From contig NZ_VTKZ01000004.1 in the NCBI RefSeq assembly GCF_020514115.1, positions 124,001-188,000 on the forward strand: a DNA stretch of 64,000 nucleotides. The letters are read 5' to 3'. A program made the position numbers and the translations under genes. Each line of letters begins with the position of its first letter. Within the stretch, counting starts at the first letter, position 1. The notes below the pieces were generated by a model. The model searched no databases. It saw nothing but the letters and a program-made list of their open reading frames with translations, and had not been told where the DNA came from. Below are positions 1 through 64,000 of the stretch, piece by piece. Source of the stretch: Synechococcus sp. MU1642 (GTDB lineage: Bacteria > Cyanobacteriota > Cyanobacteriia > PCC-6307 > Cyanobiaceae).

Positions 1-1
1 A

Positions 2-268
2 ATACCCACGATTGATGATTCCAGCCGAGAGGGTGACGAGCGAATTTCTTTATGGATGTCACCGGTAAATCACTCTTTTGTTGAAACAAAAAACCCACGG
101 TACAGTGGCACATTAACGATAAAAGACGACGACGCCTTGCGTCCTTCTTACTATTCGTTGAGAACGATTGGTGATGTAGCTGAAAGCGTGAACGGTTGCA
201 AGATTTTGCTCCAGACAAGTGGAGCCGTTGGTTGCAAGAAATATGGCTCCGCTGCACCGAGCAGATGA
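2..268 (+). CDS. C-terminal fragment of a Calx-beta repeat protein (5' end outside window)
   Basis: The frame is open from base 2 and ends at TGA 266-268, so the gene begins upstream of the window. The first 35 or so residues end in the pattern EGDERI ... TLTIKDDD, which matches the closing strands of a Calx-beta repeat. The next stretch (PSYYSL ... SVN ... TSG) resembles the opening of another repeat, but it is not completed before the stop. Calx-beta repeats occur in large secreted or surface adhesins, which are common cargo of cyanobacterial islands. The abrupt end inside a repeat suggests truncation. No function beyond a surface repeat protein can be read from this piece. Confidence 0.6.
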   Translation: MPTIDDSSREGDERISLWMSPVNHSFVETKNPRYSGTLTIKDDDALRPSYYSLRTIGDVAESVNGCKILLQTSGAVGCKKYGSAAPSR

Positions 269-456
269 GCCCCGTCCCGATGCCTCAGTCGAAACCGTTC
301 TGACTACGGCTATGTCGCCTCACCTACTACCGAATCGCAGACAGTCTTATCCATCGTGCATGGACCAGATCACCCGAGCCACACCTACCAACCTCTTGTG
401 GGGAGTTTCTCTGTTGAGGTCATAGCTCTGTCGGCTTTGCCATACCGGATAGGAGT

Positions 457-871
457 TCAGTCAACGAGTTCAGTGTCTTTGCGGACAAACCAGTCGGTCT
501 CATCCGCGAATTCTTTGTCGATGCGGTGCCGAGTCTCGACGACTTGGCGGCGTTGTGCCCACAATTCACTTACGAACTTGGCGAGTCGTTCCCGGTGATC
601 GCCAGGCTGCATGGCTACCAAGGGATCCTGTTCCGTTATTTCTGGATATCCAGAGGTCATCTAGATCGGGATGGTTGAACTCAACCCACAGCCAGATCTT
701 TGGTTGTAGGCCATTCCCCAAAAAGAAACCCCGGAGGTGTCTCCGAGGTCGCTCATCCTTTCGGTTGATCCCCATCACCCGACCGGACTGGACAAAACTA
801 GCCTCGTTGGACTCAGAAGCGCCAACAAATCCATATTCCGGACATAGTGCGGTGAAGTTCTGTACCGACTC
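457..871 (-). pseudogene. Remnant of an unidentified gene, two frames joined by a shift
   Basis: On the minus strand one frame reads from about 871 to 650 with protein-like text (SNEASFVQSGRVMGI, PKIWLWVEFNHPDLDDL). It then degenerates, while a second frame from about 660 to 457 continues with a hydrophilic, probably helical stretch (RERLAKFVSELWAQRRQ, RIDKEFADETDWF). The two overlap around 650-660, as expected for a one-base indel. The upstream open region begins right after a TAA at 872-874 and has no clear start. I do not recognise the family. I infer a decayed gene, although two short unrelated ORFs cannot be excluded. Confidence 0.35.
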
Positions 872-942
872 TTAAGACACCACATGTGGGGCTAGGCAGT
901 GGCTTAGAGCTGGGCCATATTGTCAGTTCCCCCATCACCCGG

Positions 943-972
943 CCCGATGTGCGTGTCACAGCGGGTTTTTTT
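943..972 (+). terminator. Possible rho-independent terminator
   Basis: A stem of nine pairs with one mismatch (CCCGATGTG ... CACAGCGGG, loop CGTGT) is followed directly by seven T on the plus strand. No convincing plus-strand gene lies immediately upstream, so it may be left from a deleted gene. Confidence 0.5.
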
Positions 973-1069
973 ATGCCTTGAACCACTAGCAGTAGTGCTT
1001 TTGAGGTGCTTTGAGGCTCGAAGCTGCAGTTAGCGCTACTTGGTATGTGGATAACGCGAGGCAAAAGGA

Positions 1070-1091
1070 AACCCCCGCCGAAGGCAGGGGC
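1070..1091 (-). terminator. Weak hairpin, possible minus-strand terminator
   Basis: CCCC and GGGG arms enclose a GCC/GGC inner stem with a GAA (TTC) loop and one mismatch. On the minus strand it is followed by TTTCCTTTT, a poor U-tract. A minus-strand frame with some coding character lies upstream (about 1100-1230), but it has no clear start. Confidence 0.3.
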
Positions 1092-1425
1092 TCCAAAACG
1101 TCTCTCGGGAATGTGACCTTGTTTCCACCCCGTGAGGCGTTTTCCCTCACCTCATCACTATCCGCACCCAACTGGCACAGTGACAGTTGTGGGTGGACGG
1201 CTTGTGGCTTGTCCTTAGCCAGCTTCTTGAGCCCAGCCCATCACCCTCTGCTGTGTCGGCGTGATGTCTTGACTGTGGCATTGGGGTAACTCAACATCCA
1301 ACGTGGTCACGTTTTAGTGCAAATGTCGTCCCCTACACCGCAAATTCGTCCCACATAGGGATATTTATTTCACGCGGCTGGGTCAGGTAGACCACTACGC
1401 GACAACCACATATCAATCTAGTTCA

Positions 1426-1626
1426 ATGAGCCGAAGAGGAATCCACCCGCTGCTGATGGGTTTGGACAAACCGAAGCCCAAACCACATTTCTCAAAACAG
1501 ACAGATCTGAGTGGTTACGAGTCAGCCCAGAGAAAACGGTTTCTGCGGGCGGAAATAGAAGAGGAAAAGCTGGCTGCGGCAGCGGGGCGCCGACATCTCC
1601 TCAACCTGGAACGCCAAGTGGCGTGA
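1426..1626 (+). CDS. Small hypothetical protein, 66 aa
   Basis: A short ATG-initiated frame encodes a basic, charged protein: a proline/lysine-rich N-terminus (about residues 14-22) followed by a predicted helix rich in E, K and R (about 35-65). There is no signal peptide, membrane segment or cysteine. No strong Shine-Dalgarno sequence precedes the start. The family is not recognised. It lies in the degraded left part of the island, so it may be a real small accessory gene or chance coding. Confidence 0.35.
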   Translation: MSRRGIHPLLMGLDKPKPKPHFSKQTDLSGYESAQRKRFLRAEIEEEKLAAAAGRRHLLNLERQVA

Positions 1627-2046
1627 TCGACGTCTGAAGTCTTTTGGCCACGGGCTGGTAGGCGTCTCGTCGGTAGTCCGCGATACCACTGAACAGACGT
1701 TCACGGAAGATTTTCTGGAAACTAAAACCTGTCCAAAAAGTTGCTGCAAACTCCGGCGTTAGCCCCCATATTTGGTGTCCAGGCAGCAGACGCGTATCAC
1801 GTGTCACTGTCCAGGCAGCATCGGGAGAGCGACCCGGTAGCTGGCAGATACAGCCCCCATGGCAAGAGCGATTGTCATGGGGAGCTTTCTGCGCATTTCA
1901 GATCTCTGAAAAGAGTTGGTGCATTCTCACTAAAGCTGTGTATTGCAACGAACTTGTTTGCAGCGGATACCGCATCTCTCGCGGACAACGCCGTTCTCCT
2001 TGCGGTTTCGTGGCCTCACATCATTGATTCGGTTAGTGGCTGTTAG
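1627..2046. other. Stretch without a convincing gene
   Basis: Several short overlapping frames exist on both strands, but none has a start, composition or motif that supports a gene. One minus-strand frame around 1610-1800 has faint protein character. The stretch is best seen as decayed island DNA. Confidence 0.4.
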
Positions 2047-2256
2047 TCAGCCCAACCGATAGAAGGGGCTGTCAGTGTCAGACCCTTGGGCCGCCCAACG
2101 TGTTCGACGTTCAGCGGTCGTCCTCAAAGATCCCGGATCGTTCTCTTTGTATCCCGGAAGATCAGTGGGCTGAGCCAGGACGTAAACGACTGCCGCAGAT
2201 ATAACCACGGTGACGATGACGAGCGCAGTGATGGCTGATGAATAGTCGGCGATCAG
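2047..2256 (-). CDS. Small membrane-anchored protein without a canonical start, about 69 aa
   Basis: Between a TGA at 2060-2062 and the stop at 2047-2049 the minus strand has an open frame. It encodes a hydrophobic helix (SAITALVIVTVVISAAVVYVLA) and then a polar tail ending in SDTDSPFYRLG. The text looks protein-like throughout, yet the only candidate start near the 5' end is CTG at 2254-2256, and no ATG, GTG or TTG precedes the helix. It follows two other minus-strand small genes closely and could be translated by coupling from them. Alternatively it is a fragment that has lost its start. The family is not recognised. Confidence 0.35.
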   Translation of the reverse strand: MIADYSSAITALVIVTVVISAAVVYVLAQPTDLPGYKENDPGSLRTTAERRTRWAAQGSDTDSPFYRLG

Positions 2257-2274
2257 GCTTCAACCTCAGCTTTT

Positions 2275-2376
2275 TTATCGCCTGTGCCTCGCTTTGACCT
2301 TTAAGGCACGCTTGTTGCGCCATACGGCGAGATAACCGCCGAGCCCTAAGCCAACTAGCAGGAGTAGTGGGCTCAT
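2275..2376 (-). CDS. Single-helix membrane peptide, 33 aa
   Basis: A 33-codon ATG frame encodes one hydrophobic segment (residues about 3-18, LLLLVGLGLGGYLAVW) followed by a strongly basic tail (RNKRALKVKARHRR). This is the positive-inside pattern of a small N-out membrane protein. It begins 16 bases downstream of the glycine-zipper gene stop and precedes the 69-residue frame on the same strand, so the three may be one transcript. It does not match any photosystem small subunit I know. Function unknown. Confidence 0.4.
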   Translation of the reverse strand: MSPLLLLVGLGLGGYLAVWRNKRALKVKARHRR

Positions 2377-2392
2377 GCGTGTTCAGAGAGCA

Positions 2393-2818
2393 TTAACCAC
2401 CATCTACCTGACAGCCGACCACCGCTCCTGCCGCAGCCCCAACCGGGACTCCCACCCAACGGCCTTCTTTTCTGGATAATGCCGCTCCAAGACCAGCTCC
2501 AAGCAGTCCACCAATCACACTGCCCTGACTGCAGTCGTTGTTGTCGACATCAGCCGTTTGGTGTTTTTGTGTAGAGGATCGAGACGGCGTGTCAGAACAA
2601 GCTATCTCTACCTTTTCAGTCCAGTTACGTACGTATCCGGGCCTGTCTTTTGTGCCAGGGATGTATTCCTCCCTGTATTCGTCCCGAAAGCACTGAGTGG
2701 TGTGCGAATAACCAGGCTGCGAGACCGTTTGAGCTTTGGCTCCTGCAAGGCCAATGCATGGCACTGTCGCGGTGCCAATCAGAAGGGATGCAAGAGCAGC
2801 CTTAAGCGCAGGCATCAA
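2393..2818 (-). CDS. Secreted glycine-zipper 2TM protein
   Basis: The 141-residue product starts with a signal peptide (hydrophobic core to about residue 28, ending near AKAQT). The C-terminal 45 residues are a glycine-zipper pair (GSVIGGLLGAGLGAAL ... VGVPVGAAAGAVVGCQV) like the Gly-zipper 2TM / 17 kDa surface antigen domains, which insert in or span membranes. The middle part carries Cys and many charged or aromatic residues. Likely location is the periplasm or outer membrane. The exact role is unknown. Two adjacent ATG codons (2818 or 2815) could serve as start. It heads a group of small minus-strand envelope genes in the island. Confidence 0.65.
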   Translation of the reverse strand: MMPALKAALASLLIGTATVPCIGLAGAKAQTVSQPGYSHTTQCFRDEYREEYIPGTKDRPGYVRNWTEKVEIACSDTPSRSSTQKHQTADVDNNDCSQGSVIGGLLGAGLGAALSRKEGRWVGVPVGAAAGAVVGCQVDGG

Positions 2819-2985
2819 GTTCGTTCCATTTCCTGAACGTTATCCCCCTTCATGAGTCGAACCCAGTTCATTTGACGGATATGTAGTGCTGAAGTCATGG
2901 AATGTGAAGAAGATGACTGAAGACAGCAATCGCAAGAGTTTCTTCCTGGCCTTGAGGACTCGCCTGGAATGCAAGAAACCTTGAG

Positions 2986-3228
2986 CTACGCCTCCCTGTC
3001 GTCTAGATAGGCCTGTGGCACTGAAGAATTGCAGCGTTGGTGAGCCAATGACTTGTAGGCGCTCTTCTCAACTCTGTTCAAGGACCTCCACTTCGCTTGG
3101 TCCAACCACTCTCTTAGCGCTGTATCTACACAGTTTTTGTAACCTTCATCTGGATCAAATCTCTCCCAAGCTCTAACAGGGTTTGCCGAAACCAGCAGAG
3201 GGGTGAGCAGCAGCAGTAGCCATTTCAT
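2986..3228 (-). CDS. Small secreted protein, 80 aa
   Basis: The N-terminus MKWLLLLLTPLLVSA is a clear signal peptide, with likely cleavage after the alanine near residue 20. The mature part of about 60 residues has two cysteines (YKNCVDTAL and HQRCNSS), spaced to allow one disulphide, and many charged residues, and it ends DDREA. It is probably periplasmic. The family is not recognised. Its neighbours are other short secreted proteins of unknown function. Confidence 0.55.
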   Translation of the reverse strand: MKWLLLLLTPLLVSANPVRAWERFDPDEGYKNCVDTALREWLDQAKWRSLNRVEKSAYKSLAHQRCNSSVPQAYLDDREA

Positions 3229-3273
3229 CGCATAAGGCTCGGTATCTCACTCAGTTTGGCTAGGAGCTTGGAT

Positions 3274-3546
3274 ATGCCCAACAAAGACCGCAGCTTTCAC
3301 GAGGCGCCACAGAAGGCCGGTGGTGAAGGGTGGCTGTATTCCGAGCAGCAGCAGCAGCTCTGTCACTTCAAGCCCGACACGGCGACGGTTCACGCGCAGT
3401 GGGTAGCCATCAGGACGTACAGCTACGTTCCGCCCCGCCCGCCTGAGCCGATCACTCGTAGGCGGATGCTGCGGCACAACGCGATTGAGGCTTGGCAGAC
3501 CATGCAGAAGACGGGTTGGAGGCCCTGCCCCCCGCCTGTTCGCTGA
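3274..3546 (+). CDS. DUF1651-like protein
   Basis: The product has the layout of the DUF1651 proteins that marine Synechococcus carry in many copies: EGWL near the N-terminus, a short beta-rich segment (LCHFKPD), a central PPRPPEPITRRRMLRHNAIEAW core, and a final GW motif (KTGWRPC). The start at 3274 is chosen because AGGAG at 3262-3266 sits seven bases before it. A TTG at 3256 would overlap that site. DUF1651 proteins have no known function and cluster in islands. The opposite-strand frame here is a shadow. Confidence 0.7.
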   Translation: MPNKDRSFHEAPQKAGGEGWLYSEQQQQLCHFKPDTATVHAQWVAIRTYSYVPPRPPEPITRRRMLRHNAIEAWQTMQKTGWRPCPPPVR

Positions 3547-3733
3547 AAGCAATCGTTTTTCGCTAAGTCAAGCGAACCCAGCAGTTTGCCGCTGACATGG
3601 GTCCGCGTCCCGCCCGGAGCCCTCCAGAACGGGACACATCTCAAATACGCCAGTGACACCAGTCGATTCAGCGTGAATTGATACCAACTTCGGTATTTTG
3701 TTACTGATAGAAAAAAGGGGTCAGAGTGGCGCC

Positions 3734-3940
3734 ATGAGCAACACCAATGATCCGAACGCATGGCATCTGGGTCTGCGTCAGCCAATGGGGGGTGACCCTC
3801 TAAATGAACCCGTCATGGCGGCGATATACGGCTACAAGTTCAATGGCGAGTTATGGCGACTCAATGACCAGGGCTATCCAGAGCCTTTGTTAGAACCCAT
3901 GCTCGGCCGGTGGGAACAACTGCACTATCCCGAGGGGTAG
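3734..3940 (+). CDS. Small hypothetical protein, 68 aa
   Basis: An ATG frame encodes a soluble, acidic, aromatic-rich protein (WHLGLRQPMGGDP, YGYKFNGELWRLND, LGRWEQLHYPEG) with no signal or membrane segment. The composition is clearly protein-like. A G-rich stretch about 15 bases upstream is a poor ribosome site. The family is not recognised. It lies between the DUF1651 gene and a Cys-rich peptide gene, 0.4 kb from the integrase. Confidence 0.45.
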   Translation: MSNTNDPNAWHLGLRQPMGGDPLNEPVMAAIYGYKFNGELWRLNDQGYPEPLLEPMLGRWEQLHYPEG

Positions 3941-3973
3941 ACCTCAAAATGGTTACCCCCGCCTGTGCGCTGA

Positions 3974-4174
3974 TTATTCGCAGCAGCCGCATTGTTGCAG
4001 GGGAACCACTGTTACCCCGCTAACGACATTTGAATCCATAAGCACCTGTCCTTGAACTCCGCCACTGGGGTCTTCAGCTAGTTCCACAGCAAGCCCAACT
4101 AGCTCCTGTCCGTTGGCTTTCGTGTAGTTCAACAGCTCCACGCGTTGGAGTTCTTTGGGAGTGGACACAGGCAA
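3974..4174 (-). CDS. Small protein ending in a CGCC motif, 66 aa
   Basis: The 66-residue product is acidic and soluble and ends VVPLQQCGCCE, so all its cysteines lie in the last few residues. The N-terminal part (KELQRVELLNYTKANGQELVGLAVELAEDP) looks like a helix pair. A C-terminal Cys cluster on a short protein can be a metal-binding tail or a modified-peptide core, but no maturation enzyme gene is visible nearby. It is convergent with the preceding small gene. The family is not recognised. Confidence 0.4.
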   Translation of the reverse strand: MPVSTPKELQRVELLNYTKANGQELVGLAVELAEDPSGGVQGQVLMDSNVVSGVTVVPLQQCGCCE

Positions 4175-4375
4175 TAAAGCGATTTTGAGAGCTTTTTAAC
4201 GCTGATCTGACTCCCCGCATCGCCTCAAGAAGTCAGTGGTGTTATCAGCGCCCAATTGTCATTGGAGAAACCATTGGAAGGAGGCTGCAGGAACCCTCCG
4301 AAGACAACATCACCCCTGAAGGGGTTATGTGCCGTTCAGATGAGGCGATGGCAGTGACCAAATGAGCCGCGACTA

Positions 4376-5662
4376 CTACTGCTGTTGCTGCATCTGCTGC
4401 TGACGCTTGGTCAGCGATGCGGTGAGCTTGGCGTTGGCTGCACCAAAGGCAGCATCGAGGCCAGCCTCATCAGTCCACTGGCCGTAGTGCTTCATGTGAG
4501 TGCGCACGTCGTGGCCCATGGATGCAGCGAGTTGTCTGAGAGGTATGCCGGCAAGGGCTCCGCGGTAGGCGTAGCCATGCCGAAGGCTGTAAGGGGAGAG
4601 CCCAGGATTGGCCTTCACCAGCGCAGCCCAATAGGGATGGCGATCGAGGTATTGCCGGAAGGTGTGCCCGCAGGTTTTGAAGTCTTGAGCGTTCAGGATC
4701 CCGACCGGCAGCTTGACCAGCCCGCTGCTGAGCTGAGCCAGAGCCTGACCTGCTGCACCTGCGAGTTCTGAAATCTCCAGTGGGTAGGCAATGCGATCGG
4801 GCTTGGGAGCCTTTGCTGTTGCTCGGTTGCGTTTGACGTTGCCGACCTTGAGCTTCCCGTCCTCCACACGCATTGCTTTCAGCTCTGCTGGACGTAGACC
4901 GAACAGCCCCACAAGGGTGACGGCGAGGCGTAGCTCCGGCTTCTGGTAAAGGCTGTCGATCAAGCCAAAGAGCTGCTCAGGCTTAACCGGGACTTTGTCC
5001 TCTTTCCTCGTCTCCGCCAGGCCGATTAGGTCTTGGAGATCGTCACCTTCCAGTGGGAGGTACGACGCTTCTGCACCGCACTTTTTGACCGCAAAGCGCA
5101 GGAAGCGTGAAACATCGAGCAGGGTGCGCTTGCGTCCGACGCCACCCAGCTTGAGGTCTGCCAGGTGCTGGCTTGTGTAGTTCCGCATGACACCTGGCCC
5201 ATCATTCGCAGCCCCGCGCCCTTTGGCGCAGATCAGCTCGATGGTGCGTTCAATGCGACTGCGTTCCTCGCGGTCGTAGGTCGCAGCTTTGACCTGTCCT
5301 GTGCTGACGCGGCTGGCCTCATATCGCTTCGCCACTTCCTGCCAGTTCACCGAGCCGCCAGCACCCTTCTCAGGCGCTTTGCTCGTCAGCTCATAAGCGG
5401 CGTAGAGCCCCAAGTTGAGGTCAGCCATCTTTTCGATCAGCTCACCGATCAACACCTGGAGTGCTGTGCCGCTGCTGGGTGCAAAGGCGATGTTGGTGCA
5501 GATGGTGGGGCGCTTGGCTGCCTTGCCCTGAGCGTCACGTCGCGGGCCTTCGATTTTCTGGACTTTGAAGTTCCCTGATTGCTCTTCAAGCACCCACCCC
5601 TGGCCATAGGTGCGGCGCACCGTTGAGCGGAGGTCTTTCAGCCAACGGGCCGCTTTGGCCAT
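4376..5662 (-). CDS. Tyrosine recombinase / integrase
   Basis: The 428-residue protein has an SAM-like core-binding middle region and a C-terminal tyrosine-recombinase catalytic domain. The first catalytic arginine lies in GLRPAEL (about residue 256). The second box reads YSLRHGYAYR (about 363-372), then GH in MGHDVRT and the nucleophile tyrosine in MKHYGQW (about 395). The usual histidine of HxxR is Tyr here. The C-terminus ends in a glutamine run. It reads away from the tRNA-Ala fragment 180 bases upstream, the usual position for an island integrase. It probably catalyses recombination at the tRNA-Ala 3' end. Intact by eye. Confidence 0.88.
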   Translation of the reverse strand: MAKAARWLKDLRSTVRRTYGQGWVLEEQSGNFKVQKIEGPRRDAQGKAAKRPTICTNIAFAPSSGTALQVLIGELIEKMADLNLGLYAAYELTSKAPEKGAGGSVNWQEVAKRYEASRVSTGQVKAATYDREERSRIERTIELICAKGRGAANDGPGVMRNYTSQHLADLKLGGVGRKRTLLDVSRFLRFAVKKCGAEASYLPLEGDDLQDLIGLAETRKEDKVPVKPEQLFGLIDSLYQKPELRLAVTLVGLFGLRPAELKAMRVEDGKLKVGNVKRNRATAKAPKPDRIAYPLEISELAGAAGQALAQLSSGLVKLPVGILNAQDFKTCGHTFRQYLDRHPYWAALVKANPGLSPYSLRHGYAYRGALAGIPLRQLAASMGHDVRTHMKHYGQWTDEAGLDAAFGAANAKLTASLTKRQQQMQQQQ

Positions 5663-5840
5663 GAGCGCCTGATGGGCATGCAGGTGCTCATTCTCTCCGA
5701 TTTAGTGTGTTTTTCTAGTGTGTTTTCTGCATGAACTTGCTACGACATGTCCCTGCAACACTCGGAGCTGATCTGTCCAAGCCAGTAATAGCAATAGATT
5801 TAACCTGATAGTCGCAGGGTTCTCAGAGATTTGCTGAGAC

Positions 5841-5884
5841 GCTTAGCATGCAGGGGGTCAGGAGTTCGAGTCTCCTTGGCTCCA
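5841..5884 (+). repeat. tRNA-Ala(GGC) 3' fragment, att-type repeat, copy 1
   Basis: This stretch reads as an anticodon loop TTAGCAT (TTGGCAT expected), stem strand GCAGG, variable loop GGGTC, a perfect T-arm AGGAG-TTCGAGT-CTCCT, acceptor strand TGGCTCC and discriminator A. The acceptor implies a G3-U70 pair, the alanine identity mark. The 5' half of the tRNA is absent. Positions 5852-5885 repeat at 9827-9860 with two mismatches in 34 bases. It lies beside the integrase, as expected for an attachment-site remnant. Confidence 0.8.
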
Positions 5885-5918
5885 TTCACAAGCAAAGTCA
5901 GTTCAGGACTGACATTTG

Positions 5919-5942
5919 AGCGGTCCATAAGGGCCGCTTTTT
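5919..5942 (+). terminator. Rho-independent terminator after tRNA-Ala fragment copy 1
   Basis: AGCGGTCC-ATAA-GGGCCGCT forms an eight-pair stem with one G-T pair, followed by a T-run. It lies 35 bases after the tRNA fragment and probably travelled with it as the original tRNA terminator. Confidence 0.75.
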
Positions 5943-6180
5943 AGTACAAAACAGCTAAATATCATTTTTTGTGCGCCAAATAGCCTTAGAGGGCGGCATG
6001 AATATACTCATCAGCCGTTGATTCATTACGACTTCCAAGTTCCTGATCGTAATTTTATGTTAGATGTTTCTATTCAGCTTGGCTTTTAGGAGAATTAGGT
6101 AGTTCGTGAGCTAAGTTGACCTCATTCACTCAAACTGCATTGACAGTTGTTCTCGCGTTTCCCAATAAGTCACTTTAATT

Positions 6181-7638
6181 ATGAAAGTCAAGACAAATAG
6201 TAACAAGGAATCAGCCAAGTTTGGATTTGGTGCGAAACCTGGTTGGCTGTTCTTGGTAATAGCTATTTGCGTTGCCTTTGGCTTACGGGCATTACTTTTG
6301 GTTGATGCCTCAACTCTTTGGGGTGATGAGCTTTATACTGTAGGGAAGAGCTTTCTTCCAAGCTTTAGAGGAATGCTTGGTAATTTAAAGGGGGATATGC
6401 ATCCTCCTTTTTACGACATCTTGCTCTGGCTATGGGGCCGTTTGTTAGGCCAAAGCCCAGTCACCCTTCGTTTATTGTCATGGCTGACTTACTTGGCAGC
6501 AGGCTTCATCATGGTTCGCCAAGCGTCAGTTCTTGGTGGTGCACGCCCCAAGGTGATCGCTATCGCAATGATTTTTGCTTTCTGCAGTCCATATCCGCTT
6601 CGTTTTGCGATTGAGGGTAGGAGTTATTCACTGCTTGTTCTTTTGATTACGCTTCTTTGGTGGTGGCGTAATGCAGAAAATCGATTGTTTTACGGAGTTG
6701 CTGCTTGTCTCACCGGACTTACGCACTTTTATGGAATAGCTATTGTGCTGGCAGTTGCTACCTGGGATTGTTGGCAGCGACGATGGAATTTTGCGGCTGC
6801 TGCTTTGCTTGGCGCCATCCCCGGCTTGGCATATATTTGCTACGCATTTGATCATCTCAGTACATCTACACAAGCATCGTGGATTCCCCGGCCAAATTAT
6901 GGCTTATTTGAAGAAATCCTGGCTCGTGGTATTGGTATTTGGCCAATTCCAAAGTTGGCAATCTTTCTGCTTTTGATTATTGTCTTGAGGCGCTATGGAG
7001 GTTTGAAAAGTTATCGATGGCCTCAATTGTCTTTGCTCGACCGAAGTGGTGTGATGCCGTCCTTATTAATGGTTTTCGGGGTTGTTGTTATTTCTTTTGC
7101 TAAGCCGATTGCCTTTAGTAGATATTTTGTTGTGCTTACACCTGCTGTAGTTCCTTTTTTGGCTACTCAGTTGGGTGGTTGGGAACTTAATCGTTTTGGT
7201 CGTTCCTGTTTTCTTTTGGTGTTAGGACTTTTATTAGTTAGTTGGTGGGGACCCGGATTTGCCGAAATAGATACTGGTGTTAGCGGTATACGCGAGTCCG
7301 ATCAATTTCGTTCGGTTAGTCAGCGCACAAGTGGCTTGATAAATCGATACAGTCCTCGTGCACGGATGTTTAATCTCAGTGATCGCATGGAACTATCAAT
7401 GGGGCGTATTCCATTCAATCCGGATCCGTGGGGCAACTATTCAGACTTAAAAAGTCTTCTTGATAAGTCATCGCTACCGAAGGAACTGTGGCTTGCTAAC
7501 AGTGGTACAACAGCGATTAGTCAGCTAAATGCCCTGCAGTCATTCCAGGTTCAGGTTGAAAGCGTTGGTTTTACTTGCCAGGATCGATCAGCTGACCTAA
7601 CCCGTGCACGAGTCCTGCAATGTGAATACATTCCATAG
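6181..7638 (+). CDS. Multispanning GT-C glycosyltransferase (PMT/ArnT type)
   Basis: The 485-residue protein has about ten hydrophobic segments and the hallmark first-loop acidic motif WGDELYT (residues 47-53), followed by DMHPPFY (72-78). This is the pattern of GT-C transferases that take sugars from polyprenyl-phosphate carriers on the outer face of the membrane. The C-terminal 100 residues are hydrophilic and probably periplasmic. Its convergent neighbour makes such a donor, so the pair likely decorates a surface glycan or protein. The acceptor cannot be inferred. Base composition is visibly A+T-richer than the backbone, supporting transfer. It is the first gene after tRNA-Ala fragment copy 1. 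Confidence 0.8.
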   Translation: MKVKTNSNKESAKFGFGAKPGWLFLVIAICVAFGLRALLLVDASTLWGDELYTVGKSFLPSFRGMLGNLKGDMHPPFYDILLWLWGRLLGQSPVTLRLLSWLTYLAAGFIMVRQASVLGGARPKVIAIAMIFAFCSPYPLRFAIEGRSYSLLVLLITLLWWWRNAENRLFYGVAACLTGLTHFYGIAIVLAVATWDCWQRRWNFAAAALLGAIPGLAYICYAFDHLSTSTQASWIPRPNYGLFEEILARGIGIWPIPKLAIFLLLIIVLRRYGGLKSYRWPQLSLLDRSGVMPSLLMVFGVVVISFAKPIAFSRYFVVLTPAVVPFLATQLGGWELNRFGRSCFLLVLGLLLVSWWGPGFAEIDTGVSGIRESDQFRSVSQRTSGLINRYSPRARMFNLSDRMELSMGRIPFNPDPWGNYSDLKSLLDKSSLPKELWLANSGTTAISQLNALQSFQVQVESVGFTCQDRSADLTRARVLQCEYIP

Positions 7639-7915
7639 GTAGATATTGTACTGTTTCTACAATGATCTTTTTTAGAATATCAGACCCATGTATTGGTTAT
7701 TACTGTTTTTAGCCGTTTCAGTCATCAATTCAAAATATAGTAAATATTGGTGGTATTTCTGAACCTATATTTCCGGCCTGTGGTTTATAGGGTTCTTCGA
7801 GAGAAATATTTTTTAAGTTTATGCTGTATTATATTCATCGGCGTTAAGTTTTCAGGCCAAGATTTCGGGGTTTGGCTGACAAGGTATTAAGCGGCTTGGT
7901 TGGTAGGAAAATATT

Positions 7916-9031
7916 TTAGCTGCCTGCGACTTTCCATATAAACTTTGAGGTTGCAACGTAGTTCCAGATGTAAGCAACGATGATTCCTGCTAGTTGTGCG
8001 GTATTTGTATTTGAAATGAGTTCTTTGTAGACTAAGTTTGCTACACTTATATTTAGTGCTACTGGTAGGGATATAACGAGAAGGTATTGAATAAAGCCTT
8101 TAAGAAAATCCATGCCGTGCAGGCTCTCAAACCTAAAAGTTAGAATGTTATTTATGCAAAAATTTGAGGCGGCTGCTATAAATACTGAGGCAATCAATCT
8201 CGCCTCGAAGCTGGAACCTAAAGCGTTTTCAAGTGCGTGAAAGCTAATAAGCTGGACTAGAACGCCTATACATCCTACAAGCCCGAATGAGATTGCTCTT
8301 CTTGGAATTATTTTAAAGGTAAACCCGTAAGCAAGTGAAATGACGAAATCCCAAACTATTGGTATGTTTAGTTTCGACTCACCGTATTGCCTTTCTTCAA
8401 AGTCAAGGGGCACATCGCCACAAGAGATTGTTTTGCCTCCTGTCGAAAGGAATTCATACAAGAATTTAAACCCCTTGACCTCAATCCGTTTCGCAACTTC
8501 GTTCACATGGCTAGTGTTTTTTAATATAAAAAAACCGCTCATGTAATCGCTTAAATGACTGTGTTTTTTGTCGAGGCTTAGTCGAGCTATTTTGTTGGCT
8601 AGTAGTGATCCGTTTGTTCTTCTTTTGCTCAGGCCTCTAACGCTTGAGTCGTCCATGAATCTACTCCCTACTACTATGTCAAGGCTTTCATTAATTATTT
8701 TCTTTAGAGCAGATTTGACGTTTTCAGCTTTATGTTGTCCGTCGCTATCCATTACTACTATGTAATCGTTGTAGCTGTTGAGGATTCCTTCTTTGATGGC
8801 GCTTGCAAGTCCTTTTCTGTCAAATCTTTCTATGAGTCTGAGGTTGCTGTCTTCATTCGACCGTAATGCAATTGCTTCCTTGGTTCCGTCAGTTGAATTG
8901 TCGTCAATCACTAGGATGTCTAGTTTAAATTCGTTAAGCTCTTTATTTAACGAATCTATTAACCTGACTATATTATCTCTTTCGTTAAGAGCGGGAAGGA
9001 TTATGGAAATTGATGGATTCTCTTTATTCAT
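7916..9031 (-). CDS. Polyprenyl-phosphate sugar synthase (GT2) fused to GtrA
   Basis: Residues 1-235 are a GT2 domain like dolichyl-phosphate mannosyltransferase, with ILPALNERDN, VIDDNSTDGT (41-50) and the metal/nucleotide motif MDSDGQH (94-100). Residues about 243-368 hold four membrane segments of the GtrA family, thought to flip the lipid-linked sugar. The cytoplasmic domain would charge polyprenyl phosphate with a hexose, and the GT-C enzyme at 6181 could use it. Codon use is strongly A+T-rich, more so than its neighbour, which indicates recent acquisition. The two genes are convergent with 277 bases of A+T-rich spacer. Sugar identity is not readable. Confidence 0.88.
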   Translation of the reverse strand: MNKENPSISIILPALNERDNIVRLIDSLNKELNEFKLDILVIDDNSTDGTKEAIALRSNEDSNLRLIERFDRKGLASAIKEGILNSYNDYIVVMDSDGQHKAENVKSALKKIINESLDIVVGSRFMDDSSVRGLSKRRTNGSLLANKIARLSLDKKHSHLSDYMSGFFILKNTSHVNEVAKRIEVKGFKFLYEFLSTGGKTISCGDVPLDFEERQYGESKLNIPIVWDFVISLAYGFTFKIIPRRAISFGLVGCIGVLVQLISFHALENALGSSFEARLIASVFIAAASNFCINNILTFRFESLHGMDFLKGFIQYLLVISLPVALNISVANLVYKELISNTNTAQLAGIIVAYIWNYVATSKFIWKVAGS

Positions 9032-9325
9032 GGAATGACGTGCTTCTTTATATAGAACTGTACCACCTCGTGTAGTTTGTTCGGTGGTTATCGTGTTAGC
9101 TGATCTGTTCCTGCTTTGTTGGTTTAAGTCAGGATTGTTTGTGATTCATCTGGTTGTGTTGAGTTGCTCTGAGATTAGCCTTTGAAGTTGTATTAATATG
9201 GCTTGCGTTTCTCGTGTATTTGGCGATTAATTTTTTGCCTGTTTTTTGTCGGATATGCTTTAGTTGGATAATCATCGTTTTTCTGATTCTCTTCTCTGTA
9301 AAGTTCAGTTTTTAGTGGGTTATCC
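9032..9325. other. A+T-rich spacer upstream of the glycosyltransferase
   Basis: It holds the upstream region of the minus-strand GT2-GtrA gene and the leader of the plus-strand HTH pseudogene. No ORF, hairpin or clear promoter is convincing by eye. Confidence 0.4.
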
Positions 9326-9711
9326 ATGGCCAGGACAAGCAGGGCTGAACGCCACAGACGCCGTGAATTAGCTTTGGCTCTAGTCAGTCAGGGCAAAAGC
9401 TGCAGTGATGTTTTGATCGCTCAGATGTCTCAATGGGTTGCTCACGTTCATTTGCCCAGCGGGACTGTCGTTGGGCGCATGACCAGCTTGAACTGAGCGT
9501 TGATTCACACGATGCTCAGCATCTAATGGTGCACATGGCGACAAGCCTTCAACGCATCTCTCTCAAGGCTGAGGGGAATAAGCAATTCGCCGCGGCTGAC
9601 GGTGCCCAGAAGATGCTCTACGAGCTTTTGCTGCGCCGGAAAATGGATGACGAAGCTGCCAAAGCAAGTCGTCCTGGTTTGGGTCGTCGCCACGGCAACA
9701 CCCGGCATTAA
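9326..9711 (+). pseudogene. HTH DNA-binding protein gene with a one-base frameshift
   Basis: From ATG 9326 the frame reads a basic helix-turn-helix-like start (RAERHRRRELALALVSQGKS ... LIAQMSQW) and would stop at TGA 9495-9497. From the TGGG run at 9434-9437 the next frame continues the same protein (GCSRSFAQRDCRWAHDQLELSVD ... KAEGNKQFAAADGAQKMLYELL) to 9711. One extra G in that run would fuse the two parts into a protein of about 128 residues with an RTxQRDxxWA-type recognition helix, as in small regulators of mobile elements. It lies 115 bases before tRNA-Ala fragment copy 2. Probably a dead regulator. A sequencing error is the alternative. Confidence 0.6.
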
Positions 9712-9826
9712 AGATGACAACGTCATCTTTTTCATGCTTGACACACTAACTGGCGCACATCAGAGGTGTTTGCGGTTGCTGGCTGCTTTTGTGGTTTTGG
9801 ACTATCTGACCAACTTCACGACTAAT

Positions 9827-9860
9827 AGGGGGGCAGGAGTTCGAGTCTCCTTGGCTCTAT
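9827..9860 (+). repeat. tRNA-Ala 3' fragment, att-type repeat, copy 2
   Basis: It repeats 5852-5885 with two mismatches: the complete T-arm and nearly all of the acceptor strand, with CTCT in place of CTCC at the end. Unlike copy 1 it does not extend into a recognisable anticodon loop. It marks the right edge of the island, because ordinary backbone genes follow. Confidence 0.8.
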
Positions 9861-9874
9861 TTAGTTATCACGAG

Positions 9875-9903
9875 AGCTCTCGGAATTCCGCGGGCTTTTT
9901 TTG
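9875..9903 (+). terminator. Rho-independent terminator after tRNA-Ala fragment copy 2
   Basis: AGCTCTCGGA and TCCGCGGGCT pair over ten positions with one mismatch and one G-T pair, then a T7-type run follows. The same fragment-then-terminator order as copy 1 suggests that each copy came with a tRNA 3' end. Confidence 0.65.
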
Positions 9904-10026
9904 TTGCTTGACCCGGGCGGCGGAGCCCTTATTCATGGCAGAAGCAAGTGGGCTGGGTGATCAAAAACCGCGTCCGTCACGCTCCCGCATTTCCAGGCGA
10001 AGTTTCTGGTAGCGAAGCAAGGCCCG

Positions 10027-10203
10027 CTACTCATCCAGTTGAGGAAATAGCAAACGCGCCTCCTCCAGGCTCGGGGGATCCAAGAGCCAGTCATCAGAGC
10101 GATCCGGGGCCACTTGCTCAGGATTGCGATCCCAACGCTGGCGACCTGGCGCAACCCAGCCCAACAAGCGACGAAAGCGATCGAACAGCTCGAGTGGGTG
10201 CAT
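10027..10203 (-). CDS. Small protein, 58 aa, possibly shortened by an in-frame amber codon
   Basis: The frame from ATG 10203 reads MHPLELFDRFRRLLGW ... DDWLLDPPSLEEARLLFPQLDE and stops at TAG 10027-10029. The same frame continues after the stop for 20 more protein-like codons (RALLRYQKLRLEMRERDGRGF) to TGA at 9961-9963. The product is acidic and amphipathic with no membrane segment. I infer either a natural short form or recent truncation of a protein of about 80 residues. The family is not recognised by name. It is the first backbone gene to the right of the island. Confidence 0.5.
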   Translation of the reverse strand: MHPLELFDRFRRLLGWVAPGRQRWDRNPEQVAPDRSDDWLLDPPSLEEARLLFPQLDE

Positions 10204-10339
10204 CAAATCACCCTAGGAAGATCACGAATCCAAGCGCATCTGAGATGCGTGTGAGCTGGTTTGCAGCCGAGGGCAATGCTGTAACTGGGGGGTATCCATT
10301 GGCATGCTCCCCTTGGAGGATGTGAAAAACCAGCGCTGA

Positions 10340-10522
10340 TCAGCCCGAGGGACCAGCCTGTTCAGAGCGATGAACTGACTCGTTCCGAGGTATCAAGCTT
10401 TTAGGAGTTTGTTGCCGTGGATCCTCTCCGTTGCGCCAGGGGGTGAACAACAGGAAATTTCCGGCCACCAGCCCTGCCGTCACGATCACCGCAGCAAGCT
10501 GTTCCAGCTGTTCAACATCCAT
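10340..10522 (-). CDS. Small single-pass membrane protein, 60 aa
   Basis: After an acidic N-terminus (MDVEQLEQL) a hydrophobic helix (AAVIVTAGLVAGNFLLF, residues 10-26) is followed by a polar, proline- and charge-rich tail. It overlaps the end of the preceding minus-strand frame by 37 bases, so one of the two may be shorter than drawn. No family recognised. Confidence 0.45.
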   Translation of the reverse strand: MDVEQLEQLAAVIVTAGLVAGNFLLFTPWRNGEDPRQQTPKSLIPRNESVHRSEQAGPSG

Positions 10523-10716
10523 CCCTGCATTGTCACGCTTTCTCCGAGTAAGGGCGTCGCCTTAGCCGTTGATTGCTCGTAATTCAATCCTGTCTGCAGT
10601 TCTAGGCAAAGGGCCGTGCCCAGCATCACTGTGATCACGGCCAGCCCCTGAGTCAGCTTGAGCCTTCGCTGGGGTTTGCGGAAAGTACAGCAGGTCATAC
10701 CAGGACCTTGCTTCAC
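10486..10716 (-). CDS. Small membrane protein, up to 76 aa
   Basis: A basic N-terminus (RKPQRRLK) precedes one hydrophobic helix (LTQGLAVITVMLGTALCLEL), giving an N-in membrane anchor. The start could be ATG 10716 or the internal ATG 18 bases later. The C-terminus overlaps the next gene by 37 bases, which is unusual and lowers confidence. No family recognised. Confidence 0.4.
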   Translation of the reverse strand: MKQGPGMTCCTFRKPQRRLKLTQGLAVITVMLGTALCLELQTGLNYEQSTAKATPLLGESVTMQGWMLNSWNSLLR

Positions 10717-10796
10717 AGCCTGGTTTGAAGCCTCTTTTCAGTTCAGATTGAAGCGTTTGCCACGAGAAAGCTGGGAAAACGCTGAGACGACTGGGC

Positions 10797-11023
10797 TCAA
10801 TCCTCTTTTGGGTTCTCCAGGTCTCGGCGGATCAGAGCCAGCAGGTAGGAGGGGGACTTGTAGCGGGTTGGCAGGCAGCGGTTCAGCGTCTCTAGGTGCC
10901 CCCGCAGACCGTACGCTCAATGTCCTGAGCAGTTTTTCCCTGCTGGAGGAGACGCCGCAGCGCCTTGCAATACATCGGATATCCCGCCTCTAGTTCACCG
11001 ATGGTGAGTTTCGCCTGAGGCAT
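10797..11023 (-). pseudogene. DUF3136-like gene with a single-base deletion
   Basis: From ATG 11023 the frame reads KLTIGELEAGYPMYCKALRRLL ... IERTVC and hits TAG after 43 codons. In the next frame the protein goes on HLETLNRCLPTRYKSPSYLLALIRRDLENPKED to TGA 10797-10799. The intact paralogue at 30439-30672 has the same layout (LTIGDLEAGFSTYCQALRRLV ... TVCW ... LNRLHTSLPKDYRSP). Restoring a single T (TGC-TGG-GGG in place of TGCGGGGG) rejoins both parts and recovers the conserved Trp. The family is small, cyanobacterial and of unknown function. Likely a recent pseudogene or a base-call error. Confidence 0.7.
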
Positions 11024-11068
11024 GGGACCACTGAAGCCAGTTCCAACCTATGCCCCCGAGGGTCAGGC

Positions 11069-11461
11069 TCAGCTGCCGAGCCAGGCGACGCAGTCGATTT
11101 CCACCCGTGCTCCCTTGGGGAGGGCCGCCACCTGAAGGCAGGCGCGAGCTGGGCTGACCCCCTCACCAAATACCTCGGCATAGATGCCATTGACGGTTTG
11201 GAAATCGCCCAGGTCGGCCAAGAAGACCGTGGTGCGTACTACCTGAGCAGGGGTGGCGCCGGCTTCCTTCAACACAGCACAGAGGTTTTTCAGCACCTGA
11301 TGCGCTTCCGCCGCCACATCACCGTTACCCACCATCTCGCCGCTGGCTGGATCCAGGGGAATCTGCCCGGAGCAATAGAGCCACTCTCCGGCAAGCACCG
11401 CTTGGTTGTAAGGCCCAACCGGTGCAGGGGCGTCTTGAGTGGTGATGGCCTTGGCGCTCAT
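11069..11461 (-). CDS. ridA: RidA-family enamine/imine deaminase
   Basis: The product has the full RidA signature: PAPVGPYNQAV, YCSGQIPLDP, and the C-terminal ARACLQVAALPKGARVEIDCVA with the substrate-binding arginine. RidA hydrolyses reactive enamines such as 2-aminoacrylate made by PLP enzymes. It is a cytoplasmic trimer. The start at 11461 (MSAKAITT) is preferred because homologues begin there. An upstream ATG at 11494 would add eleven atypical residues. It lies just after gloB on the same strand with about 64 bases between, so both detoxification genes may share a transcript. Confidence 0.93.
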   Translation of the reverse strand: MSAKAITTQDAPAPVGPYNQAVLAGEWLYCSGQIPLDPASGEMVGNGDVAAEAHQVLKNLCAVLKEAGATPAQVVRTTVFLADLGDFQTVNGIYAEVFGEGVSPARACLQVAALPKGARVEIDCVAWLGS

Positions 11462-11525
11462 GGGGTGTTTCTGAACAGCATTCACCCCGATCATCGCCGT
11501 TGGTGATCCCGTTCTTCGCCATCGC

Positions 11526-12275
11526 TCATGCCGGCCGCCACTGATCCTTGTCCTGGCGAAGCATGGCCAACTCCGCGGCTGAACTGGCCTGCATGAACAG
11601 GTTGGTGCGGCGTTCCATGCCGATGCTGCTGGGCAGGCTTAGGGCGCCTTTGGCGCGAAGGCTCCGCACCTCCCGGTAACGATCAGCCAAAACCGTGTCG
11701 TTGGGGCGTTGCTCAACGGCCCATCGCAGATTGGACTCGGTGTACTCGTGGGCACAACACACCTTCGTGGCCTCGGGAAGTTCGGCCAGCTTCTGTAGAG
11801 CCTGATGCATCTGTTCAGCGCTGCCTTCAAACAATCGGCCGCAGCCCCCGCTGAACAGGGTGTCCCCGCAGAACAACAGCGGTCCGATCTCGGCGCCCTC
11901 CGGGTTCGGGATGAAGAAAGCGATGTGGGCTCTGGTGTGGGCCGCTACATCCAGCACCTCCACCTCTTCCCCAAGAACAGTGATCTGGTCTCCATCCCGC
12001 ACCGGCATGGTCTGGAACGGAATCCGCTCCCGATCATCAGCGGAGGCAATCACCGCAGACTGGGGCCAACTGTTCAGCAAGTCCGAAGTGCCGCCGATGT
12101 GGTCGGCATGGTGATGGGTCTGCAGGACGGCAGCCAGGTTCAACTGCCGTTCTTCCAGCCACGCCTGCACCGGCGGCGCAACAGCGGGGTCGATCACCAC
12201 GGCCTCCGCGCCCTTCACCCATATCCAGATCACGTTGTCCTGGAGAACCGGTAAGGCATGAAGTGAGGAATGCAT
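11526..12275 (-). CDS. gloB: Hydroxyacylglutathione hydrolase (glyoxalase II)
   Basis: A metallo-beta-lactamase fold hydrolase of 249 residues. The metal motif THHHADH lies at residues 53-59, [17 protein letters not shown] near the middle supplies a further ligand, and [10 protein letters not shown] a third histidine. It converts S-lactoylglutathione to lactate and glutathione, finishing methylglyoxal detoxification. Length is normal. It is divergent from hisG with 40 bases between them, so the two promoters must overlap. Confidence 0.92.
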
Positions 12276-12315
12276 CGTTAAAGTCCTGCCTGTTTAACCG
12301 GCCAGCGCTGGACCC

Positions 12316-12966
12316 ATGATCACCGTCGCGTTGGCCAAAGGAGCGCTGCTCAAAGACTCGGTGGCCCGCTTTGCCGCGGCTGGTCTCGATTTCTCCGCTG
12401 TTCTGGACAAGGACAACCGTCAGCTGATGGTGCCCACCCCTTGCGGGCGCGCTAGGGCCCTGCTGGTTCGCAACGGTGATGTGCCCACCTATGTGGCCTA
12501 CGGTCAAGCCCAGTTGGGGGTCGTGGGTTACGACGTGCTCAAGGAGCACCAGCTCCCCGTCGCACAATTGGTGGATCTCGGCTTTGGCGGCTGCCGCATG
12601 GCTGTTGCGGTCCAGGAGAGCAGTGGTTACGTCCGTGCCGCTGATCTGCCCCCCCATTGCCGGGTGGCCAGCAAATTCACCCACTGCGCTCGGGAATATT
12701 TCGATGCCCTCGACCTTCCCGTTGAGTTGGTGCACCTCAATGGCTCGGTGGAGCTGGGGCCAATTACGGGAATGTCGGAAGCGATTGTCGACCTGGTGGC
12801 CACCGGTCGAACCCTTAGGGACAACGGTTTGATCGCCATTGAAGACCTCTTCCAGTCCACGGCTCGATTGGTAGGACATCCCCTGTCCATTCGCCTGGAC
12901 AACGGCCCCCTGTCGTCAATCGTCGAAGCGATCCGCGCAGCAACACCCGTCGGGAGCTCCAGCTGA
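12316..12966 (+). CDS. hisG: ATP phosphoribosyltransferase, short form
   Basis: The 216-residue product matches the short HisG form, which lacks the C-terminal regulatory domain: [15 protein letters not shown] at the start, the VGYDVLKEH segment, and the phosphoribosyl-binding run [24 protein letters not shown]. It performs the first step of histidine synthesis. Short HisG normally needs a HisZ partner for full activity and feedback. No hisZ is in the window. The stop overlaps the ABC transporter ATG by one base, so the two are translationally coupled. Confidence 0.93.
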
Positions 12967-14744
12967 TGGGAGCTGTCGCGGACTGGCGCAGGGTCCGTCG
13001 TCTGGGCCGTTACCTCGTGCGAGATCGCCGGCGACTTCTGGTTGCCCTGCTGCTGCTGCTTCCCTTGGCCTTTGCGGGAGCACTGCAGCCTGTCCTGCTG
13101 GGGCAGGCCGTCAGCGTCCTTCGCGGTGAGCCCAGTCTCCCCTGGTTGTCGGGGTTGAGTCTGTCCGCATCGATCCGCATGATCATCGGGCTCTATTTCG
13201 TCTCGGTGATGCTTCGGCTCGGCCTGCAGGGCGTGCAGACCTTCAGCATCCAGGCCGTCGGTCAACGGCTCACCGCGCGTATCCGGGACGACCTCTTCGA
13301 ACATTCGTTGTCGCTGTCCCTGCGCTTTCACGACCGCATGCCGGTGGGCAAGTTGCTCACAAGGCTCACCAGCGATGTGGATGCCCTGGCTGAGGTGTTT
13401 GCAAGTGGCGCCGTCGGGGTGCTCAGTGATCTGGTGAGCCTGCTGGTGCTCGCCTCAACGATGCTGTTGATCGAGTGGAGGCTGGGGCTGCTCCTGTTGT
13501 TCACGCAGGTGCCCGTCACCCTGGCCGTGCTTTGGCTGCAGCGCCGTTACCGCAAGGCCAATTACCGGGTGCGTGAGGAGCTCTCCCAGCTCAATGCCGA
13601 TTTCCAAGAGAATCTTCAGGGCCTTGAGGTGGTTCAGATGTATGGCCGTGAAACGGTCAACAGCGCCCGCTTCCTGCGCACTGGCAAGGACTACCGCAGC
13701 GCTGTTAACGGAACGATCTTTTACGACAGCAGCATTTCAGCCTTCTTGGAATGGGTAGCTCTGGCCGCCATTGCTCTGGTTCTGGCACTTGGTGGCTTGA
13801 TGGTGACCAATGGTGCGATGGGCCTAGGCACCCTCACCACATTCATCCTTGCCTCCCAGCGTCTGTTCGACCCTCTGCGTCAGCTGGCGGAGCGTTTCAC
13901 CCAGATTCAAGGTGGGCTGACAGCTGTGGAACGCATTGGCGAGTTGATGGAGGCGCCCCTCGAGATCGCCGAGGCCAAGGGTGCTCGCCCTCACGTGACG
14001 GGTGGTGGTGGCGAGGTGATCTTTGAGAACGTGAGCTTTGCCTACCGGCCGGATGATCCGATCCTCCGCAACCTTTCCTTCCGCATTGCCCCTGGTGAGC
14101 ATGTGGCGCTGGTGGGTCCCACGGGGTCCGGCAAAAGCACGATTATTCGTTTGCTGTGCCGCCTTTATGAACCTCAGCAGGGGCGCATCCTTCTTGATGG
14201 GCGGGACATCCGCACGATCCCGATGGTGGATCTCCGTCGTGAGTTGGGAGTTGTGCTTCAGGACACGTTCCTGTTCAGCGGCAATGTGGCCGACAATCTG
14301 CGACTCAATGCTTCGGTGAGTGATCGAGAGTTGTCTCAGGTCTGTGCTGAGCTCGGTCTCAACGACCTGTTGGCCAAGCTTCCCAAGGGGCTGGAGACGG
14401 AGCTGCGCGAGCGGGGCGGCAATCTCTCCTCAGGTGAGCGCCAATTGCTGGCGGTGGCTCGGGTGGCGATCCGCAATCCAACGGTATTGGTGATGGATGA
14501 AGCCACTGCCTTCATGGATCCTTCAACGGAGGCGACGCTCCAGGCCGATCTCGATCGTCTTCTGCAAAAGCGCACAGCCATCGTCATCGCCCACCGCCTC
14601 GCGACGGTGGAAGCCTCGGATCGCATCCTTGTTCTGCGCCGGGGCGAGCTGATCGAGGAGGGCACTCATCGCGAGCTCAGGGCCCGCGGTGGGCTTTATG
14701 CCCAACTCGCCGAGTTGCAGGAACGGGGGTTGGCGCGTCTGTGA
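12966..14744 (+). CDS. ABC half-transporter (membrane domain plus ATPase)
   Basis: A 592-residue exporter-type half transporter of the MsbA/MdlB class. Residues about 20-310 hold six membrane helices of the type 1 ABC exporter domain. The ATPase follows with Walker A GPTGSGKST (about 384), signature LSSGERQ (about 487), Walker B VLVMDEAT and the switch histidine in IVIAHRLAT. It probably acts as a homodimer exporting lipids or small molecules. The substrate is unknown. It is coupled to hisG upstream and overlaps the GNAT gene by four bases. Confidence 0.9.
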   Translation: MGAVADWRRVRRLGRYLVRDRRRLLVALLLLLPLAFAGALQPVLLGQAVSVLRGEPSLPWLSGLSLSASIRMIIGLYFVSVMLRLGLQGVQTFSIQAVGQRLTARIRDDLFEHSLSLSLRFHDRMPVGKLLTRLTSDVDALAEVFASGAVGVLSDLVSLLVLASTMLLIEWRLGLLLLFTQVPVTLAVLWLQRRYRKANYRVREELSQLNADFQENLQGLEVVQMYGRETVNSARFLRTGKDYRSAVNGTIFYDSSISAFLEWVALAAIALVLALGGLMVTNGAMGLGTLTTFILASQRLFDPLRQLAERFTQIQGGLTAVERIGELMEAPLEIAEAKGARPHVTGGGGEVIFENVSFAYRPDDPILRNLSFRIAPGEHVALVGPTGSGKSTIIRLLCRLYEPQQGRILLDGRDIRTIPMVDLRRELGVVLQDTFLFSGNVADNLRLNASVSDRELSQVCAELGLNDLLAKLPKGLETELRERGGNLSSGERQLLAVARVAIRNPTVLVMDEATAFMDPSTEATLQADLDRLLQKRTAIVIAHRLATVEASDRILVLRRGELIEEGTHRELRARGGLYAQLAELQERGLARL

Positions 14745-15244
14745 TCGCTCCTCTCCCCATCCCTGCTGAGTCGCTGTTGGAGCAGTACGGCCAGGGGGCG
14801 CGTCTCTGCACCTGCGCCAATGAACAGATCACCTTGGTGTTCAGCCAGGAGTACCCCTTCGATCTTGTGGAGCTCGAGCAGTTGCTGGAAGCGGTGGGCT
14901 GGAGTCGCCGGCCGATTCGTCGGGTGCGTAAAGCGCTCAGCCATAGCTTGCTCAAAGTGGGGCTCTGGCGGCACGACCCCCGGGTGCCCCGTCTGGTGGG
15001 TTTTGCGCGCTGCACCGGGGATGGTGTTTTTGAAGCCACCGTCTGGGACGTCGCCGTGCATCCCCTCTACCAGGGAAATGGTCTGGGCAAGCAGATGATG
15101 ACCTACATCCTTGAGGCCCTCGATCAGATGGGAACCGAACGGGTCAGCCTGTTCGCGGATCCGGGCGTCGTCAGCTTCTACCAGGGCCAGGGCTGGGATC
15201 TCGAGCCTCAGGGCCATCGCTGTGCCTTCTGGTACGCCAACTGA
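14741..15244 (+). CDS. GNAT-family N-acetyltransferase
   Basis: The 167-residue protein shows the acetyl-CoA-binding motif VAVHPLYQGNGLGKQMMTYIL (about residues 105-125) and a C-terminal FYQGQGWDLEP, typical of GNAT enzymes. It starts at GTG 14741 inside the ABC transporter stop region, a four-base overlap that favours coupled translation. Substrate unknown. The last gene of the hisG-ABC-GNAT run. It meets the glycosyltransferase pair tail to tail. Confidence 0.88.
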   Translation: MIAPLPIPAESLLEQYGQGARLCTCANEQITLVFSQEYPFDLVELEQLLEAVGWSRRPIRRVRKALSHSLLKVGLWRHDPRVPRLVGFARCTGDGVFEATVWDVAVHPLYQGNGLGKQMMTYILEALDQMGTERVSLFADPGVVSFYQGQGWDLEPQGHRCAFWYAN

Positions 15245-15253
15245 TCGGATCCT

Positions 15254-15943
15254 CTATCGCCGGTAGATCCGCAATAGCTGCTCCGTTGATCGGCCCTGAC
15301 GCCAGAGCCAGCGCAGCCGGGCATTGCGCCAGGTCTGCACCAGCACGCTCCGCTTCTGCCAGCGCCCCCCGCTGGTGAGAAGGGCACAGTTCAATGAGCG
15401 GAGGGACGCGACCTTGCTCAGGCGTTCCACCAGGTCCAGGTCTTCCATTAGCGCCAGGGGCCGGTAGCCGCCGACGCGCTCATAAAGCTGGCGCTGAATC
15501 AACAGGCCCTGATCGCCGTAGGGACGCTGCAGCCATCGGCTGCGCAGGTTCACCATTCGCTCCAGCAGCCACAGCATCGGCCGCCTCTTCGCATCCACAT
15601 TGAAGTCGAAGCACCAGGCGCTCAGGTGAGCCTCCGGCGTGTTTAGAACCGTCCTCACCCTTTGATGCCAAGTGCTCGGGAGTCGGCTGTCGGCATGCAG
15701 CACCAGCATCCAGGCATGGGAGCTGTGGTCAACGCCCCAGCGCAGCTGTGGCCCACGTCCGGCTTTCGGGCTGTCGAGCACGGTGGCACCGGCCAGCTGC
15801 GCCACTTCTCGGGTCTGATCCCTGCTCCCGCCGTCAGAGACGATCACCTCCAACTCCCCCGGCCATCGCTGCAGATCCGCCAGCAGCAGCGGCAGCCTGC
15901 TGGCTTCCTCCAGGGTTGGAATAACAACACTCAGCCCTGCCAT
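15254..15943 (-). CDS. GT2 glycosyltransferase, TIGR04283-like
   Basis: A compact 229-residue GT2 enzyme with LSVVIPTLEEASRL, VIVSDGGSRDQT and LHADSRLP in place of the usual DxD. This matches the TIGR04283 group annotated as arsenosugar-biosynthesis glycosyltransferase, though that role is poorly proven. It overlaps the TIGR04282-like gene upstream by 13 bases and the two nearly always occur together, so they likely work in one pathway. No arsM or other arsenic gene is in the window, so the arsenosugar label remains a family name. Confidence 0.8.
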   Translation of the reverse strand: MAGLSVVIPTLEEASRLPLLLADLQRWPGELEVIVSDGGSRDQTREVAQLAGATVLDSPKAGRGPQLRWGVDHSSHAWMLVLHADSRLPSTWHQRVRTVLNTPEAHLSAWCFDFNVDAKRRPMLWLLERMVNLRSRWLQRPYGDQGLLIQRQLYERVGGYRPLALMEDLDLVERLSKVASLRSLNCALLTSGGRWQKRSVLVQTWRNARLRWLWRQGRSTEQLLRIYRR

Positions 15944-16572
15944 GGTTTTAGATCGCTCCAGCGATCCAGATCATTCCGTTGGGGGATGAGGGCGCAAGAG
16001 AGCTGTTGCCTGTGCGCCTCCCTCAGCGTTGCTTCCAGCACGGTCGGGCCGCCCCAGGGAATGCCGATTAGGGGCCAGTGCTGCGGGCTGCGGATCAGGG
16101 ATGCGCCGATCCCCAGCAGCCAGTACCCCCCATCGGAGGCTGGTCCCAACACCAGATCATGGTGTTCCAAGTGCTCAACTGCCTGCTTCACGTCATCGGA
16201 ATTGAGTTCGGGCAGATCCGTGCCGATCACAAGGCAGGGCCTGTGATGGCGATGGCCGTGCATTAACTGCCGTCGCAATCGGGTGCCGAGTTGCCCCCTC
16301 CCCTGCAGCCGCACCTGCCTCAGCCCCAGCTGCTGCCCCCAGCGATCGGCCGCACGGGGCCCCAGCCCGCTCACCGCCAGCACAGGCTCGATCTCCACTG
16401 CGCCGGCGAGGCCGCGCACTACCGCAGCGGTGTGCTGCGTGAGCCGCCGCTGAATTCGTGTGGCGCGCTCGTTGCTGTTGGACAAGCCCAGCTCATTGTT
16501 GAGATCGTGGCTCAAGCGGCGTTTGCATCGGCCGGGTGATGGCCAGCGGGCCATCACGACGATCTGCACCAT
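15931..16572 (-). CDS. TIGR04282/DUF2064-like nucleotidyl- or glycosyltransferase
   Basis: The 213-residue product starts VVMARWPSPGRCKRRLSHDL, a variant of the pyrophosphorylase-type nucleotide loop, and holds VIGTDLPELNSDDV and LVLGPASDGGYWLLG. These are the DUF2064/TIGR04282 marks, related to CofC nucleotidyltransferases. It likely prepares an activated sugar or acts with its overlapping GT2 partner. The two form a small minus-strand operon following the HtrA gene. Confidence 0.82.
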   Translation of the reverse strand: MVQIVVMARWPSPGRCKRRLSHDLNNELGLSNSNERATRIQRRLTQHTAAVVRGLAGAVEIEPVLAVSGLGPRAADRWGQQLGLRQVRLQGRGQLGTRLRRQLMHGHRHHRPCLVIGTDLPELNSDDVKQAVEHLEHHDLVLGPASDGGYWLLGIGASLIRSPQHWPLIGIPWGGPTVLEATLREAHRQQLSCALIPQRNDLDRWSDLKPWQG

Positions 16573-16573
16573 C

Positions 16574-17701
16574 TCAGTTATTGCGAGGTAGTTCCCGCGG
16601 GCGCACCTGCACGGTCAGCTCCTCTCCATTGCGTTGGAGGGTGAGCTGCATCGGTTCCCCCACCTGGCCGCGGTCCACGGCGAGTTGCACTTCGGTGGGT
16701 GTTTGAACGGGGTTGTTCTCCACCTTGAGAATCAGATCGCACTGGCGGATGCCTGCAGCAGCGGCCGGCGTGCCCTTGACCACACCCTTGACCAAAACGC
16801 CATTCAGCTCGGGAACTGTGCAGGCGCTGTTGGTGGCATTTATTTCTCGTGCCAGCTGCGGCGTGAGGTTCATCAGCTGCACGCCGATGAAGGGATGGGA
16901 GGCCTGACCGGTGCTGACGATCTGTTGTGCGATCCGCTTGGCCAGGTTGATCGGAACCGCAAAACTCAAGCCGCCACCAGGCGCAGTACGGATTGCAGTG
17001 TTGATGCCGATCACCTGACCGGTGGCATTGATCAGGGGGCCGCCGCTGTTGCCGGGGTTCACCGCTGCATCGGTCTGGATGTAAGGAACCCGTTGGCCGT
17101 CACTGATCGCATTCAGGCGGCCGACAGCGCTGATGATGCCTGCGGTCACGGTGTTGTTAAGGCCGAAGGGGTTGCCGATGGCAATGGCCCATTCTCCCGG
17201 CTTGAGCTGGTCGGAGTTGCCTAGGGCCGCCACCGGCAGGTTATCGGCCACTACTTTCACCACCGCCACGTCGGTGAGGGGGTCGGTGCCGAGAACCTTG
17301 CCCTTGAAACTGCGTCCGTCCGGAAGGGTCACCGCCACTTGATCCGCACCACGGACCACATGCTCATTGGTGAAGATCAGCCCGCTGGCCCGGGTGATGA
17401 AGCCGGAGCCCTGGCCCTGCTGTCGCTGGCTGGAGGGACCCCTGCCGAAAATTCCTCCGAAGGGGTTCGAGATCTCCTTCACCACATCGATGCGCACCAC
17501 AGCCGGTCCGACACGATCCACCGCCTTCACGATTACGTTGTCCCCCGGCTGCAGTGGAGCACTTCGGGGCTGATCGTGCACCACCGGCGGTACTGTCATC
17601 GGTGGCTTGGGCGTCAGCCCCAGCTGGTCTCTCACCAGGCTGCAACCGGAGAGTGCGCTCCCGGCCAGGGCGATGGCGAGCCAATGCTGGGCGTTGAGCA
17701 T
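16574..17701 (-). CDS. HtrA/Deg-type serine protease, predicted lipoprotein
   Basis: A trypsin-like domain carries the triad histidine in FTNEHVVRG, aspartate in LTDVAVVKV and serine in NPGNSGGPL. One PDZ domain follows (GVLVKGVVKGTPAAAAGI). The N-terminus read from ATG 17701 is MLNAQHWLAIALAGSALSGC, a lipobox, so the protein is probably tethered to a membrane and faces the periplasm. This start is preferred to an ATG 51 bases upstream, which would put 17 polar residues before the signal. It probably degrades misfolded envelope proteins, like HhoA, HhoB or HtrA. It is divergent from dnaA (83 bases). Confidence 0.92.
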   Translation of the reverse strand: MLNAQHWLAIALAGSALSGCSLVRDQLGLTPKPPMTVPPVVHDQPRSAPLQPGDNVIVKAVDRVGPAVVRIDVVKEISNPFGGIFGRGPSSQRQQGQGSGFITRASGLIFTNEHVVRGADQVAVTLPDGRSFKGKVLGTDPLTDVAVVKVVADNLPVAALGNSDQLKPGEWAIAIGNPFGLNNTVTAGIISAVGRLNAISDGQRVPYIQTDAAVNPGNSGGPLINATGQVIGINTAIRTAPGGGLSFAVPINLAKRIAQQIVSTGQASHPFIGVQLMNLTPQLAREINATNSACTVPELNGVLVKGVVKGTPAAAAGIRQCDLILKVENNPVQTPTEVQLAVDRGQVGEPMQLTLQRNGEELTVQVRPRELPRNN

Positions 17702-17784
17702 CACGACGAGATGTGTGCTGATGCATTTAAGACGGCCTGAGCGGATCGGCATGCGTAGATTCAGCGCTCGGGCGATGGGCGGTT

Positions 17785-19182
17785 TTGGCGCAGACGGGCG
17801 AAGAGCTCTGGATCAAGGTGCGGGATGGGTTGCAGGCCAAGCTGAGCAAGCCCACCTTCGAGACCTTCATTCGCCCTACGGGTTGCAGCAGCTTTGCCAA
17901 TGGCGAGCTAAAGCTTCTCGCTCCGAATCCCTTCGCCAGCGTTCGTCTGCGTGAGCAGCTGCTGCCCACGATCGCTGAGATGGCCAGCAGCATCAGCGGT
18001 CAGCCCGTTCAGGTGACGGTTCTGGCAGAAACCGCCTTGCCGCCGCCGGACGCCACCGATGAGGCCTCAGCCGCTGCTGATGCAGCTCCACCGCCAGCAC
18101 CATACGAGTCGGCGTCGGCTCCGGCCCGGAACGGCTCCCCACGGCGCTACTTGCCCGGGCTCAATCCCCGATACGTGTTTGGCCGTTTCGTGGTCGGCCC
18201 CAACAGCCGGATGGCCCATGCGGCGGCTCTGGCTGTGGCCGAAGCACCGGGCCGGGAATTCAACCCTCTGTTCATCTGCGGCGGTGTGGGCCTGGGGAAA
18301 ACCCACCTGATGCAAGCCATCGGTCACTACCGGTTGGAAATTGATCCCGGGGCTCGGGTGGCTTACGTCTCAACCGAAACCTTCACCAATGATCTGATCC
18401 AGGCCATCCGCAAGGACGGGATGCAGGCCTTCCGCGATCGCTATCGCGCCGCTGATCTGATCCTGGTGGATGACATTCAATTCATCGAAGGCAAGGAGTA
18501 CACCCAGGAGGAGTTCTTCCACACCTTCAATGCCCTGCACGAGGCAGGCCGTCAGGTGGTGATCGCCAGTGATCGTCCCCCCAGTCAGATTCCGCGGTTG
18601 CAGCAGCGTTTGATCTCCCGGTTCCAGATGGGACTGATCGCTGACATTCAGTCGCCTGACCTGGAGACACGCATGGCGATCCTTCAGAAGAAAGCGGAGC
18701 AGGAGCGCATGTCGCTGCCCCGTGATCTGATCCAATACATCGCCGGCCGCTTCACCTCGAACATCCGCGAGTTGGAAGGGGCCCTGACCCGGGCTGTTGC
18801 CTTCGCCTCAATCACGGGGTTGCCGATGACAGTTGAATCTGTGGCGCCGATGCTCGACCCCACGGGGCAGGGGGTGGAGGTCACGCCGCAACAGGTGATT
18901 GACAAGGTGTCTGAAGTGTTTGATGTCACGGCTGAGGAGATGTGCAGCAGCACCCGACGCCGTGCCGTGAGCCAGGCCCGTCAGGTGGGGATGTACCTCA
19001 TGCGCCGTGGTACTGACCTCAGTTTACCTAGGATCGGCGACAACTTCGGCGGAAAGGACCACACCACGGTGATGTATGCAATCGAGCAGGTGGAGAAAAA
19101 ACTAGCCTCCGATCCCCAGCTCGCCGGTCAAGTGCAGAAAGTGAAGGATCTGCTGCAGATTGATTCACGCAAGAAGCGCTGA
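17785..19182 (+). CDS. dnaA: Chromosomal replication initiator DnaA
   Basis: The 465-residue protein has the DnaA layout: N-terminal domain ([22 protein letters not shown]), a proline/alanine linker (about 90-115), an AAA+ domain with Walker A GGVGLGKT and Walker B ILVDDIQF, and a C-terminal DNA-binding domain with [15 protein letters not shown]. It opens oriC in an ATP-dependent way. The start is TTG at 17785. No ATG fits the conserved N-terminus, so weak initiation may limit synthesis. I saw no obvious cluster of DnaA boxes beside the gene, so this need not be the origin. Confidence 0.95.
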
Positions 19183-19851
19183 TCAGCGGCAGGCTTTCTT
19201 ATCGCCTTGCCAGCCCGGCATGTTTTGTGCAGCTGTAGAGCACACCAGTTGGCGTGCTGCTGCGAGCGCTGGGTCCAGCCGCCTGGAGCTGAAGGGCGGC
19301 AGGGGGCGGCTGCGCAGCCAGGAACCCCAACGAAACTCGTGATACGGGATGAGGGGCTGAGGCTTGATCCAGCCCTCCTGCTTCAACTTCCAAACGAGGC
19401 TCCGGTAAGGATCGTCGTCCAGCCCCAGCAGGCTTTTGGGCAGCTGCTCGACCGGGCGGGGGCCGTTGCCTCGCCCGTCGTAGAGGTAGAGCCAGCCCTG
19501 GTTGTGCAGATAGGCCAGCACAGCGCTTCGGTCGGCGGTTGGGAGCTCCTGCACCACGTAAGCCCAGGTGGTGGCACCTGGGTCTATGCCGATCAGACCC
19601 CGCAGCCGGTGGTGTCGGTCCAGCATCCACATGGCGCCATCGGCAGACCGGATCAAAGGGACCGGTTTCCCACGTAGGTAGTCGAGACGTTGCTGACGAC
19701 TGTCCTGGGCGAAATCTTTTTCGCGCGACCAGATCTCCGCCAGTCCCACACACCACTGGGTCGGCTGCAGCTTCGCCGCTGACACTTCAATCAGATCGGT
19801 CCCCCGATCGGGAGCTGGGATCTGTTGGTAGGCGGGCAGTCGTAGGGGCAC
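19183..19851 (-). CDS. ParB-like (ParBc_2) protein
   Basis: The 222-residue product shows the ParB/sulfiredoxin-like core: VSAAKLQPTQWCVGLAEI, a polar middle and DGAMWMLDRHHRLRGL, with DRHH as the likely active-site or DNA-binding motif. It belongs to the putative ParB-like nuclease group (PF08857 type). This group is distinct from the true partition protein and has no established substrate. It is convergent with dnaA with no spacer. Nearness to dnaA is suggestive but not proof of a role in chromosome maintenance. Confidence 0.72.
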   Translation of the reverse strand: MPLRLPAYQQIPAPDRGTDLIEVSAAKLQPTQWCVGLAEIWSREKDFAQDSRQQRLDYLRGKPVPLIRSADGAMWMLDRHHRLRGLIGIDPGATTWAYVVQELPTADRSAVLAYLHNQGWLYLYDGRGNGPRPVEQLPKSLLGLDDDPYRSLVWKLKQEGWIKPQPLIPYHEFRWGSWLRSRPLPPFSSRRLDPALAAARQLVCSTAAQNMPGWQGDKKACR

Positions 19852-19874
19852 GACTCAGCGTTGATGCTCCCGCA

Positions 19875-21107
19875 CTATGACCCAATTAAGAAGGGTCGGG
19901 GATCCTGATCAAAGCGATCCCTCACTGGCAGAGGTTTGGCTTGTTCAGGCCCATCCAGCTGGGCGGTGGCTTCGAGGGCTTGACGAAGCAGACGCGCTGC
20001 CGGGAGCGGCATGTCCCTTGGAACCGAAATACGGTCGCGCAGGTAGCGGAGGCCGGCGGCACTCCCCGCTGGCGGGGGGCAGGGCGTGTTGCGAACCAAC
20101 CGGGTGAGGGCACAGCGCAGGGGCAGATCAAAGGCTGTAGCACCCATAGGATTAACGTCCCGAAGCCGTTGTTGGTGACGCAGAACCCGGCTCAGGGCGA
20201 TGACGGCCTGATTGGCTTGATGGTCCGCATCCCAGCAGGCTTCGTCCTCGCCAAGTCCATCACCTCGGTCGATCTGTTCGGCTAGGCGGTGTGCGTCCGC
20301 TCCATCGTCTGACCAGCAGCCGCCCATCTGGGGAGGAAGGTCATGGGCATGGGTGTGGAAGTCGCTTTGGGTGCCGCGGTAGGTATCCAGTTGTTCTAGA
20401 GCGCGGAACCAGCGATCAATGGCTGGATGCTCAGCCCTCAGCCGGTATCCCTTGTAGTACGCCAGCGAGGCATTCATCCGTTCCACGTAGGGAACAAAGA
20501 TCAGATCCACTGTCTGCGGCTCCGGTCCCCGCAGCCACGGTCCCACTCCCTGGTTCAGCTCCCGTTCAAAGCGCTGGGCGATGTCTCGAAACTGCTCTCG
20601 GGCCAGAACCTGTTGCCTCGGACTCAGCCGTGGCGAACACAGCCAGATGCACCAGGCCCTAAACAGTAGCCGTTCAAGACGGCGCAGCTCAAGAGCCTCC
20701 GGTGCTGTCATCGCCATGCCCAGGGGGCCGAACTGCTGTTCGAGGGCCAGCAGGATTTCGTCGCTTTCGGTGATCAAACGCCCTTTGAGCTCCAGGGCCG
20801 GCAACATCCCCGAAGGAACTCTCTCCAGGAACCACGTCTCCTTCGGGCCGTAGCACCGCATGGTGACTTTGCGGATCCGGTAGGGGATTCGCTTGAACTC
20901 CAGCCAAAGCCAGATTTTTTGGCAATAGGGGCACCAAGCGTGGTGGTCGCGGTACAGCGTGACCACCACGTTGGATTCAGGCTGTCCGAATAGGCGCAAC
21001 GTGGCTTGGGCACTGGTCGGCCCTTTGATCCGATTTGGTTCCGGCTTCGCCAGGCTGGCCAATTCCGACCAACTCAGGGGTTCAGCTGATTCCGATGAAA
21101 GGGGCAT
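19875..21107 (-). CDS. Glutathione S-transferase family protein
   Basis: A thioredoxin-fold N-terminal part (about residues 35-120) carries HAWCPYCQK, a CPYC redox motif, and PSGMLPALELKGRLITESDEIL, the glutathione-binding SNAIL/TRAIL-like turn. A helical GST C-terminal domain follows, plus about 130 extra residues of unknown role. The CPYC motif suggests an omega-like thiol transferase rather than a detoxifying transferase. The start at 21107 is favoured, because the ATG 30 bases upstream overlaps the preceding gene more. It lies close to glutathione reductase, so both may serve thiol redox balance. Confidence 0.85.
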   Translation of the reverse strand: MPLSSESAEPLSWSELASLAKPEPNRIKGPTSAQATLRLFGQPESNVVVTLYRDHHAWCPYCQKIWLWLEFKRIPYRIRKVTMRCYGPKETWFLERVPSGMLPALELKGRLITESDEILLALEQQFGPLGMAMTAPEALELRRLERLLFRAWCIWLCSPRLSPRQQVLAREQFRDIAQRFERELNQGVGPWLRGPEPQTVDLIFVPYVERMNASLAYYKGYRLRAEHPAIDRWFRALEQLDTYRGTQSDFHTHAHDLPPQMGGCWSDDGADAHRLAEQIDRGDGLGEDEACWDADHQANQAVIALSRVLRHQQRLRDVNPMGATAFDLPLRCALTRLVRNTPCPPPAGSAAGLRYLRDRISVPRDMPLPAARLLRQALEATAQLDGPEQAKPLPVRDRFDQDPRPFLIGS

Positions 21108-21327
21108 GCAGGATTGGCTCAAGCGTTGCACGTCCATAGGCCCGCCAGTCGCCCAGTTCGTGCATCAGCGCCAGACAGTCCTGCTGGCGGCCCTGATCAG
21201 CCAACTGTTTGAGCCGAAGTCTCATGTCGTCGCTGGTGATCATCATCACGATCTCGCGGCGCTGCGATCTTTTGAGGTGCAGCTCAGGTTCAGGCGGCTG
21301 CCGGCGGCGCTTGGAAGAACTATTCAT
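21082..21327 (-). CDS. Small hypothetical protein, 81 aa
   Basis: A basic N-terminus (SSSKRRRQPPEPELHLKRSQRRE) precedes a helical part (MRLRLKQLADQGRQQDCLALMHELGDWRAYGRATLEPIL). It overlaps the GST start region by about 26 bases on the same strand, consistent with coupling. The soluble helical composition is protein-like. No family recognised. It is divergent from glutathione reductase. Confidence 0.5.
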   Translation of the reverse strand: MNSSSKRRRQPPEPELHLKRSQRREIVMMITSDDMRLRLKQLADQGRQQDCLALMHELGDWRAYGRATLEPILHAPFIGIS

Positions 21328-21443
21328 GATTTAAGAATGCGGTTGAAGTACGGCCGACTCGTCTTGGGCTTTAACAACCCCTCTTCCTCGGACCATAACG
21401 CCATCTTTACGATTACGCCCGTCGTTTCGGGCACCCTCTTGTT

Positions 21444-22805
21444 ATGGGCGCTGATCTGGATCTGATTGTTGTTGGAGCGGGCTCCGGTGGGTTGGCCGCT
21501 GCAAAACGCGCTGCCCGTCATGGAGCCCGCGTCGCGATCGTGGAGGGAGATCGCGTCGGTGGCACCTGCGTGATCCGCGGCTGTGTTCCCAAGAAGCTTT
21601 TGGTGTACGGCGCCCAGGCCCGCCATCAATTGGCGGATGCCTCGGCCTATGGCCTGCACATCCAGTCGGTGCGTTCCGATGTGCCTGAACTCTTGCGTCG
21701 GGTGCGCGCCGAGGTGGATCGGCTTAATGCACTGCATCTCGGATTCCTGGACAAGGCCGGCGTTCAGTTGATCTCCGGTTGGGGATGCTTCATGGCCCCA
21801 GATCGCATCAGCATTTGCGATCAACGTGGCGGGTCCGTGCAACAGGAGCTCTCAGCCCCGCGGTTCCTTGTGGCAGTGGGTGGCCGTCCGGCCCGGCCTG
21901 AGATTCCAGGGGTTGAAAACACCTGGGTTAGTGACGACATGTTTTTGCTGGAGGATGTCCCTTCCTCTGTGGTGGTGGTGGGCGCAGGCTTTATTGCCTG
22001 CGAGTTCGCCTGCATCCTGCGGGGGCTTGGTGTTGCGGTAACCCAGGTGGTGCGTGGGCCTCGGTTGCTGCGTGGCTTTGATGCCGAGTTGGCAGGTGCC
22101 GTGCTGGATGGCATGCATGAGCAGGGCATCGAGGTGCTGCTGGAGCAGACGGTGGTGGCCGTGGAGGGAGATCCCGGGGCGCTGACGGCGCGGCTGGGGA
22201 ATGGTCAGTCCTTGGATTGCGGGGGTGTGCTGATGGCCACTGGCCGTCGCCCCTGGCTTGCGGATCTGGGGTTGGACGCTGCCGGTGTTGCGGTCGACAA
22301 CGGTCGCATCAGGGTCGATGCCAACTCCTGCACGTCGGTGCCCCATATCCATGCCGTCGGCGATGTCACTGATCGGGTCAACCTCACGCCTGTGGCCATT
22401 GATGAAGGTCGTGCTTTCGCCGACAGCGTCTTCGGTTCGCGTCAGCGGCAGGTGAACCACGATCTCGTGGCCAGTGCAGTGTTCACCGCTCCAGAGCTCG
22501 CGACCGTTGGCCTATCGGAAGAACAGGCCATCGAACGCCATGGCGTGGACGGTGTTGTTGTGCATCGCGCCCGATTCCGTTCGATGGCGCGGGCCTTGCC
22601 CGCTTCCGGTTCCCGCTGTCTGCTCAAGCTGGTGGTGGAGAAGCACACCGATCGGGTGCTGGGCTGCCACATGGTGGGCGAGCATGCCGCGGAGATCATT
22701 CAGATGGCGGCGATTGCCGTGGGGATGGGCGCCACCAAGGATGATTTCGACCGCACCATGGCTCTGCACCCTTCTGTTTCAGAGGAGTTCGTGACGATGC
22801 TCTGA
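21444..22805 (+). CDS. gor: Glutathione-disulfide reductase
   Basis: A 453-residue class I pyridine nucleotide-disulfide oxidoreductase. FAD-binding GAGSGGLAAAKRAA lies at the N-terminus, the redox disulphide in GGTCVIRGCVPKKLL, the NADPH site in VVVGAGFIACEFA, and the catalytic HPSVSEEF at the C-terminus. The CVIRGC disulphide and the HPS ending mark glutathione reductase rather than lipoamide or mercuric reductase. It regenerates GSH with NADPH, and the GST-type gene next door probably uses that GSH. Confidence 0.93.
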   Translation: MGADLDLIVVGAGSGGLAAAKRAARHGARVAIVEGDRVGGTCVIRGCVPKKLLVYGAQARHQLADASAYGLHIQSVRSDVPELLRRVRAEVDRLNALHLGFLDKAGVQLISGWGCFMAPDRISICDQRGGSVQQELSAPRFLVAVGGRPARPEIPGVENTWVSDDMFLLEDVPSSVVVVGAGFIACEFACILRGLGVAVTQVVRGPRLLRGFDAELAGAVLDGMHEQGIEVLLEQTVVAVEGDPGALTARLGNGQSLDCGGVLMATGRRPWLADLGLDAAGVAVDNGRIRVDANSCTSVPHIHAVGDVTDRVNLTPVAIDEGRAFADSVFGSRQRQVNHDLVASAVFTAPELATVGLSEEQAIERHGVDGVVVHRARFRSMARALPASGSRCLLKLVVEKHTDRVLGCHMVGEHAAEIIQMAAIAVGMGATKDDFDRTMALHPSVSEEFVTML

Positions 22806-22889
22806 TCCAGCAATCCTTTCGACAGTGTGAAAGGTGCAAGACAATGCATATATGGCGATCTAGACCACGAGTAGATCGATATATATGAC

Positions 22890-23525
22890 GTGGAATCATT
22901 CATGCAGACTCGAGGTCATAAGGCTGATTTTGCTCATTTTTTGATTGAATCTGGCGAGCAATTGCTCAGTCTTCTTTGGCCTGCAGCTGATGCTCGTCGG
23001 GCAGCATCTTTAGAGATCATCGCTCGCACGGCCTATACGGCTGAGGAAAGTGCTTGTCATTACCTTGAAACGATTGGCCTTGATCAGAGCGGTGCTATTC
23101 GTAAGACTCTGGAGCTGGCACGTCGGCAGGATAGTAATGAGCAGACGCATGAAGACATTTTTTCTCGTGATCTTGGTGGACTGTCTTTATGGATAGATCG
23201 CTTTGTGGCAAGGCATGTGGCTGTCCTTGTTTATTGGATATTTGCTCTTATTACCTTGTTGGATCACGAGTTGGCCTCTTTGCTTGGAGAAGCTGTTGAG
23301 GCCGAAGCTGTCAAGACGTACCGGCGCATGCTTTTGGAGCAGCCAGAGGAGTGGTTGCAGCAGCCCGTCACGCCGATCGCAACGGCCTATTGGAGAAAAG
23401 ATGGAAACATGTGGGCTGCCCGTGATGAACGTGAGCCTAAAACTCTTCGAGATGTGATCGAATTAATTGCCAGAGATGAGTTGGATCATGTGGCGGCTAA
23501 TAGCCAAAAAGCAATTGCTTTCTAG
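22890..23525 (+). CDS. Alternative oxidase / plastoquinol terminal oxidase (PTOX-like)
   Basis: The 211-residue protein carries the di-iron pattern of the AOX/PTOX family: NEQTHEDI (E84, H87), DRFVARHVAVLVYWIFALI, EAVEAEAVKTY, and DELDHV (E197, H200). An upstream glutamate in YTAEESACHY could supply a further ligand. It would oxidise plastoquinol and reduce oxygen to water at the thylakoid surface, a safety valve under excess light. Starts are GTG 22890 or ATG 22902. Codon use is A+T-richer than both neighbours, which hints at transfer. Cyanophages are known to carry such genes. Confidence 0.85.
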   Translation: MESFMQTRGHKADFAHFLIESGEQLLSLLWPAADARRAASLEIIARTAYTAEESACHYLETIGLDQSGAIRKTLELARRQDSNEQTHEDIFSRDLGGLSLWIDRFVARHVAVLVYWIFALITLLDHELASLLGEAVEAEAVKTYRRMLLEQPEEWLQQPVTPIATAYWRKDGNMWAARDEREPKTLRDVIELIARDELDHVAANSQKAIAF

Positions 23526-23534
23526 GTATTAATT

Positions 23535-24635
23535 TCAAATGGTTGGGCTGTTCTGGTTGTTCCGCCAATAAAAAACAGCCTGAGTGAAAATCACGATCAT
23601 TATGATTGGAATTACAGCGCAGAGCACCACAAGGCGAAATTCAGCGGCCCAGCTGGCCATAGCCGTTCGGGGCAAAACATTGTCGATTAGATATAGAACA
23701 TAGAGACCTAGAAGTAGCCCTCCTTCAACGCGCGAGATGCGACCTTTCGTCCAAAAGATCGGCATGCAGGCAAGGCTGGTGAGCAGCATTACCGGCAGGT
23801 CGTCCTGAATCAGTTCCGGGCTGACTTCAAGTCCGTTGCCAGCTGCCGCTATAGCTCCGCTGCCCAGCACCAGCATCAGGTTCAACAGGCAGCTGCCCAC
23901 CACGTTGCCGATGGCCAGATCGGTGCGTCCGCGCAGGGCCGCCACCAGGGACGTGATCAATTCAGGCATCGACGTTCCGGCTGAAACGATCGTCAGACCG
24001 ATCACTGCCTCACTAACTCCCAGAAGGGTTGCGGCGCTGACCGCGCCATTCACCAGAACCCTTGATCCGATCGAGAGGACGGTAATGCCGGCAATTAATC
24101 GCACTGAGGCGGGGATCAATCCACCTTTGCTTGCTTCGAGACTGATTTCGGGTTCAGCGCTGCCGCTGTCGTCCGGTTGTTCACGGGCGGTGCGGATCTC
24201 CCAGATGGTGTTGATCAGGAGCCCCAACAGCAACGCCAGGCCCGCTTGCCAAGTGACCCGTCCTGCGGAGGCCATGCCCCAGACCGCCGCCGAGATCGCA
24301 ATCATCAGAGGCACATCCCGCCTCACAAGACGGCTTTCGACGCGCAAGGGCAGCACAAGAGCGCTGCTGCCCAGCACCACCATCACGTTGAAGATGTTGC
24401 TGCCCACCACATTGCTCACGGCGAGGGCGTCAGCCCCCTGCAGCACCGAACTCAAACTCACGAACAGTTCCGGTGCGCTGGTGCCCAGGGAAACCACCGT
24501 GAGGCCAATCACGAGCTGGGGGATCCCGAAGATCACCGCCATGGCGACGGACCCCTGAACGAACAGTTCTCCGCCGCCGAACAGCAGTCCGATGCCCAGC
24601 ATCACTTGGATCGAGGCCTGGAGAAATTCAGGCAT
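23535..24635 (-). CDS. Ca2+/cation antiporter (CaCA family)
   Basis: A 366-residue membrane protein with about eleven helices and two inverted alpha repeats: SLGTSAPELFVSL with NVVGSNIFN, and SAGTSMPELITSL with NVVGSCLLN. These are the ion-binding signatures of the YrbG-like Na+/Ca2+ exchanger group. It would export Ca2+ or Na+ at the plasma membrane. It is divergent from bicA, sharing an 80-base upstream region, and may help balance the sodium that BicA brings in. Cation preference cannot be read from sequence. Confidence 0.9.
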   Translation of the reverse strand: MPEFLQASIQVMLGIGLLFGGGELFVQGSVAMAVIFGIPQLVIGLTVVSLGTSAPELFVSLSSVLQGADALAVSNVVGSNIFNVMVVLGSSALVLPLRVESRLVRRDVPLMIAISAAVWGMASAGRVTWQAGLALLLGLLINTIWEIRTAREQPDDSGSAEPEISLEASKGGLIPASVRLIAGITVLSIGSRVLVNGAVSAATLLGVSEAVIGLTIVSAGTSMPELITSLVAALRGRTDLAIGNVVGSCLLNLMLVLGSGAIAAAGNGLEVSPELIQDDLPVMLLTSLACMPIFWTKGRISRVEGGLLLGLYVLYLIDNVLPRTAMASWAAEFRLVVLCAVIPIIMIVIFTQAVFYWRNNQNSPTI

Positions 24636-24715
24636 GGGCTAGATCAGGTGTTTGGGGATTCTGCTTTGAGTGGAATCAACCTAAGGTCTCTCATCTGGGT
24701 AATAGATAAGAAACC

Positions 24716-26365
24716 TTGTTGAACCGGATCAGCACCAGCAACCTGCGGGGTGACGCCTTTGGTGGCTTGACCGCCGCGGTGATTGCTCTGCCGATGGCTC
24801 TGGCCTTCGGGGTTGCCGCAACGGGCGACCCTGCCCCTGGGCTTTGGGGGGCCGTGATCATCGGCTTGGTGGCGTCTGTTTTCGGCGGAACGCCCACCTT
24901 GATCTCCGAACCCACCGGTCCGATGACGGTGGTGTTCACCTCGGTGATCCTGAGCTTCACCGCCACCGCTCCGGACAAGGAAACGGCGATGGCCATGGCC
25001 TTCACCGTCGTCATCCTGGCGGGCCTGTTCCAAATCCTTTTCGGCGTCTTCCGTCTGGGTCGATACGTCACCCAGATGCCCTACACGGTGATCTCCGGCT
25101 TCATGTCGGGGATTGGAGCGATCTTGGTGATTCTCCAGCTGCCCGCCTTCCTGGGGCAGACCGTACCGGGCGGGGTGATGGGAACCCTGTCCAGCCTGCC
25201 GGACTTGATTGCTGGTATTCAGCCTATGGAGCTGTCGCTGGCTTTGATCACTGTCGCGATCCTCTGGTTCACCCCAGCCAGTGTGAAGCGTTTCTGTCCG
25301 CCGCAGCTGTTGGCTCTGGTGTTGGGAACGGTTCTGTCGATGACCTTGTTCCACGACGCTGGCCTCAAGACCATTCCGCCGTTCAACGCTGAGCTTCCCA
25401 GCTTGCATGTGCCCACCTTTTCGGGTGGACAGCTGCGTTTGATGTTCGTGGATGCAGCTGTGCTGGGCATGCTCGGCTGCATCGATGCGCTGCTCACGTC
25501 TGTTGTGGCCGACAGCCTCACCCGCACAGAGCACAACTCAAACAAGGAATTGGTTGGCCAGGGACTGGCCAACATTGCTTCGGGCGTCTTTGGAGGACTG
25601 CCTGGAGCGGGAGCCACCATGGGCACCGTGGTCAACATTCAGGCCGGTGGACGTTCGGCCCTATCGGGCATTGTCCGGGCAGTGATTCTGATGGTGGTCG
25701 TCTTGGCCGCTGCCCCTCTCGCATCCACGATTCCCCTCGCTGTGCTGGCGGGCATCGCCCTGAAGGTGGGCATCGACATCATCGATTGGGATTTCCTCCA
25801 ACGGGCCCATCATCTCTCGGTGAAAGCGGCCGTGATCACTTACGGCGTGATTGCACTCACGGTGCTGGTCGATCTCATCACTGCAGTGGGCATAGGTGTT
25901 TTCGTGGCCAACGTTCTCACCATTGATCGGATGAGTGCGTTGCAGTCCAGAAAAGTGAAAACGATCAGCACCGCCGATGATGATGTTGAGCTGACGAATG
26001 AAGAGCAGGTTTTGCTGGATCAGGCCTCCGGCAAGGTTTTGTTGTTCCAGCTCGCCGGTCCGATGATCTTCGGTGTGGCCAAGGCCATCTCGCGCGAGCA
26101 CAACGCCATTGGCAATTGTCAGGCGGTGGTCTTCGACCTTTCCGAGGTGTCACACCTGGGGGTCACCGCTGCAATCGCCCTCGAGAATGCCGTCAAGGAA
26201 GCGATTGAAGAAGGCCGTCAGGTGTTCCTGGTGGGTGCAACCGGCAGCACTGAGAAGCGTCTTCAGAAGCTGAAGCTGTTGGAACGGCTTCCCCAAAGCC
26301 ACATCAGTGGTGATCGTCTTGATGCCTTGCGCCTTGCCGTGAACGGTTTGCCGCTGAATGTCTGA
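24716..26365 (+). CDS. bicA: Low-affinity sodium-dependent bicarbonate transporter BicA (SulP)
   Basis: The 549-residue SulP protein closely follows cyanobacterial Bic[25 protein letters not shown] at the N-terminus, [36 protein letters not shown], then a C-terminal STAS domain (about residues 430-549, [20 protein letters not shown]). It imports bicarbonate with sodium to feed the carboxysome. The start is TTG 24716 with no better ATG. It is followed by pyrC, overlapping by eight bases. Confidence 0.93.
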
Positions 26366-27404
26366 TCAGATCTCGATCATCGCTCCAGATGATTGGCATG
26401 TTCATCTCCGCGATGGAGAGATGCTGAACCAGGTTGTGGCTTTCACAGCCCGCCGTTTTCAGCGCGCCATCGTGATGCCTAACCTGCGTCCCCCTGTGAC
26501 CACGGTGGCTGCTGCACGTGCTTACTGCGACCGCATTCAGGCGGTTTGCCCCGCTGATCTGGAGTTCACGCCCCTGATGACGGCGTATCTCACGGATTCG
26601 ATTTCCCCTGCCGAGCTGGAGACGGGGTTTCGCGAGGGCGTCTTTGCTGCGGCCAAGCTTTATCCGGCCAACGCCACCACCAATTCCGCAGCAGGGGTGA
26701 CGGATCTGCTGGAGATCGATCCTGTGCTGGAAACGATGGCCCGGATCGGCATGCCATTGCTGATCCACGGTGAAGTCACGGATAGCGAGATCGACATCTT
26801 CGACCGTGAGGCGGTGTTCATCGAACGCCATCTGGCACCGCTGCGGGACCGCCATCCCGAGCTGAAGGTTGTGTTCGAGCACATCACCACCGAGCAAGCG
26901 GTGCAGTACGTCAGCTCAGCGGATCGTCATCTCGCCGCCACCATCACCCCCCACCATCTCCACATCAATCGCAACGCCATGTTTGCTGGCGGGTTGCGGA
27001 GCGATTTTTATTGCCTCCCCGTGGCCAAACGGGAATGTCACCGACAGGCCCTGCGCCGGGCGGCCACCAGCGGTGACCCACGCTTCTTCCTCGGCACCGA
27101 CACGGCACCGCATGAGCGGGTATCCAAAGAAAGTTCCTGCGGATGCGCAGGCATCTTCAATGCACCCTTCGCCCTGGAGAGCTATGCCCAGGTTTTTGAT
27201 GAGGAAGGCGCTTTGGCCAATCTCGAAGCCTTCACCAGTCTGAATGGCCCTGCCTTTTACAACCTTCCGGTCAATAGCCGTCAGATCACGTTGCAACGTC
27301 GTGACCATCTTGTGCCGGAACTTGTGAATGGACTGGTTCCTTTCCATGCTGGAGAGATCTTGTCCTGGGCAGTCGCCGATGCATCTGATCAAGTTCAGCT
27401 CTGA
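26358..27404 (+). CDS. pyrC: Dihydroorotase
   Basis: The 348-residue product is the class II (PyrC) type: [10 protein letters not shown] supplies two metal histidines, [13 protein letters not shown] the carboxylated lysine, LIHGEV and FEHITT further ligands, and LGTDTAPH the catalytic aspartate. It closes the dihydroorotate ring in pyrimidine synthesis. Length is normal. It overlaps bicA by eight bases and the thioredoxin-like gene by 26, so the three are likely one transcript. Confidence 0.95.
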
Positions 27405-27681
27405 AGATTGCGGCACCTGTCACCGCATGAGTCACTACGACGGCAAGGTGGCCGAGGAACTCGGCTGCAGCTTCATCTCCGTGATGCTGCAGGACACGGA
27501 GATGTATCGGAAATACCGGAAGATTCTTCTCAAGCAATACCCCAACAAGGAGGGGATGGGCTGGCCTACCTATCTGCTAGTGAACGATCCTGATGGAGAT
27601 TTTTCGATCGAAGGAGAACTGAAGGGCGGCATGCCCAAGGGAGATTTCCGCACCAAGCTCGCTGAGTTGCTGCCGTCTTGA
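27379..27681 (+). CDS. Thioredoxin-like protein with a CGTC motif
   Basis: A 100-residue thioredoxin-fold protein. It begins [21 protein letters not shown] with a CGTC redox motif, followed by [13 protein letters not shown] and [13 protein letters not shown], where the cis-proline is in WPT. It is probably a cytoplasmic thiol reductase. The motif differs from the CGPC of general thioredoxins, so the partner may be special. The start at ATG 27379, inside the end of pyrC, matches the domain start. A longer N-terminal extension in this frame would be pyrC shadow. Confidence 0.8.
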
Positions 27682-27688
27682 TGGCGGG

Positions 27689-27777
27689 TGGTGGGGGCAG
27701 GGGGACTTGAACCCCCACAGGCCTTTCGGCCCAAGCGATTTTAAGTCGCGTGCGTCTACCGATTCCGCCATGCCCCC
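27689..27777 (-). tRNA. tRNA-Leu(UAA)
   Basis: An 89-base class II tRNA on the minus strand. Acceptor GGGGGCA pairs with TGCCCCC. The D-arm reads GCGGAATCGGTAGACGC. The anticodon loop CTTAAAA holds TAA (complement of 27741-27743). A long variable arm (TGGGCCGAAAGGCCTG) and T-arm GGGGG-TTCAAGT-CCCCC follow, and the CCA end is encoded. There is no group I intron, which many other cyanobacteria have in this tRNA. Confidence 0.96.
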
Positions 27778-27816
27778 GCCAGGACATCTTAGATTTCCCC
27801 AAGCTGTCCTCAAGCC

Positions 27817-28068
27817 TTGGACCTATCGTCCCTGCTTTCTCAAGTCCCACAGGACACGTTGTTGGTTCTATTGGCCTACATCGTTCTGGGCGGCCTTTAT
27901 CTCGTTGTGATTCCCCTCGCCCTCTACGCGTGGATGAATCAGCGTTGGCATCGCATGGGCAAACTGGAGCGTCTGGGGATTTATGGAATGGTCTTCTTCT
28001 TTTTCCCAGGGATGATCCTGTTTGCCCCCTTCCTCAATTTCCGGCTGAGCGGGCAAGGAGACGTCTGA
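27817..28068 (+). CDS. ndhL: NDH-1 subunit L
   Basis: The 83-residue protein has two membrane helices ([23 protein letters not shown] and [21 protein letters not shown]) with the conserved loop [14 protein letters not shown] between them, as in NdhL. NdhL belongs to the membrane arm of the cyanobacterial NDH-1 complex, which serves respiration, cyclic flow and CO2 uptake. It is one base from DUF3007 and close to trpA, a conserved cyanobacterial order. Confidence 0.92.
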
Positions 28069-28069
28069 A

Positions 28070-28426
28070 TTGACGCGTGGCAAGGTTCTTCTGATCGGAC
28101 TTGCAGTCCTCCTGCTTGGAGCGCTTGGGCAGGTCGGTTTTCAGGCTGCAGGCTTTGAGGGGTTTTCGGCAGGGATTGCTGCTGAGGCCCTGCTTGTTGT
28201 GATTGTGGTGGTGTGGACAAGTTCTTATCTGTTTCGTGTGGTCACCGGCCAGATGACCTACATGAACCAACGGCGTCGCTACCGCGAGGTCTACGACAAA
28301 GAGGAAGCTGAGGCGCTTCAAGCCCGATTTGACGCTCTCTCCGAGGAGGAACAGCAGGAACTGCTGCGCAAGATTGGAGCGGATGCTTCGGTTCCCACGG
28401 ACGGTGAGGCCCCCGTCGACTCATAG
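28070..28426 (+). CDS. DUF3007 family membrane protein
   Basis: The 118-residue protein has two hydrophobic segments ([19 protein letters not shown] and [16 protein letters not shown]), then [20 protein letters not shown] and a coiled acidic tail. This matches DUF3007, a cyanobacterial and plastid family usually next to ndhL. The likely start is TTG 28070, directly after the ndhL stop. Function unknown. The position suggests a link to NDH-1 or thylakoid biogenesis. Confidence 0.85.
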
Positions 28427-28460
28427 GCTTCCGAAGTTTGTTCCTGGTCGGTTGACCGAG

Positions 28461-29276
28461 ATGCCCAATCAGCAGTCCTCTTCCATCGCCCAGCGCTTTG
28501 AGCAGCTGAAGCAGGACGGTCGCCTCGCCTTGATGCCATTCCTAATGGCCGGCGATCCGGATCTCGCAGTCACCGCTGATGTGCTCCTCAGTCTGCAAAG
28601 CGCGGGTGCCGACATGGTGGAACTGGGAATGCCGTACAGCGACCCACTCGCTGATGGGCCGGTTATTCAGGCTGCTGCTTCTCGTGCCCTTGATGCTGGA
28701 ACCACCCCTACGGGTGTTCTGGACATGCTGCGGTCGTTGAAAGGGCAGCTGCAGATTCCCGTGATCCTGTTCACGTATTCCAATCCACTGCTCAATGTGG
28801 GGATGGAGGCGTTTTGCCAGTCTGCAGCGGAGGTTGGAGCCGCGGGTTTGGTGGTTCCTGATCTACCCCTCGAAGAGGCGGAGCGGTTGTCGACAATCGC
28901 AGAGCTTCATGGCTTGGATTTGGTGCTCTTGGTTGCACCTACCACGCCCCAAGATCGAATGGGTCGGATTGCGACATGCAGCCGAGGTTTCACTTACCTG
29001 GTGAGTGTCACCGGTGTAACCGGTGAGCGAGCACAGATGGAAAGCAGGGTTGAAGGTTTGGTCCAGCAACTCAAACAAACCTCGCCGGTTCCTGTTGCCG
29101 TTGGCTTCGGGATCTCCGGTGCGGAGCAGGTGCGTCAGGTTCGGGGCTGGGGTGCCGATGGAGCGATTGTGGGTAGTGCACTTGTGAAACGGATGGCTGC
29201 AGCATCTTCAGGAGAAATTGCTCAGGAAGCTGGTCGTTTTTGCGCTGAGTTGCGTGCCGCCGCTGATCAGCCCTAG
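28461..29276 (+). CDS. trpA: Tryptophan synthase alpha subunit
   Basis: A 271-residue TIM-barrel protein with the catalytic glutamate and aspartate in [16 protein letters not shown], then [22 protein letters not shown] and a phosphate-binding C-terminal [10 protein letters not shown] ... GAIVGSALV. It cleaves indole-glycerol phosphate to indole for TrpB. The start is ATG 28461 ([16 protein letters not shown]), where homologues begin. The same frame is open further upstream but only as antisense or overlap with DUF3007. Last gene of the ndhL group. Confidence 0.95.
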
Positions 29277-29301
29277 TGGCTGCCATCCCGCTCAAGCCAT
29301 G

Positions 29302-29326
29302 AAAAAACCCAGCGCTGGCCGGGGTT
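29302..29326 (-). terminator. Rho-independent terminator for the AbrB gene
   Basis: On the minus strand AACCCC ... CCAGCGCTGG ... GGGTT forms a G+C-rich hairpin followed by six T. It lies 22 bases after the AbrB-family stop and may also stop trpA transcripts from the other side. Confidence 0.6.
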
Positions 29327-29347
29327 GCATTGCTTTCAAAGGTTCAA

Positions 29348-29719
29348 TCACTCTTCGTCTTCGTCAGTGGCACCTACAGGTGTCAGACGGATTTGTTTGC
29401 GACCCAGTTTGATTTCAAATTCATCTCCAGACTTCAGGTCGAGCAGCGCCGTATACGCCTTGCCGATGAGCAGATTGCCGTTGCCTTGCACAGTGGCCAC
29501 ATAGCTGAGTTTGCGGCCGCCTTTGCCCACGCCGCCAATACCACCCACGCCAAGACTGACGCCTTTGGCTTCTAGCAGCGCTTCGTAAAAAGCGGTGAAA
29601 TTCAGACGTTCAGTACCATCCTTTTTGTTGGAGACATAGCCACAGGTACGAACAAGATCAGACTTGCTGACGTCACCCAGGTCTTTGACTTTATTGAGAA
29701 GGTCGCTCCCAGTGAGCAT
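29348..29719 (-). CDS. Cyanobacterial AbrB-family transcription regulator
   Basis: The 123-residue product fits cyAbrB: an N-terminal helical part (MLTGSDLLNKVKDLGDVSKSDLVRTCGY), a glycine-rich hinge (GVGGIGGVGKGG) and a C-terminal AbrB-like DNA-binding fold (NGNLLIGKAYTALLDLKSGDEFEIKLGRKQIRL), in the order typical of cyanobacteria. cyAbrB proteins tune carbon and nitrogen genes and other targets. The protein ends acidic (DEDEE). Confidence 0.88.
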   Translation of the reverse strand: MLTGSDLLNKVKDLGDVSKSDLVRTCGYVSNKKDGTERLNFTAFYEALLEAKGVSLGVGGIGGVGKGGRKLSYVATVQGNGNLLIGKAYTALLDLKSGDEFEIKLGRKQIRLTPVGATDEDEE

Positions 29720-29817
29720 CGCTTTCGAGAGAAATCAACCTTCACAACATAGCCCTTGTTCCAGTCTTTATGCCATCATTTTTCACTGAAAAGTTCTTCG
29801 TTGTTTCACCCTTCGCT

Positions 29818-30087
29818 ATGGCACGTTTCGTCTTGTGGGGCACTTACTGCACGGATGCTCTTGCGAAGCGTGCTCCTTATCGTGATGAGCACCTCGCTCG
29901 TCTTCAGGCTCTTAAAGAGCAGGGGACGCTGGTCACACTTGGTCCCACCGAAGGAAGCACCCACGTTTTCGGAATCTTCGAAGCAGACAACATCTACGCC
30001 GTTCGCAAGCTGGTTGAGGACGACATCTATTGGAAGCAGAGGATTTGGACGGCGCTTGAGGTTTATCCCTGGGTCCAAGCGTTCTGA
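29818..30087 (+). CDS. YCII-related (YciI-like) protein
   Basis: The 89-residue dimeric alpha-beta-barrel protein begins MARFVLWGTYC and shows RAPYRDEHLARLQALKEQGTLVTLGP with the conserved His/Asp pair, ending DIYWKQRIWTALEVYPW. YciI proteins are small possible enzymes or domains of unknown reaction. The start at 29818 fits the family. Two earlier ATGs in the frame would add residues not typical of it. Its end overlaps the convergent cytochrome gene by 25 bases. Confidence 0.8.
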   Translation: MARFVLWGTYCTDALAKRAPYRDEHLARLQALKEQGTLVTLGPTEGSTHVFGIFEADNIYAVRKLVEDDIYWKQRIWTALEVYPWVQAF

Positions 30088-30419
30088 GCCTGGATGAGGA
30101 CCCATTCGGCCACGAGCTGATCCCCATCAGTCCCAAGAACGTCGGCATAACCGCTCATTTGGCCTCGCCCTCCCCGGGCGATGGCTGCGATGGCCGTCAC
30201 CGTCGCAATCTCATCACGCTCGAGGGTCTTCAGCTTCAGGTTTTTCCCACGGCGAATGATGTTGCCACCGTTGATGTGGCATCCAGCGCAATGCTGTTCG
30301 AACAACAGAGCGCCGGGGCTGGTGTCTGCCCCGGCTGCAAGCGATGCTCCGGTTGATCCAAGGCTCAGCAGCAGAACTAGAAACGCACCAATGCAGCAGC
30401 GCAGGACTTGGCTCAGCAC
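30063..30419 (-). CDS. c6-like class I cytochrome c
   Basis: A Sec signal peptide (CIGAFLVLLLSLGSTGASLAAG) leads to a mature domain of about 88 residues with the haem site CAGCH and an axial methionine in GRGQMSGYAD. The INGGNIIRRGKNLKLKTLERD segment resembles c6, but the rest diverges from the petJ product at 41382-41759, so a c6B/c6C-like role is possible. It would carry electrons in the thylakoid lumen or periplasm. It is followed by a DUF3136-like gene and a Nif11-cupin gene upstream. Confidence 0.82.
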   Translation of the reverse strand: MLSQVLRCCIGAFLVLLLSLGSTGASLAAGADTSPGALLFEQHCAGCHINGGNIIRRGKNLKLKTLERDEIATVTAIAAIARGGRGQMSGYADVLGTDGDQLVAEWVLIQAQNAWTQG

Positions 30420-30438
30420 AGGGATGGTGTGGCTTTGA

Positions 30439-30672
30439 TCAGTCTGCTTGAGCAGGTGATGCCTCCTTTTGGTATCGCTGGATCAGTTCGTCGGGAGAGC
30501 GGTAGTCCTTCGGAAGCGAAGTGTGCAACCTGTTGAGGTAATCCCAGCAGACTGTCCGGCGAATGGTGTTGAGGTCGCTTCCATCGGCAACAAGGCGACG
30601 AAGGGCCTGGCAGTAGGTCGAGAATCCAGCTTCCAGATCTCCGATGGTGAGTGCCTTGGTTGCAGACGGCAT
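30439..30672 (-). CDS. DUF3136-like small protein
   Basis: The 77-residue protein reads LTIGDLEAGFSTYCQALRRLV, then TVCWDYLNRLHTSLPKDYRSPDELIQRY, a helical small protein with two conserved cysteines, as in the cyanobacterial DUF3136 family. A frameshifted paralogue lies at 10797-11023. It sits just upstream of the c6-like cytochrome on the same strand (19 bases) and is probably cotranscribed with it. No function is known. Confidence 0.72.
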   Translation of the reverse strand: MPSATKALTIGDLEAGFSTYCQALRRLVADGSDLNTIRRTVCWDYLNRLHTSLPKDYRSPDELIQRYQKEASPAQAD

Positions 30673-30762
30673 GAAACAGAAGGTCAGGATTTACTGACTT
30701 TTGCGTCCATCTCTGATTTGGTCTGTTGTCAGGATCACTGTTGAAGGTGTGTGGTGGTCCTC

Positions 30763-31293
30763 ATGGCGGAGCCGGATCTGATCCGTTTCCTCAACAAGAT
30801 TTCCCAACTTCAGGTCCTTGCGGAGCGTGTGCAGAACGACTCCAGCAGCCGTGAACAGTTGGCGGCTTGTGCTGATCACAACCAGGTTGTTCAGCTGGCC
30901 CAATCCTGGGGCTTCGACATCGGTCGGCGCTGGGGTGAGCGTGACCACGCGCCGGGAGGAGAATCCAACCTGTTGGCGACCCCGTGCCCTCCTCCCGGTG
31001 AAGAATCAACGCGAGTGTTGGCGTCTGCCGAGACGTGGAGATTGCTGCTGATTGCATCCAACGGCTACTGGTCACCCCATGACGAATGGATGGACCAGGC
31101 CGATCACGAATGGGTGCTTGTGTTGCGGGGAAGCGCCTGTGTTGCCCTGCAGAACCCCGATCGGATTGTGGATCTCAGTCCTGGCGATCATCTTTTGATT
31201 CCGCCCCATCAACGCCACAAGGTGGAGCGCACGGATCCCGATCCTGGAACCCTCTGGCTGGCCATGCACTGGGATGCCACTTCTGTCCACTGA
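30763..31293 (+). CDS. Nif11-domain and cupin fusion protein
   Basis: Residues 1-60 match a Nif11 domain (DLIRFLNKISQLQVLAERVQ ... ADHNQVVQLAQSWGFDIG). After a linker, residues about 85-176 form a cupin (WVLVLRGSACVALQ ... LSPGDHLLIPPHQRHKVERT), with H residues at the usual metal positions. Nif11 domains are best known as leaders of nitrile-hydratase-like peptides but also occur in stand-alone proteins. The cupin half could be an enzyme or sensor. ATG 30763 is preferred over GTG 30751. The fusion is unusual. Confidence 0.8.
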   Translation: MAEPDLIRFLNKISQLQVLAERVQNDSSSREQLAACADHNQVVQLAQSWGFDIGRRWGERDHAPGGESNLLATPCPPPGEESTRVLASAETWRLLLIASNGYWSPHDEWMDQADHEWVLVLRGSACVALQNPDRIVDLSPGDHLLIPPHQRHKVERTDPDPGTLWLAMHWDATSVH

Positions 31294-31768
31294 GGCACAC
31301 CATTCCCACCGTGGGTTGGACAGGCCCCGAAAGGCAATGAGCACGACAGCTGATTGCCGCCGGCTTCATCGCTGACGAGAGTGAGTGCATCGAGATCGGA
31401 GGAGCCCATGACGGTCGACACTCCACCTGAGCAAACCCCAGAAGCAGATTGACTTTCTGGCCCCTGCTCCAACAGTTTCCACCCACTCGTAAGCGATTCG
31501 TCTGGCGCGACAACGAAGAGCGTCAAGCCAGTCGACTCCCCTCTGCATCGTTCGTAGGTGCCCCGCAGGAGAGCCGCTTTACACCTGGACCTGATGGCCC
31601 CAGGGTGCCTAGAGCCAGACGCTTCGACCTTCCCGTCTCAGTTCCATTGCTAAAGAAGATTTCCCAAGGCATCAGACACTGAAGTTGAGGTCGATTGCCA
31701 TGCGCAAACGAGCGAGTTAGGCCGTCTTTCCACCTGGAAGGCCGGCCTTCCTGTTGGCTCGTCAACCC
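31294..31768. other. Stretch without a convincing gene
   Basis: Only short overlapping frames of poor coding quality occur on either strand, with no clear start, domain or RNA fold. It separates the Nif11-cupin gene from the convergent PsiE-like gene and may be decayed coding sequence. Confidence 0.4.
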
Positions 31769-32263
31769 TCAGTCTGGGAAATCAAGCTTGGTGGCTGATC
31801 CTCCCCATCCCAGTCGCTTACGGGAGGGAGTGGCATTGGCACGCTTCACCAACCAGTAAGCGGCTGAAAGTGAGACGACTGCGATGCCAAGGCCCACCAG
31901 AAGTTGGGGTTTGTTTTCAGCGCCTGAGGGCAACACGATTACCTTTCGAGCCACTGCGGTCAGCGCGGTGACCAGAACCAGTTCGATCTGCACCACGTGG
32001 CGTCTTAGGTAACTGGTGATGTTCTGCAGCACCTCAAGGGCGATCAAAACGGTGAGCAGATCTCCGAGGATCTTGATCAGGTCATCACCCAACCACGTTG
32101 CAGTTGACCCAGCCAGCAACTTGGAGCCCAAGGAAATCATCAGCTTGATGATGGCGGCGCTGATCACCACAGCCGTGATGAGGGTTAGCAGGCGGGCGAC
32201 TTCACGCTCACCAGCATCAACCAAACCAAGGAAACTTCTCTTGGAACGAGTGGGTTCGCTCAC
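31769..32263 (-). CDS. PsiE-like membrane protein
   Basis: The 164-residue product has four hydrophobic segments (TLITAVVISAAIIKLMISLG, LIKILGDLLTVLIALEVLQNI, IELVLVTALTAVARKVIVL, LLVGLGIAVVSLSAAYWLV) and the conserved ALEVLQNITSYLRRH motif of the phosphate-starvation-inducible PsiE family (PF06146). The start is GTG 32263 (VSEPTRSKRSF). More upstream frame is shadow. Its role is unclear even in other bacteria. No Pho box was identified by eye. Confidence 0.78.
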   Translation of the reverse strand: MSEPTRSKRSFLGLVDAGEREVARLLTLITAVVISAAIIKLMISLGSKLLAGSTATWLGDDLIKILGDLLTVLIALEVLQNITSYLRRHVVQIELVLVTALTAVARKVIVLPSGAENKPQLLVGLGIAVVSLSAAYWLVKRANATPSRKRLGWGGSATKLDFPD

Positions 32264-32268
32264 GGGGT

Positions 32269-32472
32269 TCAGTCGTTGAAGGGGTTGTAGCGAGGGCGAG
32301 CTTTGGTGTCGCTGGCCGGGTTGACCACTTTGGTGTCGCAGGTGACCGAACCGTCTTCTGCCGTGACGCAATCGGCTTCAATTTTGCTGTCTTTACCTGT
32401 GGCACTTCCCGGTCCCCGCACCCACCCCTCGGTTTGCGCAAAGGCCGAGGAACCGCTGAACACCGACATCAT
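32269..32472 (-). CDS. Small, probably secreted protein, 67 aa
   Basis: The frame ends SDTKARPRYNPFND. Before it lies VFSGSSAFAQTEGWVRGPGSATGKDSK, where the Ala-X-Ala before QTEG looks like a signal cleavage site. From ATG 32472 the signal would be very short, so the true start may be a non-ATG codon a little upstream. Two cysteines (ADCVTAE, TCDTKV) may form a disulphide. Similar small secreted proteins occur in marine Synechococcus, function unknown. Six bases from the PsiE-like gene. Confidence 0.5.
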   Translation of the reverse strand: MMSVFSGSSAFAQTEGWVRGPGSATGKDSKIEADCVTAEDGSVTCDTKVVNPASDTKARPRYNPFND

Positions 32473-32551
32473 CACAGAAAACAGGCGCTGAAGGGTTGAG
32501 TGGGCGTCATCGTGGAGATGTCTGAGCCACCACTTTGCCCGTGTCGGCGCC

Positions 32552-32872
32552 CTAATCGGTGCAGTCGTCTCGAATTTCCTGCAAAAGAAGATCAAGTTGG
32601 CCGAACGGATCGTCCTCGGCTGTTGCGACACCGGCATTCTCGCTTGAGGGCTGGCCATGCCATTCGGCTTCAACACTGCAAAGCCGATCCGCCAGTCCAG
32701 CCAGTCCATGCAGTTTGTGTTCGCGCTCCAGCACCTCCAGCAGGGCTGGCATTCGGGTCGACACAGCACGCAAGTTTCGACGCAGGTCGGCCTGTGTGCG
32801 CCCTTGCTGCTTCAACCAGTCCTTCAGCAGCAGAGTGAGATCCGCTTCAAATTCAGGGGTCCAGCCAGACAT
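32552..32872 (-). CDS. Hypothetical protein, 106 aa
   Basis: A soluble acidic helical protein: MSGWTPEFEADLTLLLKDWLKQQGRTQADLRRNLRAVSTRMPALLEVL, followed by VEAEWHGQPSSENAG and a C-terminal DPFGQLDLLLQEI. The QGRTQADLRRNL part resembles a short helix-turn-helix, but this is weak. It precedes the small secreted protein and PsiE-like genes on the same strand. Function unknown. Confidence 0.65.
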   Translation of the reverse strand: MSGWTPEFEADLTLLLKDWLKQQGRTQADLRRNLRAVSTRMPALLEVLEREHKLHGLAGLADRLCSVEAEWHGQPSSENAGVATAEDDPFGQLDLLLQEIRDDCTD

Positions 32873-32896
32873 TGATCAGCGATTCAGTTCAGCGAT

Positions 32897-33262
32897 TCAG
32901 TGCACAAGAGGAAACCAGCGATCCAGTTTCCGGCGAGCCCGCATCCGGATTGCTGGAGTGACGTGATTGCTCCACAAACCCACCATGGCCGTAAGCGCCA
33001 CCAGATCATCACTGAAACCGGCCACCGGCAGCAGGTCTGGAATCAGGTCGGCTGGCATTAAGAGATAGCTAAGGGCCGCGAGCATGGTCAGCCGCGCGGC
33101 TGAGGGGGTCTCGGGGTCAAGCATCAACTCCAGGGCTTCCAGGGCTGGGACGGCAAGACCTCTGCCGGCTCGCTGCAAAAGGCGCTGCAGCAGGCTTTCG
33201 TCGATCACCTCCCGTTCAAGCACGTCGGCTTCAACGGTGGTATGCGCAGCATGATCAGCCAT
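32897..33262 (-). CDS. YkvA-like DUF1232 membrane protein
   Basis: The 121-residue product holds the DUF1232 signature AALSYLLMPADLIPDLLPVAGFSDDLVAL in its middle, preceded by a helical part (SLLQRLLQRAGRGLAVPALEALELML) and followed by a basic end. DUF1232 proteins are small membrane-associated proteins of unknown role. Start ATG 33262 (MADHAAHTT) is chosen, because residues further upstream are not protein-like. It lies about 70 bases after the sigma factor gene on the same strand. Confidence 0.82.
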   Translation of the reverse strand: MADHAAHTTVEADVLEREVIDESLLQRLLQRAGRGLAVPALEALELMLDPETPSAARLTMLAALSYLLMPADLIPDLLPVAGFSDDLVALTAMVGLWSNHVTPAIRMRARRKLDRWFPLVH

Positions 33263-33330
33263 GCAAAAGGAACCGATTGGACCCACTCTCCCCAGCCCCT
33301 CAGCAAAACGCCAGCGGGGCGTGCCGATGT

Positions 33331-34257
33331 TCAGGGTGTGGATTCCACGAGTCCGCTCTGAAGTCCCGTCTTGCGCAGTTTGCGCAGAGCCCGCTGTACC
33401 ACCTGACGGCAATACTCCCGTGAACAGTTCATATGGCGAGCCACTTCAGCGAGGGTGCGCCATTCGTTGGTGCCATCCAGCCCAAAGCGCAGGGTCACAA
33501 CGGTGTGTTCTTTCGGTGTGAGATTGGCTTTGGCCAGCAAGGACCAGACCGATGCGGTGCGTTCATCGATCTCGGCCCGTTCCATCGGCGGTAGCTCCTC
33601 GCTGGGCAGCACATCCACCAGCTCGGAGGGATCCGATTTCGATTTCACAACACCCTGCAGGCTCACGGTGACGCTACGCAATTCACAGGCCAGCAGATCT
33701 TCCACCTCAGCGATGGGGATCTCCATGAACTCCGCCAGTTGCTCACTGCTGGGGCTAAGGCCGTTTCGCTGCATCAGGCGTGCTTTGGCGGCCCGCAATT
33801 TGGTGAGCTTTTCGTTCACATTCACGGGAATGCGAATCGTGCGGCTTTGAGTGGATAGCGCTCGGTTCAGGCCCTGCCGAATCCACCAGTAGGCATAGGT
33901 GGAGAAACGATGGCCGCGGGTGGGGTCGTATTTCTCGACGGCACGGGTCAGGCCAAGGGTTCCTTCTTGAATCAGATCGAGCAGATCTAGACCCTTGCCC
34001 TGATAACGCTTGGCCAGATTGACAACAAGGCGAAGGTTGGACGTAATCATCTGATTCTTGGCACGTTCGCCACGGCGAATCACACCTTTTTCTTCATTGC
34101 TGTACACACATGCTGGGCCAGTTCCGCCAGCTAGATGACAGCGTTCTGTTATGGCGACCATCGCCTGAACCTTTCTCCCCATCATGAGTTCCTGCTCTGG
34201 AGTGAGCAGTTGATGGCGACCAATTTCGCCGAGAAAAGCACTCAGAGAACTCGTCAT
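33331..34257 (-). CDS. Group 2 sigma-70 family RNA polymerase sigma factor
   Basis: A 308-residue sigma factor with region 1.2 (SLSAFLGEIGRHQLLTPEQE), region 2 (SNLRLVVNLAKRYQGKGLDLLDLIQEGTLGL ... RFSTYAYWWIRQ), region 3 (IRIPVNVNEKL) and a region 4 helix-turn-helix (TLAEVARHMNCSREYCRQVVQRALRKLR). It lacks the long N-terminus of the housekeeping factor, which marks group 2. Such sigma factors switch gene sets in light, stress or nutrient change. The start at 34257 fits the family. The A+T-rich 140-base upstream region probably holds its promoter. Confidence 0.92.
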   Translation of the reverse strand: MTSSLSAFLGEIGRHQLLTPEQELMMGRKVQAMVAITERCHLAGGTGPACVYSNEEKGVIRRGERAKNQMITSNLRLVVNLAKRYQGKGLDLLDLIQEGTLGLTRAVEKYDPTRGHRFSTYAYWWIRQGLNRALSTQSRTIRIPVNVNEKLTKLRAAKARLMQRNGLSPSSEQLAEFMEIPIAEVEDLLACELRSVTVSLQGVVKSKSDPSELVDVLPSEELPPMERAEIDERTASVWSLLAKANLTPKEHTVVTLRFGLDGTNEWRTLAEVARHMNCSREYCRQVVQRALRKLRKTGLQSGLVESTP

Positions 34258-34401
34258 GATGGCTATACGGCTCAATTGAACCTAGAACCAAAGTGTTTTT
34301 TTCTGACAGTCATAATAAAGACTCCCGAATTAATATTTTGTGCGCTATTTCACTCTTTCTTCTTGTTGGTGAAGTGAATCTTTCATTGTTAATTCAATTG
34401 G

Positions 34402-34929
34402 GTGGCTAAGGTCGCCGCACCTTCTTCTGCTACGCCCATGCCTCTGGCCGTCGCTCTCACGTCCGACATCGCCAAAAACGCTGGCGTTGCCTACGTTCAC
34501 TACCTCAGTTTCATGCTCTGCTTTGGCGCGTTGGTGCTGGAGCGGAAGCTGATCAAAGCTGATCCGAATCGCCAGGAAGCCACGGCGATGGTGATCACCG
34601 ACATCATTTACGGCATCGCTGCTCTGGCTCTTCTCGTGAGTGGAATCCTGCGGGTGATCCACTTCGGCCAGGGAGCCGAGTTTTACACCCAGAATCCCTT
34701 GTTCTGGTGGAAGGTTGGTTTGTACTTGTCGGTGGGGGGGCTGTCGCTTTATCCCACGATCACCTACATCCTCTGGGCGATTCCGCTGCGCAAGGGTGAA
34801 CTGCCGAAGGTGAGCGAAGCCCTCGCGACCCGTCTGGCCTGGATCATCAACGTTGAATTGGTGGGCTTCGCCAGCATCCCCTTGATGGCGACCCTGATGG
34901 CGCGCGGTGTGGGTCTCCCTGCCGCCTGA
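34402..34929 (+). CDS. DUF2214 family membrane protein
   Basis: A 175-residue protein with four membrane helices (GVAYVHYLSFMLCFGALVLE, VITDIIYGIAALALLVSGILRVI, FWWKVGLYLSVGGLSLYPTITYI, VELVGFASIPLMATLMA). The pattern HYLSFMLCFGALVLERK and FWWKVGLYL matches DUF2214, a bacterial family of unknown function, possibly haem- or quinone-binding. The start may be the GTG near 34402 or ATG 34438. The next gene starts on the last base of its stop. Confidence 0.8.
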   Translation: MAKVAAPSSATPMPLAVALTSDIAKNAGVAYVHYLSFMLCFGALVLERKLIKADPNRQEATAMVITDIIYGIAALALLVSGILRVIHFGQGAEFYTQNPLFWWKVGLYLSVGGLSLYPTITYILWAIPLRKGELPKVSEALATRLAWIINVELVGFASIPLMATLMARGVGLPAA

Positions 34930-35594
34930 TGCAGCCCGAGCTATGTCCTCCACAACAGCAGGTTCGAACTCTGCGGGTGGCTTTGGAACGCCAGGCTCCA
35001 GGCCATAGGCCGGGGTATGCCTCCTCAATCGCCACCACCTCCTTGGGACCGCCGGTGTTGAAGCACTGGTGCGTTTGGGTTCAGCCCGCTGCCGCCACAC
35101 CGGCCAACCGGTGGGACCAACGCTGGTTTGATCAGGTGTCCTCGGCGCTGACCACCTGGGGTGCATTTGTTCCGCTCACCCTGGTGGACAGGCCGGAACA
35201 GGCGAACGTTTTGATTCATCGTCAGCGTCCGGCCCGACGGCAGGTCGCTGGCGTGTGGCGGGCCAGCAACGGACGCACACAACTTCAGGTTGTCGACGTG
35301 CAGCGCCAGGGCCGCCGAAGGCTTGAGCCCCGGGTGAAGGTGACGGTGTCACCCGGGCTGCGGGCTGATTCATTGCAGGCCACGGCCCTGCACGAACTGG
35401 GCCATGCCTTTGGCCTCTGGGGCCACAGTTCTGAGCCCACTGACGTCCTGGCGATCAGCCAAGGCGAACGTCCGGTGTTGGTGCCATCGGAACGGGATCG
35501 CCTCACGCTGGCCTGGGTGATGGAGCAGACCACCCGTTTCGGTTCGACGTTTCGTCGGCCTAACCAACCGGCCGAATCCGAATCACCTGAGTGA
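34929..35594 (+). CDS. Matrixin-type zinc metallopeptidase
   Basis: The 221-residue protein has the extended zinc motif HELGHAFGLWGHS (HExxHxxGxxH class), preceded by WGAFVPLTLVDRPEQANVLI, the edge strand of a metzincin fold. The family includes M10-like matrixins. No clear signal peptide is seen from ATG 34929; a later start would shorten the Gln/Arg-rich N-terminus. It is coupled to DUF2214 by a one-base overlap. Substrate unknown, likely an envelope protein if exported. Confidence 0.8.
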   Translation: MQPELCPPQQQVRTLRVALERQAPGHRPGYASSIATTSLGPPVLKHWCVWVQPAAATPANRWDQRWFDQVSSALTTWGAFVPLTLVDRPEQANVLIHRQRPARRQVAGVWRASNGRTQLQVVDVQRQGRRRLEPRVKVTVSPGLRADSLQATALHELGHAFGLWGHSSEPTDVLAISQGERPVLVPSERDRLTLAWVMEQTTRFGSTFRRPNQPAESESPE

Positions 35595-35640
35595 CGTCAC
35601 CATTTGGGCGCGGCAAGCTGCCGGCAGTTGTGGTCGATCC

Positions 35641-36297
35641 ATGAACCTGATCCGTTCTCTGGCGCTAGCCGGCCTGCTGGTGAGCCTGGTGGGTTGTCGT
35701 TCCAACAACAGCCTGCCCCAGCAGGACCCACAGGTTCGGGAACCGATTCGGATCCAGCTGGACGGCAGCAATCCAGGAGCCAGTGAAGGGGTGTTGGATC
35801 GTGCTGAAGGACCGTTGAGTTTCACCGTTGGCCATGGTCGCCATGGCATCGGTTGTGAAGGCACCACCTTTGAAGAGGGGGTTACGCCGCTTGGAACGTT
35901 TCAGGTCAACGCCATCCTCAGCAACGACCGCTTCGAGATGGATCCCTCCCTGGTGGAACAATCTGGGAAAACGGAGGAGGAGTTGCGCGAGAGCCTATTC
36001 ACCAACATGAACTCCATTGACTTCAAAGGTGATGGAGAAACCGGTGAATACGGCATCGGTTACATCAGCCTGGCTCCTGTGCCGGCCACAAATCAGCCCT
36101 TTCGCTTCAATACTTACAACGGTGTCTTCCGCTGGTACAGCTTCGCCATTCATGGAACCAATGACGAGTCCAGGATCGGCAAGGCTGTGACTGGCGGTTG
36201 CATCAACACCGGTCGGCTCACCATGGGGGTGTTGTTGGACACCGTGGAGCTTGGCGATGAAGTGGTGATCAGCAGCGACAGCCCCTGCCTGCCTTAG
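35641..36297 (+). CDS. L,D-transpeptidase-like lipoprotein
   Basis: An N-terminal lipobox (LALAGLLVSLVGC) indicates a lipid-anchored periplasmic protein. The C-terminal part contains FAIHGTNDESRIGKAVTGGCIN, the H ... GGC(I)N arrangement of YkuD-type L,D-transpeptidases, with the catalytic cysteine in GGC. TPLGTFQV upstream is also typical. It probably crosslinks or trims peptidoglycan or attaches proteins to it. It follows the metallopeptidase with 46 bases between, so an envelope-remodelling operon with DUF2214 is plausible. Confidence 0.82.
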   Translation: MNLIRSLALAGLLVSLVGCRSNNSLPQQDPQVREPIRIQLDGSNPGASEGVLDRAEGPLSFTVGHGRHGIGCEGTTFEEGVTPLGTFQVNAILSNDRFEMDPSLVEQSGKTEEELRESLFTNMNSIDFKGDGETGEYGIGYISLAPVPATNQPFRFNTYNGVFRWYSFAIHGTNDESRIGKAVTGGCINTGRLTMGVLLDTVELGDEVVISSDSPCLP

Positions 36298-36962
36298 TGC
36301 CGGCGCGGGGCACCCCGTCGCGCTGCCAGCACTTCCTGCACCTGCCGCCAGCTCACGCCGTGGTGGGCCAGGGCCACCTGCATGTGGAAGACGATGTCTG
36401 CAGCCTCGCCGGCGATTTCTACGGCGTTGTCGTCTTTGCAGGCCATCACGAATTCAGCGCTCTCCTCTCCGATCTTCTTGAGGATGCTGTTGTCTCCCCC
36501 CGCCAGCAGCTTGTTGGTGTAACTGCCTTCCTCCGGTTGCTCACGTCTCCCCTCAATCACCCGGAAGAGTTCGGTGCAGGCATCTGTTGGCGGCGCTAAA
36601 GCCTCTGCCCCACCTGTAGATCGGGCATCGCTGTTTTCGTAAAAACAACTGCGGGAACCGGTGTGGCAGGCCACATCCCCAGCCTGCTCCACGGTCACCA
36701 GCAGCACGTCGGCATCACAGTCGTAGCGGATCTCCCGCATCGTCTGGATGTGACCGCTGGTGCCTCCCTTGTGCCAAAGCTCCTGGCGTGAGCGGCTCCA
36801 GTAATGCACCTCACCGCTTTGCAGGGTTGCTTCAATCGCGTCCCGGTTCATCCAGGCCACCATCAGCACAGCCCCGTCAAGCCAGTCCTGGGCCACAGCT
36901 GGAATCAGCCCCGCTTCGTTAAAACGGAGTTGGTCAATGAAGGCGGGGCTGAGGGGCTGCAT
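36294..36962 (-). CDS. hisI: Bifunctional phosphoribosyl-AMP cyclohydrolase / phosphoribosyl-ATP pyrophosphatase
   Basis: The N-terminal half is HisI (LMVAWMNRDAIEATLQSGEVHYWSRSR and CDADVLLVTVEQAGDVACHTG with zinc cysteines). The C-terminal half is HisE (SYTNKLLAGGDNSILKKIGEESAEFVMACKD). The fused HisIE performs steps two and three of histidine synthesis. Start ATG 36962 (MQPLSPAFIDQLRF) is the family start; further upstream is shadow. Its stop overlaps the L,D-transpeptidase-like gene tail to tail. Confidence 0.94.
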   Translation of the reverse strand: MQPLSPAFIDQLRFNEAGLIPAVAQDWLDGAVLMVAWMNRDAIEATLQSGEVHYWSRSRQELWHKGGTSGHIQTMREIRYDCDADVLLVTVEQAGDVACHTGSRSCFYENSDARSTGGAEALAPPTDACTELFRVIEGRREQPEEGSYTNKLLAGGDNSILKKIGEESAEFVMACKDDNAVEIAGEAADIVFHMQVALAHHGVSWRQVQEVLAARRGAPRRH

Positions 36963-37029
36963 CAGGCCTCGGACATTCGGGCAACGCCTGAATCTTCCCG
37001 CAGCGTGCTCCATTCCGCGTTTTCACCCC

Positions 37030-37506
37030 TTGCTCGTTTCTCCGACCCCCTACAGCTGCACCAAAGCTTTCAGCGGCTATCCCTGTTGTCACCGGCAGTG
37101 GCGCCACCAAGGCCATTGCCGCTTCGTGCATGGGTATAGCCGCAGTTTCAACCTCTGGTTCGCCGCAATGGAGCTGGATGCCTGCGGTTTTGTTGTTGAT
37201 TTCTCCAGCCTTCGCCCCTTTGAACAACGCTTGCGGCAGCAGTTTGACCACACCTTTCTGGTCAATGCCGACGATCCCCTGCTGGCGGAATGGCAGCGGC
37301 TGCACGATCTCGAGGCCATTGATCTCCGTGTGATGGAAAACGTGGGCATGGAGGCGACGGCGGCTTTGATCTGGACCTGGGCCAACGAGCTGCTGCACGA
37401 GCGGGATGGTGCTCGCACCTGTTGCTATGCCGTGGAGGCGCGGGAGAACAGCAGCAATGCGGCCACGTACAGCGCGGTTCCCCCTTGGTTTTCAGCGCAG
37501 GGCTAA
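37030..37506 (+). CDS. queD: 6-carboxytetrahydropterin synthase-like protein
   Basis: The protein carries [35 protein letters not shown], with zinc histidines in HGYS and near, then [12 protein letters not shown] and [14 protein letters not shown], the PTPS/QueD fold marks. QueD makes a pterin for queuosine; the cyanobacterial group with this long Cys-rich N-terminus is usually annotated the same way. The start is uncertain: TTG 37030 fits the domain, and no ATG is close. It is convergent with clpB, overlapping by 15 bases. Confidence 0.78.
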
Positions 37507-40080
37507 CGCGTCCGATTCCAGCTCCACGCTGATTGCCTGCCCCTCGCTGTAACGACCCGCCAGGATGGCCTTGGCAATGGGTGTCTCCAACTCGCGTTGC
37601 ACAGCTCGTTTGAGCGGTCGTGCACCGTAGACGGGGTCATGTCCGGCATTGGCGAGCCAGTCGGCGGCCCCATCACTCAGGCTGAGCTCCAGCTTGCGCT
37701 CGGCCAGCCGTTGGCGCAGACGTTCCACCTGGAGGGTGACGATCTGGCGCAGCTCCTCCCGCCTGAGGCTGTGGAAGATGATCTGATCGTCGAGGCGATT
37801 GAGGAATTCCGGCCGGAAATGAGCCCGGAGCGCTTCATTTACCCGGCTTTCCATCGCTCCGTGCTGCTCTGGATCGCCGGCCAGCTCCAGGATCGACTGG
37901 CTGCCGATGTTGCTGGTGAGAATCAGCACGGTGTTGGTGAAGTCCACGGTGCGGCCCTGCCCATCGGTGACGCGACCGTCATCGAGGATCTGCAGCATCA
38001 CGTTGAAGACATCCGGGTGGGCTTTCTCCACCTCGTCGAACAGGATCACGGCGTAGGGCCGACGACGTACCGCTTCGGTGAGCTGGCCACCGGCCTCATA
38101 TCCCACGTAGCCGGGAGGCGCACCGATCAAACGGCTCACGGTGTGCTTCTCCATGTACTCCGACATGTCGATGCGCACCATGGCGTCGTCGCTGTCGAAC
38201 AGCCGGTTGGCGAGCGCTTTGGAGAGTTCCGTCTTGCCGACACCGGTGGGGCCTAGAAACAGGAAGCTGGCGATGGGGCGGTTCGGATCGCTCAGGCCAG
38301 CCCTGGACCGTTGAATTGCATCCGCGACGGCGGTGACGGCCTGGTGTTGGCCGATCACCCGCTGATGCAGGTCATCCTCCAGCTGCAGCAGCTTCTCCAT
38401 TTCGCTCTGCACCAGCCGCGCCACGGGGATTCCGGTCCACTTGGCGATTACCTCGGCGATGTCGTCTTCACTCACCTCCTCCCGCAGTAAGCCTTTCTCG
38501 CCAGGCTCCTCTGAGGCGATTTGGGCTTCCTGCTCGAGCAACTGCTTCTGCAGTGAGGCCAGGGTGCCGTATTCCAGTTCCGCCGCTTTGTTGAGGTCGT
38601 AGCTGCGTTTGGCCTGTTCCACCTGCAGCTGCACCCGTTCGATCTCCTCTTTGAGCGATGACAGCTCATCGATCGCGCCCTTCTCCTGCTGCCATTGGGC
38701 ATTCAGGGAACTTTGCTGTTCGCCCAGGTCCGCTAGTTCCCGTTCGATCCGTTGCAGCCTTTCTTGGCTGGCACTGTCGGATTCACGGCCGAGGGAGAGC
38801 TTTTCCATCTCCAGCTGTAGGATTTTGCGATCGATTTCATCGATCTCCTCCGGTTTGGAGGTGATCTCCATCTTCAGGCGAGCGGCTGATTCATCCACCA
38901 GATCGATCGCCTTGTCGGGTAGAAAGCGGTCGGCGATGTAGCGGCTGCTCAAGACAGCCGCCGCCACCAGGGCACTGTCGGCGATGCGGACGCCGTGGTG
39001 CACCTCATAACGCTCTTTCAGACCCCGCAGGATTGAAATCGTGTCTTCCACGGTGGGTTGATCCACCAGCACCTGTTGGAAGCGTCGCTCTAGAGCAGGG
39101 TCTTTTTCGATGTGCTGGCGGTGCTCGTCGAGGGTGGTGGCGCCAATGCAGCGCAGTTCCCCTCGGGCCAGCATCGGCTTGAGCAGATTGCTGGCATCCA
39201 TGGCTCCACCGGTGGCTCCAGCGCCCACCACCGTGTGGATTTCATCGATGAACAGCACGATCTGGCCTTCCGAGGCGGTGACCTCTTTGAGCACAGCTTT
39301 GAGCCGCTCCTCGAACTCACCGCGGTACTTCGCACCGGCGATCAGGGCACCCATGTCGAGGGCGATCAGCTGACGGTTCTGCAAGGCCTGGGGCACATCG
39401 CCATTCACGATTCGCTGAGCCAGCCCTTCAACAATGGCGGTCTTTCCGACCCCTGGTTCGCCGATCAGCACGGGGTTGTTTTTGGTGCGCCGGCTGAGGA
39501 TTTGGATGGTCCGCCGGATCTCTTCGTCGCGACCGATTACCGGGTCCAGCTTGCCGTCACGGGCTGCTGCCGTCAGATCCCGTCCGTACTTCTCAAGCGA
39601 TTCATAGGTCCCTTCCGGGTTCTGATCGGTCACCGTCTGGTTGCCTCGCACAGCTGTAATGGCTTCTTTGAGTTTGCTGGTGTCAATGCCCGCTTGGCTG
39701 AGCAGTTGCCTGCCGCAGCGGTCATCGTCCGCCAAGGCCAGCAACAGATGTTCGATGGCGATGTAGCTGTCACTGAATTCATCGCGGGCTGTTTCGGCTT
39801 GATCCAGGCAGCTGTTGAGCGATCGCCCCAGAAAGACCGATTCCGGTGGAGAGCCAAGACTGGGCTGCTGCCTTAGATGGCTGTCGACTGCTGCCTGGAA
39901 CGTGCCAACGTCGACCCCTGCTTTGCTGAGAATTCGTCCAGCTAGCCCGTTCTGCTGCAACAGCGCAAGCAGCAGATGCTCCGTTTCAAGTTGCTGATGC
40001 TTGGCGCTCTGCGCCAGTTGCTGGGCGGCGACGATGGCGGCCCAGGCTTGTTCAGTGAACTGTTCCGCCGTGGGTTGCAT
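37492..40080 (-). CDS. clpB: ATP-dependent disaggregase ClpB
   Basis: The 862-residue protein has an N-terminal Clp_N double repeat, a first AAA+ module with Walker A GEPGVGKT, a long coiled-coil middle domain (about 410-520, [20 protein letters not shown]), and a second AAA+ module with GPTGVGKT and the pore-loop GYVGYE. It rescues aggregated proteins with DnaK under heat and light stress and lacks a ClpP-binding loop as expected. The C-terminus ends LALR. A standard ClpB1-size protein. Confidence 0.96.
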
Positions 40081-40224
40081 CTCGGATGCGTTTCAAACTC
40101 CGTTCACCGTATGGGTGTTGTTCCGTCTTCAGTGGAGGCAAACCGAAGCTTATGGATCGGTCCTCACGCCAGGGGGCGGCAAACCGGGGCATCTTTTTAG
40201 AGTTCCCCGAACCTTTTGTTCCCA

Positions 40225-40434
40225 ATGCCTGATCAGCCGCTGGTGGACTCCCTCGTGCAGCAGGGCTTGGCTCTTGCAACAACGGCTGGCGGTGAGCTCG
40301 AGCGCAGCTGTTGGATGGTGGTGCATGAGCACCACCACGGGGTGAAACCCACGGAGTACGACATCCGTGAAATCGACGAGGAGCTCTATCTGGCTGTGTT
40401 GCAAGCGGCCAAGCAGGCCCAGTCCGCGGCTTAA
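40225..40434 (+). CDS. Small hypothetical protein, 69 aa
   Basis: A soluble, helical, His-rich protein: MPDQPLVDSLVQQGLALATTAGGELERSCW, then HEHHHGVKPTEYDIREIDEELYLAVLQAAK. The HEHHHG run could bind metal, but this is speculation. The start at ATG 40225 is clean. It is divergent from clpB and convergent, almost without spacer, with the next small gene. Confidence 0.6.
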   Translation: MPDQPLVDSLVQQGLALATTAGGELERSCWMVVHEHHHGVKPTEYDIREIDEELYLAVLQAAKQAQSAA

Positions 40435-40713
40435 TCAGCAGTTCAGCAGTTCACGCAGAAGAGCACGGTGAGAGTTTTCGGCTTCGATGCTCTCCCGCAT
40501 CTCTTTGGGAAGGCGGGCTTCCAGGATGTCTTGTTTTTTCATCTCAGTGGCGTAGCGGCTGCTGAACTCGCTGAAGCGATTGAGATAGGGCGTGGCGGTC
40601 TCTGGGGTGAAGGCAATCACCTCCAGGGCATGTTTGAAGTGGAGGTAGGACACGGTCCACTCGACCAGTGCGTCAAAACGATAGAGGCCAAGCGGGTTGT
40701 CAGGGAGTGTCAT
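40435..40713 (-). CDS. Hypothetical protein, about 92 aa
   Basis: The product (MTLPDNPLGLYRFDALVEWTVSYLHFKHALEVIAF ... EMKKQDILEARLPKEMRESIEAENSHRALLREL) is helical and soluble. An earlier ATG at 40740 would give nine more residues and overlap the next gene. It is the distal gene of the petJ-Nif11 group on the minus strand. No family recognised. Confidence 0.6.
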   Translation of the reverse strand: MTLPDNPLGLYRFDALVEWTVSYLHFKHALEVIAFTPETATPYLNRFSEFSSRYATEMKKQDILEARLPKEMRESIEAENSHRALLRELLNC

Positions 40714-40732
40714 CGCTGCATCGCCCATGGGT

Positions 40733-41128
40733 TCAACCAAAACCCTCGGCCTTGGCCTGGGCCGTCAGGCCTCTCAACTGGCCGTTGAGCAGGGCATCGC
40801 GTTCACGGTCTGCCCCCACATGGGGGGCGATCTCCACCCCAGCGGTCTGCATGGCTTGCATCGCTGCAGCTTCCTCGGCTGAGCCCGTGTCACTGCTGAG
40901 ATAACGTTCCACGGCCGCAGCCCCTGGGGAATCCGCTGCAAAGTAAACCGTTCCCGGTCCGCGCCGTTCGATCGTTTGACGTCGCTGCTGCCGGCGCTGT
41001 TGCACGCTCGCCCAGAGCCGGCCTTGATTGGCGGTCATGAAGGCGTTCAGGTCGGCGGCATCAGTGTCTTCGGCTAGGGCCATGCTTGTGCCGTCGATGA
41101 AATCACTGAGCAGGGTGACAACGGCCAT
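40733..41128 (-). CDS. Hypothetical protein, 131 aa
   Basis: A soluble, alanine- and glutamine-rich helical protein (SDFIDGTSMALAEDTDAADLNAF, VQQRRQQRRQTIERRGPGTVYFAADSPGA, QAMQTAGVEIAPHVGADRERDAL). It starts on the last base of the Nif11 gene stop, so translation is coupled. No domain recognised. Belongs to the petJ group. Confidence 0.65.
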   Translation of the reverse strand: MAVVTLLSDFIDGTSMALAEDTDAADLNAFMTANQGRLWASVQQRRQQRRQTIERRGPGTVYFAADSPGAAAVERYLSSDTGSAEEAAAMQAMQTAGVEIAPHVGADRERDALLNGQLRGLTAQAKAEGFG

Positions 41129-41385
41129 CAGGACTCTGGTGATTGAGAAGGTGTTGATTGAGAGGGTATTGGTTGGAAAGATCGCTTGATCCAGCTGGTC
41201 TCGAACCAGCGGGTGATGGCTGATTCCCGGGCGTCATCGCAGAGATCCCGCTGGATCACATTGAACCCGTGGCGGCGTGCCAGGGCTAACAGTTGATCGT
41301 CATCACTGCATTGAGCCGCATCGCGTCGCAAGCCCTGGTGATGCTCCAAAGCCCGCAGAAAATCTTGAAGAGCTTCGCGACTCAT
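41128..41385 (-). CDS. Nif11-domain protein
   Basis: The first 50 residues form a Nif11 domain (SREALQDFLRALEHHQGLRRDAAQCSDDDQLLALARRHGFNV). The C-terminus is a short low-complexity tail with SQS/TPSQS repeats, and no typical double-Gly leader cleavage site is obvious. It overlaps the petJ stop by four bases. The tight coupling to a c6 cytochrome is odd for a peptide leader. The role is unknown. Confidence 0.78.
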   Translation of the reverse strand: MSREALQDFLRALEHHQGLRRDAAQCSDDDQLLALARRHGFNVIQRDLCDDARESAITRWFETSWIKRSFQPIPSQSTPSQSPES

Positions 41386-41759
41386 CGCCTGGACCAGCCC
41401 AATTCGGCCCGTTGCTCGACATAGGTGGCCACCGCAACAATTTCCTCTTCACTCAGTTTGTCGGCATAGCTGGGCATGGCATTTAGCCCATCCTCGATCT
41501 CATGCTCCAGGGCCTCCAGCGGGGAACTGGAGTAGGCCTCCACATGGTCGTTCAAGTCGCTGATTTTCAGCGTTCGGTTGGCGCGGATCACATTGCCGCC
41601 ACCCATGTGACAAGCCGCACAGTTGCTGTTGAAAATCTGCTCGCCTCGCTCCAAGGCGGAGCTTTCAATCGTGTCAATCGCCATCGCCGGCGCCGACAGC
41701 AGACCTGTCGCTCCAACGATCAACAGCAACGTCAGGATCAGGCCTGATACGCGTGCCAT
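41382..41759 (-). CDS. petJ: Cytochrome c6
   Basis: A signal peptide (LILTLLLIVGATGLLSAPAMA) precedes a mature c-type domain with CAACH, the GGGNVIRANRTLKISDL segment and an axial methionine in GLNAMPSYADKLSEEEI, ending ELGWSRR. This is the classical c6 that replaces plastocyanin between cytochrome b6f and photosystem I, usually under low copper. It is followed by three overlapping small genes. The strong terminator upstream separates it from petE. Confidence 0.9.
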   Translation of the reverse strand: MARVSGLILTLLLIVGATGLLSAPAMAIDTIESSALERGEQIFNSNCAACHMGGGNVIRANRTLKISDLNDHVEAYSSSPLEALEHEIEDGLNAMPSYADKLSEEEIVAVATYVEQRAELGWSRR

Positions 41760-41799
41760 CTCAACCCCTTCAATGCCCCAAGGTATCCATCGTTGCCAA

Positions 41800-41844
41800 C
41801 AAAAAAAAGAACCCTGAGCTGTGGTTGATACACAGCTCAGGGTT
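41800..41844 (-). terminator. Strong rho-independent terminator between petE and petJ
   Basis: AACCCTGAGCTGTG and its perfect complement flank a short loop (14 pairs). On the minus strand it is followed by CTTTTTTTT. It ends petE transcripts 47 bases after the petE stop and insulates petJ. Confidence 0.88.
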
Positions 41845-41890
41845 ATGAGTCAGTACGAGATTTCCGGTGATTTCCTGAGAAATCCTGGGA

Positions 41891-42250
41891 TCACTCAACG
41901 ATCACCTTGCCGACCATGCCAGCACCGCGGTGGGGCTCGCAATAGAAGTCGTAGGTGCCAGCGGTTGCGAAGGTTTCTTCCCAAGCTTCGCCGGGGTTGA
42001 AGGCAAGATCAGAGTGGCTGTACTCGTCGTGGCCCTCGAAAACCGCGTTATGAGGAGCCAGTTTGTTGTTGACGAACTTGACGGTGTCGCCAGCCTTGAT
42101 GTTCACGGTGGCGGGCTCAAAGGCGAGCATGCCGCCGTCGGTGCCGAGCTTCACTTCAATGGTGGCGGCTTGAGCACTGCCGACGTTGAGGCCGATCAGC
42201 ATCAGGAACGCGCAGCATGCAGCTGCAATGGTGCGGATGACGGAGCGCAT
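41891..42250 (-). CDS. petE: Plastocyanin
   Basis: The protein has a lumenal signal peptide ([22 protein letters not shown]) and a cupredoxin fold with the copper ligands His in LAPHNAVF and Cys, His, Met in [15 protein letters not shown]. It carries electrons from cytochrome b6f to photosystem I. Start ATG 42250 ([11 protein letters not shown]) is the signal start. The epimerase gene ends only eight bases upstream on the same strand, so petE may be read partly from hemE, an uncommon setting. A strong terminator follows. Confidence 0.95.
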
Positions 42251-42257
42251 GAAAGTG

Positions 42258-43277
42258 CTAGGTCGATGCATTGACCTTACGCGCGGGTCTGGGGGTTCCG
42301 CGATTGGGTAGGCCGGAATCGCTAAGAACTGTTGCCAAGTCAGGGGCATGGCTGCAGCCACCAAAACGTTCCGGCTGCGTCACCGGGTCGTGAATGAAGT
42401 GGCGTTGTCGAATGCTGAACCGGTCCCAGTCATTCACTTCGATCGGCAGAACCCGGATCAGGGTTTCGATCAGCCATGGCCAGAGCGGAATGCCGGGTGT
42501 TCGGGCCACACCGCGCCAGCGGCAGAGGGTTTTCACGGTGTCGTTCACCGAGATCGCTGGTTGCCCCATCACCACGCGGCGCAGGACGCCTTGCCCGGGC
42601 TCACGGTTTGGTTCATGGGGGCGTGTCGCTAACAGACCACAGATGCGGGCGATGTCTTCGGCATGGATGAAGTGGAAGCTCGCATCCACCCGAAGCCAAC
42701 GGGCCAGCCAGAGCCAACGGCTGGTTTCAGCCAAGCCCTCTGTGAGGTAACTGGTGGGGAAGGGGCTGGTGCCGTCAACCCGTCCGCCGAACACCAAGGT
42801 GGGAAACACCGCGACGACTTTGCTGGCCAGGGGGTGCTGCTCAAGATCCCTGAGGCAGCGAGCCTTGGTTTGAATGTATTCCGTGCCGTAGGCCAGAGCT
42901 TCAGACAGGGGGCGCAGGTGCCGATCGAGCACGCTGGCTGTTGAGAAATAAATGATCTGCTCCAGCTTGCTGGGATCCAGAAGAGCCAGCATCTTTTTCA
43001 CCGCCACCACATTCACCTGTTCGGCCCGCTCGGGGTCACCCCAGGCCGTGGCGGTGTGAATCACCCGGTTCACCGATGCCAGCTCCTGGGCAAAACGGTT
43101 GGTGTCCCGCAGGTCCCCCACCAAAAGGTGGATACGGGGATGGTCTGCTGGAACAGCAGTGAGTTTGGCGGGGTCCCTCAGCCAGAGCAGCAGCTCCGCA
43201 TCGGAGTGGTCCAGCAGCCAGCGGGAGATGTACTGACCGACGCATCCGCTGGCGCCGGTCACCAGGATGCGGGTCAA
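42258..43277 (-). CDS. NAD-dependent epimerase/dehydratase family protein
   Basis: An extended SDR with the nucleotide motif [11 protein letters not shown] at the N-terminus, [22 protein letters not shown], and FSTASV ... [12 protein letters not shown] as a variant of YxxxK. The 339-residue length fits a sugar epimerase/reductase-like enzyme, but the substrate is unknown. It overlaps the hemE stop by four bases and ends eight bases before petE, so it links tetrapyrrole and plastocyanin genes in one likely transcript. Confidence 0.82.
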
Positions 43278-44332
43278 ACGGCGGCCCCGAGACGGTCCAT
43301 CACGCTCTTGCCGGCCCGGAAGAAGGCTTCACCGTTCTCTTCTGGAGTGCCCGGCAGGATTCCATGGCCGAGGTTGAGGATGTGCTTCCGGCCGAGGGCT
43401 TTGCGCACGCAGTCATCAATGCGAGCCTCAATCGCCTCCGGGGTGCCGAACAGCAGGCCGGGATCGACATTGCCCTGAACACCGATGTGCTCTGGCAGAC
43501 GTGCCAGGGCTTCTGCCATGTCCACGGTCCAATCCAGAGAAATGATGTCAACACCTGTGTTGGCCATCCGCTCGATCACGCCGGCACTGCCGGAGATGTA
43601 GAGGATGAAGGGGGTGTCGGGGTGTGTCTGCTTGACCAGATCCACCACCTTTTTCTGATAGGGCGCAGCAAAGGTGTCGTAGTCCGCCGGGCTCAGTTGA
43701 CCAGCCCACGAATCAAACATTTGCACCACTTGGGCGCCGGAATCAATCTGATAGCGCAGGTAATTAGCGATCGACTCTGCGAAGTGGTCGAGCAGTTTGT
43801 GCAGGATCTCGGGTTCGCGGAAGGCCATGGCCTTGATCACCGCGTAGTTCTTGCTGCTCTTGCCCTCCACCACGTAGGCAGCCAAGGTCCAGGGGGCTCC
43901 AACGAATCCGAGGACAGCTGCTTCGTTGCCAACGCTTTGGCGGAGGCGACCCAGCACCTCGCCCACAAAGGGCATCGACTCGGCGGGGTTCAGCGGGCGC
44001 AGAGCATCCACCTGGGCCATGCTCCGGATTGGATCACCGATCTGGGGGCCTTTGCTCTCGATGATGTCGAAATCGATTCCCATCCCCGGCAGTGGCGTGA
44101 GGATGTCGGAGAACAGGATCACGCCATCGGGCTTGAAGGCGTGAAACGGCTGCATGGAGATCTCATAGGAGAGATCAGGGTTTTCTGAACGCTCGCGGAA
44201 GCTGGGGTACTTGTCCCGCAGGTCTCGATAGATCTTCATGTAGCGACCGGCCTGGCGCATCATCCACACCGGAGGACGCTCCACCGATTCACCGCGCGCA
44301 GCACGCAGGAGCAGGGGTAAAGAGTCGCTCAT
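43274..44332 (-). CDS. hemE: Uroporphyrinogen decarboxylase
   Basis: The 352-residue enzyme shows the signature [13 protein letters not shown] at the N-terminus, [42 protein letters not shown] and [16 protein letters not shown] at the end. It decarboxylates uroporphyrinogen III to coproporphyrinogen III for haem and chlorophyll synthesis. The start is ATG 44332; an extra ATG three bases earlier is also possible. First gene of the hemE-epimerase-petE run. Confidence 0.96.
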
Positions 44333-44413
44333 CAAGCCCGGTCAGGTCAGCCGGAAACCTACCCGAATCGATGCCTTGGCTAGAGCTTTACCCCCTCTTT
44401 GTCATCACGTTCG

Positions 44414-46711
44414 TCACACGATGTTGTCCGGCTCGCTGCTGCTCAGGCTGCGTTTCGGGTCGTGCTTGAACACCATCAGGCTCAGCGGCGGCAGGCAGAG
44501 GTCCAGGGAGTTCTCGTAGCCGTGGATGCCCCACTCGTCTGTTGGTTTGCCGCCCATGTTGCCGAGGTTGCTTCCGCCGTACTTGGCTGCATCGGAGTTG
44601 AAGATCTCCTCGTAGAAGCCGGATAGGGGAACGCCCACGCGGTAGTGGGAGTGGCTTTGGGGCGTGAAGTTCGCCACCACCACCAGCCAGGTGCCGCTCG
44701 CACTCTCCCGACGCATGAAACTGATCACGGAGTGGCGGTTGTCGTTGCAATCGATCCACTGGAAGCCGAACTGGTCGAAGTCGTCCCGCCAGAGGGCCGG
44801 TTCTGCCTTGTAGAGAACATTGAGGTCATCCACCAACCGCTGGATGCCCTTGTGGGGCTCGTAGTTGAGCAGATCCCACTGCAAATCACCCCAAACATTC
44901 CATTCAGCGCGTTGGCCGAATTCCATCCCCATGAAGATCGTCTTCTTGCCAGGGTGCGTCCACATGTAGGAGAGCAACGCCCTGGTGTTCGCGTACTTCT
45001 GCCAGTCATCTCCCGGCATCTTGTGCAAGAGATGGCTTTTGCCGTGCACCACTTCATCGTGGCTCAGGGCCAGCATGAAGTTCTCGGTGTAGGTGTACCA
45101 GATTGAGAAGGTGATGTTGTTCTGGTGGAACTGACGGAACCACGGGTCCAGCTCGAAGTAATCGAGCATGTCGTGCATCCAACCCATATTCCATTTGAGG
45201 TTGAATCCGAGGCCGCCGCTGTCCGTGGGCTGCGTCACCATCGGCCAGGTTGTTGATTCCTCCGCGATCGAGAGGGCTCCTGGGAAGTGCTGGAACAGCA
45301 CGTGGTTGGCCTGTTGCAGGAAGCGCACAGCCTCGGTGTTCTCCCGACCGCCGTTCTCGTTGGGGAGCCATTCCCCATCGGGACGCAGGTAGTCGCGGTA
45401 GAGCATCGAGGCGACGGCATCCACCCGGATGCCATCGATGTGGAACTGCTCGAACCAGAAGATCAGATTGGCAACAAGGAAGTTACGAACCTCGTTGCGG
45501 CTGTAGTTGAAGATCAGCGTTCCCCATTCCTTGTGTTCCCCGATCCGGGGATCACTGTGTTCGTAGAGGTGTGCGCCATCAAAGAAGGCCAAGCCATGGG
45601 CATCTTTTGGAAAATGGCCCGGAACCCAGTCGATGATCACGCCGATGCCTACGGCGTGGCAGCGATCCACAAACGCCCGGAATTCGTCAGGCGTTCCATA
45701 GCGGCTGGTGGGTGCATACCAACCTGTTACTTGATAGCCCCAGGAGCCATCGAAGGGGTGTTCGGTGATCGGCATCACCTCGATGTGGGTGAATCCCCTT
45801 TCCTTCACGTAAGGAATAAGGCGATCGGCGAGCTCGGCGTAGGTGAGCAGCCGAGCGCCGGGTTTCATGTCCGCCGCGGGAACGGGCGAACGAGGGGTGC
45901 CGTCGGGTTGAATCCAGGGCTCTTCCGCTGAGGCGTGAATCCAGCTGCCCAGGTGCATTTCATACACCGAGATCGGTTGATCGAGCGCGTTGCTGCTGTC
46001 GCGCTTCTGCATCCAGCCCTGATCGGACCATTGAAATCCGCCTAGACGAGCCACAACGGAGCTGTTGTCCGGGCGAACCTCGTGCTGGAAGCCGTAAGGA
46101 TCAGCCTTTTGGTAGCAGTGGCCGTCTTGGGTACGGATTTCGTACTTGTAGAGATGTCCCTCCTCGAGTCCAGGAATGAACAGTTCCCAGATGCCCCCAA
46201 GACGTTGCTGCATGGGGTGGTGACGTCCGTCCCAGGTGTTCAGATCTCCGATGACTGAGACGCTCAGAGCGTTGGGAGCCCAAAGGCAGAACATCACACC
46301 CGTGATGCCTTCACGCTCGGTGAGGTGGGCACCCATCTTTTGCCAGATGTGGTGATGGTTGCCTTCAGCAAACAGGTGGCGATCCATTTCGCCCATCCAT
46401 TCACCACGGAAGGCCCAGGGATCGTGCTGTTCGTGCACGATCCCGCCGCGCTCAACCCTGACCCGGTAGGTGCAGCCAGGATCTCTGTTGAGCTGTGCCT
46501 CGAACACCCAGGGGTGGTTCGGGGTGGTCATGGCGATCTCTTCGCCAGCCTGAAGAAGGGTGACGGTTTGGGCTTCCGGCATCCACATCCGCACGGTCCA
46601 ACCCTGCTCTGAGGGTTGGGGACCAAGCACCGCAAACGGGTGATCATGGCGACAAGTCGCCAACCGTTCGCCGTCCTGCACCATCCAGTCGAGGACTGCG
46701 GCGACACCCAT
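44414..46711 (-). CDS. glgB: 1,4-alpha-glucan branching enzyme
   Basis: A 765-residue GH13 protein with N-terminal CBM48-type domains ([23 protein letters not shown] and [18 protein letters not shown]), a TIM-barrel with catalytic D in [13 protein letters not shown] in SIAEEST and D in LSHDEVVH, and a C-terminal beta domain. It introduces 1,6 branches in glycogen. It is divergently set from nothing nearby: hemE lies downstream on the same strand. Confidence 0.95.
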
Positions 46712-46771
46712 GGGAGATCTGAGAATTGGGCGCGATGTTAAGCCTGATTTACCAAACAGATCCCTCGATGA

Positions 46772-47481
46772 TCAGACGAAGTCTCGGAAAATGTCGACGT
46801 TGATGATCCGACCGCTTTCGTCAAAGATCACAAACAGGTTGGTTGTGGCCTTGCCGAAGGCAACTGCCACCAGCACAAGCTGCTGATCGCCGCCTTGATG
46901 GGCGATCACGGCGTCTTTGACCTTGCGGAAACCGCCTTACCCCAGGCTGATCTTGGTCCATTTGCGTTCCAGGTCGCCCGGGGCCAACTCTTCCTGCAGC
47001 TGCAGGGACATCTTGGATCGCGCTGCAACCCAGCGTCCTGCCGCCAGGTCGCGGGTGAAGTCGAGGGCCGTTGTCTCGATCGGCTTGATCTGGTCGGCCC
47101 ACTTTCGGGCGAGCAGCTTGCCGTCCTCATTCAGCACCAGCAGCATCCCTTCGTCACCGGATGAAGAGGTCACCACAGCATCAACGATTGTCTTGTTCTA
47201 GCCAGGGATCACACTGACGACGTGGGTTGCATCAATGGCCACGCGTTGGTCCAAGAGTGCCTTGAGGCTCTTCACATCAACACTGGCCTGAACCAGCGTG
47301 GCGAGAGCGTCATGTATGACGTGTCGTTGACGGTTTTTGAGCGCCTCCAGCAGCTATTCAGCCGCCGCTGTTGCGTGGGCAGGACCGAGTTCGGTTCTGG
47401 TGAGTTACTCCGCTGCTGCGGGACTGATCAACCCCATGGGAGCTGACAGGCGATGGCCAGCAGGGCAGCGGAGAGCTTCAA
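46772..47481 (-). pseudogene. Decayed secreted protein, DUF3887-like tail, one frameshift and four in-frame stops
   Basis: A TTG at 47479-47481 opens a signal-like peptide (KLSAALLAIACQLPWG). The frame shifts by one near 47430, then the same frame runs to TGA 46772 and is broken by TAA (GCGGAGTAAC), TAG (GAATAGCTG), TAG (GGCTAGAAC) and TAA (GGGTAAGGC). The text between stops is clearly protein-like (ALLDQRVAIDATHVVSVIPG, LLVLNEDGKLLARKW, VAVAFGKATTNLFVIFDESG) and the part with ELAPGDLERKWTKISLG resembles DUF3887. No ribosome could make the whole product. An older pseudogene. Confidence 0.75.
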
Positions 47482-47492
47482 AGCTCAAACGA

Positions 47493-49097
47493 TCAGTTGA
47501 GAGTCAGTTTGCCGGAATCAAAGGGGTTCAGCTGCAGGGTGGAGTCAGAAAGTTCCAGTGTCAGCGTCACCACACGATGCTCTGGGCTTGGTGCTCCGCA
47601 GGGCACGGCGTCGTGGCCAGAGTTGACGCCAATGGCGGGCCAAGCTGCTGCGGCAACGGAGATCCGCAGTCGATCGCCCTTAGCCAGGGTCGCGTGCAGC
47701 GGCTGGAGGGTCACGCTGCGCCTAGCCGACTGCAACGCCTCCTCTCCTCGAACCCGCACGATTCCCGTGCTCAGTTGCTCAACGCTGTTGGCTTCTGCAG
47801 GCAGGCGCGACAGGCTGATGCAGAGATCAAATCCCGGCTGGTCCGCCTCGGCGTTCAGCAGCAGCAACGGTTGACCCGACAGCAGAAGCTCATCAACCAG
47901 GGGTGCAGAGGTGAATGTCGCGACGTCGCTGCGTTGATCGACGGCCATGCGGTCCGCGGGGCCAGGGGTTATCCCAAGGTGTCCACCGATGGCCGGGACC
48001 GGTCGCCAGGGGTCATGCACGATGACCACGCTTCCCTCTACTTTCCCATCCGCCACGAGGGCACCGTCGCTTGGATCGATGCAGGCCAGTCCATGGCTGC
48101 TCAATCCCCATGACGCCGGCCCGCTGGTGCCGGCTGCGGGGATCGCGTCCCACTGTCGCTGTGTGATGTTCCAGAGCTGGTGGCTGGGCTTCGACTCCTG
48201 CGGGGGGCGGTTCTGCAGATGCTGTTGGAAAAACTGCAGCATCAGGTGTTGGGTTTCCGGCCACCACTCCAGGTGAGAGGCCGGCCCAATGTGAAGGGAT
48301 GGCTGACCGCCGGCGACCTTGCTGCGATGCCAGAGGTCCAAAAGGCCCACCAAATGCGGATCCCACCATCCACCGATCAAAAGCATTGGCCGTTGAAGCC
48401 AGCTCTCCGGTGGGCGATGAACCATCCACTGCAAATCGTTATTGGGGTCGCTTTGCAACCAGCGCAAGGCCATGCCTTCGGGGTCATGGCGTCGCAGCAG
48501 TGAAAGCCCGTCCCGCAGATAGCGCTTCTCCTCCAGGCTGCGGCGGATCTCCAGCCAAGCCGTTTCATCTCCGCGTCGCTGGGCTTGAAGGGCGGCGAGC
48601 TGGAGCCCCCAGCCAAGTCCTAGGTGCCACCAGTGGGCACCGCCCTCACAACTCCAGTGGCGACGTTCGTCCAACCCAGTCATCGCCGGGGCGGTGCAAT
48701 CCGGTGGTGGGGCTGACTCAGCGGCAGTGAGCTGGGTCAGTCCCTGATACGAAAACCCGTAGACCCCCAAGCGTCCATTGCATTCCTGCAGCTGGCGCAC
48801 CCAGGCGTGAGTGGCGCTGGTGTCGGCTTTTTCCTGAACAAACCCTCCGAAGCTGCCTTCCGACTCCCCTTGGCCTCGTACGTCTTGAACGACCACCAGG
48901 AATCCATGGGAGGCCCACCAGCTGGGGTGGGCGTAGGTGACGGTTGAGGCGATGCGGTTTCCGTAGGGCTGCCTCATCAGCAGGGCAGGCCAGGGGCCTT
49001 CACGATTCTGATGCCAAAGCCGTGACTGCAGCACGACGCCATCGGACAGGGTCAGTGCCGCAGGGCGGCAAACAATTCCGCTCGTCTCAGCGGACAT
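47493..49097 (-). CDS. CocE/NonD-family hydrolase
   Basis: A 534-residue alpha/beta hydrolase with VVVQDVRGQGESEG, the nucleophile elbow GVYGFSYQGLTQL, GGWWDPHLVGLLDLW near the catalytic Asp, and a C-terminal jelly-roll (X-Pro dipeptidyl-peptidase C-like: VTLQPLHATLAKGDRLRISVAAA). It probably cleaves esters or amide bonds; the natural substrate is unknown. No signal peptide is visible. It overlaps the next upstream small secreted gene by 11 bases. Confidence 0.85.
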   Translation of the reverse strand: MSAETSGIVCRPAALTLSDGVVLQSRLWHQNREGPWPALLMRQPYGNRIASTVTYAHPSWWASHGFLVVVQDVRGQGESEGSFGGFVQEKADTSATHAWVRQLQECNGRLGVYGFSYQGLTQLTAAESAPPPDCTAPAMTGLDERRHWSCEGGAHWWHLGLGWGLQLAALQAQRRGDETAWLEIRRSLEEKRYLRDGLSLLRRHDPEGMALRWLQSDPNNDLQWMVHRPPESWLQRPMLLIGGWWDPHLVGLLDLWHRSKVAGGQPSLHIGPASHLEWWPETQHLMLQFFQQHLQNRPPQESKPSHQLWNITQRQWDAIPAAGTSGPASWGLSSHGLACIDPSDGALVADGKVEGSVVIVHDPWRPVPAIGGHLGITPGPADRMAVDQRSDVATFTSAPLVDELLLSGQPLLLLNAEADQPGFDLCISLSRLPAEANSVEQLSTGIVRVRGEEALQSARRSVTLQPLHATLAKGDRLRISVAAAAWPAIGVNSGHDAVPCGAPSPEHRVVTLTLELSDSTLQLNPFDSGKLTLN

Positions 49098-49368
49098 CGT
49101 CGCAATGCATCCCCACGGTGTAGGTCATGAGAATTTCCGCATCCTGAAAACTCAGGTGCTCACTGGCAGCGAGCTGGTTGATGTACACCTTGGAAAACGG
49201 CGACTGTCCGTTGGAGTTCATCTGCTGGAACGTACGGCACATTGCCTTGGCTTTTTCAGGATTGCGCTTGACGCTGTTGAGCAAGTCCGAGTCAGCGGCA
49301 AACACGAGCAAAGTTGACCCGAACAGGGCCAGTGCTGCCAGAGCCGTGCGTAGGTGTTTCAAGCTCAT
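49087..49368 (-). CDS. Small secreted protein, 93 aa
   Basis: From ATG 49368 the product begins MSLKHLRTALAALALFGSTLLVFAADSD, a signal peptide cleaved near FAADS. The mature part includes two cysteines (AKAMCRTFQQM and VGMHCDDVR) and the helical LSFQDAEILMTYTVG. A periplasmic protein of a family seen in marine Synechococcus but without known function. It precedes the CocE-type gene and overlaps it by 11 bases. Confidence 0.65.
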   Translation of the reverse strand: MSLKHLRTALAALALFGSTLLVFAADSDLLNSVKRNPEKAKAMCRTFQQMNSNGQSPFSKVYINQLAASEHLSFQDAEILMTYTVGMHCDDVR

Positions 49369-49414
49369 ACACGGTTCATACGCAGAATTGGATGCCATGG
49401 CAGGGCTGCTGGGG

Positions 49415-49816
49415 TCAGTTCGCCAGTTGCCTGGCGCGTCGGATCCAATCGCCTGCTACCCGTAAATCCACCACGGCAGGCCGTTTGGTTCCAAGGCTGC
49501 GCTCCAGCCGCCCGGTCTGACGTACGAGACGCTCGGGGGTGCATGCCGCAAGAGCAGCGGGCGTGGCAATGCCCGCATGCATCAGCAGCGCGGCGTCCTG
49601 GGGAGTCAAATCCAAACTGCAGACCAAGTTGGCCATGCCCCTCAGCCGTTTCAGGTTTCGGGCTGAAGCCTGGCCACTGCGGGCGAGTTGGCTTAGCTGC
49701 AAATCTGTTAAGCCACAGATGCTGGACCAGCGGTTGATGCCGGCCCGATCCAGCTCCTGTTTTTCCCTGCGAAACGACTGGGGGAGCTCCTCAATCGCGT
49801 CGTTGAAGTCCGGCAT
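49415..49816 (-). CDS. DUF4332 helix-hairpin-helix protein
   Basis: The 133-residue protein holds two helix-hairpin-helix-like parts (AGINRWSSICGLTDLQLSQLARSGQ and LTPQDAALLMHAGIATPAALAACTPERLV), typical of DUF4332. Such folds bind DNA in a non-specific way in other proteins, but no function is known here. The ATG at 49816 overlaps the Ycf51 stop. Longer frames upstream are shadow. Confidence 0.78.
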   Translation of the reverse strand: MPDFNDAIEELPQSFRREKQELDRAGINRWSSICGLTDLQLSQLARSGQASARNLKRLRGMANLVCSLDLTPQDAALLMHAGIATPAALAACTPERLVRQTGRLERSLGTKRPAVVDLRVAGDWIRRARQLAN

Positions 49817-50253
49817 CAACGCAAGGTTTTGTTCACCTCGCCCAGGATGACGGGGCGTCCAAGCCCATCGCCCTCCGCCTGGATGCCCCGCAACCGCACC
49901 AGCACGGTGCTGCTGGAGCGACCGGAGCCGCGCAGGTTGCCCTCCAATTGCTCCAGGGTGGCTTGAACTGTGGTTGGGGCCAGGTCGGCGGGAACCTGAG
50001 CAACCACAAGGTCGTTGCCGTTGTCGAACACGATCGGTGCACGCACCGCACCCTCCACCACCACTGGTGGTGTGTAGCTCACGCCGAACGCCCAGCAACT
50101 CACGGCCAGCAGCAGGGTGAAGCTGCTCACACCGACCAGCCGAAACCGAATGCCCCAATTGGTCAGGAAGGCAACAACTGTCAGCGCTCCTAGCCCAAGC
50201 CCAGACCAACCCAGCCAGGGAGCGGCAGTAAGCAGCAGCTGATCGAAGGACAT
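49816..50253 (-). CDS. Ycf51-like DUF2518 protein
   Basis: The 145-residue product has two N-terminal membrane segments (LGWSGLGLGALTVVAFL and LVGVSSFTLLLAVSCWAFGV) joined by TNWGIRFR, then a soluble part (VVVEGAVRAPIVFDNGNDLVVAQVPADL) as in Ycf51, a conserved cyanobacterial and algal plastid protein of unknown role. The start is ATG 50253. The same frame is open further upstream but there it runs antisense to the tamB-like gene. A 66-base divergent promoter region separates the two. Confidence 0.82.
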   Translation of the reverse strand: MSFDQLLLTAAPWLGWSGLGLGALTVVAFLTNWGIRFRLVGVSSFTLLLAVSCWAFGVSYTPPVVVEGAVRAPIVFDNGNDLVVAQVPADLAPTTVQATLEQLEGNLRGSGRSSSTVLVRLRGIQAEGDGLGRPVILGEVNKTLR

Positions 50254-50319
50254 TGGGTCTGGTGGACTGAAAACAGTCTCCTTATATTGCGCGAGATCCC
50301 GGGGTAATAGCCGCGTCTG

Positions 50320-53300
50320 ATGTGGAAAACGCGGCGTAGGACCCTGTTGGGCGCTGGAAGCTTCGTTCTCATCGGGGCTGGAGCTGCAGGCTTCGTCGCC
50401 GTTGACCGTGCTGCGGAAAGCGTCCTGAGCCGCGTGCGCCCCGGTTTGGAGCGCACGCTCTCGGGTCCTCTGGGCCACAAAGTAGACATTGGTCCCTACG
50501 AGGGACTTCGCCCCTGGGGCTTGGGGATCGCCATTGGGCCGAGTCGGATCTTGCCGTCGGCGGCGGATCGTTCTGAGCTGAGCCTGGCCGGGCTGGAGGT
50601 CAGCCTTGCTCCCCTGGCGAGTCTTCGGCGTCTGCAGCCGGTTCTGCAGATCACAGTGCACAAGCTGCGCGGCCAGTTGCAGGCCAATGAGGCTGGTCGT
50701 TACTGGACCTTTGGTGAGCTGAGCGGCGACGGCGCCCTGCCGCGACTTGGAGTGCAGTACCGGTTGGCCGACCCCGCGCGGCTTCGTTTCGGTCCACAGC
50801 AGCAGACCCTTGAACTTCGCAGCCGGGGCGCGGTTCGGCTCGGAGAAGCCTTTTTCAGCACTGCATCGGAACTTCGCTGGGTCGACGTTGAAGGGGCGCT
50901 GCGGCTGGACGGACAAGGGCATTGGGATCGCCCGAGCTTCAGGCTTCGAACTCGGATGGATAGGCTCAACCTGAAACCGTTGGGGGCCGTCATCGCCCCC
51001 GCTCAGCATCTGGATGCCTCAGGGACCTTGGAGGGAGACGTTCAGATCGGCTGGGCCGATGGTTCTTTGAACTGCCGAGGTGGGCTCAGCCTCAAGCGTC
51101 TCAAGCTTGCTTCGCTTAACAGCCGTCGGCTCAGCGTCGCTTGCAATGGCGATCGACTGACGCTGGAGCCCTCCAAACTGCGTTTCGCAGCCTTTGAGGC
51201 TCGGGCCTCAGGCTCCGTTGCCTTGAACAAGAGTTTTGATCTCCGCGCTGACGTGCGCAGCACAGATCTCAGCCCCGCAAGCAAGGACCGGTTGAAGCTC
51301 AGGATCCAGGGCCCCTGGGAGGAGCCCCAGTGGAGTGCCGACGGACAGATCAGGATGCCTGAGGCCATGGGGCTCAACACAGCCCTGACGCTGGAGGCTC
51401 AGGGGCGCACCCCCTGGTTGCAAGTGCAGCAACCGTCTGTTGCCGTCGACAACCTCCGTCTCAGTGCTCCGGGACTTAGCTTCGGAGTGGCCGGAACGAT
51501 CGGATCCGAGCTGGATCTGCGAAGTTCAGTGTTGGAGATCGATCCCCGATTCTGGTCTGCGGTACCTACCTTGCAGGCCGTATTGGGTAAAGCCGCTCCG
51601 ATTCTTGGCGCCGTCGACGTCAGTGGTGCGTTGGCCTCACCGGAGTTGAGCCTGAAGCTTGGTCAGGCGGCCAACCCTTTGCTGGACCAGTGGTCGTTCC
51701 AGACCCGATGGTCCACGAAGGATTCCGCCCTAGTGCTGGATCGCTTCACGAGTCCGGTGTTGCTGGCGGAAGCGCGCCTGCCTTTACAGCTGGCGCAGGG
51801 ACGGCTTCAAGCCGGTGAACTTCAGAGCGGCTTTGAACTCAAACCTCTCAATCTGAGCCGCTTCACCCCCTTGATCGGTATGACGTTGGGGGGGCAGGTG
51901 GCGGCGCGGGGACGCGTGAACGGTTTGCTTTCGGCGCTGCAGCCCGACATCAGCCTGATGCTGGATCAACCCCGCGTCGGGGCATTGCATGTTCCCGAAC
52001 GCTGGCAAGGCAGCCTCAACGGCGAACTCGGTCATGGTGCTCGCCTGGGGATGGCGGCCCAGCATCCCGTTGTGCCCGGCACGCTCGTGGCTGAGCTCGA
52101 TGCCGATGCTTGGCCCAAGACCGTGCACTTGCACCGTGGTGAGGGGCATTTGCGCTTGGACCGGCTGGCTCGGGCTGGGGATCAACGCCGCTACAGCTGG
52201 AGTGCAGCGGGTTTCAACATCGATGGTCTTCGTTTCATCCTTCCGCCGGTTACCCAGCCTCAAGCGGTGGCAGGTCAGCTCACGGGTGCCGGGAGTCTTG
52301 CCGTGGCCCCCCTCGCGATCCGTGGGTCTGCCGCAATTGTTGAACCCTCGATGGCGGGGGTTGCGATGCGAAGCCTCGAGGTGGAGGGCTCCCTGAGCGA
52401 TGGACGTTTTCAGGCCGATGCAGCGCTCACGCCCTTGCAGGGCAGCATCCGGCTGAAGGCCCGTGGCCATCTGGGTGGGCGGATGCACAGCTCAATTAGA
52501 GCCGAAGGCCTAGATGTGACCTGGGTGACGCTGCTGGCCCGTCAGTTGAGAGGGAGCGACACCCATCCGGGTATGGCCCCTGGGCGTGCTGAAGATCTCG
52601 GAACCCTGTTCATCAACACCTTCGGAGGCTCGCTTGATGGTCAGTTGCGAGCTCTGGCGCAATCGCGCCGGGCTCTCGAGGCCTATTCCCTGACCAATCC
52701 CCGCAAGGGCCCAGATCTGGATCGCCTGGAAGGGCGGGTCAATCTGTCTGGAACGATCGAGGGCCCCAATTCAAAACATCTGAAGGCCGATCTGATCGCA
52801 AAGGCGCATCTATGGATTGAGGGGGATGACCAGGCCAAAGCTCTTCAGCTTCAACCGGTGGTTGCCACGCTTCGTGGCCCGCTGCTCGGTGGATCTGGTG
52901 ACCTTTCCCTGCTGCAGGTTCCGATCTCGCTGCTGGCGTTGTTGGCTCCTGTACCGCCGCAGCTCCTCGGCAGCGTTGGCATCCGCGGCCGTTACGACCT
53001 CAGCGGAGCGGCTCCTCTGCTCGTTTCCGATCTGGTGCTCGATTCCGCCAGCCTGGCGGGCCAGCCCCTGCAGTTGGAGCAGCGATCGGTTGTCGTTGAT
53101 CGTGAGTTGATTCGCCTGGATCTGTCTCTGAAGGGAGGCGAGAGCAAGGAAGCAATCAATCTATCTGGCACGGTTCCCTTTGATCCCGAAGCCGATCTGA
53201 ATCTGAGGCTGGACAGCCATGGGGATGCCCTTGGCGTGTTGACGCTTCTCGCTGGGGATTCGTTAATCGTTAAGCAGGGGAGAACCAATCTGCGGCTGTT

Positions 53301-54771
53301 GCTGCGCGGGCCTTTGAACCAACCCCAAGCCAATGGCTTTGTGGTTGTAAGCAATGGAGATCTCAGCATCGGTGAACAAGAGCTGAGCCGGATCAACGCC
53401 TCGATCCTGTTCGATTTCGATCGCGTCTTGGTGCAACGCCTGGAGGCCGAAGTGGGACGCGGCGGCTTGCTGCGCGGTTCAGGAAGCCTTGGCTTGTTCA
53501 CCCCCCAGAGCGGCACTTCATCGCTCACCTTGCAACTCAGCCGAGGTCAGATTCGTCAGCCGATCGTGCAGTTCCAGGCCGATGGCGAACTGCAGGTTTC
53601 TGGTGCTTTGCTGCAACCCGTTCTCTCTGGAAATCTGGCCCTGTCGAGAGGGACGCTTCGGCCTCAGTCCGGATTCTTCGGACGTGCTCGGCGAAGGCAG
53701 CCTCAAGGATTGGTCCCCAGCGTTGATAAGGGTCCCTCCGCTGCGGTGCAGCCAGGTACTCAATCGTTCAAAACCCTTCTAGAGGAGAAGTGGGATTTCA
53801 AGGATCCTCTGGTCCTAATGGGACCAAACACACCGATCAAGGGCCCAGATCAGCCGCAGCGGTTCATGCCAACGCTGCCCGCCATCCGCTTTGAGAACCT
53901 TCGGCTGGCCCTTGGGCCTGACACCAGGGTGCTGATGCGCGCGATCAGTTTCAAAGGCGGTGGTGCGGTGACCTTGAATGGCCCCCTGGACCCCTCTCTG
54001 CAGGCAAGAGGGGTGATTCAGCTCAATTCGGGCAGGATCTGGATTCCCCCTCTCGCTCCCCTCCGTTTGGATCCGCAGGAGGAGAACGTTGCGGTGTTCA
54101 CGCCCTCGTTGGGGCTTATCCCTTATGTGGATATCGCTATGCAAGCCAGGGTCTCCGACACCGTCAGCGCGGGCAACAGCGATCAGCTAACCAGCACCAA
54201 CCTCTTTGCTTCAAATGGCACTGGCAGCGCTCACGCCATGTTTGGCCAGCTTCGACTGGTGAAGGTCATGGTCCAGGCCACTGGCCCGGCCAACCGTCTG
54301 GGTGACAGAAACAACCTTGTTTTGAGGAGCTCACCTCCGATGAGCGAGCAACAGCTGTTGGGTTTGATCGGTGGCAATTCCCTGGGTTCTTTAGGCAGCA
54401 CTGGTGGAGCCGCGTTGGCCACGATGGTGAGCCAGTCATTGCTCTCACCTGTTCTGGGTACTTTGACCGATGTCATGGGGCAACGGCTCCAGGTGGCGAT
54501 TTTCCCGACCTATGTCAATCCTGAGGTGAAATCACAGGAGGAGCGCACCTCCGGTAACGTTTCGCCGACCTTGACAGTGGTGACTGAGTTTGGTGTGGCT
54601 TTGACCGACAAACTCAACCTCTCCGTATTGATGGCACCGAACACAACCGATGTTGATGTTCCTCCACAAGGAACTGTCTCCTATCGGCTAACACCGACCA
54701 CGTCTGTGTCTGCGGCTATGGATGCCAATGGCACCTGGCAGAGCCAGTTGCAGGTGTTCTTCCGGTTCTAA
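50320..54771 (+). CDS. tamB: TamB-like (DUF490/DUF748) AsmA-type protein
   Basis: The 1483-residue protein starts with a membrane anchor (LLGAGSFVLIGAGAAGFVAV), then a long series of AsmA-like beta repeats (RLRTRMDRLNLKPLG, LDASGTLEGDVQIGW, VTQPQAVAGQLTGAGSL and so on). It ends with a TamB C-terminal domain (RGVIQLNSGRIWIPP, MFGQLRLVKVMVQATG) and a final beta signal VFFRF. It is thought to bridge the periplasm and carry lipids or assemble outer-membrane proteins. The ROK kinase gene starts three bases after its stop. Confidence 0.88.
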   Translation: MWKTRRRTLLGAGSFVLIGAGAAGFVAVDRAAESVLSRVRPGLERTLSGPLGHKVDIGPYEGLRPWGLGIAIGPSRILPSAADRSELSLAGLEVSLAPLASLRRLQPVLQITVHKLRGQLQANEAGRYWTFGELSGDGALPRLGVQYRLADPARLRFGPQQQTLELRSRGAVRLGEAFFSTASELRWVDVEGALRLDGQGHWDRPSFRLRTRMDRLNLKPLGAVIAPAQHLDASGTLEGDVQIGWADGSLNCRGGLSLKRLKLASLNSRRLSVACNGDRLTLEPSKLRFAAFEARASGSVALNKSFDLRADVRSTDLSPASKDRLKLRIQGPWEEPQWSADGQIRMPEAMGLNTALTLEAQGRTPWLQVQQPSVAVDNLRLSAPGLSFGVAGTIGSELDLRSSVLEIDPRFWSAVPTLQAVLGKAAPILGAVDVSGALASPELSLKLGQAANPLLDQWSFQTRWSTKDSALVLDRFTSPVLLAEARLPLQLAQGRLQAGELQSGFELKPLNLSRFTPLIGMTLGGQVAARGRVNGLLSALQPDISLMLDQPRVGALHVPERWQGSLNGELGHGARLGMAAQHPVVPGTLVAELDADAWPKTVHLHRGEGHLRLDRLARAGDQRRYSWSAAGFNIDGLRFILPPVTQPQAVAGQLTGAGSLAVAPLAIRGSAAIVEPSMAGVAMRSLEVEGSLSDGRFQADAALTPLQGSIRLKARGHLGGRMHSSIRAEGLDVTWVTLLARQLRGSDTHPGMAPGRAEDLGTLFINTFGGSLDGQLRALAQSRRALEAYSLTNPRKGPDLDRLEGRVNLSGTIEGPNSKHLKADLIAKAHLWIEGDDQAKALQLQPVVATLRGPLLGGSGDLSLLQVPISLLALLAPVPPQLLGSVGIRGRYDLSGAAPLLVSDLVLDSASLAGQPLQLEQRSVVVDRELIRLDLSLKGGESKEAINLSGTVPFDPEADLNLRLDSHGDALGVLTLLAGDSLIVKQGRTNLRLLLRGPLNQPQANGFVVVSNGDLSIGEQELSRINASILFDFDRVLVQRLEAEVGRGGLLRGSGSLGLFTPQSGTSSLTLQLSRGQIRQPIVQFQADGELQVSGALLQPVLSGNLALSRGTLRPQSGFFGRARRRQPQGLVPSVDKGPSAAVQPGTQSFKTLLEEKWDFKDPLVLMGPNTPIKGPDQPQRFMPTLPAIRFENLRLALGPDTRVLMRAISFKGGGAVTLNGPLDPSLQARGVIQLNSGRIWIPPLAPLRLDPQEENVAVFTPSLGLIPYVDIAMQARVSDTVSAGNSDQLTSTNLFASNGTGSAHAMFGQLRLVKVMVQATGPANRLGDRNNLVLRSSPPMSEQQLLGLIGGNSLGSLGSTGGAALATMVSQSLLSPVLGTLTDVMGQRLQVAIFPTYVNPEVKSQEERTSGNVSPTLTVVTEFGVALTDKLNLSVLMAPNTTDVDVPPQGTVSYRLTPTTSVSAAMDANGTWQSQLQVFFRF

Positions 54772-54774
54772 GGG

Positions 54775-55683
54775 ATGCCGGACGCGCAAGTGATTGGGGT
54801 GGATCTCGGGGGCACGGCGATCAAGCTGGCTCGGATCCGTGCTGACGGCACGGTGCTAGCGGAGGCGCAAGTGCCCACGCCTCAGCCCGCAGTGCCTGGC
54901 GCCGTGACGATGGCCCTCTGTGAAGCCATTGAACAGATTGACCCGGAGCATGTGGTTGAGGCGGTCGGCATCGGACTCCCTGGTCCGATGGATGTGGCGG
55001 CCCGGGTGGCCCGGGTATGCATCAACCTGCCGGGCTGGGAGGACGTGCCGCTGGCGGATTGGCTGGAGTCCAGGCTCAATCGTCGGGTCACCCTTGCCAA
55101 TGACGGCAACTGTGCGGTGGTCGGAGAGGCATGGCTCGGTGCTGCCCGTGGTGTAGGTGATGTGGTGCTGCTGACCCTTGGAACCGGTGTGGGAGGGGGA
55201 GTGCTTTTGAGAGGTGAGCTGTTTACTGGCCATAACGGTGCCGCAGCGGAACCCGGTCTGATCGGGGTGCAGTCCGATGGTCCGGCCTGCAACAGCGGCA
55301 ACCGTGGCTCACTGGAGCAGTTCGCCAGCATCACGGGCCTGCGACGTTTGTGTGATCGCGATCCACGTGAGCTCAGTGCGGAGGCTGATTCCGGTGATCC
55401 GGCGGCTCTTGAGGTTTGGAGCCGTTACGGCGAGCGCCTCGGCTGTGGCGTTGCTTCGCTGGTGTACGTGTTCACGCCACAGTTGGTCCTGTTGGGGGGC
55501 GGACTGGCGGGGGGCGCCCCCCCCCTTTTGCCCTCCGGGCGGCGGGGGGGGGGGGTGCGGGGGGCGGGCATCTCACGGGAGGGGTTGCGGATCGAAGCCG
55601 CCTGCCTGGGCAATGGTGCTGGACGCCTTGGAGCAGCGCGGCTCGCTCTACAGCGGCTGAACGGGATGATGGCTCCAGATTGA
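54775..55683 (+). CDS. ROK-family sugar kinase (possible glucokinase)
   Basis: The 302-residue protein has the phosphate loop [58 protein letters not shown], and a shortened [14 protein letters not shown] in place of the zinc-binding CxCGxxGCxE. This fits a ROK-type glucokinase. At 55508-55570 the DNA is almost pure G and C with long runs and the protein becomes [20 protein letters not shown], unlike ROK families, though the length is kept. That part may be misread. A second, unrelated glucokinase lies at 62616. Confidence 0.8.
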
Positions 55684-55691
55684 TTGCGTTG

Positions 55692-56999
55692 ATGTCGAGC
55701 GTTCCAGAGCCTTCCGCCGCGCTTTTGACGCGTGCCGCGGCTGTCCGCCGTGCTGCTGTTGATCTGGGGCAGACCGATGACGGCCAACGGGCCCTGGCGC
55801 TCCAGGCGATGGCGGACGCGCTGACCGACCGCGCCTCAACCATCCTCGCGGCCAACCGTGAAGACCTCGAACGCTCTGCGGCCGATGGGCTGTCGCCGGC
55901 TCTGATGGCTCGTCTGAAGCTGGATGACACCAAGTTGGCCGCGGCGATTGATGGCGTTCGCAAGGTGGCCAGCCTCAGTGATCCGCTGGGCTGTCGTCAG
56001 TTGCACCGGGAGCTGGACCAGGGCTTGGTGTTGGAACGGGTCTCTGTGCCGCTTGGGGTGGTGGGTGTGATCTTTGAAGCCAGGCCGGATGCTGTGATGC
56101 AGATCGCCTCGCTGGCGATCCGTTCGGGCAACGGTGCTCTGTTGAAAGGGGGCAGTGAGGCCCGCTGCACCAATGAGGCTGTGATGGACGCCCTGCAGAC
56201 AGGCCTGGCGGCCAGTCCGGTGTCTGCCGATGCCCTGGCGCTGCTTACAACACGACAGGAAAGCCTGGCGTTGTTGCGTCTCGATGGCCTCGTGGATCTG
56301 ATCATCCCCAGGGGAAGCAACGACCTGGTGCGCTTTATCCAGGACAACACCCGCATTCCTGTGCTGGGCCATGCCGATGGGGTATGCCATCTCTACGTTG
56401 ATGCTGCGGCCGATGTCGATAAAGCTGTTCGGGTGGCGGTGGACAGCAAAAGCCAGTACCCCGCCGCCTGCAACGCCATCGAGACCTTGCTGGTGCACCG
56501 CTCCATTGCCCAGCCTTTTCTTGCCGCTGCGCTGCCGGTATTCGCAGCTGCCGGGGTGCAGCTGCGCGGTGATGCCGCGAGCGTGGCCCTTGGCGTGGCG
56601 CAAGTGGCCACGGAGGAGGACTGGAGCACGGAGTATCTGGATCTGATCCTGGCGGTGAAGCTGGTGGACGATCTCGAGGCAGCCACCGATCACATCCGTT
56701 CCTATGGCTCACGTCACACCGAAGTGATCCTGACGGAGGATGCCAAGGCGGCTGATCGTTTTCTTGCGGCGGTGGATAGCGCCGGGGTCTATCACAACTG
56801 TTCCAGCCGCTTCGCCGATGGGTTCCGTTATGGATTCGGCGCTGAGGTGGGCATCAGCACCCAGACCCTGCCGCCCCGGGGACCTGTTGGCCTTGAGGGG
56901 CTGGTGACCTACCGCTATCGGTTGCGCGGCGAGGGCCATATCGCTGCCGACTATGCCAACGGCAGCCGCGTCTTCACCCACATTGATCGGCCGCTCTGA
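55692..56999 (+). CDS. proA: Gamma-glutamyl phosphate reductase
   Basis: A 435-residue aldehyde dehydrogenase-fold enzyme with the conserved [32 protein letters not shown], the catalytic cysteine in [14 protein letters not shown] and [16 protein letters not shown]. It reduces glutamyl phosphate to the semialdehyde in proline synthesis. ATG 55692 ([10 protein letters not shown]) is the natural start; the frame open upstream lies within the ROK gene. It ends on the first base of folB. Confidence 0.95.
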
Positions 57000-57370
57000 T
57001 GGATTGCATCGGTCTGCGGGAGCTGCGGTTGTGGGCCCACGTCGGGGTTTTGGAACACGAACGCCGGGATGGCCAATGGTTCAACCTTGATTTAAGTGTT
57101 CAGCTCGATCTGAAGGCTGCTGCCGTGGCCGACGACCTGAGCCAGAGCCTCGACTACAGCGTGGCGATTCAGGCCCTGCAAGGGTTGTCCCAGGAGGTTC
57201 GTTGCCTAACGATCGAGCACTTCAGCGAGCAGATGTTTGATCGGCTGGAAACCCTCTACGGGCCCATGCCGATGTGGTTACGGCTAACAAAATGTTCTGC
57301 ACCGGTTCCGGGATTTAACGGTCGGGTGTTCGTGGAACGATCGCGCCATGGCGGCAAATCAGCCCTGTGA
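56999..57370 (+). CDS. folB: Dihydroneopterin aldolase
   Basis: The 123-residue T-fold enzyme shows LRLWAHVGVLEHERRDGQWFNLDL, DDLSQSLDYSVAIQAL with the substrate glutamate region, and LTIEHFSEQMFDRL. It makes 6-hydroxymethyl-dihydropterin for folate. It starts on the last base of the proA stop, and the lipase gene starts in its final codons, so the three are tightly coupled. Confidence 0.93.
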   Translation: MDCIGLRELRLWAHVGVLEHERRDGQWFNLDLSVQLDLKAAAVADDLSQSLDYSVAIQALQGLSQEVRCLTIEHFSEQMFDRLETLYGPMPMWLRLTKCSAPVPGFNGRVFVERSRHGGKSAL

Positions 57371-57954
57371 GCATCCCTTTGGTGTTGGTGCATGGTCTCT
57401 GGGACTCGCCTCGTCTTTTTCACCGATTGATTCAGGGGTTGGACCAGCCTGATCTTCCGTTGCTGGCGCCACACCTGCCCCATGGTCTGGGCTGGATTCC
57501 CCTGCGGCAGTTGGCCTCGCGCCTGGATAAGAGCATTCAGCGGCGCTTCGGTGCAGAAACCAGGGTCGATCTTCTGGGTTTTTCGATGGGGGGCGTGATC
57601 GGCAGAATCTGGCTGCAGGAGCTTGGGGGAGCGCAGCGCACCCGGCGCTTCTTCAGCGTGGGAAGCCCGCAGCAAGGCACCTTGGCTGCTCAGATGATCC
57701 CCCGTCCGCTCCTGCCGGGTGCTGCAGACATGAAAATGGGCAGTCGCCTGCTACGAGAGCTGAATCGCCAATCCGATGGCCTGGCTGGGGTCTACTGCTC
57801 CAGTTTCTTTTGCCGCTGGGATCTGATGGTCTGCCCCGGCTGGAGGGCCGTTCTGCCCCTGGGCCGGTGTGAGGAACTCCCCGTTTGGACCCATCAGCAG
57901 CTGATCAGCCACCCCGCCGCGATTCGACGGCTCAGCAGCAGCTTGCGCGCCTGA
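57367..57954 (+). CDS. Lipase-like alpha/beta hydrolase
   Basis: A 195-residue small hydrolase with VLVHGLWDSPRLFHRLI near the N-terminus and the nucleophile elbow LLGFSMGGVIGRIW, the GxSxG form of lipases and thioesterases. The catalytic His is likely in the C-terminal WTHQQLISHPA. It starts at GTG 57367 in a four-base overlap with folB. Substrate unknown. Last gene of the tamB-ROK-proA-folB run. Confidence 0.82.
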   Translation: MSIPLVLVHGLWDSPRLFHRLIQGLDQPDLPLLAPHLPHGLGWIPLRQLASRLDKSIQRRFGAETRVDLLGFSMGGVIGRIWLQELGGAQRTRRFFSVGSPQQGTLAAQMIPRPLLPGAADMKMGSRLLRELNRQSDGLAGVYCSSFFCRWDLMVCPGWRAVLPLGRCEELPVWTHQQLISHPAAIRRLSSSLRA

Positions 57955-57956
57955 GC

Positions 57957-60059
57957 TCAGGCCGCGGCCACCAGGCCGGAATGGCGAATCAGTGCTTCGG
58001 TACTGGCCGGACGGCCACGGAAGGCTTCAAATACTTCTGCTGGGGAGCGACTGCCACCCAGGCTGAGCACGGTGTCGCGGAAGCGGCCTCCCGTTTCGCG
58101 AACTTGATCCTCCTGATCCAGACCCACCTCCTCAAAAGCGGAGAAGGCATCAGCACTGAGCACCTCAGCCCATTTGTAGGAGTAGTACCCAGCGGAGTAG
58201 CCACCCGCGAAGATGTGGCCGAAGGCGCAGAGAAACTGATCCTCTGGGATGGGAGCCATCACCGTGGTGGTGGCAGCAATCTCACGGCGCAGTTCGTCTG
58301 GGGTGATGCCAAGTTCCGGGTTCCACTGGCTGTGGAGGCGGAGGTCACTGAGGGCGAAGTGAACCTGTCGCAGGGTGGCCAGGCCGGAGTTGAAGGTGCG
58401 GCTGCTGCGCAGCTTGTTGAATTCCGCCTCGGGCAGGGGTTCGCCGGTCTGCCAATGTCGCGCAATGCCCATCAAGGTGGCGTGATCAAGGCACCAGTTC
58501 TCCATGAACTGGCTGGGGAGTTCCACGGCATCCCATTCCACGTTGCTGATGCCAGCAGCTTCCGGTTCCTCAACGGTGGTGAGCATGTGCTGAAGCCCAT
58601 GGCCGAATTCATGGAAAAGAGTTTCCACTTCCTCGAAGCTCATCAGGCTGGGGGTGTCACCCACAGGTGGGGTCTGGTTGCAGACCAGGTAGGCCACCGG
58701 CAGCACGACAGATCCATCTGGTTTCTTGCTGAGGCCTAAGCATTCATCCATCCAAGCTCCACCGCGCTTGCTGGCGGGTCGGCTGAAGGGGTCGAGGTAG
58801 AAGCCGGCGATAGGTGTGCCATCGGAGCGCTTCACCCGGAAGAAGCGCACATCGTCGTTCCATGTCGGTGCCTCGCCGTCGGCGGCGAAGATCTCGACGT
58901 CGAACAGTCGTGAACACAGGCTGAACAGGCCTTCGAGCACCTGCGGCAGCGGGAACCAAGGGCGCAGCGCTTCTTGGTCCAGGTCGAATCGGGATTGGCG
59001 CAACTTCTCCGACCAGTAGGCAATATCCCAGGGAGCTAGCTCATCAGCTTCAGGGGCCTTGTGCTCCCTGGCGATGGCTTGGAGATCCCGCAGCTCTTGC
59101 TCAGCTGCTGGGTATGCCGCAGCGCGCAGTTCGTCCAGCAGTGCTTCCACAGCCGGAACATCCTCAGCCATCTTTGCGCTGAGGCTGAGGTCAGCCCAAT
59201 GGGCATAGCCCAGGCGGGAAGCTTGTTCGCGCCTCAGGGTCAGGATCTCCTCGATCAGTGCCCGGTTATCGAGTTCTCCTTCACTGGCCCGCCCCACATG
59301 GGCGCGATAAGCCTTTTCTCTCAGTGATCGGTTGTTGGCATGGGTGAGGAAGGGCAAATAGCGGGGCATGTCCAGTCCCAGCAGCCAGGGGCCGGACTCC
59401 GCAGACGCATCAGCGTCTCCTGCTTCGCGAGCTGCTGCGGCCAATGCCTCCAAAGCCCGCTGCGGCAGGCCTGCTACGTCGCTGGTTTGGCCGAGCTTCA
59501 GGGTCCACTGCTGCGTGGCATCGAGCACGTGGTTGCCGAACTGGGTGGAGAGAGCGGCCAGGCGTTCACTGGTGCTGTTGAAGGCTTCCTTCTCATCGCC
59601 ACTGAGTCCAACACCGCGCTGCTGCATCGAGAGCAGCTCTGATTTCAGAATCCGCTCTTGGGTTGGATTGAGTGGTTCGGCGGGATCGCGTTCAAGGGCC
59701 ATCAAGGCCCGATGAAGAATCTGACTTTGGCCAAGGCGGTTGCTGAGGCGCACAACATCGGGTTGCTGGGCGGCATGGGCATCGCGTAGTTCAGCGGAAT
59801 TGCAGACGCCATTGAGGTGTGACACCACACCCCAGCTCCAACGCAGCCGTTCGCCGATGGCCTGGAGCGGTTGCATCACCCCGTCCCAGGACAGCTTCGA
59901 TGGTCCTGTAAGGGCTTTATCCAGAGCATGCTCCAGTGAGCTGAAGTCCTGATCCAGCTGTGCGAGCAGAACAGGGATGTCTGTGCTGACGAGCTCAGGG
60001 GAAATGGCACGGAACTCGGGAAGCCCTTGGCCGCGCAGAAGGGGGGAAACAGTCGACAT
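57957..60059 (-). CDS. prlC: M3-family oligopeptidase (oligopeptidase A-like)
   Basis: A 700-residue zinc metallopeptidase with FHEFGHGLQHML (HExGH) and the third ligand glutamate downstream in ISNVEWDAVELPSQFMENW, typical of the thimet oligopeptidase/PrlC group. It breaks down short peptides in the cytoplasm. Start ATG 60059 (MSTVSPLLRGQGLPEF) fits; residues before it are shadow from the ndhD end. It is convergent with the lipase gene (two bases apart). Confidence 0.92.
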   Translation of the reverse strand: MSTVSPLLRGQGLPEFRAISPELVSTDIPVLLAQLDQDFSSLEHALDKALTGPSKLSWDGVMQPLQAIGERLRWSWGVVSHLNGVCNSAELRDAHAAQQPDVVRLSNRLGQSQILHRALMALERDPAEPLNPTQERILKSELLSMQQRGVGLSGDEKEAFNSTSERLAALSTQFGNHVLDATQQWTLKLGQTSDVAGLPQRALEALAAAAREAGDADASAESGPWLLGLDMPRYLPFLTHANNRSLREKAYRAHVGRASEGELDNRALIEEILTLRREQASRLGYAHWADLSLSAKMAEDVPAVEALLDELRAAAYPAAEQELRDLQAIAREHKAPEADELAPWDIAYWSEKLRQSRFDLDQEALRPWFPLPQVLEGLFSLCSRLFDVEIFAADGEAPTWNDDVRFFRVKRSDGTPIAGFYLDPFSRPASKRGGAWMDECLGLSKKPDGSVVLPVAYLVCNQTPPVGDTPSLMSFEEVETLFHEFGHGLQHMLTTVEEPEAAGISNVEWDAVELPSQFMENWCLDHATLMGIARHWQTGEPLPEAEFNKLRSSRTFNSGLATLRQVHFALSDLRLHSQWNPELGITPDELRREIAATTTVMAPIPEDQFLCAFGHIFAGGYSAGYYSYKWAEVLSADAFSAFEEVGLDQEDQVRETGGRFRDTVLSLGGSRSPAEVFEAFRGRPASTEALIRHSGLVAAA

Positions 60060-60060
60060 C

Positions 60061-61596
60061 TCAGCTGGCAATGAACTGGAGGGCCAAAGCGTTGGTGGAG
60101 GCTTCGTAAAGGTCCATGGCAACGCGGGGCCAGATTCCGATCACCAGGGTTGGCACCAGCAGGCTGAGGCCAATCACTAGTTCCCTGGGCCGCATGTCAG
60201 CAACGCTGGCCAGGGCAGGAATCCTGGGCCCAAAGAAAACCCGGCGGCACATGGAAAGGAGATAGATCGGTGTGAGCACCAGACCGATGGCGGCCATCAG
60301 CACGGTGATCGAACGGAAGACGGAGGTAAAGGCTTCCTGGCTGGTGATGCCAAGGAAAACAGTGATTTCACTGATGAAGCCACTCATGCCAGGCAGCGCC
60401 AGTGACGCCAAGGAGCTGGCAAGGAAGAAGGCAAAGGTGATCGGCAGGGCCTTTGCCAATCCGCCCATATTGGGGATCGAGAGGGTTTTGGTTCGCTCGT
60501 AGAAAACACCCGTCACGAAGAACATCGCTGCAGCGATCAGGCCATGGCTCACCATCTGGAGCATGGCTCCGCTTATTCCCAGGGCATCAACGGCACCGAT
60601 CCCCACTAGGACAAAGCCCATGTGGCTCACGGAACTGCAGGCGATCCTGCGTTTGACGTTGTCTTGGGCGAAGGCGTTGAGGGCGCCGTAAACGATGTTC
60701 ACGATCCCAAGGATCACCAGAGCCGGCGCCAGGGTGGCGTGCGCTTCCGGCAGCATTTGCACGTTGAAGCGCAGCAGTGCGTAGCCGCCCATTTTCAGGA
60801 GTACCCCGGCTAGCAGCATCGACACCGGCGCGTTCGCCTCGCCGTGGGCATCGGGCAGCCAGGTGTGGAGCGGGAACATCGGCAGTTTCACGCCGAAGCC
60901 AATAAGGAAGCCCACATAACACAACAGGCCAAAGCTGCCGCCGGGGGAGCGAGCTGCCAGTTCGGTGAGGTTGAAGGTGAAGGTTTCACCGGAGAGAGCC
61001 AGCGCCAGGCCGCTGATCAGTATCAGCAGAGAGGCCAGGGCTGTGTAGAGGATGAATTTGGTCGCGGCGTACTGGCGGTTTTGTCCGCCCCAGATAGCGA
61101 TCAGCAGGTAGACGGGAACAAGTTCCAGCTCCCATGCCAGGAAGAACAGCAGGAAATCCTGTGAGAGAAACACAAGGCCCTGGGCCGAGGCCTGAACCAG
61201 CATCAGGGCGAAGTACAGACGTGATTTGCGCTGCACAGACCAACTGGCAGCCACAGAGAGCAAGGTGACCAGGCCGCTGAGCACCACAAGGGGTGCTGAA
61301 AGACCATCAACACCAAGGGACCATTCGAGGCCGAGCGCTGGGAGCCAGCTCACCCGCTCCACCAGCTGAAGCCCTTCAGTGCTGGGGTCGAAGCGGGTGG
61401 CAAACACCCCCATCATCAAAAGGAGATCGACCAGCAGGACGACCAGTGTGATGATTTTCGGGGCAGGGGATGGATTTTCTTCGCTGCTCGGAACCAGTGG
61501 CAGCATCAAAGCTGCTGCCGCCGGCAACAGCACAATCAATGACAACCAGGGGAATGGACTGCCCGAGACAGCAAGCTCTGCTAACCCAGCATCCAT
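60061..61596 (-). CDS. ndhD: NDH-1 subunit 4
   Basis: A 511-residue membrane protein with about 14 helices and the Mrp/ND4 motifs: [17 protein letters not shown] (proton-channel glutamate), [39 protein letters not shown], and [16 protein letters not shown]. It is the proton-pumping NdhD subunit of NDH-1. The paralogues (D1 to D4) differ in CO2-uptake or respiratory complexes; a tree would be needed to place it. One base from the M3 peptidase gene on the same strand. Confidence 0.92.
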
Positions 61597-61653
61597 TCCA
61601 TGTCCGCAATCTTTAACAAAGCTAACAGGGCTGAATGCCCTGTTTAGGTGGAT

Positions 61654-62601
61654 CTACTCATCTTCGGCCGGTTGCCAGTGGCTGCCAGAGGTCTGCAAAT
61701 TCAGCGCCGGCGCGCGGCTGGCGACCCCCGCCTCTTCCCAGGCTTTGACCATCGCGCGACTGACGGCTGGGCCCTTGTCTTCCTCACACAGAGCCAGGAT
61801 GCTTGGTCCGGCTCCGCTGATGGCGCAGCCCCAGGCGCCCGCGTCCATGGCTGCCTGTTTGACCTCGTCACCGCCTTTGATCAGCCGCCAGCGGTAAGGC
61901 TCGTGCAAACGATCGTGCATGCCGTCGGAGATCAGATCACCGTTGCCGGTGCGCAGCCCCTGCAGCAGAAGCGTCAAAGCACCCAGGTTGACCACAGCAT
62001 CGCCAACGGGAATGGTCTTGGGCATGGCCCGACGGGCTTCGCTGGTGCTCAGGCGAATCGATGGAATCGCCACGACGGCCTTCACGCTTGGCGCCCATTC
62101 GCAACGCACCACGCGCCAGCGCTGAGAGGCGGCTTTTGCGGTCATGCAGAGGCCTCCCAAAAGGGAGGGGACAACATTGTCGGGATGCCCTTCAATGTCG
62201 ATGGCCAGCTCGAGCAGCTTCTCCTTGGGAAGGGGTTCACCGACGAGGGCATTGGCTCCCATCAATCCCGCCACGATGGCCGTGGCACTGCTGCCCAGCC
62301 CCCGTGCCGGTGGCACGGCAAGACGCACCCGTGCCTCAAGGGCAACGGGTTCCAGGCCAGCCGCTTTCCACACCCGTTGGGCCGCGCGGTAGACGAGGTT
62401 TTCAGGACCACCACGGAGGTGGCTCCCCTCCGATCCCTCAATAATCAGCTCAAACCGTTCACCGCCCCCTTCGATCCGCCGCATCGCGAATCGGTTGTTC
62501 AGGTCGAGGGCTGCACCGAGGCAGTCAAATCCGGGGCCGAGATTGGCGGTGGTTGCCGGGACGTCCACGACCACTTTCTGACCGATGCGCGGCTGCGCCA
62601 T
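61654..62601 (-). CDS. thrB: Homoserine kinase
   Basis: A GHMP kinase of 315 residues with VPATTANLGPGFDCLGAAL at the N-terminus, ATP-binding PPARGLGSSATAIVAGL and the C-terminal GAWGCAISGAGPSILAL. It phosphorylates homoserine toward threonine. Length is normal. It follows glk on the same strand with 14 bases between. Confidence 0.95.
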   Translation of the reverse strand: MAQPRIGQKVVVDVPATTANLGPGFDCLGAALDLNNRFAMRRIEGGGERFELIIEGSEGSHLRGGPENLVYRAAQRVWKAAGLEPVALEARVRLAVPPARGLGSSATAIVAGLMGANALVGEPLPKEKLLELAIDIEGHPDNVVPSLLGGLCMTAKAASQRWRVVRCEWAPSVKAVVAIPSIRLSTSEARRAMPKTIPVGDAVVNLGALTLLLQGLRTGNGDLISDGMHDRLHEPYRWRLIKGGDEVKQAAMDAGAWGCAISGAGPSILALCEEDKGPAVSRAMVKAWEEAGVASRAPALNLQTSGSHWQPAEDE

Positions 62602-62615
62602 CGCTGATCCTCTTC

Positions 62616-63650
62616 TCAGGCCAGTGTCCCACCTGACTCCGCCAGCATCCTGGCGCGACAGGCTGCACTGAACAGTCCGGCATCGGGATCGATCACCGCT
62701 GTGACCTGCATCCCTTCGATCAGCTCGCGGAAGCGCCCCTTATCGCGCATCGCGTTGAGAAAGCTGTCGGATTGCAGTCCCTTCAATTGTTTTGATGCTG
62801 TGCCCCCACCAACCCAGAGGCCTCCCGTACAGAGTTCTTGAAGGGCAAGATCGCCTGCCGCTGCGCCATAGGCCTCAAGCCACAGCTGTAAGGCGCGTTG
62901 CATTAAGGGATCACCCCCCTCAGCCGCGACGCTCACCTGAGCGGGAAGATCGTTGGAACTGTTGCGCCGCCATGCCTCAGCCACGCTGCGTAGGGGGTGC
63001 ATGGCGGCATCGGGTTTCTGAAGCAGCCAGTGAGCCATATGCCCAAGGCCGGTGCCACTCACGATGCGTTCAATCGACAGCCGGTTGACGCCGAGGTCTT
63101 GTTTGAGCCAGCAGGAAAGCTCCCATTCCGCTTCATTGCGCGGGGCAAATTCGCGGTGCCCTCCCTCGCTCGCCAGGGCCACCAGTCCCTGTTCGCTCTG
63201 CAGTCCTCGTGCCATACCGAGACCGGTGCCGGCACCAAGAATTGCCAGGGGGCCATTGTCTTGGTGGCCGTTCTGAAGGATCACCTGCTGGTTGCCGTCG
63301 AAATGGGGCAACCCGTAAATCAGCACGCCGAAATCATTCACCAGCTCGAGGCGTTCAGTGCCTGCTGCCCTCGCCAGGTCGGCCTCCCGCAACCGCCAGG
63401 GCAAATTTGTGATCCTGGCCTCCTTATGGCGCACCGGACCGGCAACGGCGATGCAGGCATGCGTAGGAGCCGGGAGATCAGCTGGTCGATTGTTGAGGAA
63501 GGCCTCGAGCATCGGCTCAAGGGATGACCACTCTCCCGAGCCGAAGCGTTCTTGATGTATCAGGCGCAGTTGACCCGCTTCACTCACATACAGAGCGAGC
63601 AGGGTCTTGGTGCCTCCCATGTCCCCCGCTAGGAGTGTGGTGGTGGCCAT
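62616..63650 (-). CDS. glk: Glucokinase
   Basis: The 344-residue protein is a bacterial Glk-family kinase: LLAGDMGGTKTLLALY phosphate loop, VAGPVRHKEARITNLPW, LVNDFGVLIYGLP and the ATP site ILGAGTGLGMARG. It phosphorylates glucose with ATP in the cytoplasm. It differs from the ROK-type candidate at 54775, so the window encodes two glucokinase families. It probably shares transcription with thrB downstream. Confidence 0.93.
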   Translation of the reverse strand: MATTTLLAGDMGGTKTLLALYVSEAGQLRLIHQERFGSGEWSSLEPMLEAFLNNRPADLPAPTHACIAVAGPVRHKEARITNLPWRLREADLARAAGTERLELVNDFGVLIYGLPHFDGNQQVILQNGHQDNGPLAILGAGTGLGMARGLQSEQGLVALASEGGHREFAPRNEAEWELSCWLKQDLGVNRLSIERIVSGTGLGHMAHWLLQKPDAAMHPLRSVAEAWRRNSSNDLPAQVSVAAEGGDPLMQRALQLWLEAYGAAAGDLALQELCTGGLWVGGGTASKQLKGLQSDSFLNAMRDKGRFRELIEGMQVTAVIDPDAGLFSAACRARMLAESGGTLA

Positions 63651-63685
63651 CCATGGCCGCAGCGTCTTTTAACAGCGTGGTCCGC

Positions 63686-64000
63686 TCAGGAGAAGAAGTC
63701 CAGTGGAAGCGGTCCCCAGGTGGTGCTTGGCGTGATGTCGTCGTCGCCGTGACCACTGATCAGAATTCCCTCGCCGAGGCCGTGCTCGATCCGAATTCTG
63801 ATCGTGCCTCCCTTCTGATTGGCTTTTAGAAAAACAGGGCCCGGCTCCTTGGGGCTGTCGACGAGCTGCAGAGGCTCCCACTGTTGGCTTCGCTCGAGGC
63901 TGCGCAGCGCTGTGATGGCCTTCTCCATGGACGGGGCCATAACGCCGATGGTGAACCAGCTGGCGTTGGCCATCGCCTGATCGAGTTCTCCTCGCAGTTC
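63686..64000 (-). CDS. Hypothetical protein, N-terminus beyond window
   Basis: The minus-strand frame is open from the window end through QAMANASWFTIGVMAPSMEKAITALRSLERSQQW to FLKANQKGGTIRIRIEHGLGEGILISGHGDDDITPSTTWGPLPLDFFS and TGA at 63686. The reading continues upstream of ATG 63973 without a stop, so the true start may be outside. It looks like a small conserved cyanobacterial protein. No function known. Confidence 0.6.
   Translation of the reverse strand, partial: ELRGELDQAMANASWFTIGVMAPSMEKAITALRSLERSQQWEPLQLVDSPKEPGPVFLKANQKGGTIRIRIEHGLGEGILISGHGDDDITPSTTWGPLPLDFFS

Follow-up and report, generated by a model that had tools for sequence, protein, structure and literature searches.

Phage satellites, PICI-like and others, carry a redirecting TerS, and the tycheposons of Prochlorococcus were reportedly described by Hackl et al. 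in Cell in 2023. In the parts of the sources available here, tycheposons have a tRNA gene at one border, a tyrosine recombinase, cargo and a size of 4–200 kb (PMC10872708), fGI-2 of the Methylophilaceae is an additive flexible genomic island with recurring tRNA-Lys 3′ repeats of the last 20 bases (PMC10872708), and phage satellites with a redirecting TerS are also treated (PMC10803314, PMC11389934).

We analysed a window of 64,000 nucleotides from Synechococcus sp. MU1642, in which positions 5849–9861 very probably represent unit III, the distal one of three units arrayed in tandem behind tRNA-Ala(GGC), with insertion at the 3′ half of this gene, and a decayed, fixed cargo element that has lost its integrase half. 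As far as second-hand descriptions go (excerpts of PMC10872708, PMC10187409, PMC10803314 and PMC11389934), the array is tycheposon-like, a kind already known, and the likeness proposed in an earlier sequence-only reading holds for the features tested, namely the tRNA border, the recombinase in the array, the cargo and the size range (PMC10872708). Both att ends of the array are as defined for tycheposons, with the intact tRNA at one border and a fragment at the other, and integrase relatives were found in records titled Prochlorococcus, also in the tree. The array differs in consisting of three units stacked in a genome of Synechococcus type, none shown to be complete; the recombinase is intact in unit II, present as an N-terminal remnant in unit I and missing from unit III, which taken alone is bounded by two fragments, neither border being an intact tRNA. 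Like fGI-2, the array is an island with several tRNA 3′-end repeats, but fGI-2 as excerpted belongs to other bacteria and involves tRNA-Lys instead of tRNA-Ala, and the likeness is one of repeat layout (PMC10872708). The features of the region, in window positions, are as follows.

1–5851, no strand: unit II; its start, C22:123212, lies some 0.8 kb to the left of the window (core matches C22:123187 and C22:129859; absent from the close relative G022)
4376–5662, minus: intact tyrosine recombinase of unit II, 428 aa, just inside the distal att (PHROG, Pfam, alignment, tree)
5703–5724, plus: paired repeat TAGTGTGTT, period 13, predicted right arm-type sites of unit II (repeat search)
5849–5886, plus: tRNA-Ala(GGC) 3′ fragment at the junction of units II and III (direct repeats, core search)
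5919–5943, plus: terminator-like hairpin behind the unit III att (read from the sequence)
5971–5979, plus: GTGCGCCAA, predicted single left arm-type unit of unit III (repeat search)
6181–7638, plus: gt39 (label given here), intact membrane protein, 485 aa (comparison with relatives, tree)
7916–9031, minus: GT2-GtrA glycosyltransferase, 371 aa, extra diverged copy (domain match; second copy on C11)
9326–9711, plus: TerS-like gene, frameshifted, HTH and helical hairpin (homologue alignment, predicted fold)
9738–9758, plus: TerS-proximal repeat pair of unit III, one unit degenerate, CTGGCGCAC kept at 9750 (repeat search)
9827–9861, plus: native tRNA-Ala(GGC) 3′ end, displaced and joined to element DNA (direct repeats, G022 comparison, G033 alignment)
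9862–12966, no strand: native right flank, with the tRNA's own terminator, then ridA, gloB and hisG (continuous with the tRNA in G022)

The intact tRNA-Ala(GGC), which was to be sought to the left of the window, was located at C22:114030–114104, about 9.9 kb away. The 24-base core of its 3′ end, searched for with up to 3 mismatches in the 2.12-Mb assembly, was present at four sites, all exact and on the same strand of a single contig, C22 (C22:114078, C22:123187 and C22:129859 among them), and the reversed control pattern gave 0 matches. The four 3′ ends delimit three tandem units of 9.1, 6.7 and 4.0 kb between lexA-tRNA and ridA-gloB-hisG. The two copies with two mismatches seen earlier are both present in the window (5852–5886 and 9827–9861, 35 bases, 94% identity, the longer of two direct-repeat families in window positions 1–16000), but the copies actually number four and the units three. 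The terminators claimed behind each copy could be read as hairpins, at 5919–5943 and at about 9866–9903 (behind the copy at 9827–9861), but neither was listed by the terminator consensus scan; hairpins similar to the one at 5919–5943 also lie behind the copies at C22:114078 and C22:123187. The right att of unit III extends less far in the 5′ direction than the other copies do. The inner segment of about 4 kb has a G+C content of 42.9%, compared with 59% in the flanks, and contains the two A+T-rich sugar-transfer genes and the broken HTH gene previously described; the backbone genes reported after the second copy were likewise confirmed.

In G022, the site is uninterrupted and the whole insertion is absent. 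The left flank of G022 matched that of MU1642 at 94.8% over 1028 bases and the right flank at 92.3% over 2608 bases, and the two matches overlap solely in the 35-base tRNA end, the duplication being limited to the att core. Because the G022 flanks meet at this tRNA end, 19.8 kb is inserted at tRNA-Ala in MU1642, and the copy at 9827–9861 is the displaced native tRNA end. Other relatives carry different units at the same place, within one conserved gene frame. The comparison of related genomes that the sequence-only reading had proposed thus bears out its tandem tRNA-targeted island, which is supported by the intact tRNA, the empty site, the same-strand att copies and the varied content among relatives.

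The tyrosine recombinase noted just outside the first window copy is the gene of the neighbouring unit II (PHROG integrase, E 1.8e-15; Pfam Phage_integrase, E 0.00025, below the cut-off). Within its family, a tRNA 3′ end (at most 5/28 mismatches, within 600 bases upstream of the integrase) was detected for 31 of 36 scored integrases and in 2 of 210 control windows, with a library of 55 tRNA ends partly drawn from the same loci as those scored. Three of 39 loci (L194, L210 and L224) were left out of this scoring as the match starts at or near a contig edge, and the five integrases with no nearby tRNA end were L189, a truncated match, L192, L201, L215 and L226. Going by the excerpt of PMC10187409, this clade may be the published tycheposon clade or that of the 'cryptic elements'. 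The unit II integrase gave three weak matches (25–47%) to viral contigs. The inner element was described as lacking a recombinase, and 44 recombinase queries indeed left no credible trace in unit III; the best match (E 0.011 over 57 residues) was judged to be due to chance and rejected as an integrase remnant.

The gt39 product, read from its sequence, is a putative GT-C-type glycosyltransferase (sugar transferase), with no Pfam or NCBIfam family match and no match among viral contigs. By comparison with relatives, the unit III gt39 is judged to be a xenolog, diverged and AT-rich, of a conserved genus gene; its branch in the gt39 tree is long (0.72) and its position there weakly supported (83/79). 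The native gt39 of MU1642 is a remnant, in pieces at the syntenic place, and the unit III copy is the sole full-length one found in this genome, and probably performs the function of the broken gene. Since gt39 is broken in G004 and G028 as well, with a replacement copy found in neither, and G029 gave no gt39 match, the gene appears dispensable in some relatives, and its 'replacement' by unit III may be a coincidence. Two further candidates for replaced core genes were rejected: gt2 has another, stop-free copy at C11:5164–6246, and znuA of unit I, closest (80–82%) to copies in G016, G017, G018, G031 and G032, is an extra copy beside a stop-free one on C15.

An intact homologue of the unit III TerS-like gene was found in G033 (L092:2025–2411). 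The predicted fold consists of an HTH and a helical hairpin (pLDDT 87); Foldseek gave no match at E ≤0.001, with a small terminase at E 2.8 at best, and structure comparison gave Z 5.4, confined to the HTH part. Neither sequence nor fold searches established the HTH protein as a TerS, which is thus a candidate identity. The most complete relative, G033 L164, resembles the TerS-bearing phage satellites in having int, a small HTH gene (AlpA-like, as read from its sequence), an AAA-type gene and the TerS-like gene. The difference is that unit III DNA had no match among phage records, and the TerS-like family none among viral contigs.

Arm-type repeats also distinguish the units. No repeat pair was found at the left end of unit II. 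In unit III, the left arm pair and the TerS-side pair are each down to one recognisable unit, both of the GGCGCAC type and different from the TAGTGTGTT of unit II, and right arm sites were not found. Among 15 elements with both ends, the left and right motifs agree in 11 and partly in L169, the unmatched ones being our units II and III and L193. An arm-type pair was also detected behind the TerS-like gene in 7 of the 15 scored elements, that is, those having a TerS-like gene and an arm pair, and its motif tracks the element's own att arms; the pair of L071 is weak (7/9 bases) and was missed by repeat detection alone. The other eight (our unit I, L166, L068, L204, L075, L169, L159 and L207) showed no arm-like pair there; L181, with a pair behind its TerS-like gene but no known arm pair, stands outside the 15. 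L071 and L164 also have pairs of period 19 behind the TerS-like gene, which were rejected as arm pairs because they differ from the ends of those elements. These pairs provide a new lead, which we hold tentatively and consider rather doubtful: a family-wide pair behind the TerS-like gene would carry an element-specific motif (GGCGCAC, CTGCGCAC, TGCTCTAAA and TGAGCAC types), and because this is the motif of the arms, the integrase or arm binder might also bind there, beside a packaging-type gene, while a near-att nearby might let the element shed its integrase half, so that a fixed unit of cargo alone would be left, with unit III as an example.

The array very probably formed as one unit after another integrated site-specifically into the 3′ half of tRNA-Ala(GGC), each carrying in a replacement tRNA 3′ end and its own terminator, so that the tRNA gene stayed whole and its native 3′ end was pushed far to the right. 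Unit III would be the oldest if every incoming unit inserted at the intact tRNA. It was probably once a cargo-carrying member of the int/TerS-like family of picocyanobacteria and later lost the half with the integrase; the simplest route would be a deletion joining CAGGTGGTCA, a near-copy of att inside an element gene, to CAGGGGGTCA in the att site. The right end of unit III aligns with the G033 TerS tail as far as the att, where the alignment ends, and looks like a deletion product; G033 is the one relative on which this step is based, and it is not the direct parent; the att match is equally good at 21 of 8970 positions of the G033 stretch (about 0.2% by chance). Unit III is probably fixed now, with gt39 probably taking over from the broken native gene.

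The sequence-only reading ended on mobilisation in trans, which was not borne out, given the reduced arm pairs, the right arm sites not found and the deletion-like right end. A non-autonomous unit III that is still excised and inserted by integrases acting in trans appears improbable to us. It would agree with the att at both ends, with the shared GGCGCAC type of the left and TerS-side units, with a second segment lacking an integrase match (G017, L089 48–9066) and with the five Pfam integrase matches in the genome, that of unit II included; however, one unit remains of the left arm pair, the right att is shortened on its 5′ side, the neighbour's arm motif is unlike that of unit III and, among the loci fetched, the gt39-gt2 part had no match in other att-bounded segments, whereas the TerS-like region was matched. 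A decayed, fixed cargo element is the better reading of unit III, because there is no credible integrase trace, the TerS-like gene is frameshifted and right arm sites were not found.

It is conceivable, though on the unlikely side, that units II and III are leftovers of larger elements mixed by arm or att recombination, an account that overlaps with the decayed-element reading and does not exclude it. The lack of a left pair in unit II with TAGTGTGTT on its right, against the 11 of 15 elements with matching ends, argues for such mixing, as does a hybrid stretch in G004 that combines an intact tRNA-Arg with a tRNA-Ala fragment, but the left and TerS-side units of unit III are of the same type, as for a single element. 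Fragments unrelated to mobility, due to chance or enclosing ancestral genes of an ancient backbone, have next to no probability: we found no points in favour, the four exact same-strand copies and the differing contents of relatives argue against them, and the empty site of G022 refutes this explanation, which was rejected.

If the motif behind the TerS-like gene is bound as proposed, excision would be tied to packaging or its control, via binding beside the packaging-type gene. Matched repeat pairs supply a sequence rule for true element ends, and perhaps tell which integrase serves which element. Because one genome holds both a conserved gene carried by an element and the broken native copy, element-driven core-gene replacement becomes testable. 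The array itself displays stages in which tRNA-targeted elements of marine picocyanobacteria pile up, degenerate and merge into the normal chromosome; these stages can be ordered by position, provided that every insertion took place at the intact tRNA.

The two tRNA-Ala(GGC) 3' fragments recognized in the sequence-only reading were confirmed by repeat detection in the window. A search of the MU1642 assembly, allowing up to three mismatches, found the 24-base core of these fragments at four places, all exact and on one strand of contig C22 (the window being C22:124001-188000), while the reversed core, used as a control pattern, was found at none. The intact tRNA-Ala(GGC) that the sequence-only reading had proposed to look for left of the window is present at C22:114030-114104 and contains the first core. 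The copies of the tRNA 3' end (att) bound three tandem elements, units I-III, within flanks of 59% G+C.

Core copies and units of the tRNA-Ala(GGC) array
C22:114078, same strand, first core copy
C22:123187, same strand, second core copy
C22:129859 (window 5859), same strand, third core copy
C22:133834 (window 9834), same strand, fourth core copy
Unit I, 9109 bases, 55.2% G+C
Unit II, 6672 bases, 53.5% G+C
Unit III, 3975 bases, 42.9% G+C, the segment of the sequence-only reading (window 5849-9861)

Occupancy of this site was compared across relatives, as that reading had proposed, and an empty site was found in G022 and varied spacing elsewhere. In the 11 relatives with both sides covered (G002, G005, G007, G008, G013, G021, G022, G023, G024, G025 and G030), ridA, gloB and hisG follow lexA-tRNA-Ala(GGC) at varying distance; in G004, G006 and G029, the 14-16 kb analysed behind the tRNA stops short of ridA. 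In G022, whose lexA and hisG are both 99% identical to those of MU1642, the native spacer alone separates the tRNA from ridA-gloB-hisG. The left side of the MU1642 contig corresponds to G022 bases 1-1028 (94.8% match) and the right side to bases 994-3600 (92.3%), the two matches overlapping at 994-1028, which is the 35-base tRNA end. The entire 19.8 kb is therefore missing from G022, and the fragment at window 9827 corresponds to the tRNA 3' end native to the site, followed by its native terminator. The G008 spacer is likewise short, with a different initial part. With up to two mismatches, the core was present in 26 of 34 genus genomes, and at two or more places in 12 (MU1642 included). Two same-strand cores delimit 13 segments (three each in MU1642 and G015, two each in G002 and G013, and one each in G024, G018 and G017), of which 11 contain an integrase match, some broken; no such match was found in unit III or the G017 segment.

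Unit II encodes an intact integrase of 428 aa. One peptide pattern, taken from an alignment of 12 relatives, retrieved 39 loci from the genome collection, all cyanobacterial by record title (Synechococcus, Prochlorococcus, Cyanobium, Vulcanococcus, Aphanothece and an unassigned cyanobacterium). A tRNA 3' end (0-5 mismatches of 28) was located 156-306 bases upstream in 31 of 36 scored loci, cases that are not independent because several loci are closely related. Of 210 random windows of the same loci, two were exact matches to another tRNA copy and the remainder had 8-13 mismatches. The 31 ends belong to Ala(GGC) (23), Val (3), Arg (2), Pro (2) and Gly (1). Integrase and tRNA end are on opposite strands in 22 and on the same strand in nine; ARAGORN called the tRNA intact at 11 of the 22 opposite-strand ends, two of them as Asn. 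In Prochlorococcus loci L208, L209, L211, L212, L218, L220 and L223, the integrase is located upstream of a tRNA-Ala(GGC) called intact and points away from it, whereas Synechococcus loci of this orientation carry a tRNA fragment instead. In the tree, the unit II integrase and a G015 integrase form a sister pair (support 100/100) in a clade of seven (98/94), whose other six members include one of Prochlorococcus AG-355-N18; five of these six adjoin tRNA-Ala ends.

Complete relatives at other tRNA genes, at loci L160, L164 (Arg) and L166 (Pro), have the order intact tRNA, cargo, TerS-like gene (a small HTH gene), integrase and tRNA fragment; L161 (Val) has the mirror-image order, with the integrase adjoining the tRNA. 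L164 additionally carries an AAA-type gene and a small HTH gene read as AlpA-like, L160 and L161 gave an AlpA-like match without an AAA-type match, and neither gene was matched in L166. Matches to the TerS-like family (E up to 0.001) were obtained in 104 of 300 family genomes. Its predicted fold (pLDDT 87), in which a helical hairpin comes after an HTH, is the small-terminase plan; fold searches gave no Foldseek match at E up to 0.001, a small terminase only at E 2.8, and a Z score of 5.4 that covered just the HTH part, and small terminase is a candidate identity. TerS-like genes also occur 3-6 kb from tmRNA genes (L157, L163, L168 and L176), and that of L176, in MU1642 itself, adjoins an integrase; tmRNA may be a further target. 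Several elements hold a pair of small genes, encoding about 135 and 120 aa, in the interval from the tRNA to the TerS-like gene; one member, compared with PHROG, gave no matches.

Unit I retains an N-terminal piece of an integrase directly behind the tRNA, a TerS-like gene near its far end and metal-related cargo, namely, a cobW-like GTPase gene, znuA and hupE with a cobalamin riboswitch (L031:13582-18021, equal to C22:117582-122021). This znuA is a second copy, with 80-82% identity to its counterparts in five further genomes of the genus and 74% identity to the znuA elsewhere in MU1642. Unit II contains small RNA genes, and thus an element holds such genes. Locus L167 (G004:C1:497001-517000) has an intact tRNA-Arg(TCT) and a tRNA-Ala(GGC) fragment with TerS-like remnants between them. 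One of its regions is 89.5% identical to the cobW part of unit I, and the locus may be a hybrid that combines elements of two sites.

RNA features and small genes of the elements
L031:17230-17378, cobalamin riboswitch of unit I hupE
Window 1814-2018, plus strand, Cyano-2 RNA in unit II, 170 bits
Window 1092-1156, minus strand, Cyano-1 RNA in unit II, 43 bits (gathering score 41)
L160:6835-7592, L164:7698-8446 and L092:3564-4336, small gene pair

Just inside each end, 11 of 15 elements with both ends carry a 9-base repeat pair of period 11-13 (unit I, L160, L164, L161, L166, L068, L066, L073, two elements of L071, and L204). The left and right motifs agree within each of these elements and vary between elements; the ends of L169 agree partly, and no agreement was seen in L193, unit II or unit III. 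Shuffled ends gave a mean of 0-0.27 such pairs (periods 10-15). We infer that these pairs are integrase arm sites. In unit II the pair is confined to the right end; unit III has single repeat units, at 5971 on the left and at 9750 after the TerS-like gene.

A further pair was detected by repeat detection alone (period 11-13) within 110 bases after the TerS-like stop codon in six of 15 elements with a TerS-like gene and an arm pair (L160, L164, L161, L165, L092 and L206). Its motif, GGCGCAC in three elements, CTGCGCAC (close to GGCGCAC), TGCTCTAAA and TGAGCAC, agrees with the element's own ends in all six (7-9 of 9 bases). When scored by each element's arm unit, with both repeats required to match at 7 or more of 9 bases, seven of the 15 windows behind the TerS-like gene matched, compared with 9 of 2151 overlapping windows from the remainder of these elements, the 15 elements being related and so not independent; the pair was absent in eight of the 15. 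Two elements, of G144 in L165 (3308/3320, element coordinates) and of G013 in L068 (14506/14518), contain a fourth, internal pair with the same motif, by arithmetic estimate about 150-400 bases from the AlpA-like gene. Among the matches listed in literature searches without the central tycheposon and VEIME papers, none described a repeat pair beside terS, and we make no claim of first description.

After its frameshifted TerS-like gene (window 9326-9711), unit III aligns with G033 across the repeat pair and about 70 more bases. In G033 these bases belong to a small lipoprotein-like ORF that continues (L092:1764-1982, minus strand; a G015 element encodes a 42% relative), while unit III switches to the tRNA end at that point. 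The G033 sequence CAGGTGGTCA matches the tRNA sequence CAGGGGGTCA at nine of 10 bases; equally good matches occur at 21 of 8970 positions of the G033 stretch (shift up to 3 bases). A deletion between CAGGTGGTCA-like and CAGGGGGTCA sequences would remove everything from the lipoprotein-like ORF to att, integrase included, and would account for the 9827 repeat having a shorter 5' side than the other copies. Comparison with this one relative suggests that the right end of unit III was formed by such a deletion.

Of the 19 genus genomes with a completeness of at least 90%, 15 have a stop-free counterpart of gt39, the membrane protein gene of unit III (window 6181-7638); the counterparts in G004, G028 and MU1642 are broken, and G029 gave no match. 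The native neighbourhood, compared in G022, G004 and MU1642, is the same in all three, with CCA/poly(A)-polymerase-like and oxidoreductase-like genes (names from reading). Only pieces remain at the native place in MU1642, where no full copy was found apart from the unit III gene. The protein of the unit III gene shares no more than 62% identity with any of the 17 genus natives compared and falls inside the genus clade (placement 83/79) on a long branch (0.72 vs a median of 0.093); its third-position G+C is 0.386 vs 0.65-0.81 in the natives. Judged from sequence, unit III gt39 likely stands in for the lost native function. The GT2-GtrA gene of unit III (gt2, window 7916-9031, minus strand) is an extra copy, another without stops being present on contig C11.

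The array is of an ordinary kind, tandem tRNA-targeted elements, with tycheposons as the closest named kind. Its interest lies in a worked example of decay and fixation, in the likely stand-in gt39 gene and in the matched repeat pairs.
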